Source: Deltaproteobacteria bacterium (lineage in GTDB: Bacteria > Myxococcota_C > UBA6777). From it: a stretch of 53,344 nt of DNA. Under the pieces are notes generated by a model, which worked only from the letters and a program-made list of their open reading frames with translations, ran no database searches and was not told the DNA's origin. Positions 1 to 53,344 of the stretch are shown one piece after another. Both the position numbers and the translations under genes were made by a program. Position 1 is the first letter of the stretch; every line of letters starts with the position of its first letter. Where the stretch lies: contig PCBK01000074.1 of assembly GCA_002731275.1 (NCBI GenBank), positions 1 through 53,344 on the forward strand, given 5' to 3'.

Positions 1-240
1 CAGTGGGTTTTTTGCGTCTTCGCTTGCAATCATCCACCTCAACAAACTCTCCACCCTGAGCCTCCGGCTCTTCCCTCCTCTCAAGCCTTTCGAGAGGAGG
101 GACAAACAGCCAATATACACGGATTTTTCGTTTATATTGCGATATATCGTTTGATATGCATCGCTCCCCTTGCCGACAGGAGCGGAGCGCAAGTCGCGTA
201 GGCGGAGCTGGCGGGCAAAGCCCGACTGAGGCGGTCCTTG
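1..240. repeat. REP-like palindromic repeat cluster (left copy)
   Basis: No gene. Bases 1-101 are almost the same as 28759-28859: a shared flank, a 13-base hairpin at 58-70 (stem GAGCC/GGCTC), then a 10-bp stem CCCTCCTCTC/GAGAGGAGGG at 73-101. The motif AGCCAATATACACGGA follows at about 108-123. From about 165 a second module begins (CTCCCCTT ... GAGCTGGCGGGCAAAGCCCGACTGAGG) that recurs in tandem at 29073-29330. The cluster is probably intergenic REP/BIME-like DNA. The window starts inside it. Confidence 0.8.
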
Positions 241-279
241 TAGCCTTCCCCACACATCATTCCCCTTACAACGTCCAGC

Positions 280-453
280 TCAACCTTCACCTTGCCCCTT
301 GTCTACTTTTTCCTCGATGCGCTTAATCCGCTCTTCCAGATCGACAAGTTTGTCGAGGATCAGCGCGTGAACATACACAGCATCCATCCCAACTGGACTC
401 TCTGCGCTTTTGATCAACTCAATGATATCCTGCAATTCTTCTTTGGCTTTCAT
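280..453 (-). CDS. Small coiled-coil hypothetical protein (57 aa)
   Basis: A 57-residue protein beginning MKAKEELQDIIELIK. The start at 453 is chosen because AAAGGAGAC lies just upstream on the minus strand; a longer 94-residue reading from 564 has no ribosome site. It is rich in Glu, Lys, Ile and Leu. The second half (LVDLEERIKRIEEKV) has heptad spacing typical of a short coiled coil. There is no signal peptide, membrane segment or catalytic motif. Function is unknown. It stands alone, divergent from the rhodanese gene and next to the repeat cluster. Confidence 0.6.
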   Translation of the reverse strand: MKAKEELQDIIELIKSAESPVGMDAVYVHALILDKLVDLEERIKRIEEKVDKGQGEG

Positions 454-652
454 CGTTGTCTCCTTTTGTTTGACATGGGACGCTAGGCCGAACCCAACAA
501 TCCAGGTGATACATTGTTTCCAATCACTTGAAACGTTTTCCACCATAAACACGTCTATACTCAAACGAAAGTGTTGGCTTCACGCCAAACCATAAACGCA
601 CCGAATTCATTGACCTTTGGTGAAGAACTCACCCCAAGCAAAAGGATCCCCC

Positions 653-1540
653 ATGCAGTCTCGTGTCTTCTCGTTGTTCTTGTCGCTTTGTTTGTTGGGA
701 GTCTCAGCAACAAGCCACGCGTCCTCCTGGTATGTCTCCGCCACACGCGCAAAAAACCTCTATCAACAAGGCGCTATCGTCCTCGACACACGGCCACACA
801 AACACTGGAACAAACAACACATCAAGACATCCCTTCCACTCTCATGGACAACTTTCTCTCCAAATAAGCAACACCGCAAAGGCACACTCCTCCCCCTTCG
901 ACACCTCAACAAACGGCTCTCCGCGTTGGGGCTCCGCAAAAACAAAGCCATCCTCGTCGTCGGAAACGGCTGGCATGGCTGGGGAGAAGACGGTCGTATT
1001 GTCTGGATGCTTCGCTCACTCGGACTTAAACGTGTCTACTTTGTCAACGGAGGTTTTCAAGCTGCCAAAAAAGCTGGATTCCCAATGACAAACAAGAAGA
1101 CCACACCAAAGACCTCGACGTTCAAAGGGAACATGCGAAGCCGTTGGTCGATCTCTCGTGAGACATTGCACAAGATTATCAAGCACAAACGCAAAGGATG
1201 GGTATTCATCGATACGCGCGAGCGACGAGAGTACAAGGGGAAGACACCATACGGCGAGAAGAGAGGTGGTCATCTTCCAGGTGCACTTCATCTTCACTTC
1301 AAGCGTTTGATGAACAAAAAAGGCATGGTGCGTTCCAAAAAAGCGATCGAAACACTGCTGTCCAAAAAGGGCATCACCAAAAAGAGTCGTATCGTCGCCT
1401 ACTGTACAGGGGGGATTCGTTCAGCTTGGTTTGTCGCGGTCCTTCAGAGCCTTGGGTACAAACACGCCAAAAATTACGCCGGTTCAATGTGGGAATGGTC
1501 ATACTACCCCGCAAAAACACATCCACTCGAAAAAAACTGA
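653..1540 (+). CDS. Exported two-domain rhodanese (sulfurtransferase-like)
   Basis: A 295-residue protein with an N-terminal signal peptide (hydrophobic SLFLSLCLLGVSA, cleavage probably after SHA). The start at 653 follows AAAGGATC; an upstream GTG at 617 would place extra residues before the signal. Two rhodanese domains follow. The first (about residues 30-145; VLDTRPHKHW) has no Cys at its active-site loop (VVGNGWHG), so it is an inactive domain. The second (about 175-285; FIDTRERREY) carries the loop CTGGIRS with Cys251. This is the classic arrangement of thiosulfate and 3-mercaptopyruvate sulfurtransferases, here probably periplasmic. The C-terminus is very basic. It is monocistronic; the hairpin repeat array begins about 15 bases after the stop. 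Confidence 0.85.
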   Translation: MQSRVFSLFLSLCLLGVSATSHASSWYVSATRAKNLYQQGAIVLDTRPHKHWNKQHIKTSLPLSWTTFSPNKQHRKGTLLPLRHLNKRLSALGLRKNKAILVVGNGWHGWGEDGRIVWMLRSLGLKRVYFVNGGFQAAKKAGFPMTNKKTTPKTSTFKGNMRSRWSISRETLHKIIKHKRKGWVFIDTRERREYKGKTPYGEKRGGHLPGALHLHFKRLMNKKGMVRSKKAIETLLSKKGITKKSRIVAYCTGGIRSAWFVAVLQSLGYKHAKNYAGSMWEWSYYPAKTHPLEKN

Positions 1541-1555
1541 GCCACTTTTTACAAG

Positions 1556-1810
1556 ATAAGGCAAGCGAAGCGCGGCAGTCCGCGCCACAGGCGCAACACA
1601 GACGATGCGTGAGCATCGTGGGGTCTGGGGGCAACGACCCCAGGCGGGTATGGGCGGCAAGTCCACAATGCCAAGCGGAGCGCGCCAGCTGTGGGGGCAA
1701 GCGGAGCGCGCCAGCTGTGAGGGCAAGCAGAGCGCGCCAGTAAGGGCGAGTGGCAACTCGCCCGTAGAGAGTGGCAACTCGCCCGTAGAGAGTGGCAACT
1801 CGCCCTCCCA
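1556..1810. repeat. Hairpin-chain repeat array, copy 1
   Basis: Bases 1558-1671 are near-identical to 10640-10753. The unit is a string of small hairpins: GCGCGG-CAGT-CCGCGC, GATGC-GTGA-GCATC and GGGGTC...GACCCC, then two GGAGCGCGCCAGCTGTG units. It ends in three tandem copies of a 21-base unit (about 1743-1805) whose core GGGCGAGTGGCAACTCGCCC is itself a perfect 8-bp hairpin with a GGCA loop. It follows directly after the rhodanese stop codon. No coding potential was recognised. Confidence 0.85.
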
Positions 1811-2169
1811 AGACCGCGATATGTGGTTGCAGCGTGTCCCGTTCCCTGAGTGTGGCAACATGCGATAAGAGTGATGGCTTGCTTGTCTCCGAGGCGACTA
1901 AAAGATACCAGTGAAAACTTACCTGACAAAAACCTCAGCCAAAAAGAATGAGAGGATATTTTGCAAGTTTTACTTGAATCCGGCGGCGCACTCTGCCAAT
2001 ATGTGTCCCGTCACCTGGATTGGAGAGAGCAATGAATGCGAAAACATCCGGACCAGGTGCGTATTCAGCGTGTGAACGTGTGTGGCTTATGAGGATCACA
2101 GAGTACAAAACAACGACGACCGCCACAACATTTACATGAGGGATGTTGAAGGAACAGTTTTTGAGTAAA
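1811..2169. other. Non-coding gap before ABC-ATPase gene
   Basis: No gene is supported here. A minus-strand open frame (1935-2279) lacks a ribosome site and family features. Promoter elements for the gene at 2270 are probably here, but none is clear enough to place. Confidence 0.5.
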
Positions 2170-2232
2170 GCCATTTCGAGTTGAAGTGGCGATAAACCCA
2201 TCAAAAAGGGTCGGGTCTTTTTTTGTGGGTTT
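2170..2232 (+). promoter_or_regulatory. Two-hairpin leader upstream of the ABC-class ATPase
   Basis: Hairpin 1 spans 2170-2190 (GCCATTTC/GAAGTGGC, one G-T pair, 5-base loop). Hairpin 2 spans 2194-2232: arms 2194-2209 and 2217-2232 pair over 16 positions with two wobbles and one mismatch around the loop GTCGGGT. The second arm contains a run of seven T. The pair ends 37 bases before the ATG at 2270. It could be a terminator or attenuator, or a structured 5' leader. No known riboswitch class was recognised. Confidence 0.5.
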
Positions 2233-2269
2233 TGTTTGTATTTACATGTTCTCGAAGCGAGGGTGACAA

Positions 2270-4018
2270 ATGTCCACACATGAAGTGTTGCATTCGAAAT
2301 TGATGGAGCTCGATGGAAAGAGCTACAAATCGTACAAAGAAATCCGTGGAGAGTATGATTTTGGAGGATGTCTCTTGTGCATCGATTATGTACAAGGTGA
2401 TCCCTTCGCCTCTCCCTCCAAATTGAGAGTGAGAGTTCCCCACGAAGTCACGGAGATCCCTTCTTTACTGTTTCGTAATGAGATCCGCCGCATGGCGCTC
2501 GAAGACTTTCTTGCCCGCGAAGCCAGACACGTCCTTATAAGACTGTCTCGTGATCGTGGCATCGGCAAAAGTGGCCAGATGTTCGTCGACGCAGGACGAC
2601 AAGAGATTCTCGAACGCACAGCCGTCTCACTCACAGATGAATGGCTTGAGCTACGCATGGAAGCCGGCCTCCCCGCGGCAGGTCGCAAAATCCTCGGTCG
2701 ACAAGCCGCTGAGATGCTCTGCATGGACATCCCAGAGCTGGTCGACACTGCCTTGCGATGGTATAACCTCCCCCAAGCAGACGGTGTGCTCGGTATCGAA
2801 ACCGCCGAAAACTATCTGCACATTCAATCACAACTCGAAGAACGTGGACTCATTGCCTTCGTCGCAAATGGTTCACTGCTTCCCAGAGAGAGTGGCGCAA
2901 GTGACCGTCCCATGCGCAAGACAGTCATTCCATTCCAATCACCACCAGAACTCGAAGTCGAATTCCGCGTCCCCAACCCCATCGGCGAAGCTGAACTCGA
3001 ATTTGTTACAGGAATGGGTATCCCCAAAGGAGTCACGCTGATCGTTGGTGGCGGCTATCACGGAAAGTCCACCCTCCTTCAGGCTCTCTCCCGCTGTGTC
3101 TATCCACACATCCCAGGTGATGGACGCGAATACGTCGTCACCCACCCCGACGCCGTCAAGATCAGAGCAGAGGACGGACGCAGCATCCAGAATGTCGACA
3201 TCAGCCCATTCATCAACAACCTCCCAGGCAAACGCAATACACGTTCATTTAGCAGCGAAGACGCGAGCGGGAGCACAAGCCAAGCCGCCAACCTCCTCGA
3301 AGCGATCGAAGTCGGTGCCTCCGCCCTGCTTCTCGATGAAGACACCTCTGCGACCAACTTCATGATCCGCGACGCACGTATGCAAGCGCTCGTCAGCGAT
3401 AAACATGAACCCATCACCCCCTTGATCGAGCGCGTTCGTGAATTGTATGAAGAGTTCGATGTCTCGACGATCATGGTCGTCGGTGGATGTGGTGATTACT
3501 TCGACGTCGCCGACACGGTCATCATGATGAAGGACTATCTACCAGAAGATGTCTCCGAACAAGCTCGTGAGATCGCCAACACACATCCAAGTAATCGCGC
3601 AGAGACGACGATCAAGCCGTTCAACAAAGTGACAGATCGTGCCCCCATCGCGAAGGGTTTTGACGCCTCAAGAGGACACAGAGATGTCAACGTCGCGGTC
3701 AAGTCCAGAGATATGTTGATGTACGGTGAAACGCCACTTGAACTTCGTGGTGTCGAACAGGTCGTCGATCCGAGCCAGACGAGAGCTATCGGTTACGCCA
3801 TCCATATGGCCAGCAAACGCTGGATGGATGGTGAACTTCCTCTTAACGAGCTGCTCAACGAGATTGAAACCTTCTTTGACAATTGTGGCCTTGAGCCCCT
3901 CGCGCCCTTCAGACGTGGAGAGAATCACCCCGGTAACCTCGCACGTCCCAGACGTTACGAGATTGCCGCCGCGATCAATAGACTCCGCACCGCCAAGTGC
4001 AAACTCATCCGCAATTGA
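2270..4018 (+). CDS. Predicted ATPase of the ABC class
   Basis: A 582-residue cytosolic protein preceded by GAGGGTGAC. It fits the stand-alone 'ABC class ATPase' family (COG3044 type) rather than a transporter subunit, because it has a long N-terminal region and no transporter partner is adjacent. Visible motifs are the Walker A loop VGGGYHGKST (Lys266), an ABC-signature-like SGSTSQAAN (about 333-341), Walker B SALLLDEDTSATN (Asp356-Glu357-Asp358), and a late MVVGGCGDYFDVAD block typical of the family. The family binds nucleic acid in the one case I know with a structure (trypanosome MRB1590); the role here is unknown. The next gene follows 84 bases downstream on the same strand and may be co-transcribed. 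Confidence 0.85.
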   Translation: MSTHEVLHSKLMELDGKSYKSYKEIRGEYDFGGCLLCIDYVQGDPFASPSKLRVRVPHEVTEIPSLLFRNEIRRMALEDFLAREARHVLIRLSRDRGIGKSGQMFVDAGRQEILERTAVSLTDEWLELRMEAGLPAAGRKILGRQAAEMLCMDIPELVDTALRWYNLPQADGVLGIETAENYLHIQSQLEERGLIAFVANGSLLPRESGASDRPMRKTVIPFQSPPELEVEFRVPNPIGEAELEFVTGMGIPKGVTLIVGGGYHGKSTLLQALSRCVYPHIPGDGREYVVTHPDAVKIRAEDGRSIQNVDISPFINNLPGKRNTRSFSSEDASGSTSQAANLLEAIEVGASALLLDEDTSATNFMIRDARMQALVSDKHEPITPLIERVRELYEEFDVSTIMVVGGCGDYFDVADTVIMMKDYLPEDVSEQAREIANTHPSNRAETTIKPFNKVTDRAPIAKGFDASRGHRDVNVAVKSRDMLMYGETPLELRGVEQVVDPSQTRAIGYAIHMASKRWMDGELPLNELLNEIETFFDNCGLEPLAPFRRGENHPGNLARPRRYEIAAAINRLRTAKCKLIRN

Positions 4019-4102
4019 TATCGAGACACCTCCTCTCAACGTAGAGACTCAAGCCTCTGCGTTGGATTGCCTTTGTGAGAATACTCGAAAGGTTCTTATT
4101 CG

Positions 4103-4999
4103 ATGACCTTCTCAGATGCCCTCCGAAGACGCTTCGTCCGCGACACATCGCTCCCCATCTCCCTCGTACAACAACCGTATTTCTCGTACTTTATCGAGCT
4201 GTACGATCCAGTCTACCAGAGCGTCGAGAAGTACGAACGGCTTCTCAAGACGATGGAGTCGCTGGGTTCCGAACAGGCTTTTTTTGAGGAACACAAACGA
4301 ATCAAAGAAAAAGTCGTGGAGTCCGTAGAAGCGCAACCTGCCTACAAGGCCATACTTCGTGATACGTTCGAGCAATACAAGGTGACAGGTGGATTCACAC
4401 AAGAGAACATCTACACCATGAAGCATGCCGATCAGACCTTCATCTCACTTGACCTGAAGAAGGCCAACTTCAACGCATTCCGCCATCACGATCCATCCAT
4501 CCTACAAAACGCAGAATCCTACGAAACCCTGCTCACTCCCTTCACTGAAGAGACATATTTTTTGAAGAGCAAGTATCTCAGACAGGTCATCTTTGGACAC
4601 TTACAGCCGAAAAAACAACAGAAGATTCAAAAGTGGATGATACAACAGATCGCCGACGCGCTTTCTCCTAACATCGCAGAGGATCGCTTCCTCAGCGCGT
4701 CGAGTGATGAGTTAATCTTGCGCACAACGCCAGGGGCCGTCGAAGAAGAGTTGAGCTGGATTGAGAGTGTTCTACCCTTCCCATTTGTCCGTGCCGAAGC
4801 ATTTACTTTGCGCTCGATTGGTGGCAAATCGTTCTTCGTGAAGGCATTTTTGGACAGTGAGAAGGTCGAATTCAAGGCAATCCCTGGCTATTTACTCCCC
4901 CAATGTTACAAGCACTACTTTGGACAACCCATCGAAGCATACGATCTTTTGTTCACCTTTGAGGGGATGCTTGCCGCCTTTCAAACCACCCTGTTCTAG
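4103..4999 (+). CDS. Hypothetical protein, possible partner of ABC-class ATPase
   Basis: A 298-residue soluble protein with no signal peptide or membrane segment. I do not recognise the family. Two blocks look conserved in style: FTQENIYTMKHADQTFISLD followed by LKKANFNAFRHHDPS (about residues 98-132), and TYFLKSKYLRQVIFGHLQPK (about 153-172). Aromatic and charged residues are frequent and there is no obvious metal or nucleotide motif. It lies 84 bases after the ATPase gene in the same direction and ends 3 bases from the convergent membrane-protein gene. A shared operon with the ATPase is likely but not proven. Confidence 0.7.
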   Translation: MTFSDALRRRFVRDTSLPISLVQQPYFSYFIELYDPVYQSVEKYERLLKTMESLGSEQAFFEEHKRIKEKVVESVEAQPAYKAILRDTFEQYKVTGGFTQENIYTMKHADQTFISLDLKKANFNAFRHHDPSILQNAESYETLLTPFTEETYFLKSKYLRQVIFGHLQPKKQQKIQKWMIQQIADALSPNIAEDRFLSASSDELILRTTPGAVEEELSWIESVLPFPFVRAEAFTLRSIGGKSFFVKAFLDSEKVEFKAIPGYLLPQCYKHYFGQPIEAYDLLFTFEGMLAAFQTTLF

Positions 5000-5002
5000 C
5001 TC

Positions 5003-5797
5003 TTAAAATGTACCGGAAAAAAGAGGCAGTGTGACCGCGACGTCTTTTTGTGTGGGTTGTGTGAATTGTGGGACAGGCACGCCGACTCTGACGTGGTGTC
5101 CATCCCACTGGAGTAGCGCACCAAGCTGGATGAAGTCGCCAGACTTCTTAAGAAAGAGCGTGTGCAGTAGAACGGCCCCAACGGCCATCAAGACGCCATC
5201 AAGGATAAAGCGGATGGGGGTTGCGATGTCTTTTCTGACCGTTGTGTCGAGGAAGCTGATCAGCCGGCCGAGACCAAATGAGACAGCACCTCCGACGTAC
5301 GCACCAGCGAGTGCCCACCAATAATTGCCGACATAGACGTGACTGAGCTTCCCTAACAAGTAGACAGTGAGCCCCACGAGCCAGGGTACAACGCCGAATG
5401 TACCGATCGTCGACGCCCAACCTGCGGCCTCGACATTTTCGGCGGTCGGTGCGTTATTGACGATCGCGATATCAGCCCATGTTTGGAACAGGAGACTGGA
5501 GACAGCGGCGACGATCGCGCCAGAGAATCCTTCTAACCAGAGCAATGACCACTCAAGCTCAGAGGCCTGTGGTCTCATCACCCACTTGTTTTGGCTATCC
5601 TGCGCCTTCGTTTCGGTGTGTTGACTCAACCGAATCGACGTCGAATGTATCCACGAAGATGGGTCGGACTGGAGCAATGGGGTCTTATCACGTTGATCGT
5701 GAGACGACGCTGGCGAATATTCAGCTTGTACGAGCGCTGGACTGAGCAGCACAAGGGACACGACCAAACAACGCATCAAACAACAAAACCTGTTCAC
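5003..5797 (-). CDS. Exported multi-pass membrane protein, unknown function
   Basis: A 264-residue protein starting at GTG 5797, preceded by TGGGAGTG. It has a signal-like N-terminus (LVVSLVLLSPALVQA), then a polar stretch of about 60 residues, then about four hydrophobic segments (WLEGFSGAIVAAVSSLLF; GVVPWLVGLTVYLLG; WALAGAYVGGAVSFGLG; FILDGVLMAVGAVLLHTLF). The tail is polar and ends in Phe. In layout it resembles the two smaller proteins at 39028 and 39585 (signal, polar linker, membrane segments, short beta-like tail). No catalytic motif is visible. It is convergent with the preceding gene. Confidence 0.7.
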   Translation of the reverse strand: MNRFCCLMRCLVVSLVLLSPALVQAEYSPASSHDQRDKTPLLQSDPSSWIHSTSIRLSQHTETKAQDSQNKWVMRPQASELEWSLLWLEGFSGAIVAAVSSLLFQTWADIAIVNNAPTAENVEAAGWASTIGTFGVVPWLVGLTVYLLGKLSHVYVGNYWWALAGAYVGGAVSFGLGRLISFLDTTVRKDIATPIRFILDGVLMAVGAVLLHTLFLKKSGDFIQLGALLQWDGHHVRVGVPVPQFTQPTQKDVAVTLPLFSGTF

Positions 5798-6206
5798 AAA
5801 TCCACTCCCACAAGATCATGTATTCGAAGAAATCATGCCTGCCAACATACTTGTTTGTTCTGGAAAATGCCACCAACATCACAATGCCCACAAAGAAAAA
5901 TCCAACACACCTGCAATTTTTTGAGATGAAAGACGGTTTTGACAGGTCAACCAAAAGAACCGAAATCGTCCTCTGTCAGCGTGTTAACACTGACTGCATC
6001 GAACAGTCCATCACAGGGTGGAAACTTTCACTCAACTGAGGGTCACTTTTCCAGAGCGTTTACATCGGCCTAGCGGTTGGATGTCATGCTAGTGAAGGAC
6101 CATTTGTATTCTTGTTTCGGAGTGTAACGTGTGTTACTGTTTGTGCTCGAAAAAAGCATTTTGTAGCACGTAACCATAGCGTTTTTTTAAGTAAGGAGTG
6201 TTTGTC
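5798..6206. other. Divergent intergenic region
   Basis: About 400 bases between two divergent genes. It probably carries both promoters. I see no repeat, RNA or confident promoter hexamers. Short open frames here look spurious. Confidence 0.5.
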
Positions 6207-9200
6207 ATGTTAACCCATCTTCGGCGTAACCCATGGATGTATGCGTTGTTGCTTACGTTCAGTTTACTTGCCGGCTGTGGCGATCCCAACACAGGGACCG
6301 ACGCAGGCGACAAGACATGTGAAACATCAGGGGATTGCCTCGCAGATCAACGATGTCAACGTGGAAAATGTATCGCAAAAGAACAAAACGTCGCGCCAGT
6401 TGCCGAGGCCGGTGATGACAAGACCGGAAAAACCAAAAAGCGTGTAGATCTAGATGGTTCAACGTCTTATGACGATGACGGAGACAATCTCACGTACAAA
6501 TGGAGCTTTTCTTCCAAGCCTGAAAACAGTCAGGCGACATTGGAGAAAGCGGACACTCCTTACCCATACTTTACACCAGATGTCGCAGGTGATTACGTCG
6601 TCGCGCTCGTCGTCAATGACTCCAACTTCGACAGTGAAGAAGACACCATCACGATCACAGTCGAGAAAGGTGTCAACAAGCTCCCTGAAGCAAACGCAGG
6701 AAGCGACCAAACTGTCGCCGTCGGCGCGACAGTCAACTTGGATGGCAGCAAGTCCTCTGACCCAGACGACGACAAACTAACTTTCAAGTGGAAGTTCACA
6801 CCTCCGACAGGTAGCAAAGCAGTCCTCTCAGACGAGACGGCTGAAAAACCGACATTCGACGCAGATATCGCAGGAAAATACGAGCTTGAGTTGACCGTCA
6901 ATGACGGCGAAGCCGATTGTGAATCCCCTGCAAAAATCACGGTCACAGCGGTCGAGAACCTCGACAAAGTACCTGTCCTTACACAAGTTGATCCAGCACA
7001 GGGACCAGCCGGATTGAGCAGCTTCGATATCAAACTCATCGGGAAAGATTTTGCTGATGGTGCGGTGTTGTTGTTCCAAAACAGAGAGGTCAGCACGACC
7101 TTCGTCAGTGGTACTGAATTAACCGCTTCTGTTGACCTCAGTGGTGTCACTCCTGGCAAATACCCAATGAAGGTCAAAAACCCCAACCAAAAAGAATCAT
7201 CCAGTGTCGACTTCGAAGTCATCGACATTCCAACCCCCAAGATCACCAAATTGTTGCCTGCAAGTGCAGGACAAAACGCCAAATTCACCATTGGTGTCGA
7301 AGGAACAGGTTTTGTGCAGGGTGCCAAGATTTACTTCACGGGGACAGAGCTTGTTACCAAGTATATCTCCCCCACCAAGCTCGAAGGTGAAATGGATCTC
7401 GCGGGTACACAGATCGGCTCTTACCCCATGTATGTCCGTAACCCTGGCGCAAAGACCTCCGATCCCTCCAACTTTACGGTAACCGTTCCACCTCCCCCAC
7501 CAGAAATCACTTTGCTCAACCCAGAGTTTGGCAAGAGCGGCACAAAGATCGACTTCACCGTCTTTGGTAAGAACTACCAAGGGGCGAAGATCATTTTTGA
7601 CGGTAAAGAGATTCCAACGAAAAATCCGACTCCAGGAGAATTACAAGCTGATCCCAAGTTGGATTTGACGGGTATCGCGGGTGGCAGCTACGAAGTCAAA
7701 GTGCGCAACTTTGACGGCTCGACCTCTACTCCCATCAACTTCACAGTGTTGGATCAATACCCAACACCCAACATCGCGACACTTTCGCCAGCAGCAGGTG
7801 AGGTTGATTCGGTGATCACAGTCACCATCGCAGGGCGTTGGATCGACAAAGCAGCGACAGTCTTGTTCAACAACAAAGCTGCGAAATCCACGACATTTGT
7901 GAGCGACAAAGAGATCAAGGCGGAGTTTGACACAACAGGTCTGACCGCGAACCAAGATTATCCTGTTGCCGTTGAAAACCCCGGTCCAAACGGAACCAAA
8001 CGCAAAAGTAACACGTTGTTGTTCAAAGCCAAACCTCTACCACCACCTTCGATTACATCGATCACCTCGACACCACTCCACAGTGAAAGCGCGGGCGTCA
8101 TTACAGTCAAAGGTATCGGCTTTACTCCATCGACCGTCGTACAGATCAGTAACAACGGGACCCGTTCAACATCAACGACCTATTGTCGCCTGCCTACTCT
8201 ACAGTACACATCAGCGTCCGACCAACCAACAAAATTCATCAACTCGACGACATTGGAAGTCACAGTCGCAAAACTCCCGAAGGTGACGAGTACGACCTAT
8301 GATTACTATGGGATTCGCGTCCGTCGTGGGACACAATACTCAAATATCCGATGTGTATACGTAAATTACTACGCCCCGACAGCCCCAAGACTCACTTCCA
8401 TTTCACCTGTCGCGATCGTACAAGGTAGTACCAGTCCAACGAGAATTACAGTCAGTGGTAGCTACTTCAACACGTACAGCAAGATCCACTTTGGTGGCAA
8501 AGAAGTCAAAACGGTTTACTCCAGCAGCAGTCGACTTTACTACGACTTCGACCACTCCACTGCGATGCCTGGCGTGTTTGATGTACAGGTGGTCAACAGC
8601 ACAGGCTTGAAGTCTGCGGTCTTTAAATTCACATTGTTGAAAAAAGGACAGCCGCTGATCAGCTCAGTCTCACCGACATCTCTGTACGCAGGTGACAAGA
8701 TCAACGTCACACTTAACGGTTCTGGGTTCGACTCAAAAGCCGTCGTCCATATAGACGGTAAAGCGACAACATTCACAACGACGTACAAGAGCCCGACGCA
8801 GGTCGTCCTTGAGAGTGCAGTCTTTACGATCGCACAGAAAGGTGCAGTCGCCTTAACTGTTGTGAATCCAGGCACACCTCCCGTCAACTCCAACCCAATC
8901 AGTGTCACAGTGCTCTTGCGAACAGCCCCACGGTTGACAACCATTTACAACCGCTCCTTAAGCAATAGCACCGTGAACATCGAAGAAGGTAGCACGCCTG
9001 AGCTGGAGTTTTATGGCGATTACTATCGCACAGGTGCACAAGCGGAGTTGGGCAAAACCAATCCGAAGCTGTTCCCCTGTCACTATATTTACAGTGATAG
9101 TCGTTTGAAATGTCATGTCGACGTTTCAGGACTTCCACGGGGTACAGTGGACCTCCGCATCATGAACCCTGATGGACAATACAGTCCTTATAAGCAGATG

Positions 9201-10553
9201 ACTATCATCGCGCCGACACCGCCAACACTAACAAGTATTGACCCTGGCGTTGGGTACAACAACAGAAAATATACAGTCACGCTCAAAGGAACTCGCTTTA
9301 GCAAGAGTTCACAGGTGTTGGTGGGTACAAAAGTCATCTCGACGATTACCTTCGTTTCAGCGACCGAGATCAAAGTTGAAGCGGATTTGAATGGTTTACC
9401 TCCCAGAAGTCTTGTGTCTTTCAAAGTACGCAATGTCGTGGCGGGTACAAACTACGACTCCAATGCTGTCGATCTGATCGTGTTGCCCCCTCCCACACCA
9501 CTCATCACGTACATCAGTCCGGGTTGGGTCCATACAGGTGGAAAACGAACTATAACACTCTACGGTACAGATCTGGATGCGACGTCGCAGTTGACCTTTA
9601 ATGGCAAAGCAGTCACCACGAAGAGCATCACGAAAACCTCGATTCAGGTTGAAGTCGACCTGACAGGTGTTGCGAAGGGTCAGTATGCGTTCCAGGCGGT
9701 CGCAGATGCGACGCGTAAGAGTAAGTTGGCTTACTTGGGTGTCGAACAAGCAGCCTCAGCCGAGGTTACGTATGTCAATCCAACAGGTGTAAACCACACG
9801 ACAAGCACAGTACCTGTTACAGTGTACGGCAAAAACTTCGATCCAAGCGCGACGGTTACTCTTGGAGGACTCTCTGTCAACGCGACGATCACAGCGACAA
9901 CGATCAAGTTCAGCATATCGTTCCCAGCGGCGTTATTCCCCAACGGACAACCTATCCCGCTGGTCATTACAAACCCTGGCGCAGCAGCGACGACGTTCAA
10001 CATGTACGCGATGGACGCAAGCCACCCAGCGATCGCATATGTGAGTCCCCGGACGGTAAATCCAAACACGTACACCTATGTATACGCATACGCAGGAACC
10101 TACAGCAAACAAAGCAGCAGTGACTTGTTGTACATCAACAATACGTCTTACAGCCGTAGGTACTACTCAACGTATATCCGGACGTACTATTCAAGTACTT
10201 ATCGAAGTCCCACAACCCCCGGAAAAGTGAAGGTTGAACTGCGTCGTGGTACAAATATCTCTAACCCAGTGTACTTCACAGTTGGTACCTCATCAGGCAA
10301 ACTCACGTACGCAGAGCCTGCATACGGTAAAGTTGGTCAGGCTGTCACATTGAAGGTCAAAGGCACAGGCTTTACGACAAGTCCAGCCGCACAACTGTTT
10401 ATTGATGGTGTAAAAGCCACAGGTTCGGTATCAGTCGCAAGCACACAGCTCCAGACCACGTTTACTCCCTCCAAAGCTGGTGTCATCGCCATCCACGTCC
10501 TCAACGGCGATGGTAAGAAGACCAAAACGGTCTACTTCAACGCATACCCCTGA
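6207..10553 (+). CDS. Giant surface lipoprotein with PKD and 13 IPT/TIG domains
   Basis: A 1448-residue lipoprotein. The ATG at 6207 sits 8 bases after AAGGAG, whereas the upstream GTG at 6198 overlaps that site. The lipobox is SLLAGC (Cys24). A small Cys module follows (CETSGDCLADQRCQRGKC), then two PKD-type beta domains (PVAEAGDDKTGKTKKRVDLD; ANAGSDQTVAVGATVNLDGS). The rest is a run of IPT/TIG immunoglobulin-like repeats. I count 13 by their opening pattern (for example LTQVDPAQGPAG, ITLLNPEFGKSG, ITYISPGWVHTG), each about 85-100 residues. Tyr, Ser and Thr are frequent in the last third. Expected location is the cell surface, anchored by lipid; adhesion is a reasonable inference. The hairpin repeat array follows within 90 bases of the stop. 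Confidence 0.88.
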   Translation: MLTHLRRNPWMYALLLTFSLLAGCGDPNTGTDAGDKTCETSGDCLADQRCQRGKCIAKEQNVAPVAEAGDDKTGKTKKRVDLDGSTSYDDDGDNLTYKWSFSSKPENSQATLEKADTPYPYFTPDVAGDYVVALVVNDSNFDSEEDTITITVEKGVNKLPEANAGSDQTVAVGATVNLDGSKSSDPDDDKLTFKWKFTPPTGSKAVLSDETAEKPTFDADIAGKYELELTVNDGEADCESPAKITVTAVENLDKVPVLTQVDPAQGPAGLSSFDIKLIGKDFADGAVLLFQNREVSTTFVSGTELTASVDLSGVTPGKYPMKVKNPNQKESSSVDFEVIDIPTPKITKLLPASAGQNAKFTIGVEGTGFVQGAKIYFTGTELVTKYISPTKLEGEMDLAGTQIGSYPMYVRNPGAKTSDPSNFTVTVPPPPPEITLLNPEFGKSGTKIDFTVFGKNYQGAKIIFDGKEIPTKNPTPGELQADPKLDLTGIAGGSYEVKVRNFDGSTSTPINFTVLDQYPTPNIATLSPAAGEVDSVITVTIAGRWIDKAATVLFNNKAAKSTTFVSDKEIKAEFDTTGLTANQDYPVAVENPGPNGTKRKSNTLLFKAKPLPPPSITSITSTPLHSESAGVITVKGIGFTPSTVVQISNNGTRSTSTTYCRLPTLQYTSASDQPTKFINSTTLEVTVAKLPKVTSTTYDYYGIRVRRGTQYSNIRCVYVNYYAPTAPRLTSISPVAIVQGSTSPTRITVSGSYFNTYSKIHFGGKEVKTVYSSSSRLYYDFDHSTAMPGVFDVQVVNSTGLKSAVFKFTLLKKGQPLISSVSPTSLYAGDKINVTLNGSGFDSKAVVHIDGKATTFTTTYKSPTQVVLESAVFTIAQKGAVALTVVNPGTPPVNSNPISVTVLLRTAPRLTTIYNRSLSNSTVNIEEGSTPELEFYGDYYRTGAQAELGKTNPKLFPCHYIYSDSRLKCHVDVSGLPRGTVDLRIMNPDGQYSPYKQMTIIAPTPPTLTSIDPGVGYNNRKYTVTLKGTRFSKSSQVLVGTKVISTITFVSATEIKVEADLNGLPPRSLVSFKVRNVVAGTNYDSNAVDLIVLPPPTPLITYISPGWVHTGGKRTITLYGTDLDATSQLTFNGKAVTTKSITKTSIQVEVDLTGVAKGQYAFQAVADATRKSKLAYLGVEQAASAEVTYVNPTGVNHTTSTVPVTVYGKNFDPSATVTLGGLSVNATITATTIKFSISFPAALFPNGQPIPLVITNPGAAATTFNMYAMDASHPAIAYVSPRTVNPNTYTYVYAYAGTYSKQSSSDLLYINNTSYSRRYYSTYIRTYYSSTYRSPTTPGKVKVELRRGTNISNPVYFTVGTSSGKLTYAEPAYGKVGQAVTLKVKGTGFTTSPAAQLFIDGVKATGSVSVASTQLQTTFTPSKAGVIAIHVLNGDGKKTKTVYFNAYP

Positions 10554-10639
10554 TTCCCCTTCCCCCCCTCCCTTCGCTCCTTTCCCCACTTGCCAATTTC
10601 TCTACAAACCCCAACAAAAACCAACCACGCTTTCTTACA

Positions 10640-10895
10640 AGGCAAGCGAAGCGCGGCAGTCCGCGCCGCAGGCGCAACACAGACGATGCGTGAGCATCAT
10701 GGGGTCTGGGGGCAACGACCCCAGGCGGGGGTGGGTAGCAAACCCACAATGGCAAGCGCAGCGCGCCAGTAAGGGCGAGTGGCAACTCGCCCTGCACCTA
10801 GTAAGTGGCCACTCGCCCTGCACCTAGTAAGTGGCAACTCGCCCTACTCCTAGCGAGTGGTAACTCGCCCTACTCCTAGCGAGTCGCAACCGCCC
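10640..10895. repeat. Hairpin-chain repeat array, copy 2
   Basis: The first 114 bases match copy 1 at 1558-1671 with few changes and in the same orientation to the upstream gene. The hairpin GTGGGT-AGCAA-ACCCAC is perfect here but uses a G-T pair in copy 1. The tail differs: four units of 26 bases (GTGGCAACTCGCCCTGCACC... and GTGGYAACTCGCCCTACTCC...) in place of 21-base units, keeping the ACTCGCCC/GGCGAGT hairpin core. No coding potential was recognised. Confidence 0.85.
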
Positions 10896-11125
10896 CCCAG
10901 CAGCCAGCTCTCTGGTGGCAACTCACCCATTCTCAAGTGACAGCTTGTCCTGAGAGTGCGATCCTCCCCAACATACATATCAATCATCCTCAAATCATCC
11001 TTTTGGATGATGTCTACTCAACCCCCTTCTCGTAGGATGATCACACATCAACGTGACACCCAATCCGCCAAGGACATCAGCCCAAACACAAGCGTGGATG
11101 ATGTGATCTTCGTCGAGGAGCACCT
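10896..11125. promoter_or_regulatory. Leader of NHL lipoprotein gene with inverted repeat
   Basis: A perfect 7-bp inverted repeat ATCATCC-TTTT-GGATGAT lies at 10994-11011, with further partial GGATGAT copies near 11034 and 11095. The clustering suggests an operator or a folded leader for the gene at 11126. No promoter hexamers could be placed with confidence. Confidence 0.35.
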
Positions 11126-12829
11126 ATGTACCCAATCCGTACGATTCTGCTATCCCTGGTTGTAGGGAGCCTGCTTATTCTCCAACAACAAGCCTGTGGC
11201 CCTACAGTCACGTGCAAGACCGAAACAATCAGCGACAACACAATCGATCCTTCGGGGAGTCCATGCACTCTCAAATGCGAATGCAACAATCTCAAATTCC
11301 GAGGAAATTGCGTCGATGGAACATGCTTCGCTGTCGCACGTGAAACCTGCCAAACCAAAGGCGCTGAACGTACATGTCGCATCGAAGAAGGCATGGGTGG
11401 CGAATGTAGACAAGGTATCCAGATATGCCAACCTTCTTACCTCTCCGCTCGCAGTTGGGGAGATTGTGAACCCAATTGCTCTGCGTGCACACCCAACACC
11501 TCGGAACCCTGTTACAACGGTCCCCCCGGAACCCTCAATGAAGGTCGATGTGTTGCAGGCATTCGGACCTGTTCCGCGAGTGGAGTCAAAGGCATCTGTG
11601 AAGGACAAAAATCCCCAACCCCCGAAGTGTGCAACGGAAAAGATGATGACTGCGATGGAGTCGTCGATGACAACTGCACACAAAGTGACGAGACCACACA
11701 AAACGAACCCGCACAAACCGAGACCATCACAGACGAGACAACACAGCCCGACGCAGGAAGCGAAAACGCACCCGAAACAACCCCAGCAGAGTGCACACCA
11801 AGCATCGAAACGTGTAACGGAAAAGATGACAATTGCAACGGACAAATCGACGAAGGACTCAGCTGCGCGAAGACATGGACTGTCACGACGTTCGCAGGGA
11901 GTACACAAGGATACAAAGACGGCAAAGGCACGCAAGCACAATTCGACAATCCATACGATCTCGTCTTCGACAAACAGGGCCAGCTCTACATGACAGACAG
12001 CAACAACACCAGAATCCGCAAGATCGATAAAGATGGAAATGTCACGACATATACAGGTTCACAAAGTGGATACAAAGATGGCCCACTCACACAAGCGCTC
12101 TTTGAAGGCCCCAAACATCTATTCATCGACTCCATGGGACAATTCTACCTGAGTGATCAAGAACGTATCCGAACCATCAACACTTCCGAAGTCATCACGA
12201 CGCTCACAGGCAGCACACAAGGGTACAAAGATGGCCCCATCGCACAAGCACTGTTCAACGACCCACAGGGGATCGCGCTAGACAACAAAGGCAACCTCTA
12301 CATCGCCGACAGCACCAACCACCGTATCCGAAAACTCGACACTTCAGGAAACGTCACGACATTCGCAGGGAGCACACAAGGATACAAGGACGGCAAAGGC
12401 ACACAAGCCCAATTCGACAATCCACACGACCTCGTCTTCGACAAACAGGGCCATCTCTACGTGACAGACAGCAGCAATGCCAGAATCCGAAAGATCGATA
12501 AGGATGGAAATGTCACGACTTACGCCGGAAATGCCCAGAGAGGTGACTTTGATGGACAGGGAACGCAAGCCCGCTTTGTCTATCCACACGGACTGACAAT
12601 CGACGCAGGTGGCAATCTCTATGTCACTGACCTCAGCGGACATCGTATCCGAAAAATCGACGCCAACGCCTACGTCTCGACAGTAGCAGGTAGCACACAG
12701 GGATTCAAAGACGCAGAAGCGACACAAGCCCAGTTTTACGCACCGAGAGGAATAACCATCGACACACAAGGAAACCTCTATGTTGTCGATGGACTCAATC
12801 ACCGCATCCGAAAAATCACCGCCCAGTAA
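11126..12829 (+). CDS. NHL-repeat lipoprotein with CNGKDDDCDG motifs
   Basis: A 567-residue exported protein preceded by GAGGAG. The N-terminal signal ends QQQACG, an imperfect lipobox. A Cys-rich region (about 24-130) follows, then two MopE-type acidic motifs CNGKDDDCDGVVDD and CNGKDDNCNGQIDE, common in myxobacterial surface proteins and able to bind metal in MopE-type proteins. A Thr/Glu-rich linker separates them. The C-terminal 310 residues are six NHL blades of about 52 residues (VTTFAGSTQGYKDG... LYVTDSSNARIRKID), enough for a closed six-bladed propeller. Blades 1 and 4 are nearly identical in protein and DNA with a 471-base offset (11882 and 12353), so a three-blade block was duplicated. 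It is probably a surface-anchored binding protein. The next gene starts 94 bases on. Confidence 0.88.
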   Translation: MYPIRTILLSLVVGSLLILQQQACGPTVTCKTETISDNTIDPSGSPCTLKCECNNLKFRGNCVDGTCFAVARETCQTKGAERTCRIEEGMGGECRQGIQICQPSYLSARSWGDCEPNCSACTPNTSEPCYNGPPGTLNEGRCVAGIRTCSASGVKGICEGQKSPTPEVCNGKDDDCDGVVDDNCTQSDETTQNEPAQTETITDETTQPDAGSENAPETTPAECTPSIETCNGKDDNCNGQIDEGLSCAKTWTVTTFAGSTQGYKDGKGTQAQFDNPYDLVFDKQGQLYMTDSNNTRIRKIDKDGNVTTYTGSQSGYKDGPLTQALFEGPKHLFIDSMGQFYLSDQERIRTINTSEVITTLTGSTQGYKDGPIAQALFNDPQGIALDNKGNLYIADSTNHRIRKLDTSGNVTTFAGSTQGYKDGKGTQAQFDNPHDLVFDKQGHLYVTDSSNARIRKIDKDGNVTTYAGNAQRGDFDGQGTQARFVYPHGLTIDAGGNLYVTDLSGHRIRKIDANAYVSTVAGSTQGFKDAEATQAQFYAPRGITIDTQGNLYVVDGLNHRIRKITAQ

Positions 12830-12923
12830 TAAACGACGCTCAAACAAACAAGTGAAACAACGGTCACGATGAATATTCACTCACGCGACCGATTCCCACC
12901 AACACTCATAGGAGATCTGTACA

Positions 12924-14627
12924 ATGAGAACGATCCTCGTAACTTTGCTCACACTGAGCATCACTGTAAGCGCTGCCCATGCACGCTCATACCCGCAAAC
13001 ACAAACGTGGAAAAAGCACATGGTGACCGCAAAGTCCGAATGTGCAAGTATGAGACAGTGCATCGCCAAGTACCACAAACCCGTCAAACGCACCAAACAA
13101 ATCCTCACCCTCGTCCACCGCACAGCCCAATCCCTGAAAAAACTCGACAAGACATTGCGTGTCACAATCACTGCGCTAACAGCGCTCAAAAATGCCCCAA
13201 AGATTGGACCCGCAGTGACAAAAGTTGTCATCGCGCTGAAAAAAATCCATGGCCCGATCCAAACGGCGAGCGCAAAAATGTCCCAACTCGACGCACGACT
13301 TAAACCTGTACGGAACGTCGTGGGAAAAACCTCAAAGGCCATGAAGCTAGCGATCCAATACCTCAAACGCGCCGAAAAAGTTCTCGCCGTGACACACAAA
13401 ACAGTCCAACAAGTCGAACGTTGCTTGCGCTCGATGTCCGCCTCACAACAAAATACATGGGGTCCCAAACTCGAACGAACAGCACGCACACAAAACACAC
13501 TCTACCCCCATTTTCACAACGCCGCTGTCTACCTCCAAAAACCCTGTCACATCTCCTTCTTCAATCCTGCGAGCTTTATCAATGTCTTCAACCCACTCGA
13601 CAATATCGCAGGGAGCCTCGGAAAGCTCGAAGGATACTTCAAAAAACTCGACCCCTTCACGAGCAAAATCAACCAAACCCTCAACATTCGCGTCATCGTC
13701 CCTCCCGGACTCGTCGCGATCGGCAATGTGTCAAACCTCCCACACAGCGCCCAAAGGCGTATCAGAATGTTTCAAGCGGGAATCAATGGATACAACAGCA
13801 AAATCAGAAGAAAATATAGAGAAATCAAAAAAATGGGGAGAATGATTGGTTCAAAACGATTTGTCAAACGCTGTATCCTCAGGCCGAGTAAGTGCCTCAA
13901 AATTTACAGCGTCAAAAAGCTCAGAAGCTGTGTGAGAAAATTTGGACGATGCAAGAGAAGATTGCGAAGCAAAATCAAGAACAGATACAAAGACATCAAT
14001 CAATACAGAGGCCAGATCTCCAACCTCCAACGAGCCATCCAACAAACCATCAGACAATACTCAGTCGTTTACACGATCGGCCAAATCATCCGTGGTGTCG
14101 ACAAACAATCACAAAAAGTCAAAGACTACCTCAAAAAACAAGCCGAAAAGGTGCTCGGAAAATACATGAGTTACCTGCAGCTCCCAGTCCCACAACTCCC
14201 AGGCCTTCAACAGCTCAGAGCGATGTACAACATCAAAACAAACATCATCAACGGACATGTGACTGGACTGAACAAGCTCACCAACTTAAACGCGCACTTT
14301 ACCTATATCAACAGATTTGCGCTCAATACACGCATCAACCTCAGCTCCATCACCAAGATCTGCAGCGCCAAACCCCAACCCAACCGCCAACCCGTCGCGC
14401 TTCTCTATGAACACTACAACTTCAAAGGTCGCGTATACAAACTCTACAAAAATACCCCGGCCCTCACAGGTTGGTGGAATGACAAGATCTCCTCGATCCG
14501 CATACTCCGAGGTCGTATCCTTTTGTACGAACACTACAACTATCGAGGAAGGTCTGCCTTCATCAGCACGAGCAAAAATATCACGGGTTGGTGGAACGAT
14601 AAAACATCGTCAATTCAGATCCGATAA
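12924..14627 (+). CDS. Secreted basic helical protein with C-terminal beta/gamma-crystallin domain
   Basis: A 567-residue protein with a cleavable signal peptide (LVTLLTLSITVSAAHA) and AGGAG upstream. Residues 25-480 are Lys/Arg-rich and mostly helical in appearance, with no family I recognise. The last 82 residues (486-567) form one beta/gamma-crystallin domain with two Greek-key motifs. Each starts LLYEHYNFKGR or LLYEHYNYRGR and ends with the calcium-clamp signature NDKISS or NDKTSS after TGWW. In this family the (N/D)(N/D)xx(S/T)S residues bind Ca2+, so calcium-dependent folding outside the cell is expected. It follows the NHL lipoprotein on the same strand. Confidence 0.82.
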   Translation: MRTILVTLLTLSITVSAAHARSYPQTQTWKKHMVTAKSECASMRQCIAKYHKPVKRTKQILTLVHRTAQSLKKLDKTLRVTITALTALKNAPKIGPAVTKVVIALKKIHGPIQTASAKMSQLDARLKPVRNVVGKTSKAMKLAIQYLKRAEKVLAVTHKTVQQVERCLRSMSASQQNTWGPKLERTARTQNTLYPHFHNAAVYLQKPCHISFFNPASFINVFNPLDNIAGSLGKLEGYFKKLDPFTSKINQTLNIRVIVPPGLVAIGNVSNLPHSAQRRIRMFQAGINGYNSKIRRKYREIKKMGRMIGSKRFVKRCILRPSKCLKIYSVKKLRSCVRKFGRCKRRLRSKIKNRYKDINQYRGQISNLQRAIQQTIRQYSVVYTIGQIIRGVDKQSQKVKDYLKKQAEKVLGKYMSYLQLPVPQLPGLQQLRAMYNIKTNIINGHVTGLNKLTNLNAHFTYINRFALNTRINLSSITKICSAKPQPNRQPVALLYEHYNFKGRVYKLYKNTPALTGWWNDKISSIRILRGRILLYEHYNYRGRSAFISTSKNITGWWNDKTSSIQIR

Positions 14628-14782
14628 TCCAGACTATCCACCTGTCTCAAAAAGGAACGTGTGGATAAGGGTCTTGTAGACAATGTCCCAAAGGACAAAG
14701 AGTGGACGTTTTTAGTGAGGGAGTGATTGTGGGGACAGGGTGGGAACATCACGGGGGGAAAACAGACAGCTTCATCAAATCA
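14628..14782. other. Convergent intergenic region with small hairpins
   Basis: Short inverted repeats occur at 14684-14697 (TGTCC-CAAA-GGACA), plus an ATCCAC/GTGGAT pair just upstream. They lie between convergent genes and may act in termination, though no clear T run follows. Confidence 0.3.
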
Positions 14783-17701
14783 TCAGGGAGGAGGAATACA
14801 CAGCGCACGGTAGGACACTTCGATGAGTGCTCCGGCGGCAGGGACTTGGCCCTTTGCAAAGGTGATGCTGTTGGTCACACCATCATATGTCCAACCATTT
14901 TGTGGATCTTTGGGGATGGAGACGCCGTTGACTTTGACCGTGATACTCGAAGGATCAGCAGGTCGACTCAAGAAGAACTGTGAACGATACCCAAAGGTCA
15001 CAGCCCCCAATTGGCTGAGTGTTTGCCCCCAGTTGGCCGTTGTGATGGTCTCATAGATACCACGTAGTTGTCTCGCGACTTCACCATACCGACACTTGCC
15101 TGCTTGTTGACAAGTCGCCTTGGGTTGGTAACCAATCGCCGACGCACGAAGCTTGTCGGGGTTGCGGATACCTTTGAGGCTCTTCAAGAAGTTGATATAG
15201 AATGCGACAGGCTGCTGTGAGTAATCCTTCTCATCGGAGACATAGATAACAGACAGCGAAGCATTTTGACGGTAGAAGCCAGCATTACATTTGTTGAGGT
15301 TGGTGGACAACGCGAGGTAGGAAGTTTGCAAGCCTCTCTCAGAGGCCGAACCACTCGTCCCAACCTTGATGTTATTGGAGAAAACAGTCTCCAGGTTGGG
15401 GGTTGTGTTGGTCAAAATCTTCGGTGTCCCACGCAAACAAGTCCCCTTTGAGACATCTGTTGTGATGATACCGATGTGGAAGTTAACCTGAAGTGTGGCT
15501 GCCCACTTGATGAATGACTTGAAGTTGTTCGCCATGTTGGTCTGGTCACCAGCCATCGAACAAGAGTCATCAATAACAAACAGGATATCGATATCAGGCT
15601 TTTGTTGCTGGCGGAAAATATCCTTCTGATTGTCCGTCGTCACCCCTTGTCCACGCAAGGAGATCAACACAGGAGACTGACCTGCGACGTTGTTGGCGAT
15701 CTCAAGCGTGCCGATATCCGTCCCCTGGTTTTTTGGAGCGTAGATCAAATCGATGGAGATAGCCTGACCATACGCGACATTGACAGGTGTGTTTGGAGCT
15801 TGTTTGAAGTAGAACTCCTTCAAGGGTTGATTTGTATTTGCGCCAAACTTGATGCCTGTGACTTTCGCTGTCGCCGTACAGATGTTGAAGAGGTCGAGCT
15901 TCTCATTGGGACTACTACAGTTGATCTTGACACTACCAAAGTCGACTGGATCAGGCAGCGCTTCGAGGCAGAGTTTACCCGTTGTCCCGACGAGTGGAAC
16001 CTCAATCAACGCAGCTTTGGGGTCGTTGGACTTGATCAAGAATTTTCCTTGGTATGCGGTCCCAGCCTTGGGTGTGTAGTTGATGTCGATACGCAAGGTC
16101 TGACCAGTGGGCAACACCTCTCCCCCTGCGTTGAGGCTTGTCGCGATCGCAAACACAGTCGAGGGGTTGGGGTTGATGTTTGCATCACGCAGAACACATT
16201 GTCCCCAGCCAGCGTTTGTAATCTGGATACTGCGACTTCTCGAACGACCTGTTCCAACGAAGCCAAATGCCACACTCGCAGGTTGGATCTTAAGCTCACA
16301 CTCACGTGAACCTTGCAACGAAGAGGTCAGAGGGACTTCGACTTTGGGATCACCGGGAGCATCAAGCTCGATCACAAGTGTACCTTTTCCGGTTCCACCT
16401 GCGGGCTTAAAGAGCACTGAAAATTCGAGTTTTTGGTTGGGTGCGATGGTTGTCGCAGCGGGTGGTGGTGCGCCAAAGGTAAATTCTTTGCTAGAGGTTG
16501 CTGAGAAGCCTGCTTGCTTGAATTTACAGGGTTGATTACCTCTGTTGGTCGCGAGGACCTTTTTGGTGCTTGGTGCGACAAAGTGAAGTTGTGCAGGAAC
16601 GGGTGTCAAGACACATCCTTCACCTTTGGCTTCCAGTTTCACATTCGCGAAGGGTGTGTCTGGATCGTTGCTAGCGACCTTTACCAGTCCTGCGTCATTT
16701 TGCAGGTCAGAGGATTTGTAGAGGACTTCGATTTTCTCCTCTCCGCCGGGCTTGATGATCAAGGGGAAAGTCGGAAGTGTCGGCATTGAGAAGTCTTTAC
16801 TGGTCGTTGCATCGAGTGTAATGCCAGTGACCTCAAGCTCCGTCCCACCCTGGTTTTTGATGGTGAAGGATTTGGTCTCTTGTCCCCCGACCTGCGCACC
16901 AAAGGACAACAAGGTAGGCTCAACGACAATATCAGGTGCCGCCATTTTACCGACGATACGAACTTCGTACCGACTGCTATCTCTGGTGTTGTTGATGACA
17001 TAGAGGATGTCATCGATCTTGGGTGTTTTGGGGGAGTATTTGACTTTGATTTCGACGGACTCGTTGGGAGCAATCGTAACAGGGAGGCTTAAGTTGTGGA
17101 CAACTTCAAGTTCGTTTTCTTTGTTGTTTTTGAACTCAAAAGCACTGACTTCAAGATCAGCCTGCCCTCGGTTTTCGATGGTAACGGTCTTTTCAGCGCC
17201 GTCTTCAGGCTTCACATCGCCAAAGTCGACGGGGTTGGGCGTGACGGAGATATCTGCGGTGACTTCGGAAGAGCGAAGTTTAACCTTTGTCAGTCCTTCG
17301 CTATTGTCGACGTTTGAAGCATCGCTAATAATCCGAACATGCCCTTCTGCGACACCAGCCTCTGTTGGTTTGTAGAGGATGCTGAGAGAGATCTTCTCGC
17401 CAGGCTGCAATTCCAAAGGAAGATCCTTTTTGGTTTGCAGTGAGTAGGCACTACTTACCTCGTTCACGACTTTCAGTTCGGTGATGGTCAGTGGGCTTTG
17501 CCCGATGTTTTCGATCTCAGTCTTGCGAGAGGCAGACTCACCAACAGCGATTGCAGCGTAGATAAGGGTTGGTGGAGAGACGCTGATTTTTGCCGTCCTT
17601 CCAACCCCACCGGGATCCGTACAATCGCAACCGCCCCCAACAGTGACCGCTGTAAACGCGATCACCACAAGGGCAAACCAGATGTTCCATCTTCTTTTCA
17701 T
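14783..17701 (-). CDS. Lipoprotein with HYDIN/ASH-like repeats and C-terminal vWA domain
   Basis: A 972-residue protein; the start follows AGAAGGAAG. The signal ends VGGGC, a plausible lipobox. About 650 residues then consist of repeated 100-residue 'choice-of-anchor D'/ASH-HYDIN-like beta domains, each with blocks like ISVTPNPVDFGDVKPEDGAE and KTVTIENRGQADLEV. Near residue 703 a von Willebrand A-type domain begins (DIDILFVIDDSCSM). It has an intact MIDAS DxSxS (Asp711, Ser713, Ser715), so metal-dependent ligand binding is likely. The end has paired Cys. It is surface-anchored by inference. It is divergent from the HNH gene and convergent with the crystallin gene. Confidence 0.83.
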   Translation of the reverse strand: MKRRWNIWFALVVIAFTAVTVGGGCDCTDPGGVGRTAKISVSPPTLIYAAIAVGESASRKTEIENIGQSPLTITELKVVNEVSSAYSLQTKKDLPLELQPGEKISLSILYKPTEAGVAEGHVRIISDASNVDNSEGLTKVKLRSSEVTADISVTPNPVDFGDVKPEDGAEKTVTIENRGQADLEVSAFEFKNNKENELEVVHNLSLPVTIAPNESVEIKVKYSPKTPKIDDILYVINNTRDSSRYEVRIVGKMAAPDIVVEPTLLSFGAQVGGQETKSFTIKNQGGTELEVTGITLDATTSKDFSMPTLPTFPLIIKPGGEEKIEVLYKSSDLQNDAGLVKVASNDPDTPFANVKLEAKGEGCVLTPVPAQLHFVAPSTKKVLATNRGNQPCKFKQAGFSATSSKEFTFGAPPPAATTIAPNQKLEFSVLFKPAGGTGKGTLVIELDAPGDPKVEVPLTSSLQGSRECELKIQPASVAFGFVGTGRSRSRSIQITNAGWGQCVLRDANINPNPSTVFAIATSLNAGGEVLPTGQTLRIDINYTPKAGTAYQGKFLIKSNDPKAALIEVPLVGTTGKLCLEALPDPVDFGSVKINCSSPNEKLDLFNICTATAKVTGIKFGANTNQPLKEFYFKQAPNTPVNVAYGQAISIDLIYAPKNQGTDIGTLEIANNVAGQSPVLISLRGQGVTTDNQKDIFRQQQKPDIDILFVIDDSCSMAGDQTNMANNFKSFIKWAATLQVNFHIGIITTDVSKGTCLRGTPKILTNTTPNLETVFSNNIKVGTSGSASERGLQTSYLALSTNLNKCNAGFYRQNASLSVIYVSDEKDYSQQPVAFYINFLKSLKGIRNPDKLRASAIGYQPKATCQQAGKCRYGEVARQLRGIYETITTANWGQTLSQLGAVTFGYRSQFFLSRPADPSSITVKVNGVSIPKDPQNGWTYDGVTNSITFAKGQVPAAGALIEVSYRALCIPPP

Positions 17702-18134
17702 GCGATGCTTCCTTCTGTTACAGGCTCAAAGAATGCCAGAGGTCACATACCCGTGGGATGTATGTGATTCCACTCATTCGTACAATTTCATCCAGGCTCA
17801 AAAACGTGTAAAACTCTTGTTTGGACAAAACATTTTTGGATGCTAGAGTATAGACAATCCAAAACAAATTGTCCAGTCCAATGAACACGATTCACTAGAA
17901 ACTCCGCTCGTCATCCAAAACATATATCGTCTACTTTACCAACACATCAATTCACACAAAAGTTTGAACTTTTCTTCTGTAAGTCTCGTAAGACATATCA
18001 ACTTCACAACGAAACGCAGAACGCCATCCCTATAGGGACGTTGGTGAACGCAGATCGTGTGAAAGAAAATTCCAGAAAACTCACCAACCAAAACAACCAA
18101 AAACAATCCACCTTGACACTAGCGGGAGGAAGAC
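17702..18134. other. Divergent intergenic region, AT-rich
   Basis: About 430 bases between the vWA lipoprotein and the HNH gene. It is AT-rich with a 10-base palindrome CCCTATAGGG near 18028. It probably holds two promoters. No RNA or repeat was recognised. Confidence 0.45.
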
Positions 18135-18686
18135 ATGGACACTTTAGTTTTAAGTGTCGGTTACGAGCCAATGGACAGGATCAGCTGGCAACGTGCGATG
18201 ATGTTGTGGGCGAGTGGAAAAGTCGAGATCGTCGAAGAGTACGAAGATCGACAGATCCGCACAGTGCGCATCGATCTGCGCATGCCCTCTGTCGTACGCT
18301 TGCTCCGCTATATCCCACGTCGCAAAAGTCGCGTGAGATTCTCAAGGCATAATGTGTACGCTCGTGACAAAGGACGCTGCCAGTACTGTGGCATCAAAAT
18401 GTACCAACACGAGTCCACCTACGACCACGTCGTACCACGCTCACAAGGCGGTACGACATGTTGGGAAAACGTCGTGCTCGCGTGCTTCAACTGCAACCAG
18501 AAAAAAGCAAACCGCACACCAAAAGAAGCCCGTATGCGATTGTACAATGAGCCCGTCAGGCCCAAAACGCTCCCCGAAACGTGGCGCTACTCCTTCACCT
18601 TCCAGAAGGATATGCCGCCCTCTTGGCGACAGTACATGACCGACTTCACCTACTGGAACTCCGAGCTCGATCAAGACAACACTTGA
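18135..18686 (+). CDS. HNH endonuclease-family protein
   Basis: A 183-residue protein preceded by GGGAGGAAGAC. The N-terminal 70 residues (VLSVGYEPMDRISWQRAMML) are typical of a widespread chromosomal HNH family. The HNH zinc fold then shows CxxC at Cys82/Cys85, Asp97-His98 in STYDHVVPRSQGG, Asn112 in CWENVVLAC, and Cys117/Cys120 in ACFNCNQKK. All metal and catalytic positions appear intact. The substrate is unknown; no restriction methylase or phage gene is nearby, so a defence role is not indicated. It ends at a bidirectional terminator. Confidence 0.88.
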   Translation: MDTLVLSVGYEPMDRISWQRAMMLWASGKVEIVEEYEDRQIRTVRIDLRMPSVVRLLRYIPRRKSRVRFSRHNVYARDKGRCQYCGIKMYQHESTYDHVVPRSQGGTTCWENVVLACFNCNQKKANRTPKEARMRLYNEPVRPKTLPETWRYSFTFQKDMPPSWRQYMTDFTYWNSELDQDNT

Positions 18687-18696
18687 GAAAGTTACC

Positions 18697-18727
18697 AATG
18701 AGCCCGCACTAAGAGTGTGGGCTCATT
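18697..18727. terminator. Bidirectional terminator between HNH gene and GNAT gene
   Basis: A 14-bp stem AATGAGCCCGCACT / AGTGTGGGCTCATT with one wobble and a 3-base loop, just after the HNH stop. It overlaps the last codons of the convergent GNAT gene. The T run on the plus side is short. Confidence 0.7.
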
Positions 18728-20126
18728 GTGTTTCCAATACAAACCCCAGCTTCTTGAAGACACCACGCATCCGAAGAGGTGCGATACTCACATACTCCCC
18801 CTTCCCCCAACGTTTTTGCACCGCACTCCAAAGCTGCAGACGCTCTGCGAACGAACTGCACGCGTTCTCCGCAAAAGAGACACGCAACTCTCCGTCTGTT
18901 TTCCTACACCAAATGACATCGACGATGCGTTCCCCCCGCACACACATGACACCTTGATGTTCATCACTGCGCAACCACTCTGTGACCTTGGAGAGATTGG
19001 CGTGCCCCATCAGCACGGATAATGACAGAGCCTGCTCTTCATCAACTGGACACAGAAAGACACCTTCGACAGGGTCATCAGGTAGCACAAGTCGCTCACT
19101 CGAATAGACGTAACGCACATCTTCGGAGTGTGTCGTATCCTTTGCTGGTGGACAGGGAAGATACATTTCAGCGTCTGCTCCCCAAAGCACATGACATTGG
19201 ATCCGCTGATCACCACACCAAAGGTCTTTGTAAGCCCCTGCCCCAGTCAGAAGATCTATTGCCCTCGCTCCTTGGCCGATCACATCCTCAAAGGCCAACT
19301 CCATCACCGCGATCCCTGGCGAAAGGATGCGATACAGATCGTCAAAAGCGGTTTTGTAACAAAAGTATGTGCCATCTTTCAAAAACCCCATCTGGCAAGC
19401 AACAGGTCGTCCATCAATGTACAATGTGTAGGAACGAAAATGACCACATTCCGCTGTTTGCTGGCACAGCTTGCGAAAAAAACTACGACTCAGCTCCGGT
19501 GCCTTCCAGGAACGATTGAGGATACTCATATACTCACGAACAAAGGTCTTTGCCTGCGCAGGTGTTGTCGAAGAAGAGAGCTCCCATTGACCGTACTCAT
19601 CAAGTCTTCGACGGACTTTCTTTCGCTTCCTTCGTGCCGCGCCACCTCTCGCGTGTAGATATGCCTCCCACCCCTCTTTAGGACGCGCCCACGCCTCACG
19701 TTCCCCCTCAACGATCTGCCAGGGACTCTCAGAAAAAGAACGCAATGCCCGTAACTCTAAACCCTCCGCATCAAGATGAGAGAGCACGACGCGCTGACAA
19801 TCATCGAGTGAGGAGGCCAAAGCAAAGACCAGTTCCCACACGATCTCCATCGAAATCTCGGATACAAATTGATGGCGATGAGAGTATATGTTCCCCACAA
19901 ATGACAACGTCCCATCTCGAAGCATCAACGGCACAATCGCACGTCCTGGAGAGTCAACGACCAACAACATCAGCTCCGCTCCCGCCCCAAAACAAGACCA
20001 CCACAGTCGATACCAGGACGGCGAAAGATAGGGATCAGCCGATTGCTTTTGAAGTTCAAGCCACACCCCCGACCATCTTTCGAATGCCTCTACATCATGT
20101 TCAACCACAAAAGAATACCCGCTCAC
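18723..20126 (-). CDS. CelD/BcsL-type GNAT acetyltransferase
   Basis: A 467-residue cytosolic protein that starts at GTG, sharing the GTGA overlap with the stop of the nitrilase-like gene; GGAGGAGG precedes it. The middle (about 155-330) shows the GNAT-6/CelD pattern: a basic helix ARRKRKKVRRRL, YTLYIDGRPVACQMGFLKD, YKTAFDDLYRILSPG and the end block IDLLTGAGAYKDLW. Such proteins transfer acyl groups onto sugars, lipids or peptides, often in surface-polymer synthesis. A further C-terminal region of about 110 residues may be a second, degenerate acyltransferase fold (VLMGHANLSKVTEWL; MRGVFKKLGFVL). It is translationally coupled to its neighbour. Confidence 0.75.
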   Translation of the reverse strand: MSGYSFVVEHDVEAFERWSGVWLELQKQSADPYLSPSWYRLWWSCFGAGAELMLLVVDSPGRAIVPLMLRDGTLSFVGNIYSHRHQFVSEISMEIVWELVFALASSLDDCQRVVLSHLDAEGLELRALRSFSESPWQIVEGEREAWARPKEGWEAYLHARGGAARRKRKKVRRRLDEYGQWELSSSTTPAQAKTFVREYMSILNRSWKAPELSRSFFRKLCQQTAECGHFRSYTLYIDGRPVACQMGFLKDGTYFCYKTAFDDLYRILSPGIAVMELAFEDVIGQGARAIDLLTGAGAYKDLWCGDQRIQCHVLWGADAEMYLPCPPAKDTTHSEDVRYVYSSERLVLPDDPVEGVFLCPVDEEQALSLSVLMGHANLSKVTEWLRSDEHQGVMCVRGERIVDVIWCRKTDGELRVSFAENACSSFAERLQLWSAVQKRWGKGEYVSIAPLRMRGVFKKLGFVLETQ

Positions 20127-20917
20127 TCGCCTCCTCCTTTTGACGATACAATCGAAGCATACAGTGCTTCTCTTCGATCTTTGAGGGGATGGACGCGTTT
20201 TGTCCGGTACTTAAACCGCGCCTGACGAAGATCGAGCTCTTCACTCTCCCCCCGCAGAACACCAAAAGGACTCGACATCGACGAAAGTCCTTCCCCACCC
20301 CATGTACACACAGAGAACACACCGCTGAAGTAACCATGAGACTGACACATCGACAAAACAGAATTGTGTGTCGAAGTATACGGCAACACAGGCCCTACCC
20401 CCAGACAAAACAAGACCTCCGCCTCTTCTAGCACAAGCAGACGGGGGAGTTCGGGAAAACACACGTCATAACCGGACATCACGCCGATGCAGACATCACC
20501 AAGTGACACCAGACCAGGCCTGTCACCACGCTGCATCCACTCCTCCTCACATTGTCGCAGATGTGTTCGCACATAACGAACAGGCTTGCTCTCCGGAGAC
20601 ATCACAAGAATCGTGTCGGCGACTCCTTCCTTCGATGTGGTGTACAAGCCACCGATCAAGACGACTTGATGTGTATCGACAAATGCCTGCCATGCTCTCT
20701 CCCACAATACAGATGATTCCATCTTATCGAGACACTCACGCTCGCATGAGAGCTGCTCAGAAGATGAAACCAAGACGTTACAGGCTGCAGGTAACACCAA
20801 ACACTCCGCGCCTTCATCAACAGCTTTGAGACAACGTGCGAGAAGCCGATCCAAACGCTGCGTTCGTTCATCATAGGTGTAGGTAATCGATGTGACCTTC
20901 CAAAGTTGGCGAAGCAA
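20123..20917 (-). CDS. Nitrilase-superfamily protein lacking catalytic residues
   Basis: A 264-residue reading from TTG 20917, preceded by AGAGGAG at 8 bases. An upstream ATG at 20953 lies inside the terminator hairpin and is unlikely. The carbon-nitrogen hydrolase fold is recognisable (CLVLPAACNVLV; VRYVRTHLRQ; GVMSGYDVCFPELPRLLVLE). All three catalytic positions are changed: Glu to Ala44 (LPA where LPE is expected), Lys to Arg117 (RTHL for KTHL), and Cys to Gly149 (GYD for CYD). A Cys is found four residues later (Cys153). It is therefore a pseudoenzyme by sequence, or uses different chemistry. The stop overlaps the GNAT start, so the two are made together. Confidence 0.72.
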   Translation of the reverse strand: MLRQLWKVTSITYTYDERTQRLDRLLARCLKAVDEGAECLVLPAACNVLVSSSEQLSCERECLDKMESSVLWERAWQAFVDTHQVVLIGGLYTTSKEGVADTILVMSPESKPVRYVRTHLRQCEEEWMQRGDRPGLVSLGDVCIGVMSGYDVCFPELPRLLVLEEAEVLFCLGVGPVLPYTSTHNSVLSMCQSHGYFSGVFSVCTWGGEGLSSMSSPFGVLRGESEELDLRQARFKYRTKRVHPLKDRREALYASIVSSKGGGE

Positions 20918-20936
20918 GTGATTGTCTCCTCTCAAA

Positions 20937-20973
20937 ACAAAAAAGGCGGTCAATATTGACCGCCTTTTTTGTT
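20937..20973 (-). terminator. Perfect-stem terminator-like hairpin upstream of nitrilase-like gene
   Basis: ACAAAAAAGGCGGTCA / TGACCGCCTTTTTTGT pairs perfectly around ATAT. It has a T run on either strand. It terminates the lipoprotein gene at 21007 and ends only about 20 bases before the nitrilase-like TTG start, leaving almost no room for a separate promoter and leader. Confidence 0.85.
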
Positions 20974-21006
20974 GGCTTCACATTCTACAATTCCCAAAAA
21001 TAGGGA

Positions 21007-21846
21007 TTATTCTTTCGTGCAGTATGTACCTGCGCATTTTTTGAGCGCAGCAGAGATCGCACAATCGTCGTCGCTCGAACAAGCAGGGTAGCATTTGCCA
21101 CTGCCACATGCAGCGCCAGTTCCACAGTCGGAATCTTGGGTACAATTTTTGGTGCAGACTTTGAATCCAAACCCACCAGAGTCCAAGCAGCTCGCACCAG
21201 TCAAACACTCATCGTCAGAGGCACAGAAGTCACCCAACGGCTTTTTCTCCCAGCAGTGGCCTTCTGTACCGCAGACTTCCATGGTCGCATAGACTGTACA
21301 CTCAGCCTTTTGACTACAAGTCGGCATACAGTAATAGGGTCCAGCACCGTGGAGCTTATCACAAACACCGTTACATCCAGCATTGTCAGTGCATTCGTTG
21401 GAGCAGATCTTCCCTTTCTTCAACGCACCGGAGAAGTCTGTACAGACGATCTTGCCTTTGCCTGTGTCCTTACAATCAGCGACTGTCGTACAAGGCTCAC
21501 CGAGAAGTTTGGTTCCAGTAGAGCCCCCTTCGTCTTTGACAACGGGATCATCTTTCACGACGGGATCGTCTTTCACGACGGGATCATCTTTCACGACGGG
21601 ATCGTCTTTCACGACGGGATCGTCTTTCACGACAGGATCGTCTTTTCCACCACCGTCGTTTTCAACAGGCTCAGTCGCCGCTTCTTGGTTACCACCGACT
21701 TTACAGCCTCCCTGAAAACACACAAAACCGGTCTTACAGTCCGCGTCTTTTGTACACTCCGAGGGCGTCCCACAAGCTGTAAACACGCTCGGGAACATCA
21801 GCAACGCCAACGCCCCCACACACAACACACTTACCATTCGCTTCAT
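21007..21846 (-). CDS. Cys-rich lipoprotein with DDPVVK repeats
   Basis: A 279-residue lipoprotein starting at 21846 after GGAGG. The lipobox region is PSVFTACG. Cysteine modules of the CTKDADCKTGFVCFQGGC kind occur once near the N-terminus and about four times in the C-terminal half, with spacing like small disulfide-rich domains of myxobacterial surface proteins. Between them is a linker of six DDPVVK hexapeptides encoded by 18-base tandem repeats. The linker is acidic and likely extended. Function is unknown; surface display is inferred. It is monocistronic, with the perfect hairpin just after the stop. Confidence 0.82.
   Translation of the reverse strand: MKRMVSVLCVGALALLMFPSVFTACGTPSECTKDADCKTGFVCFQGGCKVGGNQEAATEPVENDGGGKDDPVVKDDPVVKDDPVVKDDPVVKDDPVVKDDPVVKDEGGSTGTKLLGEPCTTVADCKDTGKGKIVCTDFSGALKKGKICSNECTDNAGCNGVCDKLHGAGPYYCMPTCSQKAECTVYATMEVCGTEGHCWEKKPLGDFCASDDECLTGASCLDSGGFGFKVCTKNCTQDSDCGTGAACGSGKCYPACSSDDDCAISAALKKCAGTYCTKE
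21540..21650. repeat. 18-base coding tandem repeat (DDPVVK x6)
   Basis: Six units of GGGATCRTCTTTCACGAC (plus-strand view) inside the lipoprotein gene. They differ only at a few third positions, so the copy number may vary by slippage without shifting frame. Confidence 0.85.
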
Positions 21847-22097
21847 AGTATCAAACCTCCGTTTGGTGGATGACATCTTCGGTTACAAAACCCTTTGTGT
21901 ATGTCACCACAGAGAAATATCAGTGTTTCATTGTAGCAGATTTTGCTTCACACAGGCGCATCCATTTCATCATACACCCATGGGAATGTAAAAGAATATA
22001 CCATTTCAACGTTCGAAAATACTTGCTCTATGTCATAAATGTGGAACGATAGCCAGACATAAAACGAGGACTCTTCAAATGTTGGAGAACGTCGACG
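21847..22097. other. Intergenic region, AT-rich
   Basis: About 250 bases upstream of the lipoprotein gene and downstream of the DHQS-II-like gene. It is AT-rich, and the lipoprotein promoter is expected here. No terminator was recognised for the minus-strand operon ending at 22098. Confidence 0.4.
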
Positions 22098-23282
22098 CTA
22101 CCGCTCGATGATCTGCTCGTCGACCGGGAGTCCAACGTGTCTTCCGGGTTTGGTGATGTAGCAAAGAACAGGATCACCCGGTTGGAACGTCGTCACGCTC
22201 ACAGGCTCTCCATCTCCACCATAGACCCGTACATGCCAATCATCTTGAACGATCGCATTCACGACAACATCACCACACTTGGCTTCGAGCAAGAGTAACG
22301 GCCGCACCTCTGTCTTGATCCGTCCGACAGTCACTTCTCTTGCCGCACCATTCACATTTACACAAAAGACCTTCGAGCCGGCTTTCAGCTCGGAGAGATA
22401 ATGAGTCTTGTTGTTTGGACACCAAACATAGGAATGAATCGCGCCAGCATTCACCCGAAAGGGCCGAAGATCCATGTAAGGGAGGGGGTGTGTTTCAGAG
22501 CACGCGAGCAGCCCACCAGAGGACGTCGAACCGACAAGCATTCCTTCTTCTCGTGTCATGAGAGAGGTGACATCGATACAAGCACGATGTCCCATCCCGA
22601 TGTGTTCGATGCGCGTGATCTCGCCGACTTGGATATCGAGTTGTGCGGTCATGCGCTTTTGCTGACTCTCACCAAGCGCGATGATCTCTTCGATATCCTG
22701 TGTGCGAAGCAGCGAACCATCGGCACCATGTTCGACAACACCATAAGAGACCTCGGCAGCTTCGGCCGTCTCAACGAGTTTGAGGACTTGCGTTGGAGAG
22801 TCTTGCAATTCAGCAACGACGAGTTCGAGGGGGATGTTGGTTTCATCGATAAGATCGACGATCAGAAAGTCGTGAGAGGCACCGAGACGAGATGATTCTT
22901 CGAGAGTGTCAGCATCATGGATGGTGTAAAAGAGCGCGGTCAACACGCCTTCCCGTTGTGCGCGAATATCGAGCAAAAGATCGTGTTGATCACTAAAGGC
23001 GACATCACCCTCTGAGAGATGTTGAAGGTCTTCTTGTTGTTGGACTGCGAGTGCAAGCCCGATCCCAAGGGAACGTTGACGGAAATCCTTCGCCGCAGAG
23101 GCCTGGATCAACCAATGTGTAAAGCCCTGGTGTTGGGCTGCTTGCAACAGCTTTTGTGGGATTGAGGATTCTCGGGCATCAAACCAGTATTTGCGTGTAC
23201 GGAGCGCAGGTGCCCTGACAGGCACACCGCGTCGATCGAGTTCTTCATGGACATTGGCAACACTCACCCTGTCATCTCCCAT
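22098..23282 (-). CDS. 3-dehydroquinate synthase II / GriH-like enzyme
   Basis: A 394-residue protein of the archaeal-type DHQ synthase family (MJ1249, GriH). In archaea it oxidatively deaminates and cyclises 2-amino-3,7-dideoxyheptulosonate to dehydroquinate. GriH-type members make 3-amino-4-hydroxybenzoate. Visible family blocks: KYWFDARESSIPQKLLQAAQ, FLIVDLIDETNIPLELVVAE, VGEITRIEHIGMGHRACIDV, GMLVGSTSSGGLLACSETHP, FRVNAGAIHSYVWCP and a C-terminal beta domain (KPGRHVGLP). There is an N-terminal extension of about 29 residues. The gene overlaps the aldolase by 19 bases; GTG 23267 (GTGA overlap, GGGAG upstream) is an equally good start. Sequence alone does not tell which of the two products is made. 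Confidence 0.85.
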   Translation of the reverse strand: MGDDRVSVANVHEELDRRGVPVRAPALRTRKYWFDARESSIPQKLLQAAQHQGFTHWLIQASAAKDFRQRSLGIGLALAVQQQEDLQHLSEGDVAFSDQHDLLLDIRAQREGVLTALFYTIHDADTLEESSRLGASHDFLIVDLIDETNIPLELVVAELQDSPTQVLKLVETAEAAEVSYGVVEHGADGSLLRTQDIEEIIALGESQQKRMTAQLDIQVGEITRIEHIGMGHRACIDVTSLMTREEGMLVGSTSSGGLLACSETHPLPYMDLRPFRVNAGAIHSYVWCPNNKTHYLSELKAGSKVFCVNVNGAAREVTVGRIKTEVRPLLLLEAKCGDVVVNAIVQDDWHVRVYGGDGEPVSVTTFQPGDPVLCYITKPGRHVGLPVDEQIIER

Positions 23283-24091
23283 CTCTTGGTTTGTTGTAAA
23301 AGAGCAACAGCTTCTTGCACACCGAAGTCTTTGTGGACGATATTTTCGAGCGCCTCAGCGATCAAGTCTGCGTGTTCACTTTGAAAGACATTACGTCCAA
23401 AGCACACACCAGCAGCACCGGCTTTCAACGCATCGTGCACCATTTTGAACATCTTGAAGTCAGAGTCCACCTGGGGACCACCTGCGATGAGAACGGGGGC
23501 ATCGACATATTCGAGGATGGAGCCAAAACTCTCAACATCGCCGGTGTAGTAAGTTTTGATGATATCGACGCCCATCTCCATCGCCACACGGATTGCGTGT
23601 CCGATGAGTTGTGGGTCATATGGATTGTCAATCCCTTCTCCTCGGGGATACATCATCCCCAGCAAGGGCATTCCCCATGCCTGACAGGCTTGGGAGACCT
23701 TGCCCAAATCCGTCAACATCTGGTTCTCCGTCCGTGCGCCCAGGTTAATATGGACAGAGACAGCATCTGCGCCGAGTCGTATGGCCTGCTCGACACTACA
23801 CACGAGACGTTTATCGTTGGTGTCATGTGCCAGAGATGTAGAGCCTGAGAGATGGACGATCAGACCGAGATGTTTGGTCTCTTTCAGCAGCGGCGCGAGA
23901 CGAGAGACCATGCCCTGGTGGACGACGACAGCGTTGAGCGCATCTTCACCGATATCACGAAGACGCTGGGAGATACTCCCCAGCCCACGAATGGGTCCAT
24001 CAGAGAAGCCGTGATCCATCGCGAGGATAAACATCCTTCGGGACTTCGAATTGATGATCCGCCTCATGCGGATTTCTTTACCAGAAGACAT
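23264..24091 (-). CDS. DhnA-type aldolase: ADH synthase / GriI-like
   Basis: A 275-residue class I aldolase preceded by a full AAAGGAGGTGAGAT site. Family members condense aspartate semialdehyde with a sugar phosphate: MJ0400 gives the heptulosonate precursor of dehydroquinate, and GriI gives the C7 precursor of 3-amino-4-hydroxybenzoate from DHAP. Visible residues: AMDHGFSDGP (Asp26-His27), MMYPRGEG (Tyr148), DIIKTYYTGD (Lys179, Schiff-base lysine), then APVLIAGGPQ and GVCFGRNVFQ for phosphate binding. Length is normal. It overlaps the DHQS-II-like gene and lies 26 bases after the ligase gene, so the three are one operon. Confidence 0.88.
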   Translation of the reverse strand: MSSGKEIRMRRIINSKSRRMFILAMDHGFSDGPIRGLGSISQRLRDIGEDALNAVVVHQGMVSRLAPLLKETKHLGLIVHLSGSTSLAHDTNDKRLVCSVEQAIRLGADAVSVHINLGARTENQMLTDLGKVSQACQAWGMPLLGMMYPRGEGIDNPYDPQLIGHAIRVAMEMGVDIIKTYYTGDVESFGSILEYVDAPVLIAGGPQVDSDFKMFKMVHDALKAGAAGVCFGRNVFQSEHADLIAEALENIVHKDFGVQEAVALLQQTKRWEMTG

Positions 24092-24117
24092 ATCTCACCT
24101 CCTTTGCTGCGATACCA

Positions 24118-25590
24118 TCACACTTTTAGACGACTCATGTCGAGCTTGCCAACAGAGCTACGTGGTAGTGTTGTGTAAAATTGCCAGCGCTGTGGGATCT
24201 TGTGTCCAGCAAGTTTTCCCTGACAAAAAGAGACGAGCTCTTCAGTCGTAAATGTTTTGGACGCGACGATGCAGGCCTTCACGAGCTCACCTGAGACTTC
24301 ATCTTCGACACCAACAACGACGACCTCCTGGACACCATCGAGCGTCTCGAGTACTGCTTCAACTTCTTGGGGGACGATCTTTTTCCCCGCGAAGTTGATC
24401 ACATTTTTCTTCCGCCCACTCAAGAACAAACGCCCTTCTTCATCAAGGCGACCAAGGTCTCCAGTAAAACACAAGCCAGCCCGGAAGGCTTTCGCAGAGA
24501 GCGCCGGATCACGATAGTAGCCATGACTGGAGACCTGCTCTCCTCCAACGACAACTTCCCCGACTTCTCCTTGTGGGACAGGATTCCCATCGTCATCCAG
24601 GATGTGGATATCGACACCGTGAAGTGGTTTCCCCAGACAAGTACTCGGCACCCCCGGCTTACGACGTATCTCCAGCGAGATCGCGCCACCTTCAGAGCTG
24701 CCGTAGTTTTGGCCAATCACGACATCGAATGTATCGTAAAATCGGCGAACAGTTCGTGCAGACAGTGGAGCTGCTGCTGAGATACAGTATCGCAGAGAGG
24801 AGAAGTCCACAGATTGACCACTCAAATCGATACGGGTGAGCAAGTCAAACATAAAGGGAACAGCGGGAAACAACGTGATCGCTTGTGTTTGTAAAGCGCG
24901 CAAGACAGAGCGAGCATGAAACGACTGAAGCAAGACGAGAGTACATCCAGTCGTCAACATCGGCATAAAACAGAAATCAAAACCATAGCTGTGGTAGAGG
25001 GGGATGACGGCGAGGCTTTTATCATCTTCGGTCAGCTGGAGTGTTGAGACGACGTGTTGTCCCTCCGCCGCCATATTCAGCGCAGTCAAGAGCACACCTT
25101 TGGGCGTCCCTGTTGAGCCTGAGGTGTACTTCATCATGACGACATCATCGAGACCTTCAGGAAGATCATCTCCTTCACAACGACCTAACAAAAGCGTTCC
25201 ATGACCGAGAGATTGGTATGTCCGCTGTACAAAAGGTGCGGTGTGCTCTTCTCGTAAGAGAAAGAAAGAGGCGCCACTGTCCGAGAGAATCGTCTCTATT
25301 TCAGGGGGAGAGTATGATGTATCGATGGGGATCGCGATGGCTTTCAACCTCGACAAGGCGAGAAAACACTCGACAAATGCCACGACGTTGCCCAAGCAGA
25401 CAGCGACACGGTCTTGTGCCAGTACCCCCTCTGAGGCGAGTAATTGGGTCAACACATCGACACGCGAAGAGAGCGATGTGAAGGTTAACGCAAGGTTTTC
25501 CCCTGGCGAGACAACTGCAATCTGCTCGGGCCTCTCCTGGCACTGTTTTTTGAACAACTCAGCGAAGGTATACGCACTGTCTGCTTCCAT
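24118..25590 (-). CDS. AMP-forming acyl/aryl ligase
   Basis: A 490-residue member of the ANL superfamily. Core motifs are intact: phosphate loop YTSGSTGTPKG (155-165), IPLYHSYGFDF, A5-type NYGSSEGG, A7-type FTGDLGRLDEEG with hinge SGRKKNVI, and the C-terminal lysine in LPRSSVGKLD (Lys482). It has no carrier or thioesterase domain attached. It heads the minus-strand operon with the GriI/GriH-like genes, and a separate carrier protein is divergently transcribed next to it. The simplest reading is activation of the aryl or acyl acid made by the operon and loading onto that carrier. A CoA ligase function is the alternative. Confidence 0.85.
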   Translation of the reverse strand: MEADSAYTFAELFKKQCQERPEQIAVVSPGENLALTFTSLSSRVDVLTQLLASEGVLAQDRVAVCLGNVVAFVECFLALSRLKAIAIPIDTSYSPPEIETILSDSGASFFLLREEHTAPFVQRTYQSLGHGTLLLGRCEGDDLPEGLDDVVMMKYTSGSTGTPKGVLLTALNMAAEGQHVVSTLQLTEDDKSLAVIPLYHSYGFDFCFMPMLTTGCTLVLLQSFHARSVLRALQTQAITLFPAVPFMFDLLTRIDLSGQSVDFSSLRYCISAAAPLSARTVRRFYDTFDVVIGQNYGSSEGGAISLEIRRKPGVPSTCLGKPLHGVDIHILDDDGNPVPQGEVGEVVVGGEQVSSHGYYRDPALSAKAFRAGLCFTGDLGRLDEEGRLFLSGRKKNVINFAGKKIVPQEVEAVLETLDGVQEVVVVGVEDEVSGELVKACIVASKTFTTEELVSFCQGKLAGHKIPQRWQFYTTLPRSSVGKLDMSRLKV

Positions 25591-25719
25591 CCTGTCTCTT
25601 CCCTTGTATCCGCATCGAGATCAGCCAACATAATCATTATCGAGATCATACCCAGAATGTTGTCTCCTCCACTCACTTTCTGCCGACGACAACAAAATGT
25701 CGAAAACTGAAAGCAATGA

Positions 25720-25750
25720 TTGATCCCGTTACGCTCTCATGGTATACAAT
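25720..25750 (+). promoter_or_regulatory. Sigma70-like promoter for the carrier-protein operon
   Basis: TTGATC at 25720-25725 and TATACA at 25743-25748 are separated by 17 bases. The -10 lies within an inverted repeat CTCAT-GGTATACA-ATGAG (25736-25753), a possible operator. Expected transcription start is near 25755, which supports translation from 25800 rather than upstream codons. Confidence 0.5.
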
Positions 25751-25799
25751 GAGCACGTCCAAGACAAAAACAAATGAAACTGACTCACCCTTACTTATC

Positions 25800-26066
25800 A
25801 TGGTTGAACACATGGATCGAGATCAAACTATCCAAAAGATCAAGGAAATCATCGCAGAGACGTCCAAACTAGGCATCAACGCTGACGAAGTCGGCGATGA
25901 GCCCAATGTTGTCACACGGTTGGGACTCCAATCTACACAGATTCTGGAGATTACTGTTGAGCTCGAAAACGAATTTGGGATCGAGTTCGAGGACACCGAG
26001 ATTACAGAAGAGCTCTGGACCTCCGTCGGAAGCCTTGCAGACGGTATCACAGCCAAGAAAGGATAG
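25800..26066 (+). CDS. Acyl carrier protein (stand-alone)
   Basis: An 88-residue acidic helical protein. The phosphopantetheine site is RLGLQSTQILEIT, with Ser45. The usual Asp before Ser is Gln here, which is uncommon. Helix II (ILEITVELENEFGIEFED) is typical. The start is unclear: no good ribosome site exists, 25812 is possible, and in-frame codons at 25716 and 25749 fall at or before the predicted promoter start. It is first in a four-gene plus-strand operon (6-base gap to the next gene) and divergent from the ligase, which is its likely loading enzyme. Confidence 0.82.
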   Translation: MVEHMDRDQTIQKIKEIIAETSKLGINADEVGDEPNVVTRLGLQSTQILEITVELENEFGIEFEDTEITEELWTSVGSLADGITAKKG

Positions 26067-26072
26067 ACTTCG

Positions 26073-26408
26073 ATGAGCGAAAATCAGACAGAGAACACAA
26101 ACGAAGCCACCAAGGACGAGCAACCCAAAGACTTCATCTCCGCGCTCGCCGCAAACCGATGCCCATTGTGCCACACAGATCTCATCGCCAAAAAAGAAGA
26201 TCAGTGGGTCCGCAGCTATAACAGCCAAGAGTTGTACCTGCCGGATGTCGAGTCCATGCAATGCCCCAACTGCAACACAGTAATCTACCCACAAGAGTCT
26301 CTCGACTACTTCGACAAAGCGCGCAATGGCGATATCCCCGATCTCAAAACACGTCCCTATACCCCCGAAGAATACGATGATGATGAGGATGAAGAGGAAG
26401 ACGCATAG
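26073..26408 (+). CDS. Small acidic zinc-ribbon protein
   Basis: A 111-residue protein preceded by AGAAAGGA. Two CxxC knuckles, Cys30-Pro-Leu-Cys33 and Cys64-Pro-Asn-Cys67, are 30 residues apart, forming a zinc ribbon. The end is strongly acidic (DDDEDEEEDA). No enzyme motif is visible. The fold would suit a protein- or nucleic-acid-binding adaptor. It lies between the carrier-protein gene and a second Cys-knuckle protein. I do not recognise a named family. Confidence 0.72.
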   Translation: MSENQTENTNEATKDEQPKDFISALAANRCPLCHTDLIAKKEDQWVRSYNSQELYLPDVESMQCPNCNTVIYPQESLDYFDKARNGDIPDLKTRPYTPEEYDDDEDEEEDA

Positions 26409-26462
26409 TTTTCCCTCTTGTTCAATACATCCCTCACGTCACCCCTTGCCACTGAGTGTTCG

Positions 26463-26990
26463 ATGAAATCATCAGCCTCCTCCACACAAACATCTCCACC
26501 CCCGACAGATACAACACCACGAGAATACGATCTTCCGAAAGCCAGAGACCTCTTAGGGATTGGACGTAAACGTCTCATCAAGTGGTCCAAAGATGGACGA
26601 CTACCACACACACGCGATGGGATGAGCTTTACCTTTCATCGCAAAGATCTCATCCACTTCGCGCTCACACGCTGCTTACAATGTGGTGAATTACACACCA
26701 CCATCTCCACAGGTATCTATTTCTGTACCCACTGCGCAAGCTCCTTCTCGACAGACACCAAACACGTAGAGCTAGACGTTATGTGCTCCGGTATGGAGAG
26801 AACGCGGCAACAGATGTTTATGATGCGCTTACAAGACAAACAGGTGAGTGACGAAGAAGCCGTCGACGCGCTCACAGAGCGATACCAAATCAGTCGATTA
26901 CTAGCTTACCAACGCTGGTTTCGTTTTTTCCACCAAAAAGAAGGTACCCATATCATGGGATTTGGTGAGGGAGCCCAAGAAGATGAGTGA
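26463..26990 (+). CDS. MerR/excisionase-like HTH plus zinc-ribbon protein
   Basis: A 175-residue protein. The start at 26463 is preferred over TTG 26418, with a weak GAGTG upstream. Residues 22-67 look like a winged-helix/MerR-type DNA-binding unit (YDLPKARDLLGIGRKRLIKW, then FHRKDLIHFA). A zinc ribbon follows with Cys71/Cys74 and Cys88/Cys91. The C-terminal part is helical (EEAVDALTERYQISRLLAYQ). It may regulate this locus. The stop overlaps the next start by 8 bases, so the two proteins are translationally coupled. Confidence 0.68.
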   Translation: MKSSASSTQTSPPPTDTTPREYDLPKARDLLGIGRKRLIKWSKDGRLPHTRDGMSFTFHRKDLIHFALTRCLQCGELHTTISTGIYFCTHCASSFSTDTKHVELDVMCSGMERTRQQMFMMRLQDKQVSDEEAVDALTERYQISRLLAYQRWFRFFHQKEGTHIMGFGEGAQEDE

Positions 26991-28182
26991 CACCAACCTC
27001 TCCCCGCAAACGATCGAAATCCTCAAGCAAACGCCTCCTTTTGACATGCTCACAGATGAACTTTGGAACACCCTTCTTCCAACGCTCCGTCTGCGCACTT
27101 ACGATCCAGGCATCTATATCCTCAAACAACGCAAAACCAAGCACAAGTACCTCTACATCGTGATAAAAGGCTCTGTCCGCCTCATCGACAACACAACACA
27201 TAGCCTGGGGACAGAGTGCGAACCAGGCCATATATTCGGCGCAGTTGGCCTCATAGAAGGAGGTCCCCTGCCATATGGTGCCCTCGCAACAGACACGACT
27301 GAATGTCTGCTCCTCCCAGCACAGACATTCCATGAACTTTGCGAAAAAGACAAACTCTTCGCGCAAGCATTCGAAACCAATCTCGAAACCAACCATGATC
27401 TACCAAGTACCGAAGGTTGGGTGGGTGGAGTGCAAGGAAGCCCTTTCACTTTCATCCACCAAGTACAAGGTTCAGCCCCTTGGGGTTCGATGCTCGACGC
27501 AGGTACAGGACAATCTTCGCTAGGTTGGATCACACAGCTCGAAACGAGTCATTGGACCGCCATCACAAAAGATGAACCGAGGGCCGATACACTCAAAGCC
27601 GTATACGCCGACAAAATCCGCGAACAAGATCGCATTATCATTGGAGACTGGCGTGACAGCGAGTTGTGTAAAGATGAAGTCTACGACACCGTCCTCGCAG
27701 ATTACCTCCTCGGCGCAATCGAACGCTTCGCCCCTCACTTTCAGGATCAACTCTTCGAAAGACTCCGTCCCCACGTAGGCAAGCGACTCTACTTTATTGG
27801 GATCGAACCCATCCTCGAACCCGCTCCGACCATCGGTGGGCAAATCATCCAGGAGATCCATCGGCTGCGCGACCTCTGCGCGACCATGTCCTATGAACAC
27901 CCCTACAGAGAATACCCACTCCAATGGGTTCTCCGTAATCTCCCTCGTGCGGGTTTTCAAATCGAAGGCTTTCAAACCTTCCCCAAGTTGTTTGGGCTGC
28001 GCTACTTCCACGATATGCTCGATGGATGTGTTCAAGCACTCCCCAAATTTAGAGACGCAGAACTCGCTGCCTCAGTCGCAAAAGCCATCGCCCGCTACAG
28101 AAAAGAAGCCCTCAGCACTTCCTACCTCCACTTTGGCGTCCAAATCAGCAAAGACTACGTTGTCGTCGCCAAACCTGTTTGA
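26983..28182 (+). CDS. Cyclic-nucleotide-binding-like domain fused to a class I methyltransferase
   Basis: A 399-residue protein; ATG 26983 lies in ATGAGTGA, overlapping the previous stop. Residues 15-130 form a CNB/CAP_ED-like beta barrel (YILKQRKTKHKYLYIVIKGS). The phosphate-binding cassette is FGAVGLIEGGPLPYGA (85-100), lacking the Glu and Arg that bind cAMP, so the ligand may differ or be absent. Residues 168-340 are a SAM-dependent methyltransferase: motif I MLDAGTGQSSLG, then DRIIIGDWRDS and YDTVLADYLLGAIERFAP. No DNA-binding domain follows. It may modify the product or carrier of the neighbouring pathway; that is inference. Confidence 0.78.
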   Translation: MSDTNLSPQTIEILKQTPPFDMLTDELWNTLLPTLRLRTYDPGIYILKQRKTKHKYLYIVIKGSVRLIDNTTHSLGTECEPGHIFGAVGLIEGGPLPYGALATDTTECLLLPAQTFHELCEKDKLFAQAFETNLETNHDLPSTEGWVGGVQGSPFTFIHQVQGSAPWGSMLDAGTGQSSLGWITQLETSHWTAITKDEPRADTLKAVYADKIREQDRIIIGDWRDSELCKDEVYDTVLADYLLGAIERFAPHFQDQLFERLRPHVGKRLYFIGIEPILEPAPTIGGQIIQEIHRLRDLCATMSYEHPYREYPLQWVLRNLPRAGFQIEGFQTFPKLFGLRYFHDMLDGCVQALPKFRDAELAASVAKAIARYRKEALSTSYLHFGVQISKDYVVVAKPV

Positions 28183-28204
28183 TCAACCCACATACACAGA
28201 TATT

Positions 28205-29330
28205 TTGCTTGAAATCAGATCCGGCGGACGTTGCACCAGCGGGCGGCCGCTGGACCCCGGTTGAACCCCTTCGGGGTTGTGGCTCTACCGTCTACAACGC
28301 TCTTCTTGGAGAGGCTTTTCTTCGTGGCTTATTTGCTTCGTGCGCTTGCAATCATCCGCCTCAACAAACTCTCCACCCTGTCGCTTCGCGACTTCCCTCC
28401 TCTCAAGCCTTTCGACAGGAGGGACCAACCAGCCGATATGCACGGGGTTTCGCTAGAAATCTGATCCGGCAGACGTTGCACTTGCGTCCAAAGCAAAGCT
28501 GTCCTATGAGGACGTTTGCTCCGTGCGCTTTGCAACATATGCCTCAACAAACCTCACAATCCCCCAACCCCTTTCTCTCCAGCCTTGGGAGAAAAAGGGG
28601 GGTTTTAGCCGATATATACGGGGGATACTTGAATGTTGATCCGGCGGACGTTGCACTTGTGTCTCCGCAAACTCCCCTGATTCCACCAAATCATCCCCTT
28701 CTTTCTGGCGGATATAGCAAGGCCATATCCTTTTAAGGCTCGATTGCTTGCGGATTTGCAGTGGGTTTTTTGCGTCTTCACTTGCAATCATCCGCCTCAA
28801 CAAACTCTCCACCCTGTCGCTTCGCGACATCCCTCCTCTCAACCCTTTCGAGAGGAGGGACCATTTACCCGATATATACGAAGATTGAGGTCGGACACAA
28901 GGCCCGACCCTACTGAGATCCGACCGATATATACCGGCTTATCGGCCACCCAGATCTACTAACATCCATCCGATATACACGGGGTTATAGATCGAACTCC
29001 AGGGGCGTTTATGCTGATAGCCGTCTGATATACGCGGGTTTTTCGTTTGTATCGCGATATATCGTTTGATGTGCATCGCTCCCCTTGCCAACGTAGTTGA
29101 ATAGCAGGGGGAGCTGGACGACCGAAGGTCGGACTGAGGGGGTCTTGCATCGCTCCCCTTGTCAACGAAGTTGAACAGCAGGGGGATTTGGCCGACGAAG
29201 TCTGTCTGAGGGGGTCTTGCAGCCTTTTCTGTATGCATCGCTCCCCTTATCGACCAAAGCAAAGCGCAGGTCGAACAGGGGAAACTGGCGGGTGAAGCCC
29301 GCCTAATAGGGTCTTGCGCTCTCCCCTAAA
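28205..29330. repeat. REP-like hairpin repeat field
   Basis: About 1.1 kb with no gene. Modules: GATCCGGCRGACGTTGCA at 28218, 28462 and 28636; hairpins CCAGCG/CGCTGG (28236-28253) and AACCCC-TTC-GGGGTT (28264-28278); the GTCGC-TTC-GCGAC hairpin plus 10-bp CCCTCCTCTC stem at 28380-28413 and again at 28816-28859; an imperfect stem CCCCTTTCTCTCC...GAGAAAAAGGGG near 28569-28601. Three tandem GCATCGCTCCCCTT modules start near 29073, 29147 and 29235. A CCGATATAYACGG motif recurs six times between modules. The left window edge holds the same elements. Confidence 0.85.
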
Positions 29331-29332
29331 CG

Positions 29333-29370
29333 AAAAAAGGGAGCCAACAGTTTTGTTGACTCCCTTTTTT
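29333..29370 (-). terminator. Rho-independent terminator of the Met/Gln-rich protein gene
   Basis: A 17-bp stem AAAAAAGGGAGCCAACA / TGTTGACTCCCTTTTTT with one mismatch and a 4-base loop. On the minus strand it reads into a T run about 30 bases after the stop at 29400. It marks the border with the repeat field. Confidence 0.85.
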
Positions 29371-29399
29371 CAGAGGGGGGTATGTGAATCACATGGTCC

Positions 29400-30404
29400 T
29401 TAGCGGACGGGAATGCGGTTCATCATGGGGTTTTGTTGGGTGAAGTTGTACATGCTGGAGAGTTGTTGCAGCATTTGGAACATCTGCTGCATGATTTGCA
29501 TTTGGGACTGTGCTTGTTGGGCATTTGCAGGCATTTGTGCCAGTTGGTTGCCAGTCACAGTTTGTGGTTGCAAGAAGTTATTGATAGGCGCGAGGTGGTT
29601 TGCGTTACCTTGCGCGACCTGACCGGGGGTGGGCTTGGCTCCACCTTTGGTGATTGCATCGAAGTTTCCACCAGCTGAGAGTGTGGGACCTTCAATTTTC
29701 ATCGCGCTACCGCCTGATTTCCAGGCAGCGTTTCCTTTTGAGTAGTTGCTCATTGTCGCAACATCACCACCAGTCGTGACAACCTGGAAGGAGTCGATGT
29801 TGTTGCCTTTGGAGTTGGCTTTCATGTTGAGCTGTGTTCCATCGGGAAGAGTAATGGAGCCACCTTTTTGGAGATCTTTCAGGGGCACCTTCATGAGAGC
29901 TTTTTTGCCCTTGTCACCTTGTGCGTGGATCTCGATTTGGGGAGGAGCGGAGCAACGGTTGACGTCGACGGTGAAGAAGTTTCCTTCAGAACCTTTGACT
30001 TGGAGTTGACCGTGTCCTTTGTCAGTGATGGTGGTATCACCAACGTTCAATGTGTTTTCAACGCCTTTTTTGAAACCACAGTGTTTCAAGTCAGTGGAGC
30101 TGATGTTCATTTGGGGGGATGGTGGGAGCATACCAGTGGTTCCCATCATACCGAAGCCACCTTGCTCAGGTCCGTTTGTTCCCATTTTGGGAGCGTTTGC
30201 TTCAAAGAAGGGTTGTCCGAAGCCCATGACAAAGAAACCAGCTTGGGAGGGGTTTTGCAGTGCTGAAGTGCCTGCGGGAGGCTCTTCGCCGGCTTTGGCG
30301 CTTTGGTTTTGTGGAGCTGGGGGTACAACAGGAGCAGGAGAACTTGAAATACCGTGTCCAGCGTGGAATTGGGCTTGCATCATGGAAGTATAGAAAAATT
30401 TCAT
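29400..30404 (-). CDS. Hypothetical Gly/Pro/Met/Gln-rich protein
   Basis: A 334-residue protein preceded by AAGGAGATGACCC. There is no signal peptide. Residues 1-110 are low in order (Pro, Gly, Ala, Gln, Met). Residues about 115-235 look like a compact beta domain (GDTTITDKGHGQLQVKG; GGSITLPDGTQLNMKA; FQVVTTGGDVATMSN). The last 50 are a Gln/Met-rich helix (QMQIMQQMFQMLQQLSSMYN). I do not recognise the family. The beta part is loosely like domains found in some type III-secreted proteins, but this is an impression only. It could be an exported or structural protein using a non-classical route. Confidence 0.65.
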   Translation of the reverse strand: MKFFYTSMMQAQFHAGHGISSSPAPVVPPAPQNQSAKAGEEPPAGTSALQNPSQAGFFVMGFGQPFFEANAPKMGTNGPEQGGFGMMGTTGMLPPSPQMNISSTDLKHCGFKKGVENTLNVGDTTITDKGHGQLQVKGSEGNFFTVDVNRCSAPPQIEIHAQGDKGKKALMKVPLKDLQKGGSITLPDGTQLNMKANSKGNNIDSFQVVTTGGDVATMSNYSKGNAAWKSGGSAMKIEGPTLSAGGNFDAITKGGAKPTPGQVAQGNANHLAPINNFLQPQTVTGNQLAQMPANAQQAQSQMQIMQQMFQMLQQLSSMYNFTQQNPMMNRIPVR

Positions 30405-30717
30405 GGGTCATCTCCTTCGATTTGAAAGTTTGTTGTTTTGGAACAATTCAAAAATCTATGAAAAAACAAAAACAAAAATGAAATGCTTTTTGGTATCAAC
30501 TACGTCCTTAATTGATTCACTCATATTATCGGAAAACCTTCACTGCGGTTTCCCCCTTTTTGCGTTTTTTTTGAATTTATTTTTTTCATCAATCATTTCA
30601 GAACTTTGCATTGCCATTTTTGCACCCAAAAATCCACATCGCGACAAAAAACCACACCCGATCACTGCAACGATCTCCCTTTTGTTGTCTCGATCCCCTC
30701 CATCGATCTCAATCACC
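30405..30717. other. AT-rich intergenic region
   Basis: About 310 bases with long A and T runs, much more AT-rich than the neighbours. It should hold the promoter of the gene starting at 30404. Open frames here overlap real genes antisense and look spurious. Confidence 0.45.
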
Positions 30718-31752
30718 TTACACAATGAGATCTTGAAGCATTCCAAACACCCGTTTCTTTTCACATTGAAGCCAGGAGTTGTCACTAGGTTCCTCTGGCA
30801 AGCTGGCGATTCCATCGACAAGCGCAGATGTTAAGCAGTCATGACAGGACTGTAATCCACGCCGAAGAGCATCCCACTGAACAGCACGTCGATACAAAAA
30901 AGTACGATGGGTACTTTTTCCCCAAGGCACATCTCTCCCGTGTTCCAGGTGCTCTGGCCATCCATCATCCACCAATGCGCGTGAGCATATCTTCGATAAA
31001 GCCGTATACACAGAGAATCCCGGGTAGGACGCATCGAAGACATCGTACTCACACTGTCGATCGCGTAACAACGCCTCAGCCTTCAAAGACTCACCCCGCT
31101 CGTGCAGCTCGACACAAAACAACAGGGGTCCATGCCCTATGTAACATTCAGCCAGCCCCTCCAGAAGATGATCGAACCACGCAAAGATCGGCATCCCCAA
31201 AGAAGGAGGATATGCGGAGAGCTTTTGCAAAAGCGGCTCCTTGTACGCGATCTCTGTGTTGGTCATGATGTGACCCCATTCATGCGCAAGATTGACCTCC
31301 TGACGCCAACGGAGCAATGCTTTGGGCCCAGAAAAACAAGAACAAACAGCAAGAAAGGACTGTTTGCCTACCGCAATCTCCGCCTGTAATACCTTCTCAT
31401 ACTCACTGTGTCGTATGTATATATCGAGGTCGTCTTCAAGCTGAAGCAAAATCGTATCGGCTTTCAAGTTGCCAATGTGAAAGAGTTCTTCCTCCACAAA
31501 CCAAACAGGTAACCCTTCAAGACGTTGCTGCAAGAAGACTGTAGCAGGCTGCCTTCTTGAGGTCCGACAAACAAGTACGATAAGTTGGGGAGCAAAGAAC
31601 CAGAGCAGGTGAAAGGTCTCGTCCTCTTCGAGGAGCTGTCGACGAAACGTGGACAATGTGTGCTGAAGTTGGTTGTGCTGTGTTTCGTCAGTGGGATCGA
31701 GAGCACGAAGTGCAGGTAGGCGCGCAAGGAGTGAGGCGTATATGTTGTTCAT
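30718..31752 (-). CDS. Predicted zinc metallopeptidase (HExxH)
   Basis: A 344-residue protein with no signal peptide. VNLAHEWGHIMTN carries the zinc motif HExxH (His157-Glu158-His161). A third ligand is likely Glu198 or Glu202 in HLLEGLAECYIG, about 40 residues on, as in gluzincin-type peptidases. The rest is not recognised; Cys residues are scattered. It begins 2 bases after the TPR gene stop and is the last gene of the radical SAM operon. The substrate is unknown. Confidence 0.68.
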   Translation of the reverse strand: MNNIYASLLARLPALRALDPTDETQHNQLQHTLSTFRRQLLEEDETFHLLWFFAPQLIVLVCRTSRRQPATVFLQQRLEGLPVWFVEEELFHIGNLKADTILLQLEDDLDIYIRHSEYEKVLQAEIAVGKQSFLAVCSCFSGPKALLRWRQEVNLAHEWGHIMTNTEIAYKEPLLQKLSAYPPSLGMPIFAWFDHLLEGLAECYIGHGPLLFCVELHERGESLKAEALLRDRQCEYDVFDASYPGFSVYTALSKICSRALVDDGWPEHLEHGRDVPWGKSTHRTFLYRRAVQWDALRRGLQSCHDCLTSALVDGIASLPEEPSDNSWLQCEKKRVFGMLQDLIV

Positions 31753-31754
31753 CG

Positions 31755-32297
31755 TTACGAAAACTTCAGAATACCTTTGTATTCATCGGTGAGTGTGCCA
31801 CCCTTTTCCGCAACTTGTTGTGCGCTCGCGATGATACCGAGGACTTTTTGTGTATCCGCGCTTTTGACTTCGGGATCGAGCTCTGTCACTTTTTTGAAGT
31901 CGGCGATCGCCTCTTCCATATTGCCAGAGGAGATGTAGCACTCACCTCGCATACGAAGTGCGTAGAGGTTTTCAGTTTCATCTTCATCTTCAAGGACGCG
32001 AGTGAAGAGCTCAATGGCCTGTGGGTAATGCTTTTGCTGTGCGTAAATGGAGCCAAGCCCAAGCATCGCCTGAACATTGATGGGAACCATCGCATGGATA
32101 CCTTCGTAAAGGGCACGAGACTCAGGGAGCTTCCCTTGTTCGAGGAGAGAATATGCCAAGTTGATCAAGTTTTTGATATCGAACTCGGAGTACCCAAGGG
32201 CTGCACCAAGGTTGATACCTTGTGGATTGCGAAGCCACATCTTGAGGTTATCGAGGGCTTCTTCTTGAAGGGGGGTGAGTTTTTTTTCTTTGGCCAT
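31755..32297 (-). CDS. TPR protein resembling SycD/LcrH chaperones
   Basis: A 180-residue all-helical protein with about three tetratricopeptide repeats (NLINLAYSLLEQGKLPESRA; AMLGLGSIYAQQKHYPQAIE; RMRGECYISSGNMEEAIADF). The order and the leading LGYSEFDIKNLINLAYSLL resemble the SycD/LcrH class of type III secretion chaperones. No type III secretion gene is seen in the window, so a general TPR adaptor is equally possible. It lies 6 bases after the AhpD-like gene and 2 bases before the peptidase gene in one operon. Confidence 0.75.
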   Translation of the reverse strand: MAKEKKLTPLQEEALDNLKMWLRNPQGINLGAALGYSEFDIKNLINLAYSLLEQGKLPESRALYEGIHAMVPINVQAMLGLGSIYAQQKHYPQAIELFTRVLEDEDETENLYALRMRGECYISSGNMEEAIADFKKVTELDPEVKSADTQKVLGIIASAQQVAEKGGTLTDEYKGILKFS

Positions 32298-32303
32298 TGG
32301 CTT

Positions 32304-32858
32304 CTATTCTCCTGTATTGGGAAGGGAACAAAACCCTTGAGATTGGATACCAAGTGAGTGATTGATCACGTTATAAAACGTTTCGACTGCAATTTGTGCA
32401 GTGAGTTCGATCATTTGAGGTTCGGAGAAGTGCTCTTTCATCTTCGCGAACAACGCATCGGAGACTTCCATACGCGCTGAAGCATCGGTAAATTGAAGAA
32501 TGAGCTGCTCTTCATCACTCCAGCTCGCTTGTTCAAGGGCATTGGGATGTGAGAGTGCCTGAATTTTATCAGAAGTCAAGCCTTCTTTTTGTGCCCTCGC
32601 GGTCCCACTATCGATGCAAAACGCACACTTGTTGAGTTGCGCCACACGCAATTTGGCGATCAACTTGAGTGGCATGGGCAGCTCGCCTTCGTGAAACTCA
32701 ATACTCCCAAGCCCAGCAACGTTGCTGACAAAAGAAGGGATTTGTGCCAACGCACGGGCTGTGTAGGGGACAGCGCCGTACGACTTCTCCATTTGACCAA
32801 ACATACGCCGCAACAATCGATCCGCGCCTTCAACTTCGACCAATTCGACTCTAGACAT
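32304..32858 (-). CDS. AhpD-like carboxymuconolactone decarboxylase-family protein
   Basis: A 184-residue helical protein with the CMD/AhpD redox motif NKCAFCIDSGTARAQKEGL (Cys78, Cys81; acid and His/Lys relay region following). Family members are disulfide reductases or peroxidase partners. The ATG overlaps the TGA of the radical SAM gene (TGATG), so it is translationally coupled; TTG 32861 is the alternative. The link to a radical SAM enzyme suggests a redox or antioxidant service role, which is inference. Confidence 0.83.
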   Translation of the reverse strand: MSRVELVEVEGADRLLRRMFGQMEKSYGAVPYTARALAQIPSFVSNVAGLGSIEFHEGELPMPLKLIAKLRVAQLNKCAFCIDSGTARAQKEGLTSDKIQALSHPNALEQASWSDEEQLILQFTDASARMEVSDALFAKMKEHFSEPQMIELTAQIAVETFYNVINHSLGIQSQGFCSLPNTGE

Positions 32859-34324
32859 CAAGCCTCCTCTACCTGACTGTTGACAGCTTCGGGACCCATC
32901 GGCTGGTTCTCTTCGGGGAAGAGGAGGTCGACCGTCCGGCCCTGCTGCTCCAACTCTTTGCGTTTTTTACGGTGCGCGCGGATGACACTGAAGAATTTGC
33001 GGGCCTGTGCGATCTTCTCGGCCTCAGGCTTCTCTTGCTCCGCGGCAAACAGTGATTGGAGGTATTTTTCGTGGGGCAGCTTGAAAAACTCCTCGTAAAA
33101 CTCTTCGATCGGAAGCTTCGTGGGGACGACAGCGTGCATCAAGTCATAATGCCCCCAATTTCTCGACGTCAGGATATTCTCTCTGTCCAACTTATCGAAC
33201 AAAGGTGTCCCTGGAAGCGGTGTCAGGATCGTGAATGTGGGGGTCGCAAGCTCTGCTTCTTCGACAAACTGCTTCACCCGCGCAAAGTCCTCATGTGTGT
33301 AGTCCGGTCGGATCACGATCTGCGCTGCGATCTTCACACCAAGGCGCTGCAACAGGCGAATGGCACCCCAGTTGTTTTTGACCGTGTTTGATTTGTTGTA
33401 GTCGCTGAGATCACCCTCCATAAAAGACTCAAATCCAACGAGCGCCAATGCCAGTCCAGCATCAGCCCATCGCTCCACAAGGTCTTGATTGCGCATGATG
33501 GAGTCCGAACGAATGTACATGAAGTAATTGCGGTCATTCAGTCCAGCTTCCTCGATTTTCTCGACCAAAAGCGTCATTCGTTTGCGATCGATCAGCGCCT
33601 CATCATCCGTGAAGAAGATATTGGGTTCATTGAGCGCAGCGATCTCCTCAACGACCTTCTCGATCTCTCGTGTGAGATACCTGCCGTCAGTGAAGGGCCA
33701 CAGAGAACAAAAGTTACATCGATATGGACACCCTACAGTACTTCGGACCGAGGCGATCGGCTTCATCAACTTGTCGTGATATTCGGAACGGTGCGCTTGT
33801 ACAAGATCACGTGCAGGGCCGGGATAGTCGTCGAGACGAGGCTGTGGTCGTGAAGCAGTCAAGACCTGACCGTCTCCTCCTGGATAAGCGATCCCTGCGA
33901 TATCATCGAGAGGCTTATCTTTCTCGATGTGCTGGATCAACTCTCGGAAGGAAAAGACGCCCTCCCCTATCACAACAGAGTCGATGGTGTCGGGACGATA
34001 AAAGTCAAAGGGGCGAAATTTCGCGTGGTGCCCGCCAACGACGACGTGTGTCTTGTCATTTTTGGCTTTGATGCGCTGGGAAAAATCGTAGACAGTCGGG
34101 ACATCTGGAGAGTCCGCGGTTAAGCCGACAACATCAGGCTTGTACTCTTCGAGAAGATCTTCGAGTTGGGTCTCACGATCCATACGAAAATCTTGAATAC
34201 GTACATCGTGTTGGTCCCTGACCGCACCGGCGAGATACTCAAGTCCGAGAGGCTCGTAAATAAAAACATCATCTCCACCGATTACATCGGGGTTTCCGGG
34301 AGGTGTAATCAACAAGACTTTCAT
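32858..34324 (-). CDS. Cobalamin-binding radical SAM enzyme
   Basis: A 488-residue protein starting at 34324 after AAAGGAGCTGAG. Residues 1-140 are a B12-binding Rossmann domain (MKVLLITPP; EPLGLEYLAGAVRD; VVVGGHHAKF; VVIGEGVFSFRELI). The radical SAM cluster motif is VGCPYRCNFCSLW (Cys199, Cys203, Cys206), followed by NIFFTDDEALIDRKRM, LALALVGFES and FTILTPLPGTPLFD. The overall pattern is close to class B methylases such as HpnR (hopanoid C-3 methylation) and to BchE. The substrate cannot be named. It leads an operon with AhpD-like, TPR and peptidase genes. Confidence 0.87.
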   Translation of the reverse strand: MKVLLITPPGNPDVIGGDDVFIYEPLGLEYLAGAVRDQHDVRIQDFRMDRETQLEDLLEEYKPDVVGLTADSPDVPTVYDFSQRIKAKNDKTHVVVGGHHAKFRPFDFYRPDTIDSVVIGEGVFSFRELIQHIEKDKPLDDIAGIAYPGGDGQVLTASRPQPRLDDYPGPARDLVQAHRSEYHDKLMKPIASVRSTVGCPYRCNFCSLWPFTDGRYLTREIEKVVEEIAALNEPNIFFTDDEALIDRKRMTLLVEKIEEAGLNDRNYFMYIRSDSIMRNQDLVERWADAGLALALVGFESFMEGDLSDYNKSNTVKNNWGAIRLLQRLGVKIAAQIVIRPDYTHEDFARVKQFVEEAELATPTFTILTPLPGTPLFDKLDRENILTSRNWGHYDLMHAVVPTKLPIEEFYEEFFKLPHEKYLQSLFAAEQEKPEAEKIAQARKFFSVIRAHRKKRKELEQQGRTVDLLFPEENQPMGPEAVNSQVEEA

Positions 34325-34449
34325 CTCAGCTCCTTTCAAAAGGCCCACATCATTGGAAGGGTTTCCAGATCGCATTGTATACCATCGGCAAAACTGCCGA
34401 CGATGTTGTCAACAACTTCCGATGAAAGTGAAAGTATAGGCGAATATCG

Positions 34450-35121
34450 TCACAGAAAGGTCGCGATCTTGTCCAGAGATTTCTTTTGAATGTCTGGAAC
34501 TTTAGCATCCTCATCGGGGTATCCAACGACGAGGATGAGATAGGGCCGCTCATTCTCTGGTCGACCAAGGACATCGCGCAAGAATCCCATTGGACTGGGC
34601 GTATGTGTGAGTGTCGCGAGTCCTGCGTGATGAAGCGCGGTGATCAACATCCCCGTCGCGATCCCCACAGACTCCTGCACATAATAATGTTTTCGCTTCG
34701 AGCCATCCTCGTCCAGTTGGTAACTCTGACCAAAGATGACGATCAACGCCGGAGCGTGCTCCAAAAAAGGCTTGTTCGCATCCGTCCCAAGAGGCGCGAG
34801 AGCTTCCAGCCACTCTTCGGGCGCGCGCCCTTCGTAGAACGCCCGCTCCTCCTCTTCGGCGGCCTCGCGAATCTTGCGTTTTAACGCGGGTTGTCTCACG
34901 ACGACAAAATGCCAGGGTTGCATGTTCGCGCCATTTGGTGCCGTCCCTGCCGCTTTGATACACTCTTCAAGGACACCAGTGGGAATGACACGTGTCGAAA
35001 AATCCCGCACAGTACGACGCCGCTTGATCTCCTCGTAAAACGCCGACGCACGTGCCTGCATCTCTTCAGGAGAGTACTCGATAAACCCCGTAAGTGGTAG
35101 GAACGTCTCTGCCTCAGCCAT
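34450..35121 (-). CDS. Nitroreductase-fold flavoprotein, iodotyrosine deiodinase-like
   Basis: A 223-residue protein; ATG 35121 follows AAGGAGTAAG. FMN-binding features: [15 protein letters not shown] and [16 protein letters not shown]. The lid region [15 protein letters not shown]...[10 protein letters not shown] aligns with iodotyrosine deiodinase. It has Glu92, Tyr96 and Lys117 at the same spacing as the human substrate-binding Glu157, Tyr161 and Lys182. This argues for reductive dehalogenation of halotyrosine, not generic nitroreduction. It lies 17 bases after the M24 peptidase gene and 125 bases before the radical SAM gene. Confidence 0.82.
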
Positions 35122-35138
35122 CAACTTACTCCTTCCGC

Positions 35139-36512
35139 TTAGCCATTTGCCATATGTTGTTCAAGCTCGTCACAATGCTTGACGATGGGTGTACCAAGAA
35201 CACGATGACCCGCTTGTGTCACGAGAACGTCGTCTTCAATCCGAATGCCACCGAAATCGCGGTAGTCTCCAAGCGCGTCATATTGGATAAACGCTTCGTG
35301 CTTCTTCTCCGAAGCCCACATGTCCATCAACGTAGGGATAAAGTAGATACCTGGCTCGATCGTCACGACATGTCCGGGTTCGAGCTCTCTCGCGAGGCGC
35401 AAGAACCCAAGCCCAAATTGTGTAGAGCGCACTCCAGGAGCGCCATAACCAACGACATCACCGAGATCTTCCATATCGTGAACATCAACTCCCAACATGT
35501 GCCCTAACCCGTGGGGAAAGAACAACGCGTGCGCTCCTGCCGCGACAGCCTCCTTGGGATCACCCTTCATCAAACCGAGGTCTTGCAACCCGCGAACGAT
35601 GGTCTCCGACGCGAGCAGGTGGACGTCTTTAAATGTTACACCTGGTTTCATCGCCTCGATCGCATCGAGCTGCGAACGTAGCACGACCTCATAGATCTCC
35701 CGCTGCTGCGTCGAGAACGTCCCATTTACAGGGAACGTCCTCGTAATATCCGAAGCATAGCCAAGGGCCGGCTCCATCCCAAAGTCCATCAGCAACAAAC
35801 GCTGCTCGTCCAGAGTCTCCAAACCGTAGTGATGCGAGTGAAGAATCTCGCCATGTGTCGTCACAATAGGCTGAAAGGATGTGTCCCACTGTTGGCTGTA
35901 CACTTGCTGCATGATCGAGCCATACACCTGTGCCTCGGACATCGAAGTGAGCGGCAATTGCATCACATTGTGAAAGATCTCCCTTGTGCGCGACAACGCG
36001 TCCTCAATCGCGGCGACCTCTCCATCATCCTTGATCAAACGCTGCGCGACGACCGCTTCGACGAGCGCAGAAGACACACCCGCTTTCACATCAGCAGGTG
36101 TTTGCTCAAGATACTCAGCCAAAGAGAGCAGCATATTGGCGTGCGAAGGGGGAAGATAAAGCGGAGACTCTAAGGCTTTTAACTGCGTAGGGAAGGATGA
36201 AAAGGGTTCACACACAGAGACCTCGGCGTGTGCTCCCCAAGCGTCCAATGAACGTTGTTCTCCCGTCCAAACAACAGTGTCGAGATCAAACGGAGGACCA
36301 AACAAGATATCGCGCCCATCAGGAAACGAGAGCAACGCAAAACCCGTCTCAGGAATCCCTGTATAGTACAAAAAGTGGGAGTTTTGCCGAAACGGCATGT
36401 AGGCATTGTCGGGATAATTACGGGATTGGTATTGGCTGCTCAGTAAACAGATCACACCATCTTCTGCGCCGAGCATTTGATGGAGTTGTTTTCGCCTTTG
36501 GGCATATGACAT
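35139..36512 (-). CDS. Aminopeptidase P-type M24 metallopeptidase
   Basis: A 457-residue cytosolic Xaa-Pro aminopeptidase-like enzyme, started at 36512 after AAGGAGGAACAAT. The N-terminal creatinase-type domain is about residues 1-165. The pita-bread domain has all metal ligands: Asp243 (LMDFG), Asp255 ([13 protein letters not shown]), His338 ([13 protein letters not shown]), Glu386 (TIEPGIYF) and Glu426 ([11 protein letters not shown]). It removes N-terminal residues before proline. It precedes the deiodinase-like gene closely, so the two are probably co-transcribed. Confidence 0.88.
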
Positions 36513-36578
36513 ATTGTTCCTCCTTATTCTTTGTGTGAAGCATACCAAACATCACCCAAAAGAGGAACAGACTACATC

Positions 36579-37940
36579 TCAGCGCACAACATCCACAGTC
36601 TCCCCTTCGATCTGAACACGTTGTGGGAGTGAGACTTCAAAGCAGGCACCGACCCCGTCGGGGTTGGCACAACAGACAATCCTTCCCCCCATCCCCTCGA
36701 TCAACTCCTTACAAATCGTAAGCCCCAATCCCGCGCCAGGATGGGCCCCAATATGTGTCATCTCAAGCTGGACAAACTCGGAGAAGATAGACTCCCACTT
36801 ATCTTCGGGGATCCCCTTGCCTGTATCTCGTACACGGAACAAGTGCCACATTCCACCTTGCTGCAACTCTTGCGAGACTTCGAGGCGAATGCTCCCTTTC
36901 TCCGTAAACTTAACGGCGTTGTGAAGCAGATTCGTGAGCACTTGCAACAACCTCACTCTGTCCGCATACATCGTCCTCTCTGCGATCTGTATATCCAACG
37001 TAAGCGTGTTGGATGTACGCTCTGCGTACTTCTCCACGCTCTTGAGCGCGTCTTCGGCGAGCTGTTCGACAGAAAAATCTTCTAATGAGAACTGTAGTTG
37101 ACCGAGTTCGAGCTTTGAAAAGTCGAGAATATCGCGGATCAAATACAACAACGTCTCACCAGAACGCTTAATCTTACCGAGATCTTCGACACGCCCTTCA
37201 TCTCCATCATCCTCCGCGTCCTCCTGCATCATCTCCGCATACCCGATGATCACATTCAATGGAGTGCGTAATTCGTGACTCATCTTCGCCAGAAAGATCG
37301 TCTTGGCCTCGTTCGCCTGCTCAAGCTCCCCCTTCGCATAGTTGAGCTCCTTCAACGTACGGGTCCACTGCTCGATCAGATACGCCCACGGCAAAAACAC
37401 AGCCAAACACAACAACACCAACACGATAGTGCCACTGACCCACGGACGTGACATCGCAGAGTTCGCCTGGATGGAGAGCGGAATGGTTAAACTGCCACTC
37501 ACGAGGGCTGAAGAGACAAAGAAGATCGTGATGAGCACCCATCCCAGCGCAGCAAGCCCCGCTTTTCGACCAAAAAACATCCCCGCCATCACCACAAACG
37601 AGAACAAAAAGACACGCCCATCCCCACTCAGCCCGGCCAATAACAACCCAAGCAAACCAAAAGAGTAGATCACAAACAACAAAAACAACGCCCGGACAAC
37701 AAAGGTCGACCGCTTCGAAAATGTGATCCAGGCGAGAATACCGTAAAGCAATAGATAGATGGGAACAGGCGTCCAGAGCGAATCCATAAACGAATTGTAA
37801 ATCCCCGCACACACACCCAAGGAACCAAAGCCAAACACCACAATTGTGATCCTATTGAGGATAAACCCCAACCACTTTTTGTAATGCCCAATTTCATCCA
37901 ACGCTGGTGCACCGCGCGAGAGATCTTTCTCTTTCAACAT
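36579..37940 (-). CDS. Membrane sensor histidine kinase (orphan)
   Basis: A 453-residue kinase with about six N-terminal transmembrane segments (residues 25-190), a short coiled linker, the H box FLAKMSHELRTPLN (His222), N box VLTNLLHNAVKFT, G1 VRDTGKGI and G2 GAGLGLTICKELIEGMGG. There is no PAS, HAMP or receiver domain and no response regulator nearby. It lies 66 bases upstream of the M24 gene on the same strand. The signal is unknown; a 7TM-like or MASE-type sensor input is plausible. Confidence 0.88.
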   Translation of the reverse strand: MLKEKDLSRGAPALDEIGHYKKWLGFILNRITIVVFGFGSLGVCAGIYNSFMDSLWTPVPIYLLLYGILAWITFSKRSTFVVRALFLLFVIYSFGLLGLLLAGLSGDGRVFLFSFVVMAGMFFGRKAGLAALGWVLITIFFVSSALVSGSLTIPLSIQANSAMSRPWVSGTIVLVLLCLAVFLPWAYLIEQWTRTLKELNYAKGELEQANEAKTIFLAKMSHELRTPLNVIIGYAEMMQEDAEDDGDEGRVEDLGKIKRSGETLLYLIRDILDFSKLELGQLQFSLEDFSVEQLAEDALKSVEKYAERTSNTLTLDIQIAERTMYADRVRLLQVLTNLLHNAVKFTEKGSIRLEVSQELQQGGMWHLFRVRDTGKGIPEDKWESIFSEFVQLEMTHIGAHPGAGLGLTICKELIEGMGGRIVCCANPDGVGACFEVSLPQRVQIEGETVDVVR

Positions 37941-38196
37941 AGATTACCTACCCATCCAAATGGCAGCACAAACTCCAATCATCATAGAGCCCATGCTACC
38001 TACAAAATCATTTCCAAGTCATGTGGCCGAGCATACCAAAAAAGAGACCATTGGAGAAGAATAAAACACCTCCACAGTTCTCTGTTCTCGTTTGTTGGCT
38101 GTCCCAAAAAGGTAGGAGAGAACACTTGCTTCCATCTGAATATACCACCAACATGTCCATGTAATTGTTTTGCTCAAGAACGACAAGGAAAGCACA
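37941..38196. other. Divergent intergenic region
   Basis: About 256 bases between the kinase and the transglutaminase-like gene. It is expected to hold both promoters. No repeat or RNA was seen. Confidence 0.4.
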
Positions 38197-38889
38197 ATGT
38201 CGACAGAATCCCTCGAAACATACCTCGCACGCACCTACTTTTTGGACACAGACCATCCAGCGATACAAGCATGGGTCGAGCAGACCACCTCAACAGCTCA
38301 AACAGATGTAGAGAAGGCTATCGCGCTGTTCAATGCAACGAGAGACGACATCTTTTACAACCCCTACCATGTCGATTTTACGCCACAATTTTTCAAGGCC
38401 AGCAACACTCTAGAGCGTGGTCGTTCTTTCTGCGTGGCGAAAGCCATCCTATACGCGACAGGGCTAAGAGTTGTTGGTATTCCAAGTAGACTCGGCTTTG
38501 CAGATGTCAGGAACCATCTGTCGTCACAAAGATTGCTTGATCTGATGAAGAGCGATGTCTTTACTTATCATGGCTATACAGAGCTCTATCTGAATGGTAA
38601 GTGGCGAAAAGCCACACCGACCTTCAACACATCTTTGTGCCACAAGATAAACATACCAGTGCTCGACTTTGATGGAGAAAACGACGCCTTATTCCATGCA
38701 TACACCAATGATGGTCAACGACATATGGAATACATTCACTATCATGAACCATCTGATGACTTTCACATCACATCTCTTCTCAACGCATGGAAAAAGCATT
38801 ACCCTCACTTCTTCGGAAATAACACATATTCACAAATACATGGAAATTTCGAGAAGGAACTTTTGGAAGATAGACGTTTGAACAGTTGA
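38197..38889 (+). CDS. Transglutaminase-like protein
   Basis: A 230-residue soluble protein; ATG 38197 follows AAGGAAAG. The papain-like fold signature is visible: LERGRSFCVAKAILYATGLR (Cys79), TYHGYTELYLNGKWRKATP (His125). The third position, often Asp in DPT, is Thr140 in ATPTFN; a similar ATP form occurs in some bacterial relatives. It probably hydrolyses or transfers amide or peptide bonds in the cytosol. It stands alone. Confidence 0.75.
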   Translation: MSTESLETYLARTYFLDTDHPAIQAWVEQTTSTAQTDVEKAIALFNATRDDIFYNPYHVDFTPQFFKASNTLERGRSFCVAKAILYATGLRVVGIPSRLGFADVRNHLSSQRLLDLMKSDVFTYHGYTELYLNGKWRKATPTFNTSLCHKINIPVLDFDGENDALFHAYTNDGQRHMEYIHYHEPSDDFHITSLLNAWKKHYPHFFGNNTYSQIHGNFEKELLEDRRLNS

Positions 38890-39027
38890 CACACTCATAA
38901 ACACATGATAGTACCCTTTATATTCGGTCGTTCATAAGTTTACATACAACATACGACACGCAAGCACAGGATAACATCACATCTGAAGTCACACATAGAC
39001 TCATAACACCAAACAGGAGAGATCGAG

Positions 39028-39576
39028 TTGACATGTCCATACGGCACCAAGAAATATCGTGTACAAAGCATACTCTTTCTCCTTTGTACCGTATGGATCA
39101 GTGTGTTTAGCTTGTCACACGCCAACGCAACGCCTTTGGATCCCCCAACACTCGATGAAAACGCTCAAGTCAATGGAGCGTCATCTCTTCGTTCCCCTGT
39201 CGGTCCTTTGTCTCTTCGACAACAATCTCTCGTAACAACGGGCATTCACGTTGCGATCCCGGTGTTGATCCTCGACATCATCCCTCTACTAGGCAATCTC
39301 GTCGCGCTCCCATCAGGAGCAGGTCGACTCACCTGGGGGATCTTCGGCGTCTCATTTGGCGCTGTTGGGAGCCTTTTGACGATCCCAGCGATGAACATTC
39401 CATATGTGGGGATGGCCCTGGTCATTTTACAGACGTTCTTAATCGTCTTGAGCACCACCAACATCGTCCTCTCTCAATTCTTTCCCCAAGCGAGAGAGAA
39501 TCCCATCCGCCTTATATCAGCGACAAGTCACATAAACATCCACACACACGGCAGCACCCTTCGTGTGACCTTTTAG
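39028..39576 (+). CDS. Exported small membrane protein, paralogue 1
   Basis: A 182-residue protein starting at TTG 39028 after AGGAGAG. It has a signal-like N-terminus (FLLCTVWISVFSLSHANA), a polar linker and three hydrophobic segments (VAIPVLILDIIPLLGNLVAL; WGIFGVSFGAVGSLLTIPA; MALVILQTFLIVLSTTNIV). The tail (THGSTLRVTF) ends in Phe. It is paralogous to the next gene, sharing GNLVA, RL.WGI.G and TNIV at matching places. Function is unknown. The next gene begins 8 bases after its stop. Confidence 0.7.
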   Translation: MTCPYGTKKYRVQSILFLLCTVWISVFSLSHANATPLDPPTLDENAQVNGASSLRSPVGPLSLRQQSLVTTGIHVAIPVLILDIIPLLGNLVALPSGAGRLTWGIFGVSFGAVGSLLTIPAMNIPYVGMALVILQTFLIVLSTTNIVLSQFFPQARENPIRLISATSHINIHTHGSTLRVTF

Positions 39577-39584
39577 CCAACAAC

Positions 39585-40196
39585 ATGGTCAAAACAATGC
39601 AACACAGCTTTTGTCTCCAACACACCATCTCTTTCGCGTTTGCGTGCCTGTTTGTGCTGTTTGGTATAGCGAACGTACAAGCATCACCACTTCAAACGGC
39701 GCCCCTCCGTGTACCAGCTCTCGAAGACAAGACAACTCCATTTTTACTACGCCCACCCCAACTGCAATTGCCTCGAAGACAATGGAGAAGACACGGCGAG
39801 CTGAGTGTTCTTTCGCAGAAACAGAGCATCACCTCGGACCCTGATCTTCTTACAGCCTCCTTGATCTTGTTGATCCCAACAACCCTCGCGGAGCTTACGA
39901 TCTTTATCGGGAACTTGATCGCCTTTACCACCAAGAAAGCCCGCCTTCTCTGGGGGATTCAGGGGGCAGCGATGAGCGTACTTGGTGCGCTGGTGTCGTT
40001 GCCTTGGATACTCAGTGGACTGAGGAACGGCATGGCAGTCCCGTTTATCGCCCTACATGTGGCTCTTTTGGGGGTAAGTATCACCAACATCGTCCAGTAC
40101 CAACCCCCCAAAAAAACGAGCGTGCTCACCCCGTGGTTCTCCATCCACCCCACTCATGGAGCGCAAGTTGGCGTATCCTACCTTGGTCAATTTTGA
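39585..40196 (+). CDS. Exported small membrane protein, paralogue 2
   Basis: A 203-residue protein with signal FAFACLFVLFGIANVQA, a basic Pro-rich linker, three membrane segments (LILLIPTTLAELTIFIGNLIAF; GIQGAAMSVLGALVSLPWIL; MAVPFIALHVALLGVSITNIV) and the tail HPTHGAQVGVSYLGQF. It is a diverged tandem duplicate of the preceding gene and in the same operon. No enzyme motif is visible. Confidence 0.7.
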   Translation: MVKTMQHSFCLQHTISFAFACLFVLFGIANVQASPLQTAPLRVPALEDKTTPFLLRPPQLQLPRRQWRRHGELSVLSQKQSITSDPDLLTASLILLIPTTLAELTIFIGNLIAFTTKKARLLWGIQGAAMSVLGALVSLPWILSGLRNGMAVPFIALHVALLGVSITNIVQYQPPKKTSVLTPWFSIHPTHGAQVGVSYLGQF

Positions 40197-40331
40197 ACAT
40201 CATCACAGACGAATTCAGAGACAGCCTCTTGACCATCATGTAGAAGCGTAGCATTCTGTCACATCTTTCTTTTCGAGAAGGTGTGCAGAATAAAAATGTC
40301 CCTTGTCTTGTTTCAGGAGTGGACACTCCAA

Positions 40332-41084
40332 ATGGACTCTGCAAAGGACAAGGCACTTATGCGTCGCAGAGGAGATGATGACAAGGTTGTCAAACGGTAT
40401 GGGAGAATGTCGATGACCAAAGACCTCACAAAACAACGCTCTCTCGCAGTCCAGCCAGTAAAAGGTCTTATGCTCCCTAAACAGGGGACATTCCGAAAGA
40501 TGTCTGGTGGATTTTTATTGATGGTGAGCTTCTTTTTACCTGCCATTTTTACAAAAGACAGCACGGTTTACCCCTTCCTCAATGGGATGCTTTTTCAGGA
40601 CATCTGGCTTCAGAGCTTTCTACCGATTCTGTACCTCTCGGGCTTTACCTCAGGATTGGTCTCGATGATTGGACGCTTTCGCGCGCTTGGTGTGCCAAAA
40701 CTCGTGTTGTTCGTCCACCTCGTCGTCAACACGCTGGTCGTTTTGGGTTCCGGTGTCGTGTTGTTTATGGCCCTCCTCACTCCAAATAAGCACGACTTCA
40801 GTCTCGTATTGATTGGCCCAGCTTTGTTGATTTGGCTCCCCATCTTCGTCCAGTTCGGATTGACGTGGATCAACCGAAAAAAACCGTTCTCCTGGAAACT
40901 CGCCCGTGTCACTTGGATCGGCGCCATTATGTCGCTGGTGTACTTCTCAATGGCGATCTTTACGGCGATGTACAACGCAGATCAGCAGGTCGGCTACGGT
41001 ATGTACGTCTCAGTCGCAGCCGCAATCCTCATTATGACAGGTGGCGTACAAAACGAAGAGCGCAAAACATACCACTCACTCTAA
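40332..41084 (+). CDS. Six-segment inner-membrane protein, unknown function
   Basis: A 250-residue protein; ATG 40332 follows AGGAGTGG, favoured over an upstream in-frame ATG. A basic cytoplasmic head of about 45 residues is followed by about six hydrophobic helices (for example ILYLSGFTSGLVSMIG, VHLVVNTLVVLGSGVVLFMA, LIGPALLIWLPIFVQFGLTW, GAIMSLVYFSMAIFTAMY). No known transporter motif is visible. It is convergent with the small gene at 41113. Confidence 0.7.
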   Translation: MDSAKDKALMRRRGDDDKVVKRYGRMSMTKDLTKQRSLAVQPVKGLMLPKQGTFRKMSGGFLLMVSFFLPAIFTKDSTVYPFLNGMLFQDIWLQSFLPILYLSGFTSGLVSMIGRFRALGVPKLVLFVHLVVNTLVVLGSGVVLFMALLTPNKHDFSLVLIGPALLIWLPIFVQFGLTWINRKKPFSWKLARVTWIGAIMSLVYFSMAIFTAMYNADQQVGYGMYVSVAAAILIMTGGVQNEERKTYHSL

Positions 41085-41112
41085 GCCCCTTTCCATCCCC
41101 AACAAAACACCT

Positions 41113-41379
41113 TCAACCTTCCTTGTACCAAAGACGCAACACCTGATACCAACGCGCTGACATATCCCCAGAGGTTTTGAGGCTCGTGTCCTCGCGACCT
41201 TCCTCGTAGTGTGCGTGAATATTGGGTAAAACCAACGTCTCGATGTTAACGACCTTCACCTTTCGATCCCAGATCCACTGATTGAGTTCCTCAAGTGTCT
41301 CTTCCAGAGACGCAAATGATCGAGTGAAAAGACCTGATTCTTTCTCCTTGGGGACAAAATCCTTGTAGCGCAAATTCAC
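41113..41379 (-). CDS. Small hypothetical protein (88 aa)
   Basis: An 88-residue soluble protein with a strong AGGAGGTG site. It has charged helices (FASLEETLEELNQWIWDRK) and Trp/Tyr near the end (ARWYQVLRLWYKEG). No family was recognised. It lies 36 bases after the giant voltage-sensor protein gene on the same strand and may be co-expressed with it. Confidence 0.65.
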   Translation of the reverse strand: MNLRYKDFVPKEKESGLFTRSFASLEETLEELNQWIWDRKVKVVNIETLVLPNIHAHYEEGREDTSLKTSGDMSARWYQVLRLWYKEG

Positions 41380-41415
41380 TGGTCACCTCCTGACTTCGTT
41401 GAAATGAACACAACA

Positions 41416-44400
41416 CTACTTGTAATTACCAAGCTGATACACGAGCTCTCTGTACAATCGGATATCGAGCTGTGTGAGCGTTTGAAGTGTCCGGATGGAG
41501 AGCATCTCCTCAGTCCAGATACTGTGTTCGCGAATCACCTCGTCGAAGATTCCACTGATACGCTCGTTGGGGTGCTTGTCTTCTTCTCCACAACTCGCAG
41601 CAAATGACTTAAAGATCTCGTACAGATCATCCCGACGTGCGAGGTACACTCGCCACAACACGCGGAGCTCTTCCTCGGAGAGGGGTCTCGTCGCAAGTCT
41701 CCGACATGTGAGCTCAAAACGTTGGTATTCCTTGTCGCGAATGGGTGAAAACAAGCGTCCCCAAAAGCGCTTCCATTGAGACCTGACCCGTCGAAGGAGT
41801 TGTGTCTTGGGGGCTACTTCTGCGCTGAGCACTTCATCCACGAAATCTTCAAGCGCTTCAAAGGAGAGATGCAAGCTTCGGATCTTCTTGTAGTCGGAGA
41901 TATAGCACGCAGTGATCGCCCTGATCACCTCACCACGCTTGGCGACAAGGCCCGGCGCGACGTTGTGAAGGTAACCGTGTAGCTGTTCACCACTCAATCC
42001 CACATGCTCGAGTAACAAGTGAAGGTCCTCTAGCTGTTTCTCACGAGTTTCGCGTAAGACCTCGAACATCCGACGCTCTCGTTTGATAGCGCCAATGTAA
42101 TCGAGATCTTGACTGAAGCCATATCCCTCGATCCCTGAGCCTTGATGTCCAGGCAAAAAGAGCCCCAAGTACTCAACATCAAACAGCGCACGAAGCCTCA
42201 TACACTCGATATACACAGGTTTTCTCATCCTGTTGATCTTGCGAATCGCGACGCCAAAGTGCGTGCGCCCCGGATGGGTTTGTTCGCTGTGAGAAGGAGG
42301 CTGGAGGACATCTCGTACGAGCTTTAGCACTCGCTGTACCCCCCAAACAGTGAACTTCACAAACGACCACAAGAGCGTGATCGGCAACAAGAAGATCTTG
42401 CCACTCGAAGCATAGCTTTGGTAAAGCTGGTAGAAATTCACCGTGCGTTGTTCTTTGGGGAGTGTATGAAACGGAAAGAAGCCGAATAAATCGCGGATCA
42501 GGTGTTCGCGCTCTTGTTGCATCAAGGACATCACATCCTCACCAAAGATATCTTTGATGATCTCGTCTTGCTCGTTCTGATTGGAGAGAAAGTGCAACGC
42601 GGTGAAGGTCGTCGTGCGAAAGGGCACCTCGTGTTTTTTGGAGCGCTGCACAGGAAGTCTCATCCCGGCGAGCTTCTTTTTGCGGTTTTGTCGCCACGTC
42701 TGATAATGCGCAAGACTCTCTTCTGACTGCCACGCAAGCTCCTTGAGAGGGATACAATTTTGGTTGTACTCAGCGATCAACTGCGCGACGCGGTGGGCGA
42801 GACTATCGGTGATCGAGGCAAACCAAAGATAGGGCCCCAAATACAGAAGAAGTTTGGCTCGTGAGAGGTCGAGCCGCTCGATACGTAGCCCTTCTAAAAG
42901 AGAGAGGGAGAGCCGATGTTTTCGAACGTTTTGGATCGCGATGTTTCCGAGCAACTGGTTCGTTGTCTGCCTGTCACTCTTGTGTAGTGGTGTCCCATCG
43001 AGATAATCTTCGTACAGTTGCAAGACCTTCTCTTGTGCGTGCCACTGTGGTTGGAAATGAAAACCAGGGTCTTGTGTCGGCTCTGCTCGCCAATCAGAAG
43101 ATTCATGCCCCACAGCCATCGCCTGAAGGTGTCCAGAGAGTTGTCGAAAGGATGCGGACTCAGGCGTAACACTTCCGTCCTTGAGGACCTCTTCTGCTTG
43201 CAATACGCGCCGCAACAGCTCGCGTAAATCGTTGTCCTGATTGAGCAACTTGATCTGCTTGAGGCGACCGATGAATTGAGCCTCCGAGATCCTCGCGAAA
43301 AAATCAGTCGCCTCACCTGCGATCATCCGGAACCAGAGCCCCAACAGCAAGGGGATCATACTGAGCAAACCCAAAATGATGATCGGCGCACCGAGATATT
43401 TTCCCAAAAAGCCCGACACGCCACTCAACGCACCAAATGAGAACAAGTTGATCAGCCCTGACACGAGCAAAAACAAAAACCCAAACATAAACAATCTGCG
43501 GGCTGGACGCATCGTCGCATTCACCAGTGTTAATCCGATACGATCGAGGACTTGTGGCCCTGTCACCATGCCATAAAAGTCACCGGCCCAATAGATCCAG
43601 GACTGAATACGTTCCAATCCTCCACCGACTCGTCGAATAAACCAGGCAACAAGCGCCGCCGTGTCCAACTCGTCATGGGCCCGTGCGAGCTGATAAAATC
43701 CAGGAAGACTTCGGATAATAGGCGAAGAAAACAATTGAAAAGCACGATTGCAGTAACGAATGAAGTCAAAGCCCAGCACCTCTTCGACTTGTACCGCGTC
43801 CATCCCCAACATCTTGTTGACGAGGACCTCAAAAGAGATGTCCCCCCCGCCCAAAAACATATCGCTCTGTGTCCAGATACGGTACGTCCCACCGTACATC
43901 GACACTGTGGATTGCACATTGCGAAGCTGCTCCTCAAGAAGCGCCAGACGTGGAGCCGCTTCGGTCTTTTGCAACACCAATGATAAGCGCTTCCGACATC
44001 GTTCACGGAGCGTTTGTAGCTCCAAAGAGAAAGAGGACGTGTCCTCACCGACGTTGTCTTCAGGTGCAGGAAACAACACGATGTTGCGGTTAAACACAGT
44101 CTCATATTTCCGAAGTAGACGATCCGTACCGCGCACCATGAAGGACAGCAGACGAAACATCCGAATCAATGGACGGAAGATACGGACATACCGCGCAAGA
44201 CGTGAGACACGGACAAGGCGAAGCGCCCGCCCTCCAGAGAGAGAAGCGATAAATACGGTTGGATTCCACAACCAGATCAAAAAGGAGAACGGGATGGAGG
44301 GCAAGAAGTCGATCAAGAAGTGCCGACGGACATAGAGCAAGCGTCCCTCAGCCATCCACAACTTCACACCGAACTCGGCCAAAAACAGCGCACATACGAT

Positions 44401-45720
44401 CGTATCGACGATCATCAACACAAAACGCACCTGCACAGGCAGCGGTATACTCGCCTCGACGATCAACAACACCAACACCAACAAGATCAGCCACAGGACT
44501 GTATTTTCGGAGATCTCAACGGCCTTGCGACCGAAAGTTGTCTCCAAACGCGTTTGCAATTTACGTTCTTGTAGCTCCGCACGGATACGTCGCCTGAAGC
44601 CATCGATCTGGTTGATCAGCTTGTCGAATTGTGTGCGCGCAAAAAAGCGTCGCTCGCGCAGATCGGATGTAAGTGACAACACCCACAACACAAAATCCTG
44701 CAAGATCTCCATCAACGCGACGGCCTCAACCAAAGAGATATCATCGATCTCAGCGAGCTGTTCATCGATTTGATCGAGCACTTGTTGCACGCGCTCCTGG
44801 AACCACTCACGAGCTTCTTTCGCGGTACAATCCGCGATGTAATGCCCAACCTTTTCGCGAAGAGCGTGACACTCTCCCTGTGTCTTTTCAAACAAAGCAG
44901 TAAGCGCAGCTGTATCCTGCAAGCCCTGATCTCTCACAATCGCTGAACGAATCGTCAAAAGAAGCAGCTGACCTTTGACCAACAACTCCCAATCCTCAGC
45001 ATGCTTGTCTTCGTCAGGTCTCGCAGTAAGCGATGGTGTCGCGTGTGCAAATGCTTCCACGCTCGAAGGTGCGCGGAAAGGCTCAATGTTGACCTCAGTC
45101 GCCGCAACACCTTCGACACCATCGATACGCTGTACCTCAGCAGCACGTAGCGCCTCGACATCTTGGATGTAGAACTCTCCCTCGTGAACGATCATCTCCT
45201 GCCGAATCCCTGCCACTTGGAGTTTGAGCGTGTTGAGCCTCTGTTGTTCTTCTGAGGGCAGCTCTTTGACACCAACGCGATAGAGCTCGCGCTCTATCAA
45301 AGAGAGATTCGCAGAGGCACCAGCGAGCAGGTGTGCCCCCTCTTCTTCGAAGCCTTCTGAGACCCACTGAAACGCCTCAATCTCTCGATGCAGCAAGCGC
45401 ACTTTCTGTGCAGCCTCGGCAGGATCAAGTGTCATATCCCCTACCAACGTCTCAAAGTTGTACTTGAGCTGCTCAAAGGTACTCGATGCCCGCTCCAATC
45501 GCTGCTCAGGGGTTAATCGACGCGGAATCTCTTCGATGTACTCCCGAATTTGTTGCTGAAGTAGCTCAGCGTGGCGATGCTTTGCCAGCTCGTGTGGGGG
45601 TAAAAACTCGCGCATCCATCCCAAAAAACGGGCCAAAAACCACGTATGCTCCCAGACGTCCCTCGCGTTGGGCTCGCGAAGATACTGCTCGATTTGCTTG
45701 AGAAGCGATTCCAATGTCAT
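41416..45720 (-). CDS. Giant membrane protein with voltage-sensor-like domain
   Basis: A 1434-residue protein. Residues 1-400 are coiled and helical, rich in Glu and Arg. Residues 407-530 match an ion-channel S1-S4 unit: S2 with Glu449 and Lys453 (FLAEFGVKLWMAEG), S3 with Asp471 (LIDFLPSIPF), and S4 with Arg at every third position from 498 to 516 (seven arginines), then 520 and 523. No S5-pore-S6 or selectivity filter follows; the chain becomes soluble (residues about 540-730). A second hydrophobic region lies near 735-800 and a single one near 1150-1175. The last 250 residues are charged and helical. It may act as a voltage- or membrane-sensing scaffold. The usual ion-channel role is not supported by a pore. 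Confidence 0.8.
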   Translation of the reverse strand: MTLESLLKQIEQYLREPNARDVWEHTWFLARFLGWMREFLPPHELAKHRHAELLQQQIREYIEEIPRRLTPEQRLERASSTFEQLKYNFETLVGDMTLDPAEAAQKVRLLHREIEAFQWVSEGFEEEGAHLLAGASANLSLIERELYRVGVKELPSEEQQRLNTLKLQVAGIRQEMIVHEGEFYIQDVEALRAAEVQRIDGVEGVAATEVNIEPFRAPSSVEAFAHATPSLTARPDEDKHAEDWELLVKGQLLLLTIRSAIVRDQGLQDTAALTALFEKTQGECHALREKVGHYIADCTAKEAREWFQERVQQVLDQIDEQLAEIDDISLVEAVALMEILQDFVLWVLSLTSDLRERRFFARTQFDKLINQIDGFRRRIRAELQERKLQTRLETTFGRKAVEISENTVLWLILLVLVLLIVEASIPLPVQVRFVLMIVDTIVCALFLAEFGVKLWMAEGRLLYVRRHFLIDFLPSIPFSFLIWLWNPTVFIASLSGGRALRLVRVSRLARYVRIFRPLIRMFRLLSFMVRGTDRLLRKYETVFNRNIVLFPAPEDNVGEDTSSFSLELQTLRERCRKRLSLVLQKTEAAPRLALLEEQLRNVQSTVSMYGGTYRIWTQSDMFLGGGDISFEVLVNKMLGMDAVQVEEVLGFDFIRYCNRAFQLFSSPIIRSLPGFYQLARAHDELDTAALVAWFIRRVGGGLERIQSWIYWAGDFYGMVTGPQVLDRIGLTLVNATMRPARRLFMFGFLFLLVSGLINLFSFGALSGVSGFLGKYLGAPIIILGLLSMIPLLLGLWFRMIAGEATDFFARISEAQFIGRLKQIKLLNQDNDLRELLRRVLQAEEVLKDGSVTPESASFRQLSGHLQAMAVGHESSDWRAEPTQDPGFHFQPQWHAQEKVLQLYEDYLDGTPLHKSDRQTTNQLLGNIAIQNVRKHRLSLSLLEGLRIERLDLSRAKLLLYLGPYLWFASITDSLAHRVAQLIAEYNQNCIPLKELAWQSEESLAHYQTWRQNRKKKLAGMRLPVQRSKKHEVPFRTTTFTALHFLSNQNEQDEIIKDIFGEDVMSLMQQEREHLIRDLFGFFPFHTLPKEQRTVNFYQLYQSYASSGKIFLLPITLLWSFVKFTVWGVQRVLKLVRDVLQPPSHSEQTHPGRTHFGVAIRKINRMRKPVYIECMRLRALFDVEYLGLFLPGHQGSGIEGYGFSQDLDYIGAIKRERRMFEVLRETREKQLEDLHLLLEHVGLSGEQLHGYLHNVAPGLVAKRGEVIRAITACYISDYKKIRSLHLSFEALEDFVDEVLSAEVAPKTQLLRRVRSQWKRFWGRLFSPIRDKEYQRFELTCRRLATRPLSEEELRVLWRVYLARRDDLYEIFKSFAASCGEEDKHPNERISGIFDEVIREHSIWTEEMLSIRTLQTLTQLDIRLYRELVYQLGNYK

Positions 45721-45754
45721 CGAAAACCTCGTATGTCATAAAGAAAAAGACCAG

Positions 45755-46633
45755 TCAGCGAAGACTCAATTCCACCCGACGGTTCGCTGCACGACCAGCC
45801 TGTGTACGATTAGAGCGAATAGGACGAAGGTGACCATACCCACGGATGGTCATACGATTCTTTTTCATCCCCATCATCATCAGGATACGAGAGAGGAATT
45901 TTGCCCTCTTCTTGTCGATGAGTGTGTATGTTTTCTCTCGTACATCTCTATGTCCAGCGATCACAAGGCTTTTGGCTTGGTACGTCGACAACGCACACCT
46001 CGCAAACAGCGCAAGCACAGGGCAAGCACGAGCAGGCTTCGCGAAACGCTTGTAACGTCCTGGAGCAAAGTGAAGCGCCACAGTCTTTGGACAGAGCGTC
46101 GCATTTGTGGGCTTCATGTATTGTTTTGGACAGGCTGAAAATACCGGAAAGATACGTCTGGAAGGTGCTTTCAGAAGAGTAGTAAGGCGCCTCGCCGGTG
46201 GCGGACCTCCACCCACACGGTGAAAGGCGATCCGCGCATTGAACATACGCCCCTTCCTCGTGCGATTGCTCTCGATGGGACAATCCTCGCCCATTCCCGC
46301 GACACGAAGTGGTGATTTAACACCGAGCTTCTGCAAAAATGCCCTCACCTGCTCAGCACGTTTGAGAGAACGAACTTGGTTGAAACGACTGCTTCCTTGA
46401 CTATTGGTGTGTCCTGCAATCAGGATCACATCGTTCTTTCCTTTAAGTGAGCCTGCAAACAGATTGAGCTCAACCTTCAGACGCGAGATCCAATCACCAC
46501 GCCAGGAGCGAACACGCATCACAGACAGCGGTTTTCCTTGCGGGCAAGGCGCAGCCTCAACCCCCCCCCCAAAGAAAAGGCATACACCAAGAAAAACCCA
46601 TACCGCGCTATATTGGATGTGGTGAGATCGCAT
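45755..46633 (-). CDS. Tandem OmpA-like peptidoglycan-binding protein
   Basis: A 292-residue exported protein with AGGAGG before the ATG. The signal peptide is VWVFLGVCLFFGGGVEA. Two OmpA-C-like domains are visible: the first with LIAGHTNSQGSSRFN and RSLKRAEQVRAFLQKLGV, the second with VIAGHRDVREKTYTLIDKKR and GHLRPIRSNRTQAGRAANRR. Such domains bind peptidoglycan diaminopimelate. The chain is very basic, with extra Cys. The signal region is encoded across a run of ten G, so a length change would shut off expression. The distance to the giant gene on the same strand is 34 bases. Confidence 0.83.
   Translation of the reverse strand: MRSHHIQYSAVWVFLGVCLFFGGGVEAAPCPQGKPLSVMRVRSWRGDWISRLKVELNLFAGSLKGKNDVILIAGHTNSQGSSRFNQVRSLKRAEQVRAFLQKLGVKSPLRVAGMGEDCPIESNRTRKGRMFNARIAFHRVGGGPPPARRLTTLLKAPSRRIFPVFSACPKQYMKPTNATLCPKTVALHFAPGRYKRFAKPARACPVLALFARCALSTYQAKSLVIAGHRDVREKTYTLIDKKRAKFLSRILMMMGMKKNRMTIRGYGHLRPIRSNRTQAGRAANRRVELSLR
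46561..46570. repeat. C10/G10 homopolymer in the OmpA-like gene
   Basis: Ten consecutive C on the plus strand (G on the coding strand) encode the Gly-Gly-Gly-Val part of the signal peptide. Such tracts change length by slippage and are known phase-variation switches. Confidence 0.9.
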
Positions 46634-46852
46634 TCATACCTCCTATCACTGAAAAGAAGAAGTCCGGGTTACATTGTCGTCAAAGGGCCATCAAAACTAC
46701 CATACATCGCCACTCTCTTGAAGAAGATACGCCTAAAAAGCCGACAAAGCCTTGAAGAATTCGAGCAGAATGGGTATGCATAGGTTCACATATCGCGAGG
46801 AGATATGTAACAGTCCCATTCCCCCCCACGTGATAGCTCGCGGAGAAGAACA

Positions 46853-47929
46853 ATGACAAAGCAAAAATCGATCGACTTACTGAAAAGACTGACAGAAGCA
46901 CATGGCGCACCAGGCCACGAGACAGAGCTCCGCAGCATCTTCCGCCAAGAGCTTGGTGAGTGCGTGTCTGACAACATCGGCAACCTCGTCCACACGCAAA
47001 AAGGCAGCGACGACAACCCCAGAGTGATGATCACAGGCCACATGGACGAAGTCGCCTTTATGGTGCAATCGATCACCGCAGACGGACTGATTCGATTCGT
47101 CAACTTAGGCGGATGGTGGGGGCATGTACTCCTTGCACAGCGCGTCTACATCCAGACAAGAAGTGGCCAGAAGATCCTCGGTGTCATCACGAGCAAACCC
47201 CCTCACTTTCTCGCCCCAGAAGAGCGCAAGAAAGTCCTCACGCTCGATAAAATGCTCATCGATGTAGGCGCAACAAGTGCCCAAGATCTTCATGAAAATT
47301 ATGGCATTCGTGTCGGCGATCCGATCGTCCCGGACTCCAACTTCCAGCAGCTTCACGATCCAGATATGCTGCTCTGTAAAGCGTTTGACAACCGCTGTGG
47401 TGTCGGACTGACCATCGAAGTCACACAACGCCTAAGAGAAGAAGGACACCCCAACACAGTCTTCGCCACCGCAACCGTCCAGGAAGAGGTCGGCACACGT
47501 GGTGCACAAGTCGCCGCAAGACAGGTCAAACCTGACGTCGCGATCGTCATGGAAGGTACACCTGCAGATGATCTGCCAGGGAACCCCAAAAATGAACGGC
47601 AAGGAGTCGTTGGCAACGGAATCCAGCTCCGCGCGATGGACCCCACCGCGATCAGCAACCCGCGCCTTGTCCAACTCGTCGTCGAGACCGCCGAAGAACA
47701 CAACATCAAACATCAAGTCGCGGTCCGTCGCGGTGGTGGTACTGACGCCAAGGTCATCCACTTGAGCAACCAAGGTATCCCAACGATCGTACTCGGTGTT
47801 CCAGCACGATACATCCACACCCACAACAGCATCATCCACATCGATGATTACCTGAGTGGACTTCAGCTCGCGACAGAGGTGATCAAACGCCTTGACGCCG
47901 AAACAGTCGCCAAATTAACGGACTTTTAA
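46853..47929 (+). CDS. M42-family metallo-aminopeptidase
   Basis: A 358-residue cytosolic enzyme with GGAGAAG upstream. Metal ligands and catalytic residues are present: His63 and Asp65 (TGHMDEVAF), Asp179 (KAFDNRCG), Glu211-Glu212 (VQEEVGTRGA), Glu234 (IVMEGTPADD) and His322/His324 (ARYIHTHNSI). These fit the M42 glutamyl-aminopeptidase/FrvX family, dinuclear-metal dodecamers that trim peptides. Glu at 234 replaces the more usual Asp. Length is normal. Confidence 0.9.
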   Translation: MTKQKSIDLLKRLTEAHGAPGHETELRSIFRQELGECVSDNIGNLVHTQKGSDDNPRVMITGHMDEVAFMVQSITADGLIRFVNLGGWWGHVLLAQRVYIQTRSGQKILGVITSKPPHFLAPEERKKVLTLDKMLIDVGATSAQDLHENYGIRVGDPIVPDSNFQQLHDPDMLLCKAFDNRCGVGLTIEVTQRLREEGHPNTVFATATVQEEVGTRGAQVAARQVKPDVAIVMEGTPADDLPGNPKNERQGVVGNGIQLRAMDPTAISNPRLVQLVVETAEEHNIKHQVAVRRGGGTDAKVIHLSNQGIPTIVLGVPARYIHTHNSIIHIDDYLSGLQLATEVIKRLDAETVAKLTDF

Positions 47930-47955
47930 CACCCCCATTCTCCACACAACACAGA

Positions 47956-47986
47956 AGGCAAATCCCAAACATCGGAGTTTTTGCCT
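47956..47986 (+). terminator. Weak hairpin between M42 and MAPEG genes
   Basis: A 7-bp stem AGGCAAA/TTTGCCT with a long 17-base loop, no T run. It may be a weak terminator or RNA stabiliser. Confidence 0.3.
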
Positions 47987-48007
47987 CTACCACAACGAGG
48001 AACAGAG

Positions 48008-48418
48008 ATGACACTCTCCTTCTTGTACCCCGCACTCATTACGATCTTGTCAGGATTTTTGCTTATTTACTTTGGCATTCGCGAGAGTATGGCGCGCCGC
48101 AAATACGATGTTCCACTGCCAAAGATGAGCGGTGACCCTGGTTTTGAACGTGCACACCGCGTACACGCGAACACCATGGAACAAGTCTTGATCTTCTTCC
48201 CGGCGCTGTGGATTTTTTCGTATACAGTAAGTCCTCTGTGGTCTGCCATTCTCGGTGGCGTCTGGATCGTCGGTAGACTCGTTTACGCACATGCGTACTA
48301 CGTCGATGAAAAAAAACGTGGGATTGGCTTTGGTATCACAGCCCTCGCATCCTATCCCCTGCTGATCGGCTCCCTCATAGGCATCATCATGGCACTCATC
48401 GCGAAGCTTTCAGGCTAA
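48008..48418 (+). CDS. MAPEG-family membrane protein
   Basis: A 136-residue protein with four transmembrane helices; ATG 48008 follows GAGGAAC. The loop signature FERAHRVHANTMEQVLIFFP matches the MAPEG family (microsomal glutathione transferase/eicosanoid type). In bacteria these are inner-membrane trimers that act with glutathione on electrophiles or lipid peroxides. Length and topology are normal. It follows the M42 gene on the same strand. Confidence 0.85.
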   Translation: MTLSFLYPALITILSGFLLIYFGIRESMARRKYDVPLPKMSGDPGFERAHRVHANTMEQVLIFFPALWIFSYTVSPLWSAILGGVWIVGRLVYAHAYYVDEKKRGIGFGITALASYPLLIGSLIGIIMALIAKLSG

Positions 48419-48426
48419 CCAACGCC

Positions 48427-49122
48427 TCAGTCCTTCTTTCCTTCCCTCACGGGCTCCTCAGGAGCGCTCCCCCCATCCAGAATCACATCAGAGACTCTCT
48501 CCACGCTACCTTCAGTCAACCTCTCGACTTTATCCGTGGTGCTCTTCTCCTCAGACATCTCGGTATTTGGTTCCTGTCCACTCTGTTCACCAGCCTTCTC
48601 TTCGGGAGGAGTTGGTTCAGGTGAGACTTCCTCTGTGGGCTCAGGGCGGCCAAAGCAGTTGATGTTTGTGTATTGGACTTTGCAAACACCTTCAACACAC
48701 GCTGGAGAGGCAGGACCAATGGCACAGGCTCCGGCGAACTGCTTGAAGAGGTAACAACCTTTGTCGAGATAAGTCGTGATATCTTCCTTGAGGGTGTCGT
48801 ATTTCCCCTTGGTATGTGCGAGCACAAACTCGTAACAATCACAACCATCTGCAGGTTTGATCTGTTGCAGCTCACAATCCTCGTCTTTTTGACAACCCTG
48901 TTTGTCCTTCAGATTGTCTTTCAAATCATTGGCGACACCACGACAAAATGCGCGCAAATCGACTTTATCGATAATGGGTGTATCTTGAACAGTTGAGGCG
49001 TCAGGTTGCTTTTCTTGCGCGACCTCTTCGGTGTTATTTGTCTCAGGTCCACAATGGCTCAACACACCGAGTAAACACACACATGACAAACACAGTAAAT
49101 ACTTCCACTTTGGGACATACAT
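48427..49122 (-). CDS. Cys-rich lipoprotein with acidic tail
   Basis: A 231-residue protein; start at 49122 after AGGAAG. The signal ends GVLSHCG, a plausible lipobox. A compact region of about 90 residues has eight Cys (CQKDEDCELQQIKPADGCDC; GACAIGPASPACVEGVCKV), typical of this window's surface lipoproteins. A long Pro/Glu/Ser-rich acidic tail follows (VSPEPTPPEEKAGEQ), probably disordered. Function is unknown. It starts 30 bases after the stop of the XRE-like gene on the same strand. Confidence 0.78.
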   Translation of the reverse strand: MYVPKWKYLLCLSCVCLLGVLSHCGPETNNTEEVAQEKQPDASTVQDTPIIDKVDLRAFCRGVANDLKDNLKDKQGCQKDEDCELQQIKPADGCDCYEFVLAHTKGKYDTLKEDITTYLDKGCYLFKQFAGACAIGPASPACVEGVCKVQYTNINCFGRPEPTEEVSPEPTPPEEKAGEQSGQEPNTEMSEEKSTTDKVERLTEGSVERVSDVILDGGSAPEEPVREGKKD

Positions 49123-49152
49123 CACACACTTCCTATCTTTACGCACGAGCAT

Positions 49153-49890
49153 CTAATCGTCGGAAAACTCGTGCTCATCCTCATCACTTTCATCCTCTTC
49201 GTCGTCCATGGTTTCTTGTGCGACAAAGTGAAGCGCCATCTCAAAAGCCGACTGTGTAAATTGCAAGACCTTCGTAAAGTCTTCGTCCGAAAGATCCCGG
49301 GCTGCGTCGTGGCGCCTGTATATATTGATAAATTGGCGTTCTCTTTCGAATTGTAAAGGTAATCTGCCGACCCCCCACCCTTCCAACATGCGCCAAACGG
49401 TTGGATTATATGTCCGAGTATACCGAACAATAAAGGGGACAGGATCATGGCGGGCGAGCAGTGAAGAGAGACGCAAAATAAGCTCAAAAGAGAGCGTCGC
49501 GGTCCCACTCTCAACCGCCTCGATCAACGACGAATCCTCCAAATCAAGCGCATCGCTGAGCTCGCGAACAGTCAAACCTGCGACTTCTCGCAGATCACGC
49601 AGCGACGCACCGGCTTCTCGCATGAGATTCCGACGCTCAGGTGTCCCAAAGAGTGCCTTGCCGACACGCCAAGGCACCTCGCTGGTCTTGGCAGCCCAAC
49701 GAAACGCGTTGTTGGCCAAACCTTCGGCAAAATTTTCGCGAAGATCCGCAAAACGATTGGCAAACCATCGCCCCGTTTGCCTTGCATCTTCATCCAACGC
49801 CTCCTCGCCGGAGAATGAAGAATCGGCTTCAAGGAGAGGATCCATTGCTTCGATGTCTTCGTTTTCCTCGTAGTCTTTCTCTGTACTCAT
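49153..49890 (-). CDS. XRE-like helix-turn-helix regulator with acidic ends
   Basis: A 245-residue protein preceded by AGAAAGG. Residues 97-146 are an HTH_3-type DNA-binding domain (REVAGLTVRELSDALDLEDS, SLIEAVESGTATLSFELILR). The first 40 and last 20 residues are strongly acidic (DDEEDESDEDEHEFSDD), unusual for a repressor. No effector domain is visible in the remainder. It may regulate the lipoprotein gene that follows it. Confidence 0.78.
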   Translation of the reverse strand: MSTEKDYEENEDIEAMDPLLEADSSFSGEEALDEDARQTGRWFANRFADLRENFAEGLANNAFRWAAKTSEVPWRVGKALFGTPERRNLMREAGASLRDLREVAGLTVRELSDALDLEDSSLIEAVESGTATLSFELILRLSSLLARHDPVPFIVRYTRTYNPTVWRMLEGWGVGRLPLQFERERQFINIYRRHDAARDLSDEDFTKVLQFTQSAFEMALHFVAQETMDDEEDESDEDEHEFSDD

Positions 49891-50050
49891 CGTCCTGCCT
49901 TTCTGTGGATCACGTTTCCATAGAGTGTACCACCTTCATCGAAAAGTTGCGATGATTGGGTGATACAAACAAAAAAATTGAGGGGAATCACGAAGTGTAA
50001 GAGGAGATCTAGGCTTGGAGAGTCGTGAGGTGGGGCTTGCTTTGATTCGC

Positions 50051-52924
50051 TTATTGTATAACGAAAGAATCGGAAGCGATAGACTCGTAAGGATTGGTAC
50101 TACCTTGTGCACGCGACCACACCTGAATGACATATGAGCCCGCCGCAAGTCCTGTTGTGTCCCAGTTACAGGTTGTGCTGGTGCTATAGTTACACAGCGT
50201 AGACCAAGCTCCTGCTGGCGTGCGTAGCCAGAACTGGTACTCAGCTGTTCCACCTGTACATGTCGCGTTTCCTGTGAAGGTTACACTTGTCCCGGCTGTT
50301 TGTGGTGAAGCGGGACCAGCGCTGAGACCCACAAAGTTGCATGCGTTACCAGTGATTGTATACGAAGCGAAGGTCGTGCTTTGGTAGGCTTCTGTGCTTC
50401 CTTGTGCGCGAGCCCAAACGTACAAAATGTAATCACCCGCAATAGAAGGTGTCCAATTGTGTGTATCCGATGTTGAGTAATCCTGGACGAGCGATGTTGT
50501 CCCTTGCGGATTACGGATGTAGAAGATGTACTCAGGTGTTCCGGAGTTTGTACACGTCACGTTGCCTGTGATGTCAATCGACGTAAACTCGGACTGTGGC
50601 GAAGTTGGATTTGTGGACATGGAGACGTTGTTACAGTAGGACGCACCATTTGTGATCTCGTACTTCATAATGGAAGACGCAGCATCCAACGTCGCAGTGC
50701 TACCTGTCTTACGAACCCAAACTTGCCAGTTGTAATTTCCGCTAAAGGCACCTGTGGTATCCCAGATGTAGCTGGCGCTTCCCCAGTCACGAACCATCAC
50801 CCAGCCCTGGCCTTCTTGTTGACGATAAAATTTGAACTCAGGAATGACACCACCGGAGCAGGTCGCGCTTGCAGAGAAGAGGATACTCGTCCCTGCGACT
50901 TGGGGACTGACTGGTGTCGAGGAGAGTGAGGCTGCGGTACATGTTCCAGAGTTGGTTGTTTCCTGGAAGACATACATCGCACCTGTTTGATCAGCGCCAT
51001 TGTAACCGTTGCTTCCGACCAATGTAATAGAAGCCCCAAGTGAGACGGCGCGACCAAAGCCGACAAAAGTACTCACGTCGCTAGGAGTCAGCTTTTGGGT
51101 TTGTGACCAAGTGGAGCCACTGCGTGTGAATGTATAGACAGAGCCCGTCAAACCTTCACCAGGTGCCCCTGCAACGACAAAGCCACCGTCGATCGCAACA
51201 GATGTACCAAAGAAGTCGAGCTGATCAGCGTCTGAAGCGTTAAGTGTTTGTTGAAGGCTCCAGGTGGTGCCACTTCTGGTGTAGACAGCCGCTGAACCTG
51301 TGAAGCTGCTTCCGCTTTGTGGAATACCCACGACCAGATCGTCACCATCGAGATCGAGTGAACGTCCAAATGCCAGTGCAGCACTTGAAGGGTTAGAGGG
51401 TTGGATTTTTTGTTCTTGTGTCCAAGTTGTACCGCTACGTGTAAAGACATACGCAGCACCACCAGGATTACCAGTTCCATCATCCGAAGGCGCGCCGATC
51501 GCGACGTTGTCCGTGTTGAGCGCCAAAGCCTCTCCGAAGTTACCACCATCGCCAGTCAATTTTTGCTGCTCGGTCCAAGTCGTTCCGCTCCTGACAAACG
51601 CGTAAACAGCACCACTACCAGAGTCGTCGTTGGGTGCGCCAACGACAACAGTGTCACCAACAATAGCCGCGGAGAAGCCAAATTGATCGCCCGCCGCGGC
51701 ATCGCTTGCGGTCAGGATCTGTTGCTGAACCCAGACACTGCTCGTGCTGTTGTAATTGTAAATGTATGCAGAGCCGGAGTTGGAACCAGTGCTGTCTTTG
51801 TCTGGTGCCCCAACAACAATGTACTCACCACTGATCGCGACGGCACGACCAAATCGATCCGTCAGCGCACGATCCGACGCAAAGATCTTTTGTTCTTGTG
51901 TCCAGGTCGTGTCACTGCGCGTAAAAATGTACGCCGTCCCGGTACCACCTTCGTAGACCGCACCGACAACCGCACGATCACCTGAATCATCGATCGCGAG
52001 GCTGTAATAACCAAAGTTATCATCTTCCGTTGCGTCATTGGAGAGGACCTTGGTTTGTGTGTTGAAGACGGGATCGATCTCGATGGGGTAGGTTGCTTTG
52101 CTGTCATCGACGAGCAGGATGATCTGCTTTCCATCCAACTTCATCCGCGCGGGGAGTGTTTTACCCTTCGCGTCTTTTACGAAGAGCTCTCTGTAGTAGA
52201 GGGATTTTTTTCCGTCCGCAGTCCGAAACACAATGCCCTGTTTGGAGGGAAGCATTTCAGCACGCAAGTTGGTTGAAAAGGCGAGCTTCAACACGAGTAA
52301 AGCCTGCTTGGAGGGACGGGACTGGGGCTCGCTTGAGAGCGTAAAACCCTGCTCAACCCCGAGTGGACCGTTGATATACCACTCAGAGAGAGCGCCTTTT
52401 GTTCCTTTGTATGTGTATGTCATGCGGTTGCCAGCAGCCTTGCGTTGTGCCAGCGAAACAGGCTTGACTTTCCCCTCATAACCGACGGAGTCCAACTTGA
52501 TAGAGAATTGCCAGTTCTCTTCTCCAGGCTGAGACAACAGCTGTGTTTGTGATGGATGGAACATCGTCGTCAAGCGTTGTGGAAGGTTGGACGCGAGGAA
52601 AGTTTGCACTCCCTTTGTCAACACTCCCTTCTTGAGTTGGAAGGTTTTGGGGGCGTCTTTTTGTAAGGTCGAAATCATCGCCATACGAAGACCGCGAGGG
52701 ATCACTTTTTTCGCGCTTGTGTTTTGAAGGTTCAGCTTTTGGACAGGGACAACCTCTCCAGTACGCACCACCTCAGGGCTTGTCGATACTACAGGCTCAC
52801 TCGTAGGTGAGGTCTGTGAGCAAGCGACAAAGCCAAATGTGGCAGCCAGCAAGAAAGCGACACCCACAAAACGAAAAGACCAGGCACCTTTGCCTGATTT
52901 TTTTGTGTTTCTTTGTTTTCTCAT
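50051..52924 (-). CDS. FG-GAP beta-propeller lipoprotein
   Basis: A 957-residue protein; ATG 52924 is favoured over TTG 52939, with GGAG upstream. The lipobox region is FGFVACS. Residues about 270-660 hold seven FG-GAP/integrin-alpha-like blades (DRFGRAVAISGEYIVVGAPD; YVFTRSGTTWTQEQKI), one full propeller. The last 290 residues are three repeats of about 85-95 residues, each with two Cys near its start and a C-terminal block like YNWQVWVRKTGS or YVIQVWSRAQGSTNPY. The N-terminal 230 residues (about 40-270) are not recognised. The protein is surface-anchored by inference; adhesion is plausible. Confidence 0.85.
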   Translation of the reverse strand: MRKQRNTKKSGKGAWSFRFVGVAFLLAATFGFVACSQTSPTSEPVVSTSPEVVRTGEVVPVQKLNLQNTSAKKVIPRGLRMAMISTLQKDAPKTFQLKKGVLTKGVQTFLASNLPQRLTTMFHPSQTQLLSQPGEENWQFSIKLDSVGYEGKVKPVSLAQRKAAGNRMTYTYKGTKGALSEWYINGPLGVEQGFTLSSEPQSRPSKQALLVLKLAFSTNLRAEMLPSKQGIVFRTADGKKSLYYRELFVKDAKGKTLPARMKLDGKQIILLVDDSKATYPIEIDPVFNTQTKVLSNDATEDDNFGYYSLAIDDSGDRAVVGAVYEGGTGTAYIFTRSDTTWTQEQKIFASDRALTDRFGRAVAISGEYIVVGAPDKDSTGSNSGSAYIYNYNSTSSVWVQQQILTASDAAAGDQFGFSAAIVGDTVVVGAPNDDSGSGAVYAFVRSGTTWTEQQKLTGDGGNFGEALALNTDNVAIGAPSDDGTGNPGGAAYVFTRSGTTWTQEQKIQPSNPSSAALAFGRSLDLDGDDLVVGIPQSGSSFTGSAAVYTRSGTTWSLQQTLNASDADQLDFFGTSVAIDGGFVVAGAPGEGLTGSVYTFTRSGSTWSQTQKLTPSDVSTFVGFGRAVSLGASITLVGSNGYNGADQTGAMYVFQETTNSGTCTAASLSSTPVSPQVAGTSILFSASATCSGGVIPEFKFYRQQEGQGWVMVRDWGSASYIWDTTGAFSGNYNWQVWVRKTGSTATLDAASSIMKYEITNGASYCNNVSMSTNPTSPQSEFTSIDITGNVTCTNSGTPEYIFYIRNPQGTTSLVQDYSTSDTHNWTPSIAGDYILYVWARAQGSTEAYQSTTFASYTITGNACNFVGLSAGPASPQTAGTSVTFTGNATCTGGTAEYQFWLRTPAGAWSTLCNYSTSTTCNWDTTGLAAGSYVIQVWSRAQGSTNPYESIASDSFVIQ

Positions 52925-53258
52925 ACGATCAGTCTCCAATCACAATGGAACACACCCCACTCTCCAAGAGCAGCGCCGAATCATGGTAAGAATAGTATAA
53001 GTTACGGAAAGAACGTTGTCTTTGGTATCAATCTATCACAACAGAAATATACTTTGCAAACAGGAAAAGAGGGCTTTCTGCAAACCCTTCATGAAGATAC
53101 AACGACACAATCCTATTTCTCTGAAGTACAACGTTTATCACAAATAAAACCCACTCTTCCCCAAAAAACTCTCAAAAAAATACAGGCGAACACACAAACA
53201 CGCGCCAATCCCCCCACAAAGGCAACCTCAGACAGTCAGATTCAAAAGAGTGAACTTA
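52925..53258. other. Non-coding region
   Basis: About 330 bases with A-rich, low-complexity sequence. A plus-strand open frame (52913-53269) lacks a ribosome site and starts within the promoter zone of the lipoprotein gene. The lipoprotein promoter should be near 52950-53010. Confidence 0.45.
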
Positions 53259-53344
53259 CTCGCCCCTAAAGGAGCGAGCTTCCGAGGGCATCTGAGAATC
53301 AGAGCCTCGGCTTCCTGTTTCAGCCACAAGACTTACTTTGACGA
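53259..53344 (+). other. Structured element, truncated at window end
   Basis: Two hairpins in a row: CTCGC..CC-TAAA-GG..GCGAG (53259-53278) and CCGAGG...CCTCGG (53282-53310) with an inner CTGA/TCAG stem. The sequence CTTCCTGTTTCAGCCACAAG follows up to the edge. It is compact and GC-rich after an A-rich stretch, like the end of a mobile element or a structured RNA. The identity cannot be settled because the window stops. Confidence 0.4.

Follow-up and report, generated by a model that had tools for sequence, protein, structure and literature searches.

A compact locus in a Myxococcota_C genome predicted to make an aminohydroxybenzoate and tether it to a discrete carrier protein

The window analysed here, that is, the whole stretch of 53,344 nucleotides (contig PCBK01000074.1, positions 1-53,344, assembly GCA_002731275.1), comes from a Deltaproteobacteria bacterium (Myxococcota_C; UBA6777) whose genome, G000, was compared with four lineage relatives (G001-G004). 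Its core locus (22098-28182) consists of two divergent operons, and the seven open reading frames that a first-pass annotation had proposed for it are all present where that annotation had placed them (7/7), with matching families. Two further genes of the minus-strand operon had been missed, a CN_hydrolase homologue and a FemAB-like acyltransferase, and the locus is wider than first described:

18723-20126, minus strand: FemAB-like GNAT protein (Acetyltransf_6, PF13480; alignment with the G003 copy), possible acyl/aryl transferase, end of the operon
20123-20953, minus strand: CN_hydrolase (nitrilase-fold) homologue continuing the DHQS-II operon (PF00795; G003 alignment; synteny)
22098-23282, minus strand: DHQS-II-like (GriH-like) synthase (PF01959; tree; diagnostic residues; AlphaFold2 model)
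23264-24091, minus strand: DeoC/LacD-type class I aldolase, ADH-synthase/GriI-like (TIGR01949; MJ0400 alignment; tree)
24118-25590, minus strand: acyl/aryl ligase of the AMP-forming kind, with a proposed role in acid activation and carrier loading (PF00501, PF13193; kept in G003, 57%, and G004, 51%)
25591-25799, no strand: intergenic stretch that separates the divergent ligase and carrier operons, probably a two-way promoter region, judging from the gene arrangement
25800-26066, plus strand: discrete acyl/aryl carrier protein, ACP (PF00550; carrier alignment with G003, G004 and L052)
26073-26408, plus strand: YgiT/MqsA-like zinc ribbon protein, CxxC...CxxC, lacking any DNA-binding domain (TIGR03831 above cut-off; alignment)
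26418-26990, plus strand: HTH_17 and CxxC/CxxC protein, probable zinc-dependent regulator (PF12728 just above cut-off; alignment)
26983-28182, plus strand: CNB-fold and class I methyltransferase-like protein, accessory (PF00027; LDAGTG motif; alignment)
32858-34375, minus strand: B12-binding radical SAM protein located close to the cluster and possibly a partner of it (PF02310, PF04055)

An Rfam search of 17700-31000 gave no match, and a PHROGs search returned weak matches only, all of them to families without known function.

The two enzymes of C7 chemistry belong to families named after the archaeal-type shikimate entry, where an aldolase and DHQS-II lead to 3-dehydroquinate for aromatic amino acids; under such an explanation, the alternative of the first-pass annotation, the ligase and the carrier would be unrelated neighbours. 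It is favoured by the aldolase, which scores above the ADH-synthase cut-off of TIGR01949 (312 against 299 bits). On the other hand, in trees built without characterised GriH/GriI sequences and without archaeal DHQS-II, the aldolase falls outside the MJ0400/shikimate clade (support 99/97) and the DHQS-II-like protein outside the shikimate DHQS-II clade (clade support 100/100; 84 rows), as expected from the earlier description of the pair as GriI/GriH-like. Residues 346-350 of the DHQS-II-like protein read QDDWH, whereas 13/13 shikimate-type sequences compared carry QNAET, and other diagnostic alignment columns also separate the two types, with the proviso that most comparison loci were retrieved by a pattern containing part of the QDDWH signature. 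Moreover, a search for the standard enzymes, suggested in the first-pass annotation, located a canonical aroB (C36) in this genome along with two DAHP synthases, while G001 and G002 manage without the aldolase/DHQS-II pair. The shikimate alternative thus fails on the presence of aroB, on the placement of both enzymes and on the co-conservation of ligase and carrier described below, and a role of the locus in shikimate entry appears highly improbable.

The DHQS-II-like protein, whose gene overlaps that of the aldolase by 19 bp, matches PF01959 with E=1e-102 and scores 255 bits, below the curated cut-off of 750, against the family of the BagC/FevH 3,4-AHBA synthases (NF041224). Searches for sequence relatives of this protein in the PDB and among viral contigs found none. 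Its AlphaFold2 model has a pLDDT of 86, and the C-terminal beta part corresponds to about 213-394.

The ligase combines an AMP-binding domain (PF00501) with the C-terminal domain PF13193, and its nearest PDB match is a feruloyl-CoA synthetase. The small protein encoded across the intergenic region scores above the PP-binding cut-off (PF00550), and its phosphopantetheine serine, within LGLQS (residue 45 counted from a start at 25800), is kept in the four carriers aligned (window, G003, G004 and L052); judged from relatives, its better start lies at about 25800 or 25812. The reading of the first zinc ribbon protein as an MqsA antitoxin was rejected, with 20 bits against a family cut-off of 61.8 and no MqsR-like neighbour among the genes scanned. 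In the case of the CNB-methyltransferase, relatives favour a start at 26983, revised from 26962, and the methyltransferase half has no Pfam match of its own; its assignment draws on the LDAGTG motif and on stand-alone homologues with weak matches to Methyltransf_23 (best E=3e-5). The gene contexts of these homologues gave no hint to function. The phosphate cassette of cyclic-nucleotide-binding domains is FGE...PRxA. In the window and in G003, FGA/FGV and PY replace FGE and PR, the usual cyclic-nucleotide contacts are missing and the site is degenerate, which does not fit a cyclic-nucleotide-regulated methyltransferase. An AlphaFold2 model of this protein from a two-sequence alignment (pLDDT 37) was discarded. 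The CN_hydrolase homologue has lost the Glu-Lys-Cys catalytic triad in G000, whereas the copy in G003 is intact.

Comparison within the lineage indicates that the locus is not a chance grouping, since G003 shares the same arrangement (78% identity for the aldolase, 77% for the ACP, 66% for DHQS-II, 64% for the zinc ribbon and 57% for the ligase), with CN_hydrolase and GNAT genes following DHQS-II with overlapping ends. The expected co-occurrence of all seven genes in relatives holds in G003 and only partly in G004, where the ACP, both zinc proteins and the ligase stay together, the aldolase maps to another contig with a different neighbour, the search did not detect DHQS-II and the CNB-methyltransferase is missing. 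This last absence, together with its degenerate CNB site, argues against the methyltransferase as a core part, as previously held. Co-conservation of ligase and carrier is borne out, as they are linked in G003 and G004 and also in the distant locus L052. Searches of G001 and G002 for DHQS-II, the aldolase and the YgiT-type protein found none, and the latter is present, among the five genomes compared, only in G000, G003 and G004. The radical SAM/B12 protein has orthologues (68-70%) only in G003 and G004 among the lineage genomes compared, and rSAM/B12 genes also adjoin DHQS-II in the distant loci L052 and L015, which makes this protein a possible partner of the cluster. Conservation of the flanking block was rejected as proof of pathway membership because both of the block genes that were tested follow the presence pattern of the cluster, and for the same reason co-occurrence across five genomes is weak statistically.

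Taken at the level of sequence and analogy, the locus probably makes a small aminohydroxybenzoate (3,4-AHBA or an isomer) and tethers the acid to the discrete carrier, a prediction held with moderate confidence. The aminohydroxyaryl unit proposed in the first-pass annotation is upheld as a predicted reading by the placement of the C7 enzymes, the occurrence of aroB and DAHP synthases elsewhere and the co-conservation of ligase and carrier. The pathway would start with the condensation of L-aspartate semialdehyde and a C3 phosphate, for instance dihydroxyacetone phosphate, by the aldolase, by analogy with GriI and in line with its family and its conserved active-site residues D26, Y148 and K179, which align with D33, Y153 and K184 of MJ0400. 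The DHQS-II-like enzyme, from its tree placement and signature residues, would convert the C7 product, by ring closure and aromatisation, into 3-amino-4-hydroxybenzoate or a closely related isomer, and the ligase, whose gene is linked and co-conserved with that of the carrier, would adenylate the acid and load it. The tethered acid might then be changed or passed on, speculatively through the radical SAM/B12 enzyme encoded close by and the FemAB-like acyltransferase, with the HTH/zinc-ribbon protein probably acting as a regulator. An aminohydroxybenzoate built and fixed to a carrier, in a window where no large assembly-line enzyme was seen, would therefore likely be part of a small-molecule pathway rather than of ordinary amino-acid synthesis.

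In manumycin-type pathways, the 3,4-AHBA starter is loaded on a carrier. Such clusters (asukamycin, colabomycin) share with the present locus the use of 3,4-AHBA as an activated unit (PMC4147253) but contain large polyketide machinery, whereas the scan of window genes turned up no KS or PKS module. For GriI/GriH and ClxE/ClxB, acting with AMP ligases, the synthesis and use of 3,4-AHBA are established (PMC10179220; PMC12118335), and since clusters of this kind are already known, the earlier statement that the cluster type is not recognised was overstated. The grixazone genes of Streptomyces griseus (GriI/GriH/GriC/GriD; PMC10179220) also combine an aldolase and a DHQS-II-like partner with an adjacent AMP-binding enzyme whose substrate is 3,4-AHBA, but there GriC/GriD carry out a reduction to the aldehyde, a step for which no dedicated carrier is known, and the cluster has no zinc-ribbon proteins. 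The closoxazole clusters clx/pfx of Clostridium cavendishii and Pyxidicoccus fallax (PMC12118335) are likewise small, with a ClxE/ClxB-type pair, AMP ligase and no megasynthase, but they have two AMP ligases, a condensing amidohydrolase and no carrier described, unlike the single ligase of another subfamily and the ACP found here. The locus thus differs from these known 3,4-AHBA clusters in its discrete ligase and carrier, in the lack of any megasynthase seen and in its zinc-ribbon partners.

Two other explanations accept the C7 pair as a source of 3,4-AHBA. The locus could be composite, with the pair making free 3,4-AHBA or a relative while ligase and ACP act on some other acid, such as a fatty acid; the ligase broadly resembles acyl-CoA ligases, the aldolase of G004 lies apart, and the presence pattern of the flanking genes weakens the co-occurrence argument. 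Nevertheless, a single operon encodes ligase, aldolase and DHQS-II in both G000 and G003, and the distant L052 again links DHQS-II with a ligase and an ACP, which leaves a composite locus rather unlikely. In a closoxazole-like route, the ligase would join 3,4-AHBA units directly through an amide or ester, the ACP being incidental, as suggested by the AMP ligases that adjoin GriI/GriH-type pairs in closoxazole clusters (PMC12118335) and by the PAAK-like ligase and amidohydrolase layout of the Bacillota relatives L022 and L029. Such a route seems quite improbable, given the ligase subfamily, the failure to find a second AMP ligase or a condensing amidohydrolase among the locus genes scanned, and an ACP better conserved than any other small protein of the set in the G003 comparison.

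Loading of the acid on the discrete carrier, the preferred reading, can be extended, tentatively and with rather low confidence, to a megasynthase-free pathway. On the stand-alone carrier, 3,4-AHBA (or an isomer of it) would be processed by the B12-dependent radical SAM enzyme and then released by the FemAB-like acyltransferase, with a zinc-ribbon protein as regulator, and the set of ligase, rSAM/B12, ACP and DHQS-II would represent a cluster class not yet described that recurs in phyla unrelated to each other. L052 (G060:C106, bacterium Zod_Metabat.896) combines a ligase (40% identical) with rSAM/B12, ACP and a divergent DHQS-II in a single run, but the rSAM gene lies inside the run, no zinc-ribbon or CNB-methyltransferase homologue was found and the contig stops after DHQS-II. 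In L015, a plasmid cluster of Sinorhizobium medicae, an AMP-binding protein, rSAM/B12, DHQS-II and aldolase are adjacent, but the sequences are very divergent and accompanied by an adenylation-domain protein, an HpaB-like hydroxylase, a SagB-type dehydrogenase and a PPTase. The locus places predicted 3,4-AHBA-type chemistry in a rarely sampled lineage of very large genomes (five members compared), and so compact a gene set offers a way to address in vitro the purpose of a tethered aminohydroxyaryl unit. The unrelated genome that contains L052 (G060) lacks aroB and keeps both DHQS-II types, one adjoining a shikimate-type aldolase and the divergent one adjoining the AMP ligase, the radical SAM/B12 enzyme and the ACP, an arrangement that speaks for the preferred reading. 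Together with the QNAET and QDDWH motifs, this genome provides a simple way to separate the shikimate from the secondary-metabolism DHQS-II, which database names currently lump together.

The window is a single contig from a 10.75 Mb genome whose phylum is represented by five genomes in the comparison. All seven genes that the first-pass annotation had assigned to this locus were recovered, by gene calls and family matches, at the coordinates it gave. They are listed here with their operon neighbours and a more distant candidate partner:

18723-20126, minus-strand operon: FemAB-like GNAT
20123-20953, minus-strand operon: CN_hydrolase homologue
21007-21876, between the CN_hydrolase and DHQS-II genes: putative lipoprotein, rich in cysteine and containing a VVKDDP repeat tract
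22098-23282, minus: DHQS-II-like synthase
23264-24091, minus: aldolase
24118-25590, minus: AMP ligase
start about 25800, plus: acyl carrier protein (ACP)
plus: YgiT-type zinc ribbon protein
plus: HTH_17 protein with two CxxC pairs
start about 26983, plus: CNB-methyltransferase (CNB-MTase)
32858-34375: radical-SAM/B12 protein, candidate later-step enzyme

The aldolase and DHQS-II-like genes overlap by 19 bp. In the related genome G003 the minus-strand operon extends beyond DHQS-II into CN_hydrolase and FemAB-like GNAT genes with overlapping ends, both of which have counterparts in the window. In G003 and in a second relative, G004, homologues of the putative lipoprotein lie close to the locus but at other places. 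A 972-aa protein (14783-17701) contains multiple Ig-like domains of the ASH/HYDIN/Cep192 type, whose families are most familiar from cilia and centrosomes.

The same genes occur together in relatives, with the whole set in identical order in G003. G004 keeps the ligase, ACP, both zinc proteins and, on a separate contig, the aldolase; DHQS-II was not detected there, but the aldolase gene ends 190 bases from the contig end, so DHQS-II may fall in a gap. DHQS-II, aldolase and the YgiT-type protein were searched for and not found in the relatives G001 and G002. Outside the lineage, in locus L052 (bacterium Zod_Metabat.896), DHQS-II and an ACP share a single run with a radical-SAM/B12 protein and a ligase of 40% identity. 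These gene sets indicate that ligase and ACP recur together with a C7 enzyme (aldolase, DHQS-II or both), whereas the CNB-MTase, not found in G004, does not recur and is not a fixed part of the set.

The alternative, an archaeal-type shikimate entry route, was rejected on several grounds. The genome carries a standard aroB and two DAHP synthases, and the aldolase, which keeps the catalytic residues of the archaeal-route reference MJ0400, falls outside the MJ0400/shikimate clade (99/97). In an 84-row DHQS-II tree, built without archaeal DHQS-II and characterised GriH sequences, proteins from bacteria mostly lacking aroB form one clade (the shikimate clade, 100/100), and those of the window and G003 lie in a separate 47-row clade (99/99). 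The genome of L052, in which no aroB was detected, has two DHQS-IIs: one (G060:C226) adjoins a shikimate-type aldolase and falls in the shikimate clade, while the divergent one of the ligase/radical-SAM/ACP cluster (G060:C106; L052, L134) falls in the 47-row clade. Moreover, QNAET is present in 13/13 shikimate-type DHQS-IIs, against QDDWH in the window, a comparison unbiased only for four plasmid loci (QDDWH in three, QNDWH in one), since the retrieval pattern for most loci contained part of the motif. Diagnostic columns outside the pattern point the same way (e.g. N154 to L or I, V270 to M).

DHQS-II has no relative by sequence in the PDB. In an AlphaFold2 model (43-sequence alignment, mean pLDDT 86), residues 28-212 form a TIM-like (beta/alpha) barrel, which at Z about 16 and 2.4-2.6 A matches both triosephosphate isomerase and phosphoribosylanthranilate isomerase; QDDWH lies in the beta-rich C-terminal part. 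A barrel fold in common with these isomerases is no proof of function.

By analogy with GriI/GriH (PMC10179220) and ClxE/ClxB (PMC12118335), the C7 pair would probably convert aspartate semialdehyde and DHAP into 3-amino-4-hydroxybenzoate (3,4-AHBA), a step backed by homology and residues. The ligase would then adenylate 3,4-AHBA and, as gene linkage suggests, load it on the discrete ACP.

Two proteins are candidates for the steps after loading, the FemAB-like GNAT and the radical-SAM/B12 protein. For the second, close orthologues (68-70%) are confined to cluster-bearing genomes, but the flanking gene 29400-30404 has an identical presence pattern, so that this co-occurrence proves little within the lineage. 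In L052, as in a plasmid cluster of Sinorhizobium medicae, DHQS-II likewise has radical-SAM/B12 genes next to it. The CN_hydrolase homologue is probably a pseudoenzyme, inactive as an amidase: aligned with the syntenic G003 copy, whose nitrilase triad is intact (VLPELCN, YRKIH, LMICYD), its Glu, Lys and Cys are all replaced (VLPAACN, YVRTH, VMSGYD). CNB domains usually contact cyclic nucleotides through FGE and PR; in the alignment the CNB-MTase lacks both, and cyclic-nucleotide control is therefore unlikely. The ~1.2 kb from its gene to the next operon (28182-29400) is full of direct repeats that have diverged, among them ones of 100 nt (at 91%), 51 nt and 39 nt; the matching gap in G003 is about 120 bp.

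Clusters for 3,4-AHBA with AMP ligases are already known as a kind, from which this locus differs in its discrete carrier, zinc-ribbon partners and host lineage; no megasynthase appeared among the window genes scanned. Divergent DHQS-II and aldolase also occur in many Bacillota (L022 6602-11881, L029 and related loci), where they are accompanied by PAAK-like AMP ligases, TPR proteins and an amidohydrolase in a layout resembling closoxazole clusters. Finally, two actinomycete loci with divergent DHQS-II (L069 13395-15809, L070 13362-14783), in which a carrier domain is N-terminal in a larger protein, represent another carrier-linked variant.

Follow-up and report, generated by a model that had tools for sequence, protein, structure and literature searches.

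What does a bacterium do with a voltage-sensor domain (VSD) to which no ion pore is attached? The question is raised by a gene for a 1434-aa protein in the window, i.e. the whole stretch of 53,344 nucleotides analysed here. To our knowledge, the known uses of VSDs outside K, Na and Ca channels (Hv1, voltage-sensing phosphatases, SLC9C1 and TMEM266) are all eukaryotic. On the basis of database searches, a 2023 review states that no prokaryotic VSD occurs without a K, Na or Ca pore (PMC10377628). A 2025 review names Hv, Kv, phosphatase and solute transporter as VSD contexts (PMC12332018). SLC9C1 has been called the sole transporter known to be regulated by VSDs (PMC10620092).

In this study, we describe a family of bacterial proteins which carry a canonical VSD, a long linker, a transmembrane (TM) hairpin and a large helical C-terminus. 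Our preferred reading, to which we give a probability of about 0.55, is a bacterial voltage-sensing membrane protein composed of a VSD and a hairpin plus helical-domain module, with an output other than a classical ion pore.

An old and conserved bacterial gene

The ORF on the minus strand is unbroken and its product has 1434 aa, as the original prediction had read it (Table 1). An orthologue is present in all five genomes of the source phylum, and among 60 related genomes the matches are confined to five genomes of the same family. The other four carriers of the phylum are public records labelled as Myxococcota, Myxococcales or Deltaproteobacteria MAGs. An alignment-based contig scan returned 18 loci, by their record labels 4 from the same phylum, 12 from Planctomycetota or a subgroup, 1 from Verrucomicrobia and 1 unclassified. 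Within the phylum of the Verrucomicrobia-labelled genome the gene was found in 1 of 288 genomes, namely that genome. A profile search of 392 sampled Planctomycetota genomes gave strong matches (E below 1e-20) in 57 of them. The weaker matches in Planctomycetota are mostly short proteins aligned over the VSD region only, which fits ordinary channels. Carriage by every genome of its own phylum and by these 57 Planctomycetota argues for a real and old family; judged by sequence, it is conserved and widespread in bacteria.

The dN and dS values in Table 1 come from two orthologues of one genus whose proteins are 95% identical. By region, with approximate borders, dN/dS is lowest in the VSD and the hairpin (about 0.03 each); the C-terminus follows with 0.06, and the N-terminus (0.10) and the linker (0.13) have the highest ratios. 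By these substitution rates, the protein is under strong purifying selection. A chance pattern or a mis-assembly was discarded, since four further assemblies of the phylum and dozens of Planctomycetota have orthologues and dN is far below dS. A phage or plasmid origin was likewise rejected, as no relatives were found in viral contigs and plasmids and PHROGs gave a single weak match, to the VSD only. PADLOC yielded no match, and a defence system was dropped as a candidate.

An OmpA-domain gene precedes the gene on the same strand at a distance of 34 bp. When the flanking ORFs of 19 loci were compared all against all, no neighbour proved to be shared beyond close relatives; an operon partner was therefore ruled out, and no conserved neighbour hints at an output.

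Table 1. Position of the gene and of the predicted parts of its product within the window
Feature	Position	Strand	Basis
Gene of the 1434-aa VSD protein	41416..45720	-	ORF; orthologues in 5/5 phylum genomes; dN 0.024 vs dS 0.30
N-terminal helical arm, predicted cytoplasmic, residues 1-397	44530..45720	-	AF2 helices from residue 240; N-terminus poorly conserved
S1, residues 398-424, E422	44449..44529	-	AF2 helix; E/D422 in 46/46
S2, residues 429-456, D439/F446/E449/K453	44353..44436	-	AF2 models and conservation in 46 proteins
S3, residues 460-475, D471 and LPSIPF motif	44296..44343	-	AF2 models and conservation in 46 proteins
S4 and helical continuation, residues 494-538, R498/501/504/507/510/513/516/520/523	44107..44241	-	Basic run, model, conservation; pLDDT about 50-67
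S4-hairpin linker, residues 539-720, predicted cytoplasmic, 177-193 aa in the family	43561..44106	-	AF2; homologue alignment
Long TM helical hairpin without pore loop, residues 721-759 and 763-826	43243..43560	-	TM peaks, two AF2 models, homologue lengths
C-terminal helical domain, residues 827-1434	41419..43242	-	AF2; profile-profile match to VSD-less proteins
Most conserved C-terminal block, residues 900-990: YEDYLDGTPLHKSD..TTNQLLGN ... GPYLWF	42751..43023	-	Invariant columns
Third hydrophobic stretch, residues 1103-1127, possibly membrane-associated	42340..42414	-	Hydropathy; conserved G1107, P1113

The voltage-sensor domain

The VSD is complete and comprises S1-S4 at about residues 398-538. 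In Pfam-A, the protein matches only Ion_trans, with 25.7 bits (cut-off 25 bits) over residues 405-523 and profile positions 5-120 of 241. The match stops at position 120-121 of the 241 and thus covers the voltage-sensor half only. All 19 aligned homologues match Ion_trans as well. Within the same genome, the Ion_trans search revealed three proteins with VSD and pore and four with the pore half only, the 1434-aa protein being the sole match to the VSD half. These pore-only matches might suggest that the protein serves, in trans, as regulatory subunit to a pore-only channel encoded by another gene. We regard this as very improbable, because they lie on other contigs and neither a shared pore gene nor a K+ filter motif was found beside the gene in the 19 loci.

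The S2 Glu/Lys, the S3 Asp and the S4 Arg residues (498-516, plus 520 and 523) on which the original prediction was built are present, and the 46 aligned homologues keep the sensor sites near-invariant and the hairpin conserved. Among the 46 proteins, both S2 acids are retained throughout (D439 and E/D449, 46/46 each), the charge-transfer position 446 holds Phe in 41 and Leu in 5, and the S2 base K/R453 is present in 45. The S3 acid D/E471 is found in 43/46; some members are without an S3 acid. As for S4, R501, R504, R507 and R510 occur in 44/46 each, R523 in 46/46, and P517 is invariant. Basic residues occupy every third S4 position in a run of seven (498, 501, 504, 507, 510, 513, 516), a run attained in 1 of 3000 whole-protein shuffles; the longest R/K run is only 4 or 5 in 5/46 homologues. 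The S2 spacing D-F-E-K (439, 446, 449, 453) is identical to that of Shaker E283-F290-E293-R297.

Two AlphaFold2 (AF2) models were analysed, one of residues 240-1434 with 19 natural sequences (mean pLDDT 75.7, pTM 0.62) and one of residues 385-860 (mean pLDDT 71.9, pTM 0.35). S1 (398-424), S2 (429-456), S3 (460-475), S4 (about 494-538) and the helices 721-759 and 763-826 are the same in both. With a pLDDT of 50-67, S4 can be placed in the membrane only without an exact register, and with the above pTM values this makes the packing of VSD and hairpin tentative. The original prediction had considered that the Arg-rich helix might lie outside the membrane; this was not seen, and the models place S4, with modest confidence, in a four-helix VSD bundle. 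In VIA-align, model 385-860 superposed best on the Kv4.2 VSD (Z 12.5, 3.2 A, 127 residues), with HCN1 (Z 10.2, 2.8 A, 116 residues) and the Ci-VSP VSD (Z 10.2, 4.2 A, 120 residues) also matched; Z values of 10-12 are reachable by chance for helical bundles, and it is therefore chiefly the Pfam match and the charge motif that carry the claim of VSD homology. Model 240-1434 was superposed on known sensors, too. Foldseek gave no significant E-value with either model (best 0.5), its list for model 385-860 being topped, at such non-significant E, by the KvAP and Kv4 VSDs. ExbB/TolQ rows in Foldseek (E about 6-8) were regarded as noise; Pfam holds no MotA/ExbB match. The best PDB sequence matches are HCN4 and hERG. 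Taken together, the VSD assignment is strongly supported.

The S1-S4 bundle could still serve as an anchor or as a lipid or protein binder which does not respond to voltage. The invariant P517 in S4 and the loss of the S3 acid in some members are compatible with such a role, which we nevertheless judge quite unlikely: the gating-charge and counter-charge sites, among them the charge-transfer residues of S2, are conserved in two phyla, and this is unexpected for a mere anchor.

Linker, hairpin and C-terminal domain

Neither the Ion_trans profile nor the two AF2 models place an S5-P-loop-S6 unit directly after S4, and the models are free of a pore domain further downstream; the next TM pair follows about 180 aa on. 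The original assertion that no S5, pore loop or S6 follows is hence right in that pore and filter are missing, but two conserved TM helices do follow (about 743-761 and 779-797). Both give strong hydropathy peaks. The hairpin turn consists of three residues in both AF2 models, and the span 743-797 measures 55 aa in most homologues (33 of 45) and between 49 and 71 aa in the others, which leaves no room for a pore helix and filter in addition to two full helices. A TVGYG- or TLESW-like selectivity filter motif is absent from the 1434-aa protein; a looser filter pattern, searched in the 46 relatives, matches only an unrelated N-terminal TLSLG in 3/46. A pore concealed in the hairpin was dismissed on spacing, turn length and missing filter, and the hairpin as modelled is not an S5-P-S6 pore. 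With a conserved TM hairpin behind the linker and possibly a third stretch at 1103-1127, the protein is not voltage-sensor-only either, and this part of the original prediction has to be given up. The hydropathy peak of the third stretch is weaker than those of the hairpin, and the stretch is possibly amphipathic.

The VSD is followed in the same chain by two conserved TM helices of very low dN/dS, whose glycines G747, G784 and G794 are invariant or nearly so, and these helices might also form a pathway of another kind. Oligomerised hairpins would then make up an unconventional ion or solute pathway, and the protein would be a channel or transporter gated by voltage, its pore bearing no relation to S5-P-S6. 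We consider this unlikely, as the hairpin shows no re-entrant loop or filter motif, its TM helices are almost wholly apolar, and the distance from S4 to the hairpin (177-193 aa) differs from the short S4-S5 linker of channels.

The C-terminal helical domain is probably cytoplasmic. An enzymatic domain or known fold was sought in the C-terminal part and none was found; neither a sequence profile nor Foldseek with the whole 240-1434 model gave a significant PDB match for its fold. A few genomes encode VSD-less proteins of about 520-590 residues which match the hairpin and the C-terminal domain. When five of them were compared with the family profile to profile, 462 columns were aligned, reaching from the hairpin as far as the C-terminus (probability 99.8, E 1e-29), and by this homology the region looks like an independent module. 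Genes of the VSD-less module have ordinary neighbours, which differ between the two loci examined. From these alignments, hairpin and C-terminus look like a separate module joined to the VSD, for which both directions, fusion or loss, are possible.

Proposed working and comparison with known voltage sensors

In our preferred reading of a voltage sensor with a non-pore output, a change of membrane potential would shift the Arg-rich S4 through the charge-transfer site of S2/S3. The long continuation of S4 and the linker of about 180 residues may relay this movement to the hairpin, which in turn would alter the shape or the partners of the C-terminal domain. The functional centre of that domain is probably its most conserved block, residues 900-990. 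Hairpin and large C-terminal helical domain together are likely to be the effector, and we infer that the output would be a protein interaction or a regulatory act, not ion flow.

A search of the open-access literature, with subscription papers and preprints outside its scope, gave nothing relevant on bacterial VSD-only proteins. The family, bacterial VSDs joined to a non-pore module, appears not to have been described before and is, as far as we found, the first in prokaryotes. The giant bacterial voltage-sensor protein of a new type that was originally proposed survives insofar as a canonical VSD without S5-P-S6, undescribed in the literature searched, is present; it is just not a VSD alone. 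We lean towards the view that this is the first prokaryotic voltage-sensor family which does not gate a K, Na or Ca pore, and that in Planctomycetota and a Myxococcota-like phylum the membrane potential drives a hairpin-plus-cytoplasmic module. It would then be a kind of voltage sensor that, according to the 2023 review, is missing from bacteria (PMC10377628). If true, modular re-use of voltage sensors arose in bacteria too, and the family offers a concrete candidate for direct bacterial reading of membrane potential as well as a new effector for engineered voltage reporters.

Concerning the known voltage-sensor proteins, the 1434-aa protein shares with Kv and HCN/EAG channels (Ion_trans) the S1-S4 fold, the acids in S2 and S3, the charge-transfer Phe, an S4 Arg at every third position and a D..xSIP-type motif in S3. 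Where these channels have S5-P-loop-S6 and a filter, however, its own chain continues with a long linker, then a tight, unrelated hairpin and the large helical C-terminus. As in Ci-VSP, on whose VSD the model superposes, the VSD is tied to a large non-channel part. In contrast to Ci-VSP, a phosphatase domain and HCx5R are absent from the protein, and its putative effector includes further membrane helices; Pfam detected no phosphatase family in the 19 homologues either. SLC9C1 similarly combines a VSD with a membrane module other than a K, Na or Ca pore in one chain (PMC10620092), but the order of modules differs. In Pfam, neither a Na+/H+ exchanger nor a cyclic-nucleotide-binding domain was found in the 1434-aa protein, which gives Ion_trans only, or in the 19 homologues. 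TMEM266 is pore-less as well and is a functional voltage sensor of unknown output (PMC6392501); by description it is a vertebrate protein without the hairpin and C-terminal module.

Hv1 likewise has a VSD without a pore domain, but the 1434-aa protein is about five times longer and has the additional TM hairpin. Since their defining parts are absent, identity with Hv1, a voltage-sensing phosphatase or SLC9C1 was excluded. The VSD might nonetheless conduct protons in the manner of Hv1, given that S5-S6 are missing in both and that an acid is found at S1 position 422 in 46/46. Such conduction is hardly to be expected: none of the 46 proteins has an Asp or Glu in the S1 core (residues 406-420), which includes the expected position of the Hv1 selectivity Asp, position 500, corresponding to the Trp of the Hv1 S4 motif RxWRxxR, is never Trp, and prokaryotes were found to be without Hv1 in the 2023 review (PMC10377628). 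As a separate observation, the sequence RAWRLAR, absent from the 1434-aa protein, occurs at a shifted position in the distant relatives L037 and L038.

VSD-less homologues of the hairpin and C-terminal domain

Proteins of approximately 520-590 residues that lack the voltage-sensor domain (VSD) are encoded at five loci in other genomes (L063, L064, L068, L069 and L070), and all five are homologous to the hairpin and C-terminal domain of the VSD protein. The family is unnamed, and no Pfam match was found in either of the two members scanned.

Neighbourhood of the VSD gene

The gene encoding the protein with OmpA-family stretches and the VSD gene are both on the minus strand, the former 34 bp upstream of the latter; relatives do not keep this arrangement. 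The histidine kinase gene is located a few kb away. The tandem membrane proteins, neither with a Pfam match, share 28% identity over 125 aa (E 3e-11).

Other genes of the window

The NHL-repeat protein, a neighbour of the crystallin-domain protein with the same length, is not its paralogue. ASPM-SPD-2-Hydin/Cep192-like Ig domains, of which a bacterial protein is built here, are known best in cilia and centrosomes of eukaryotes.

Features in the window and at two loci of other genomes
Feature	Position	Strand
Predicted ATPase, ABC class, MRB1590_C domain	2270-4018	+
NHL-repeat protein, 567 aa	11126-12829	
C-terminal beta/gamma-crystallin domain, 567 aa	12924-14627	+
ASPM-SPD-2-Hydin/Cep192-like Ig domains, 972 aa	14783-17701	-
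Histidine kinase, MASE11 membrane sensor domain	36579-37940	-
Small membrane proteins, tandem pair	39028-39576, 39585-40196	+
Two OmpA-family stretches, 292 aa	45755-46633	-
Seven FG-GAP_2 repeats, weak Y_Y_Y match, 962 aa	50051-52939	-
VSD-less protein, L064	607-2163	
VSD-less protein, L063 (ORF of 568 aa)		-
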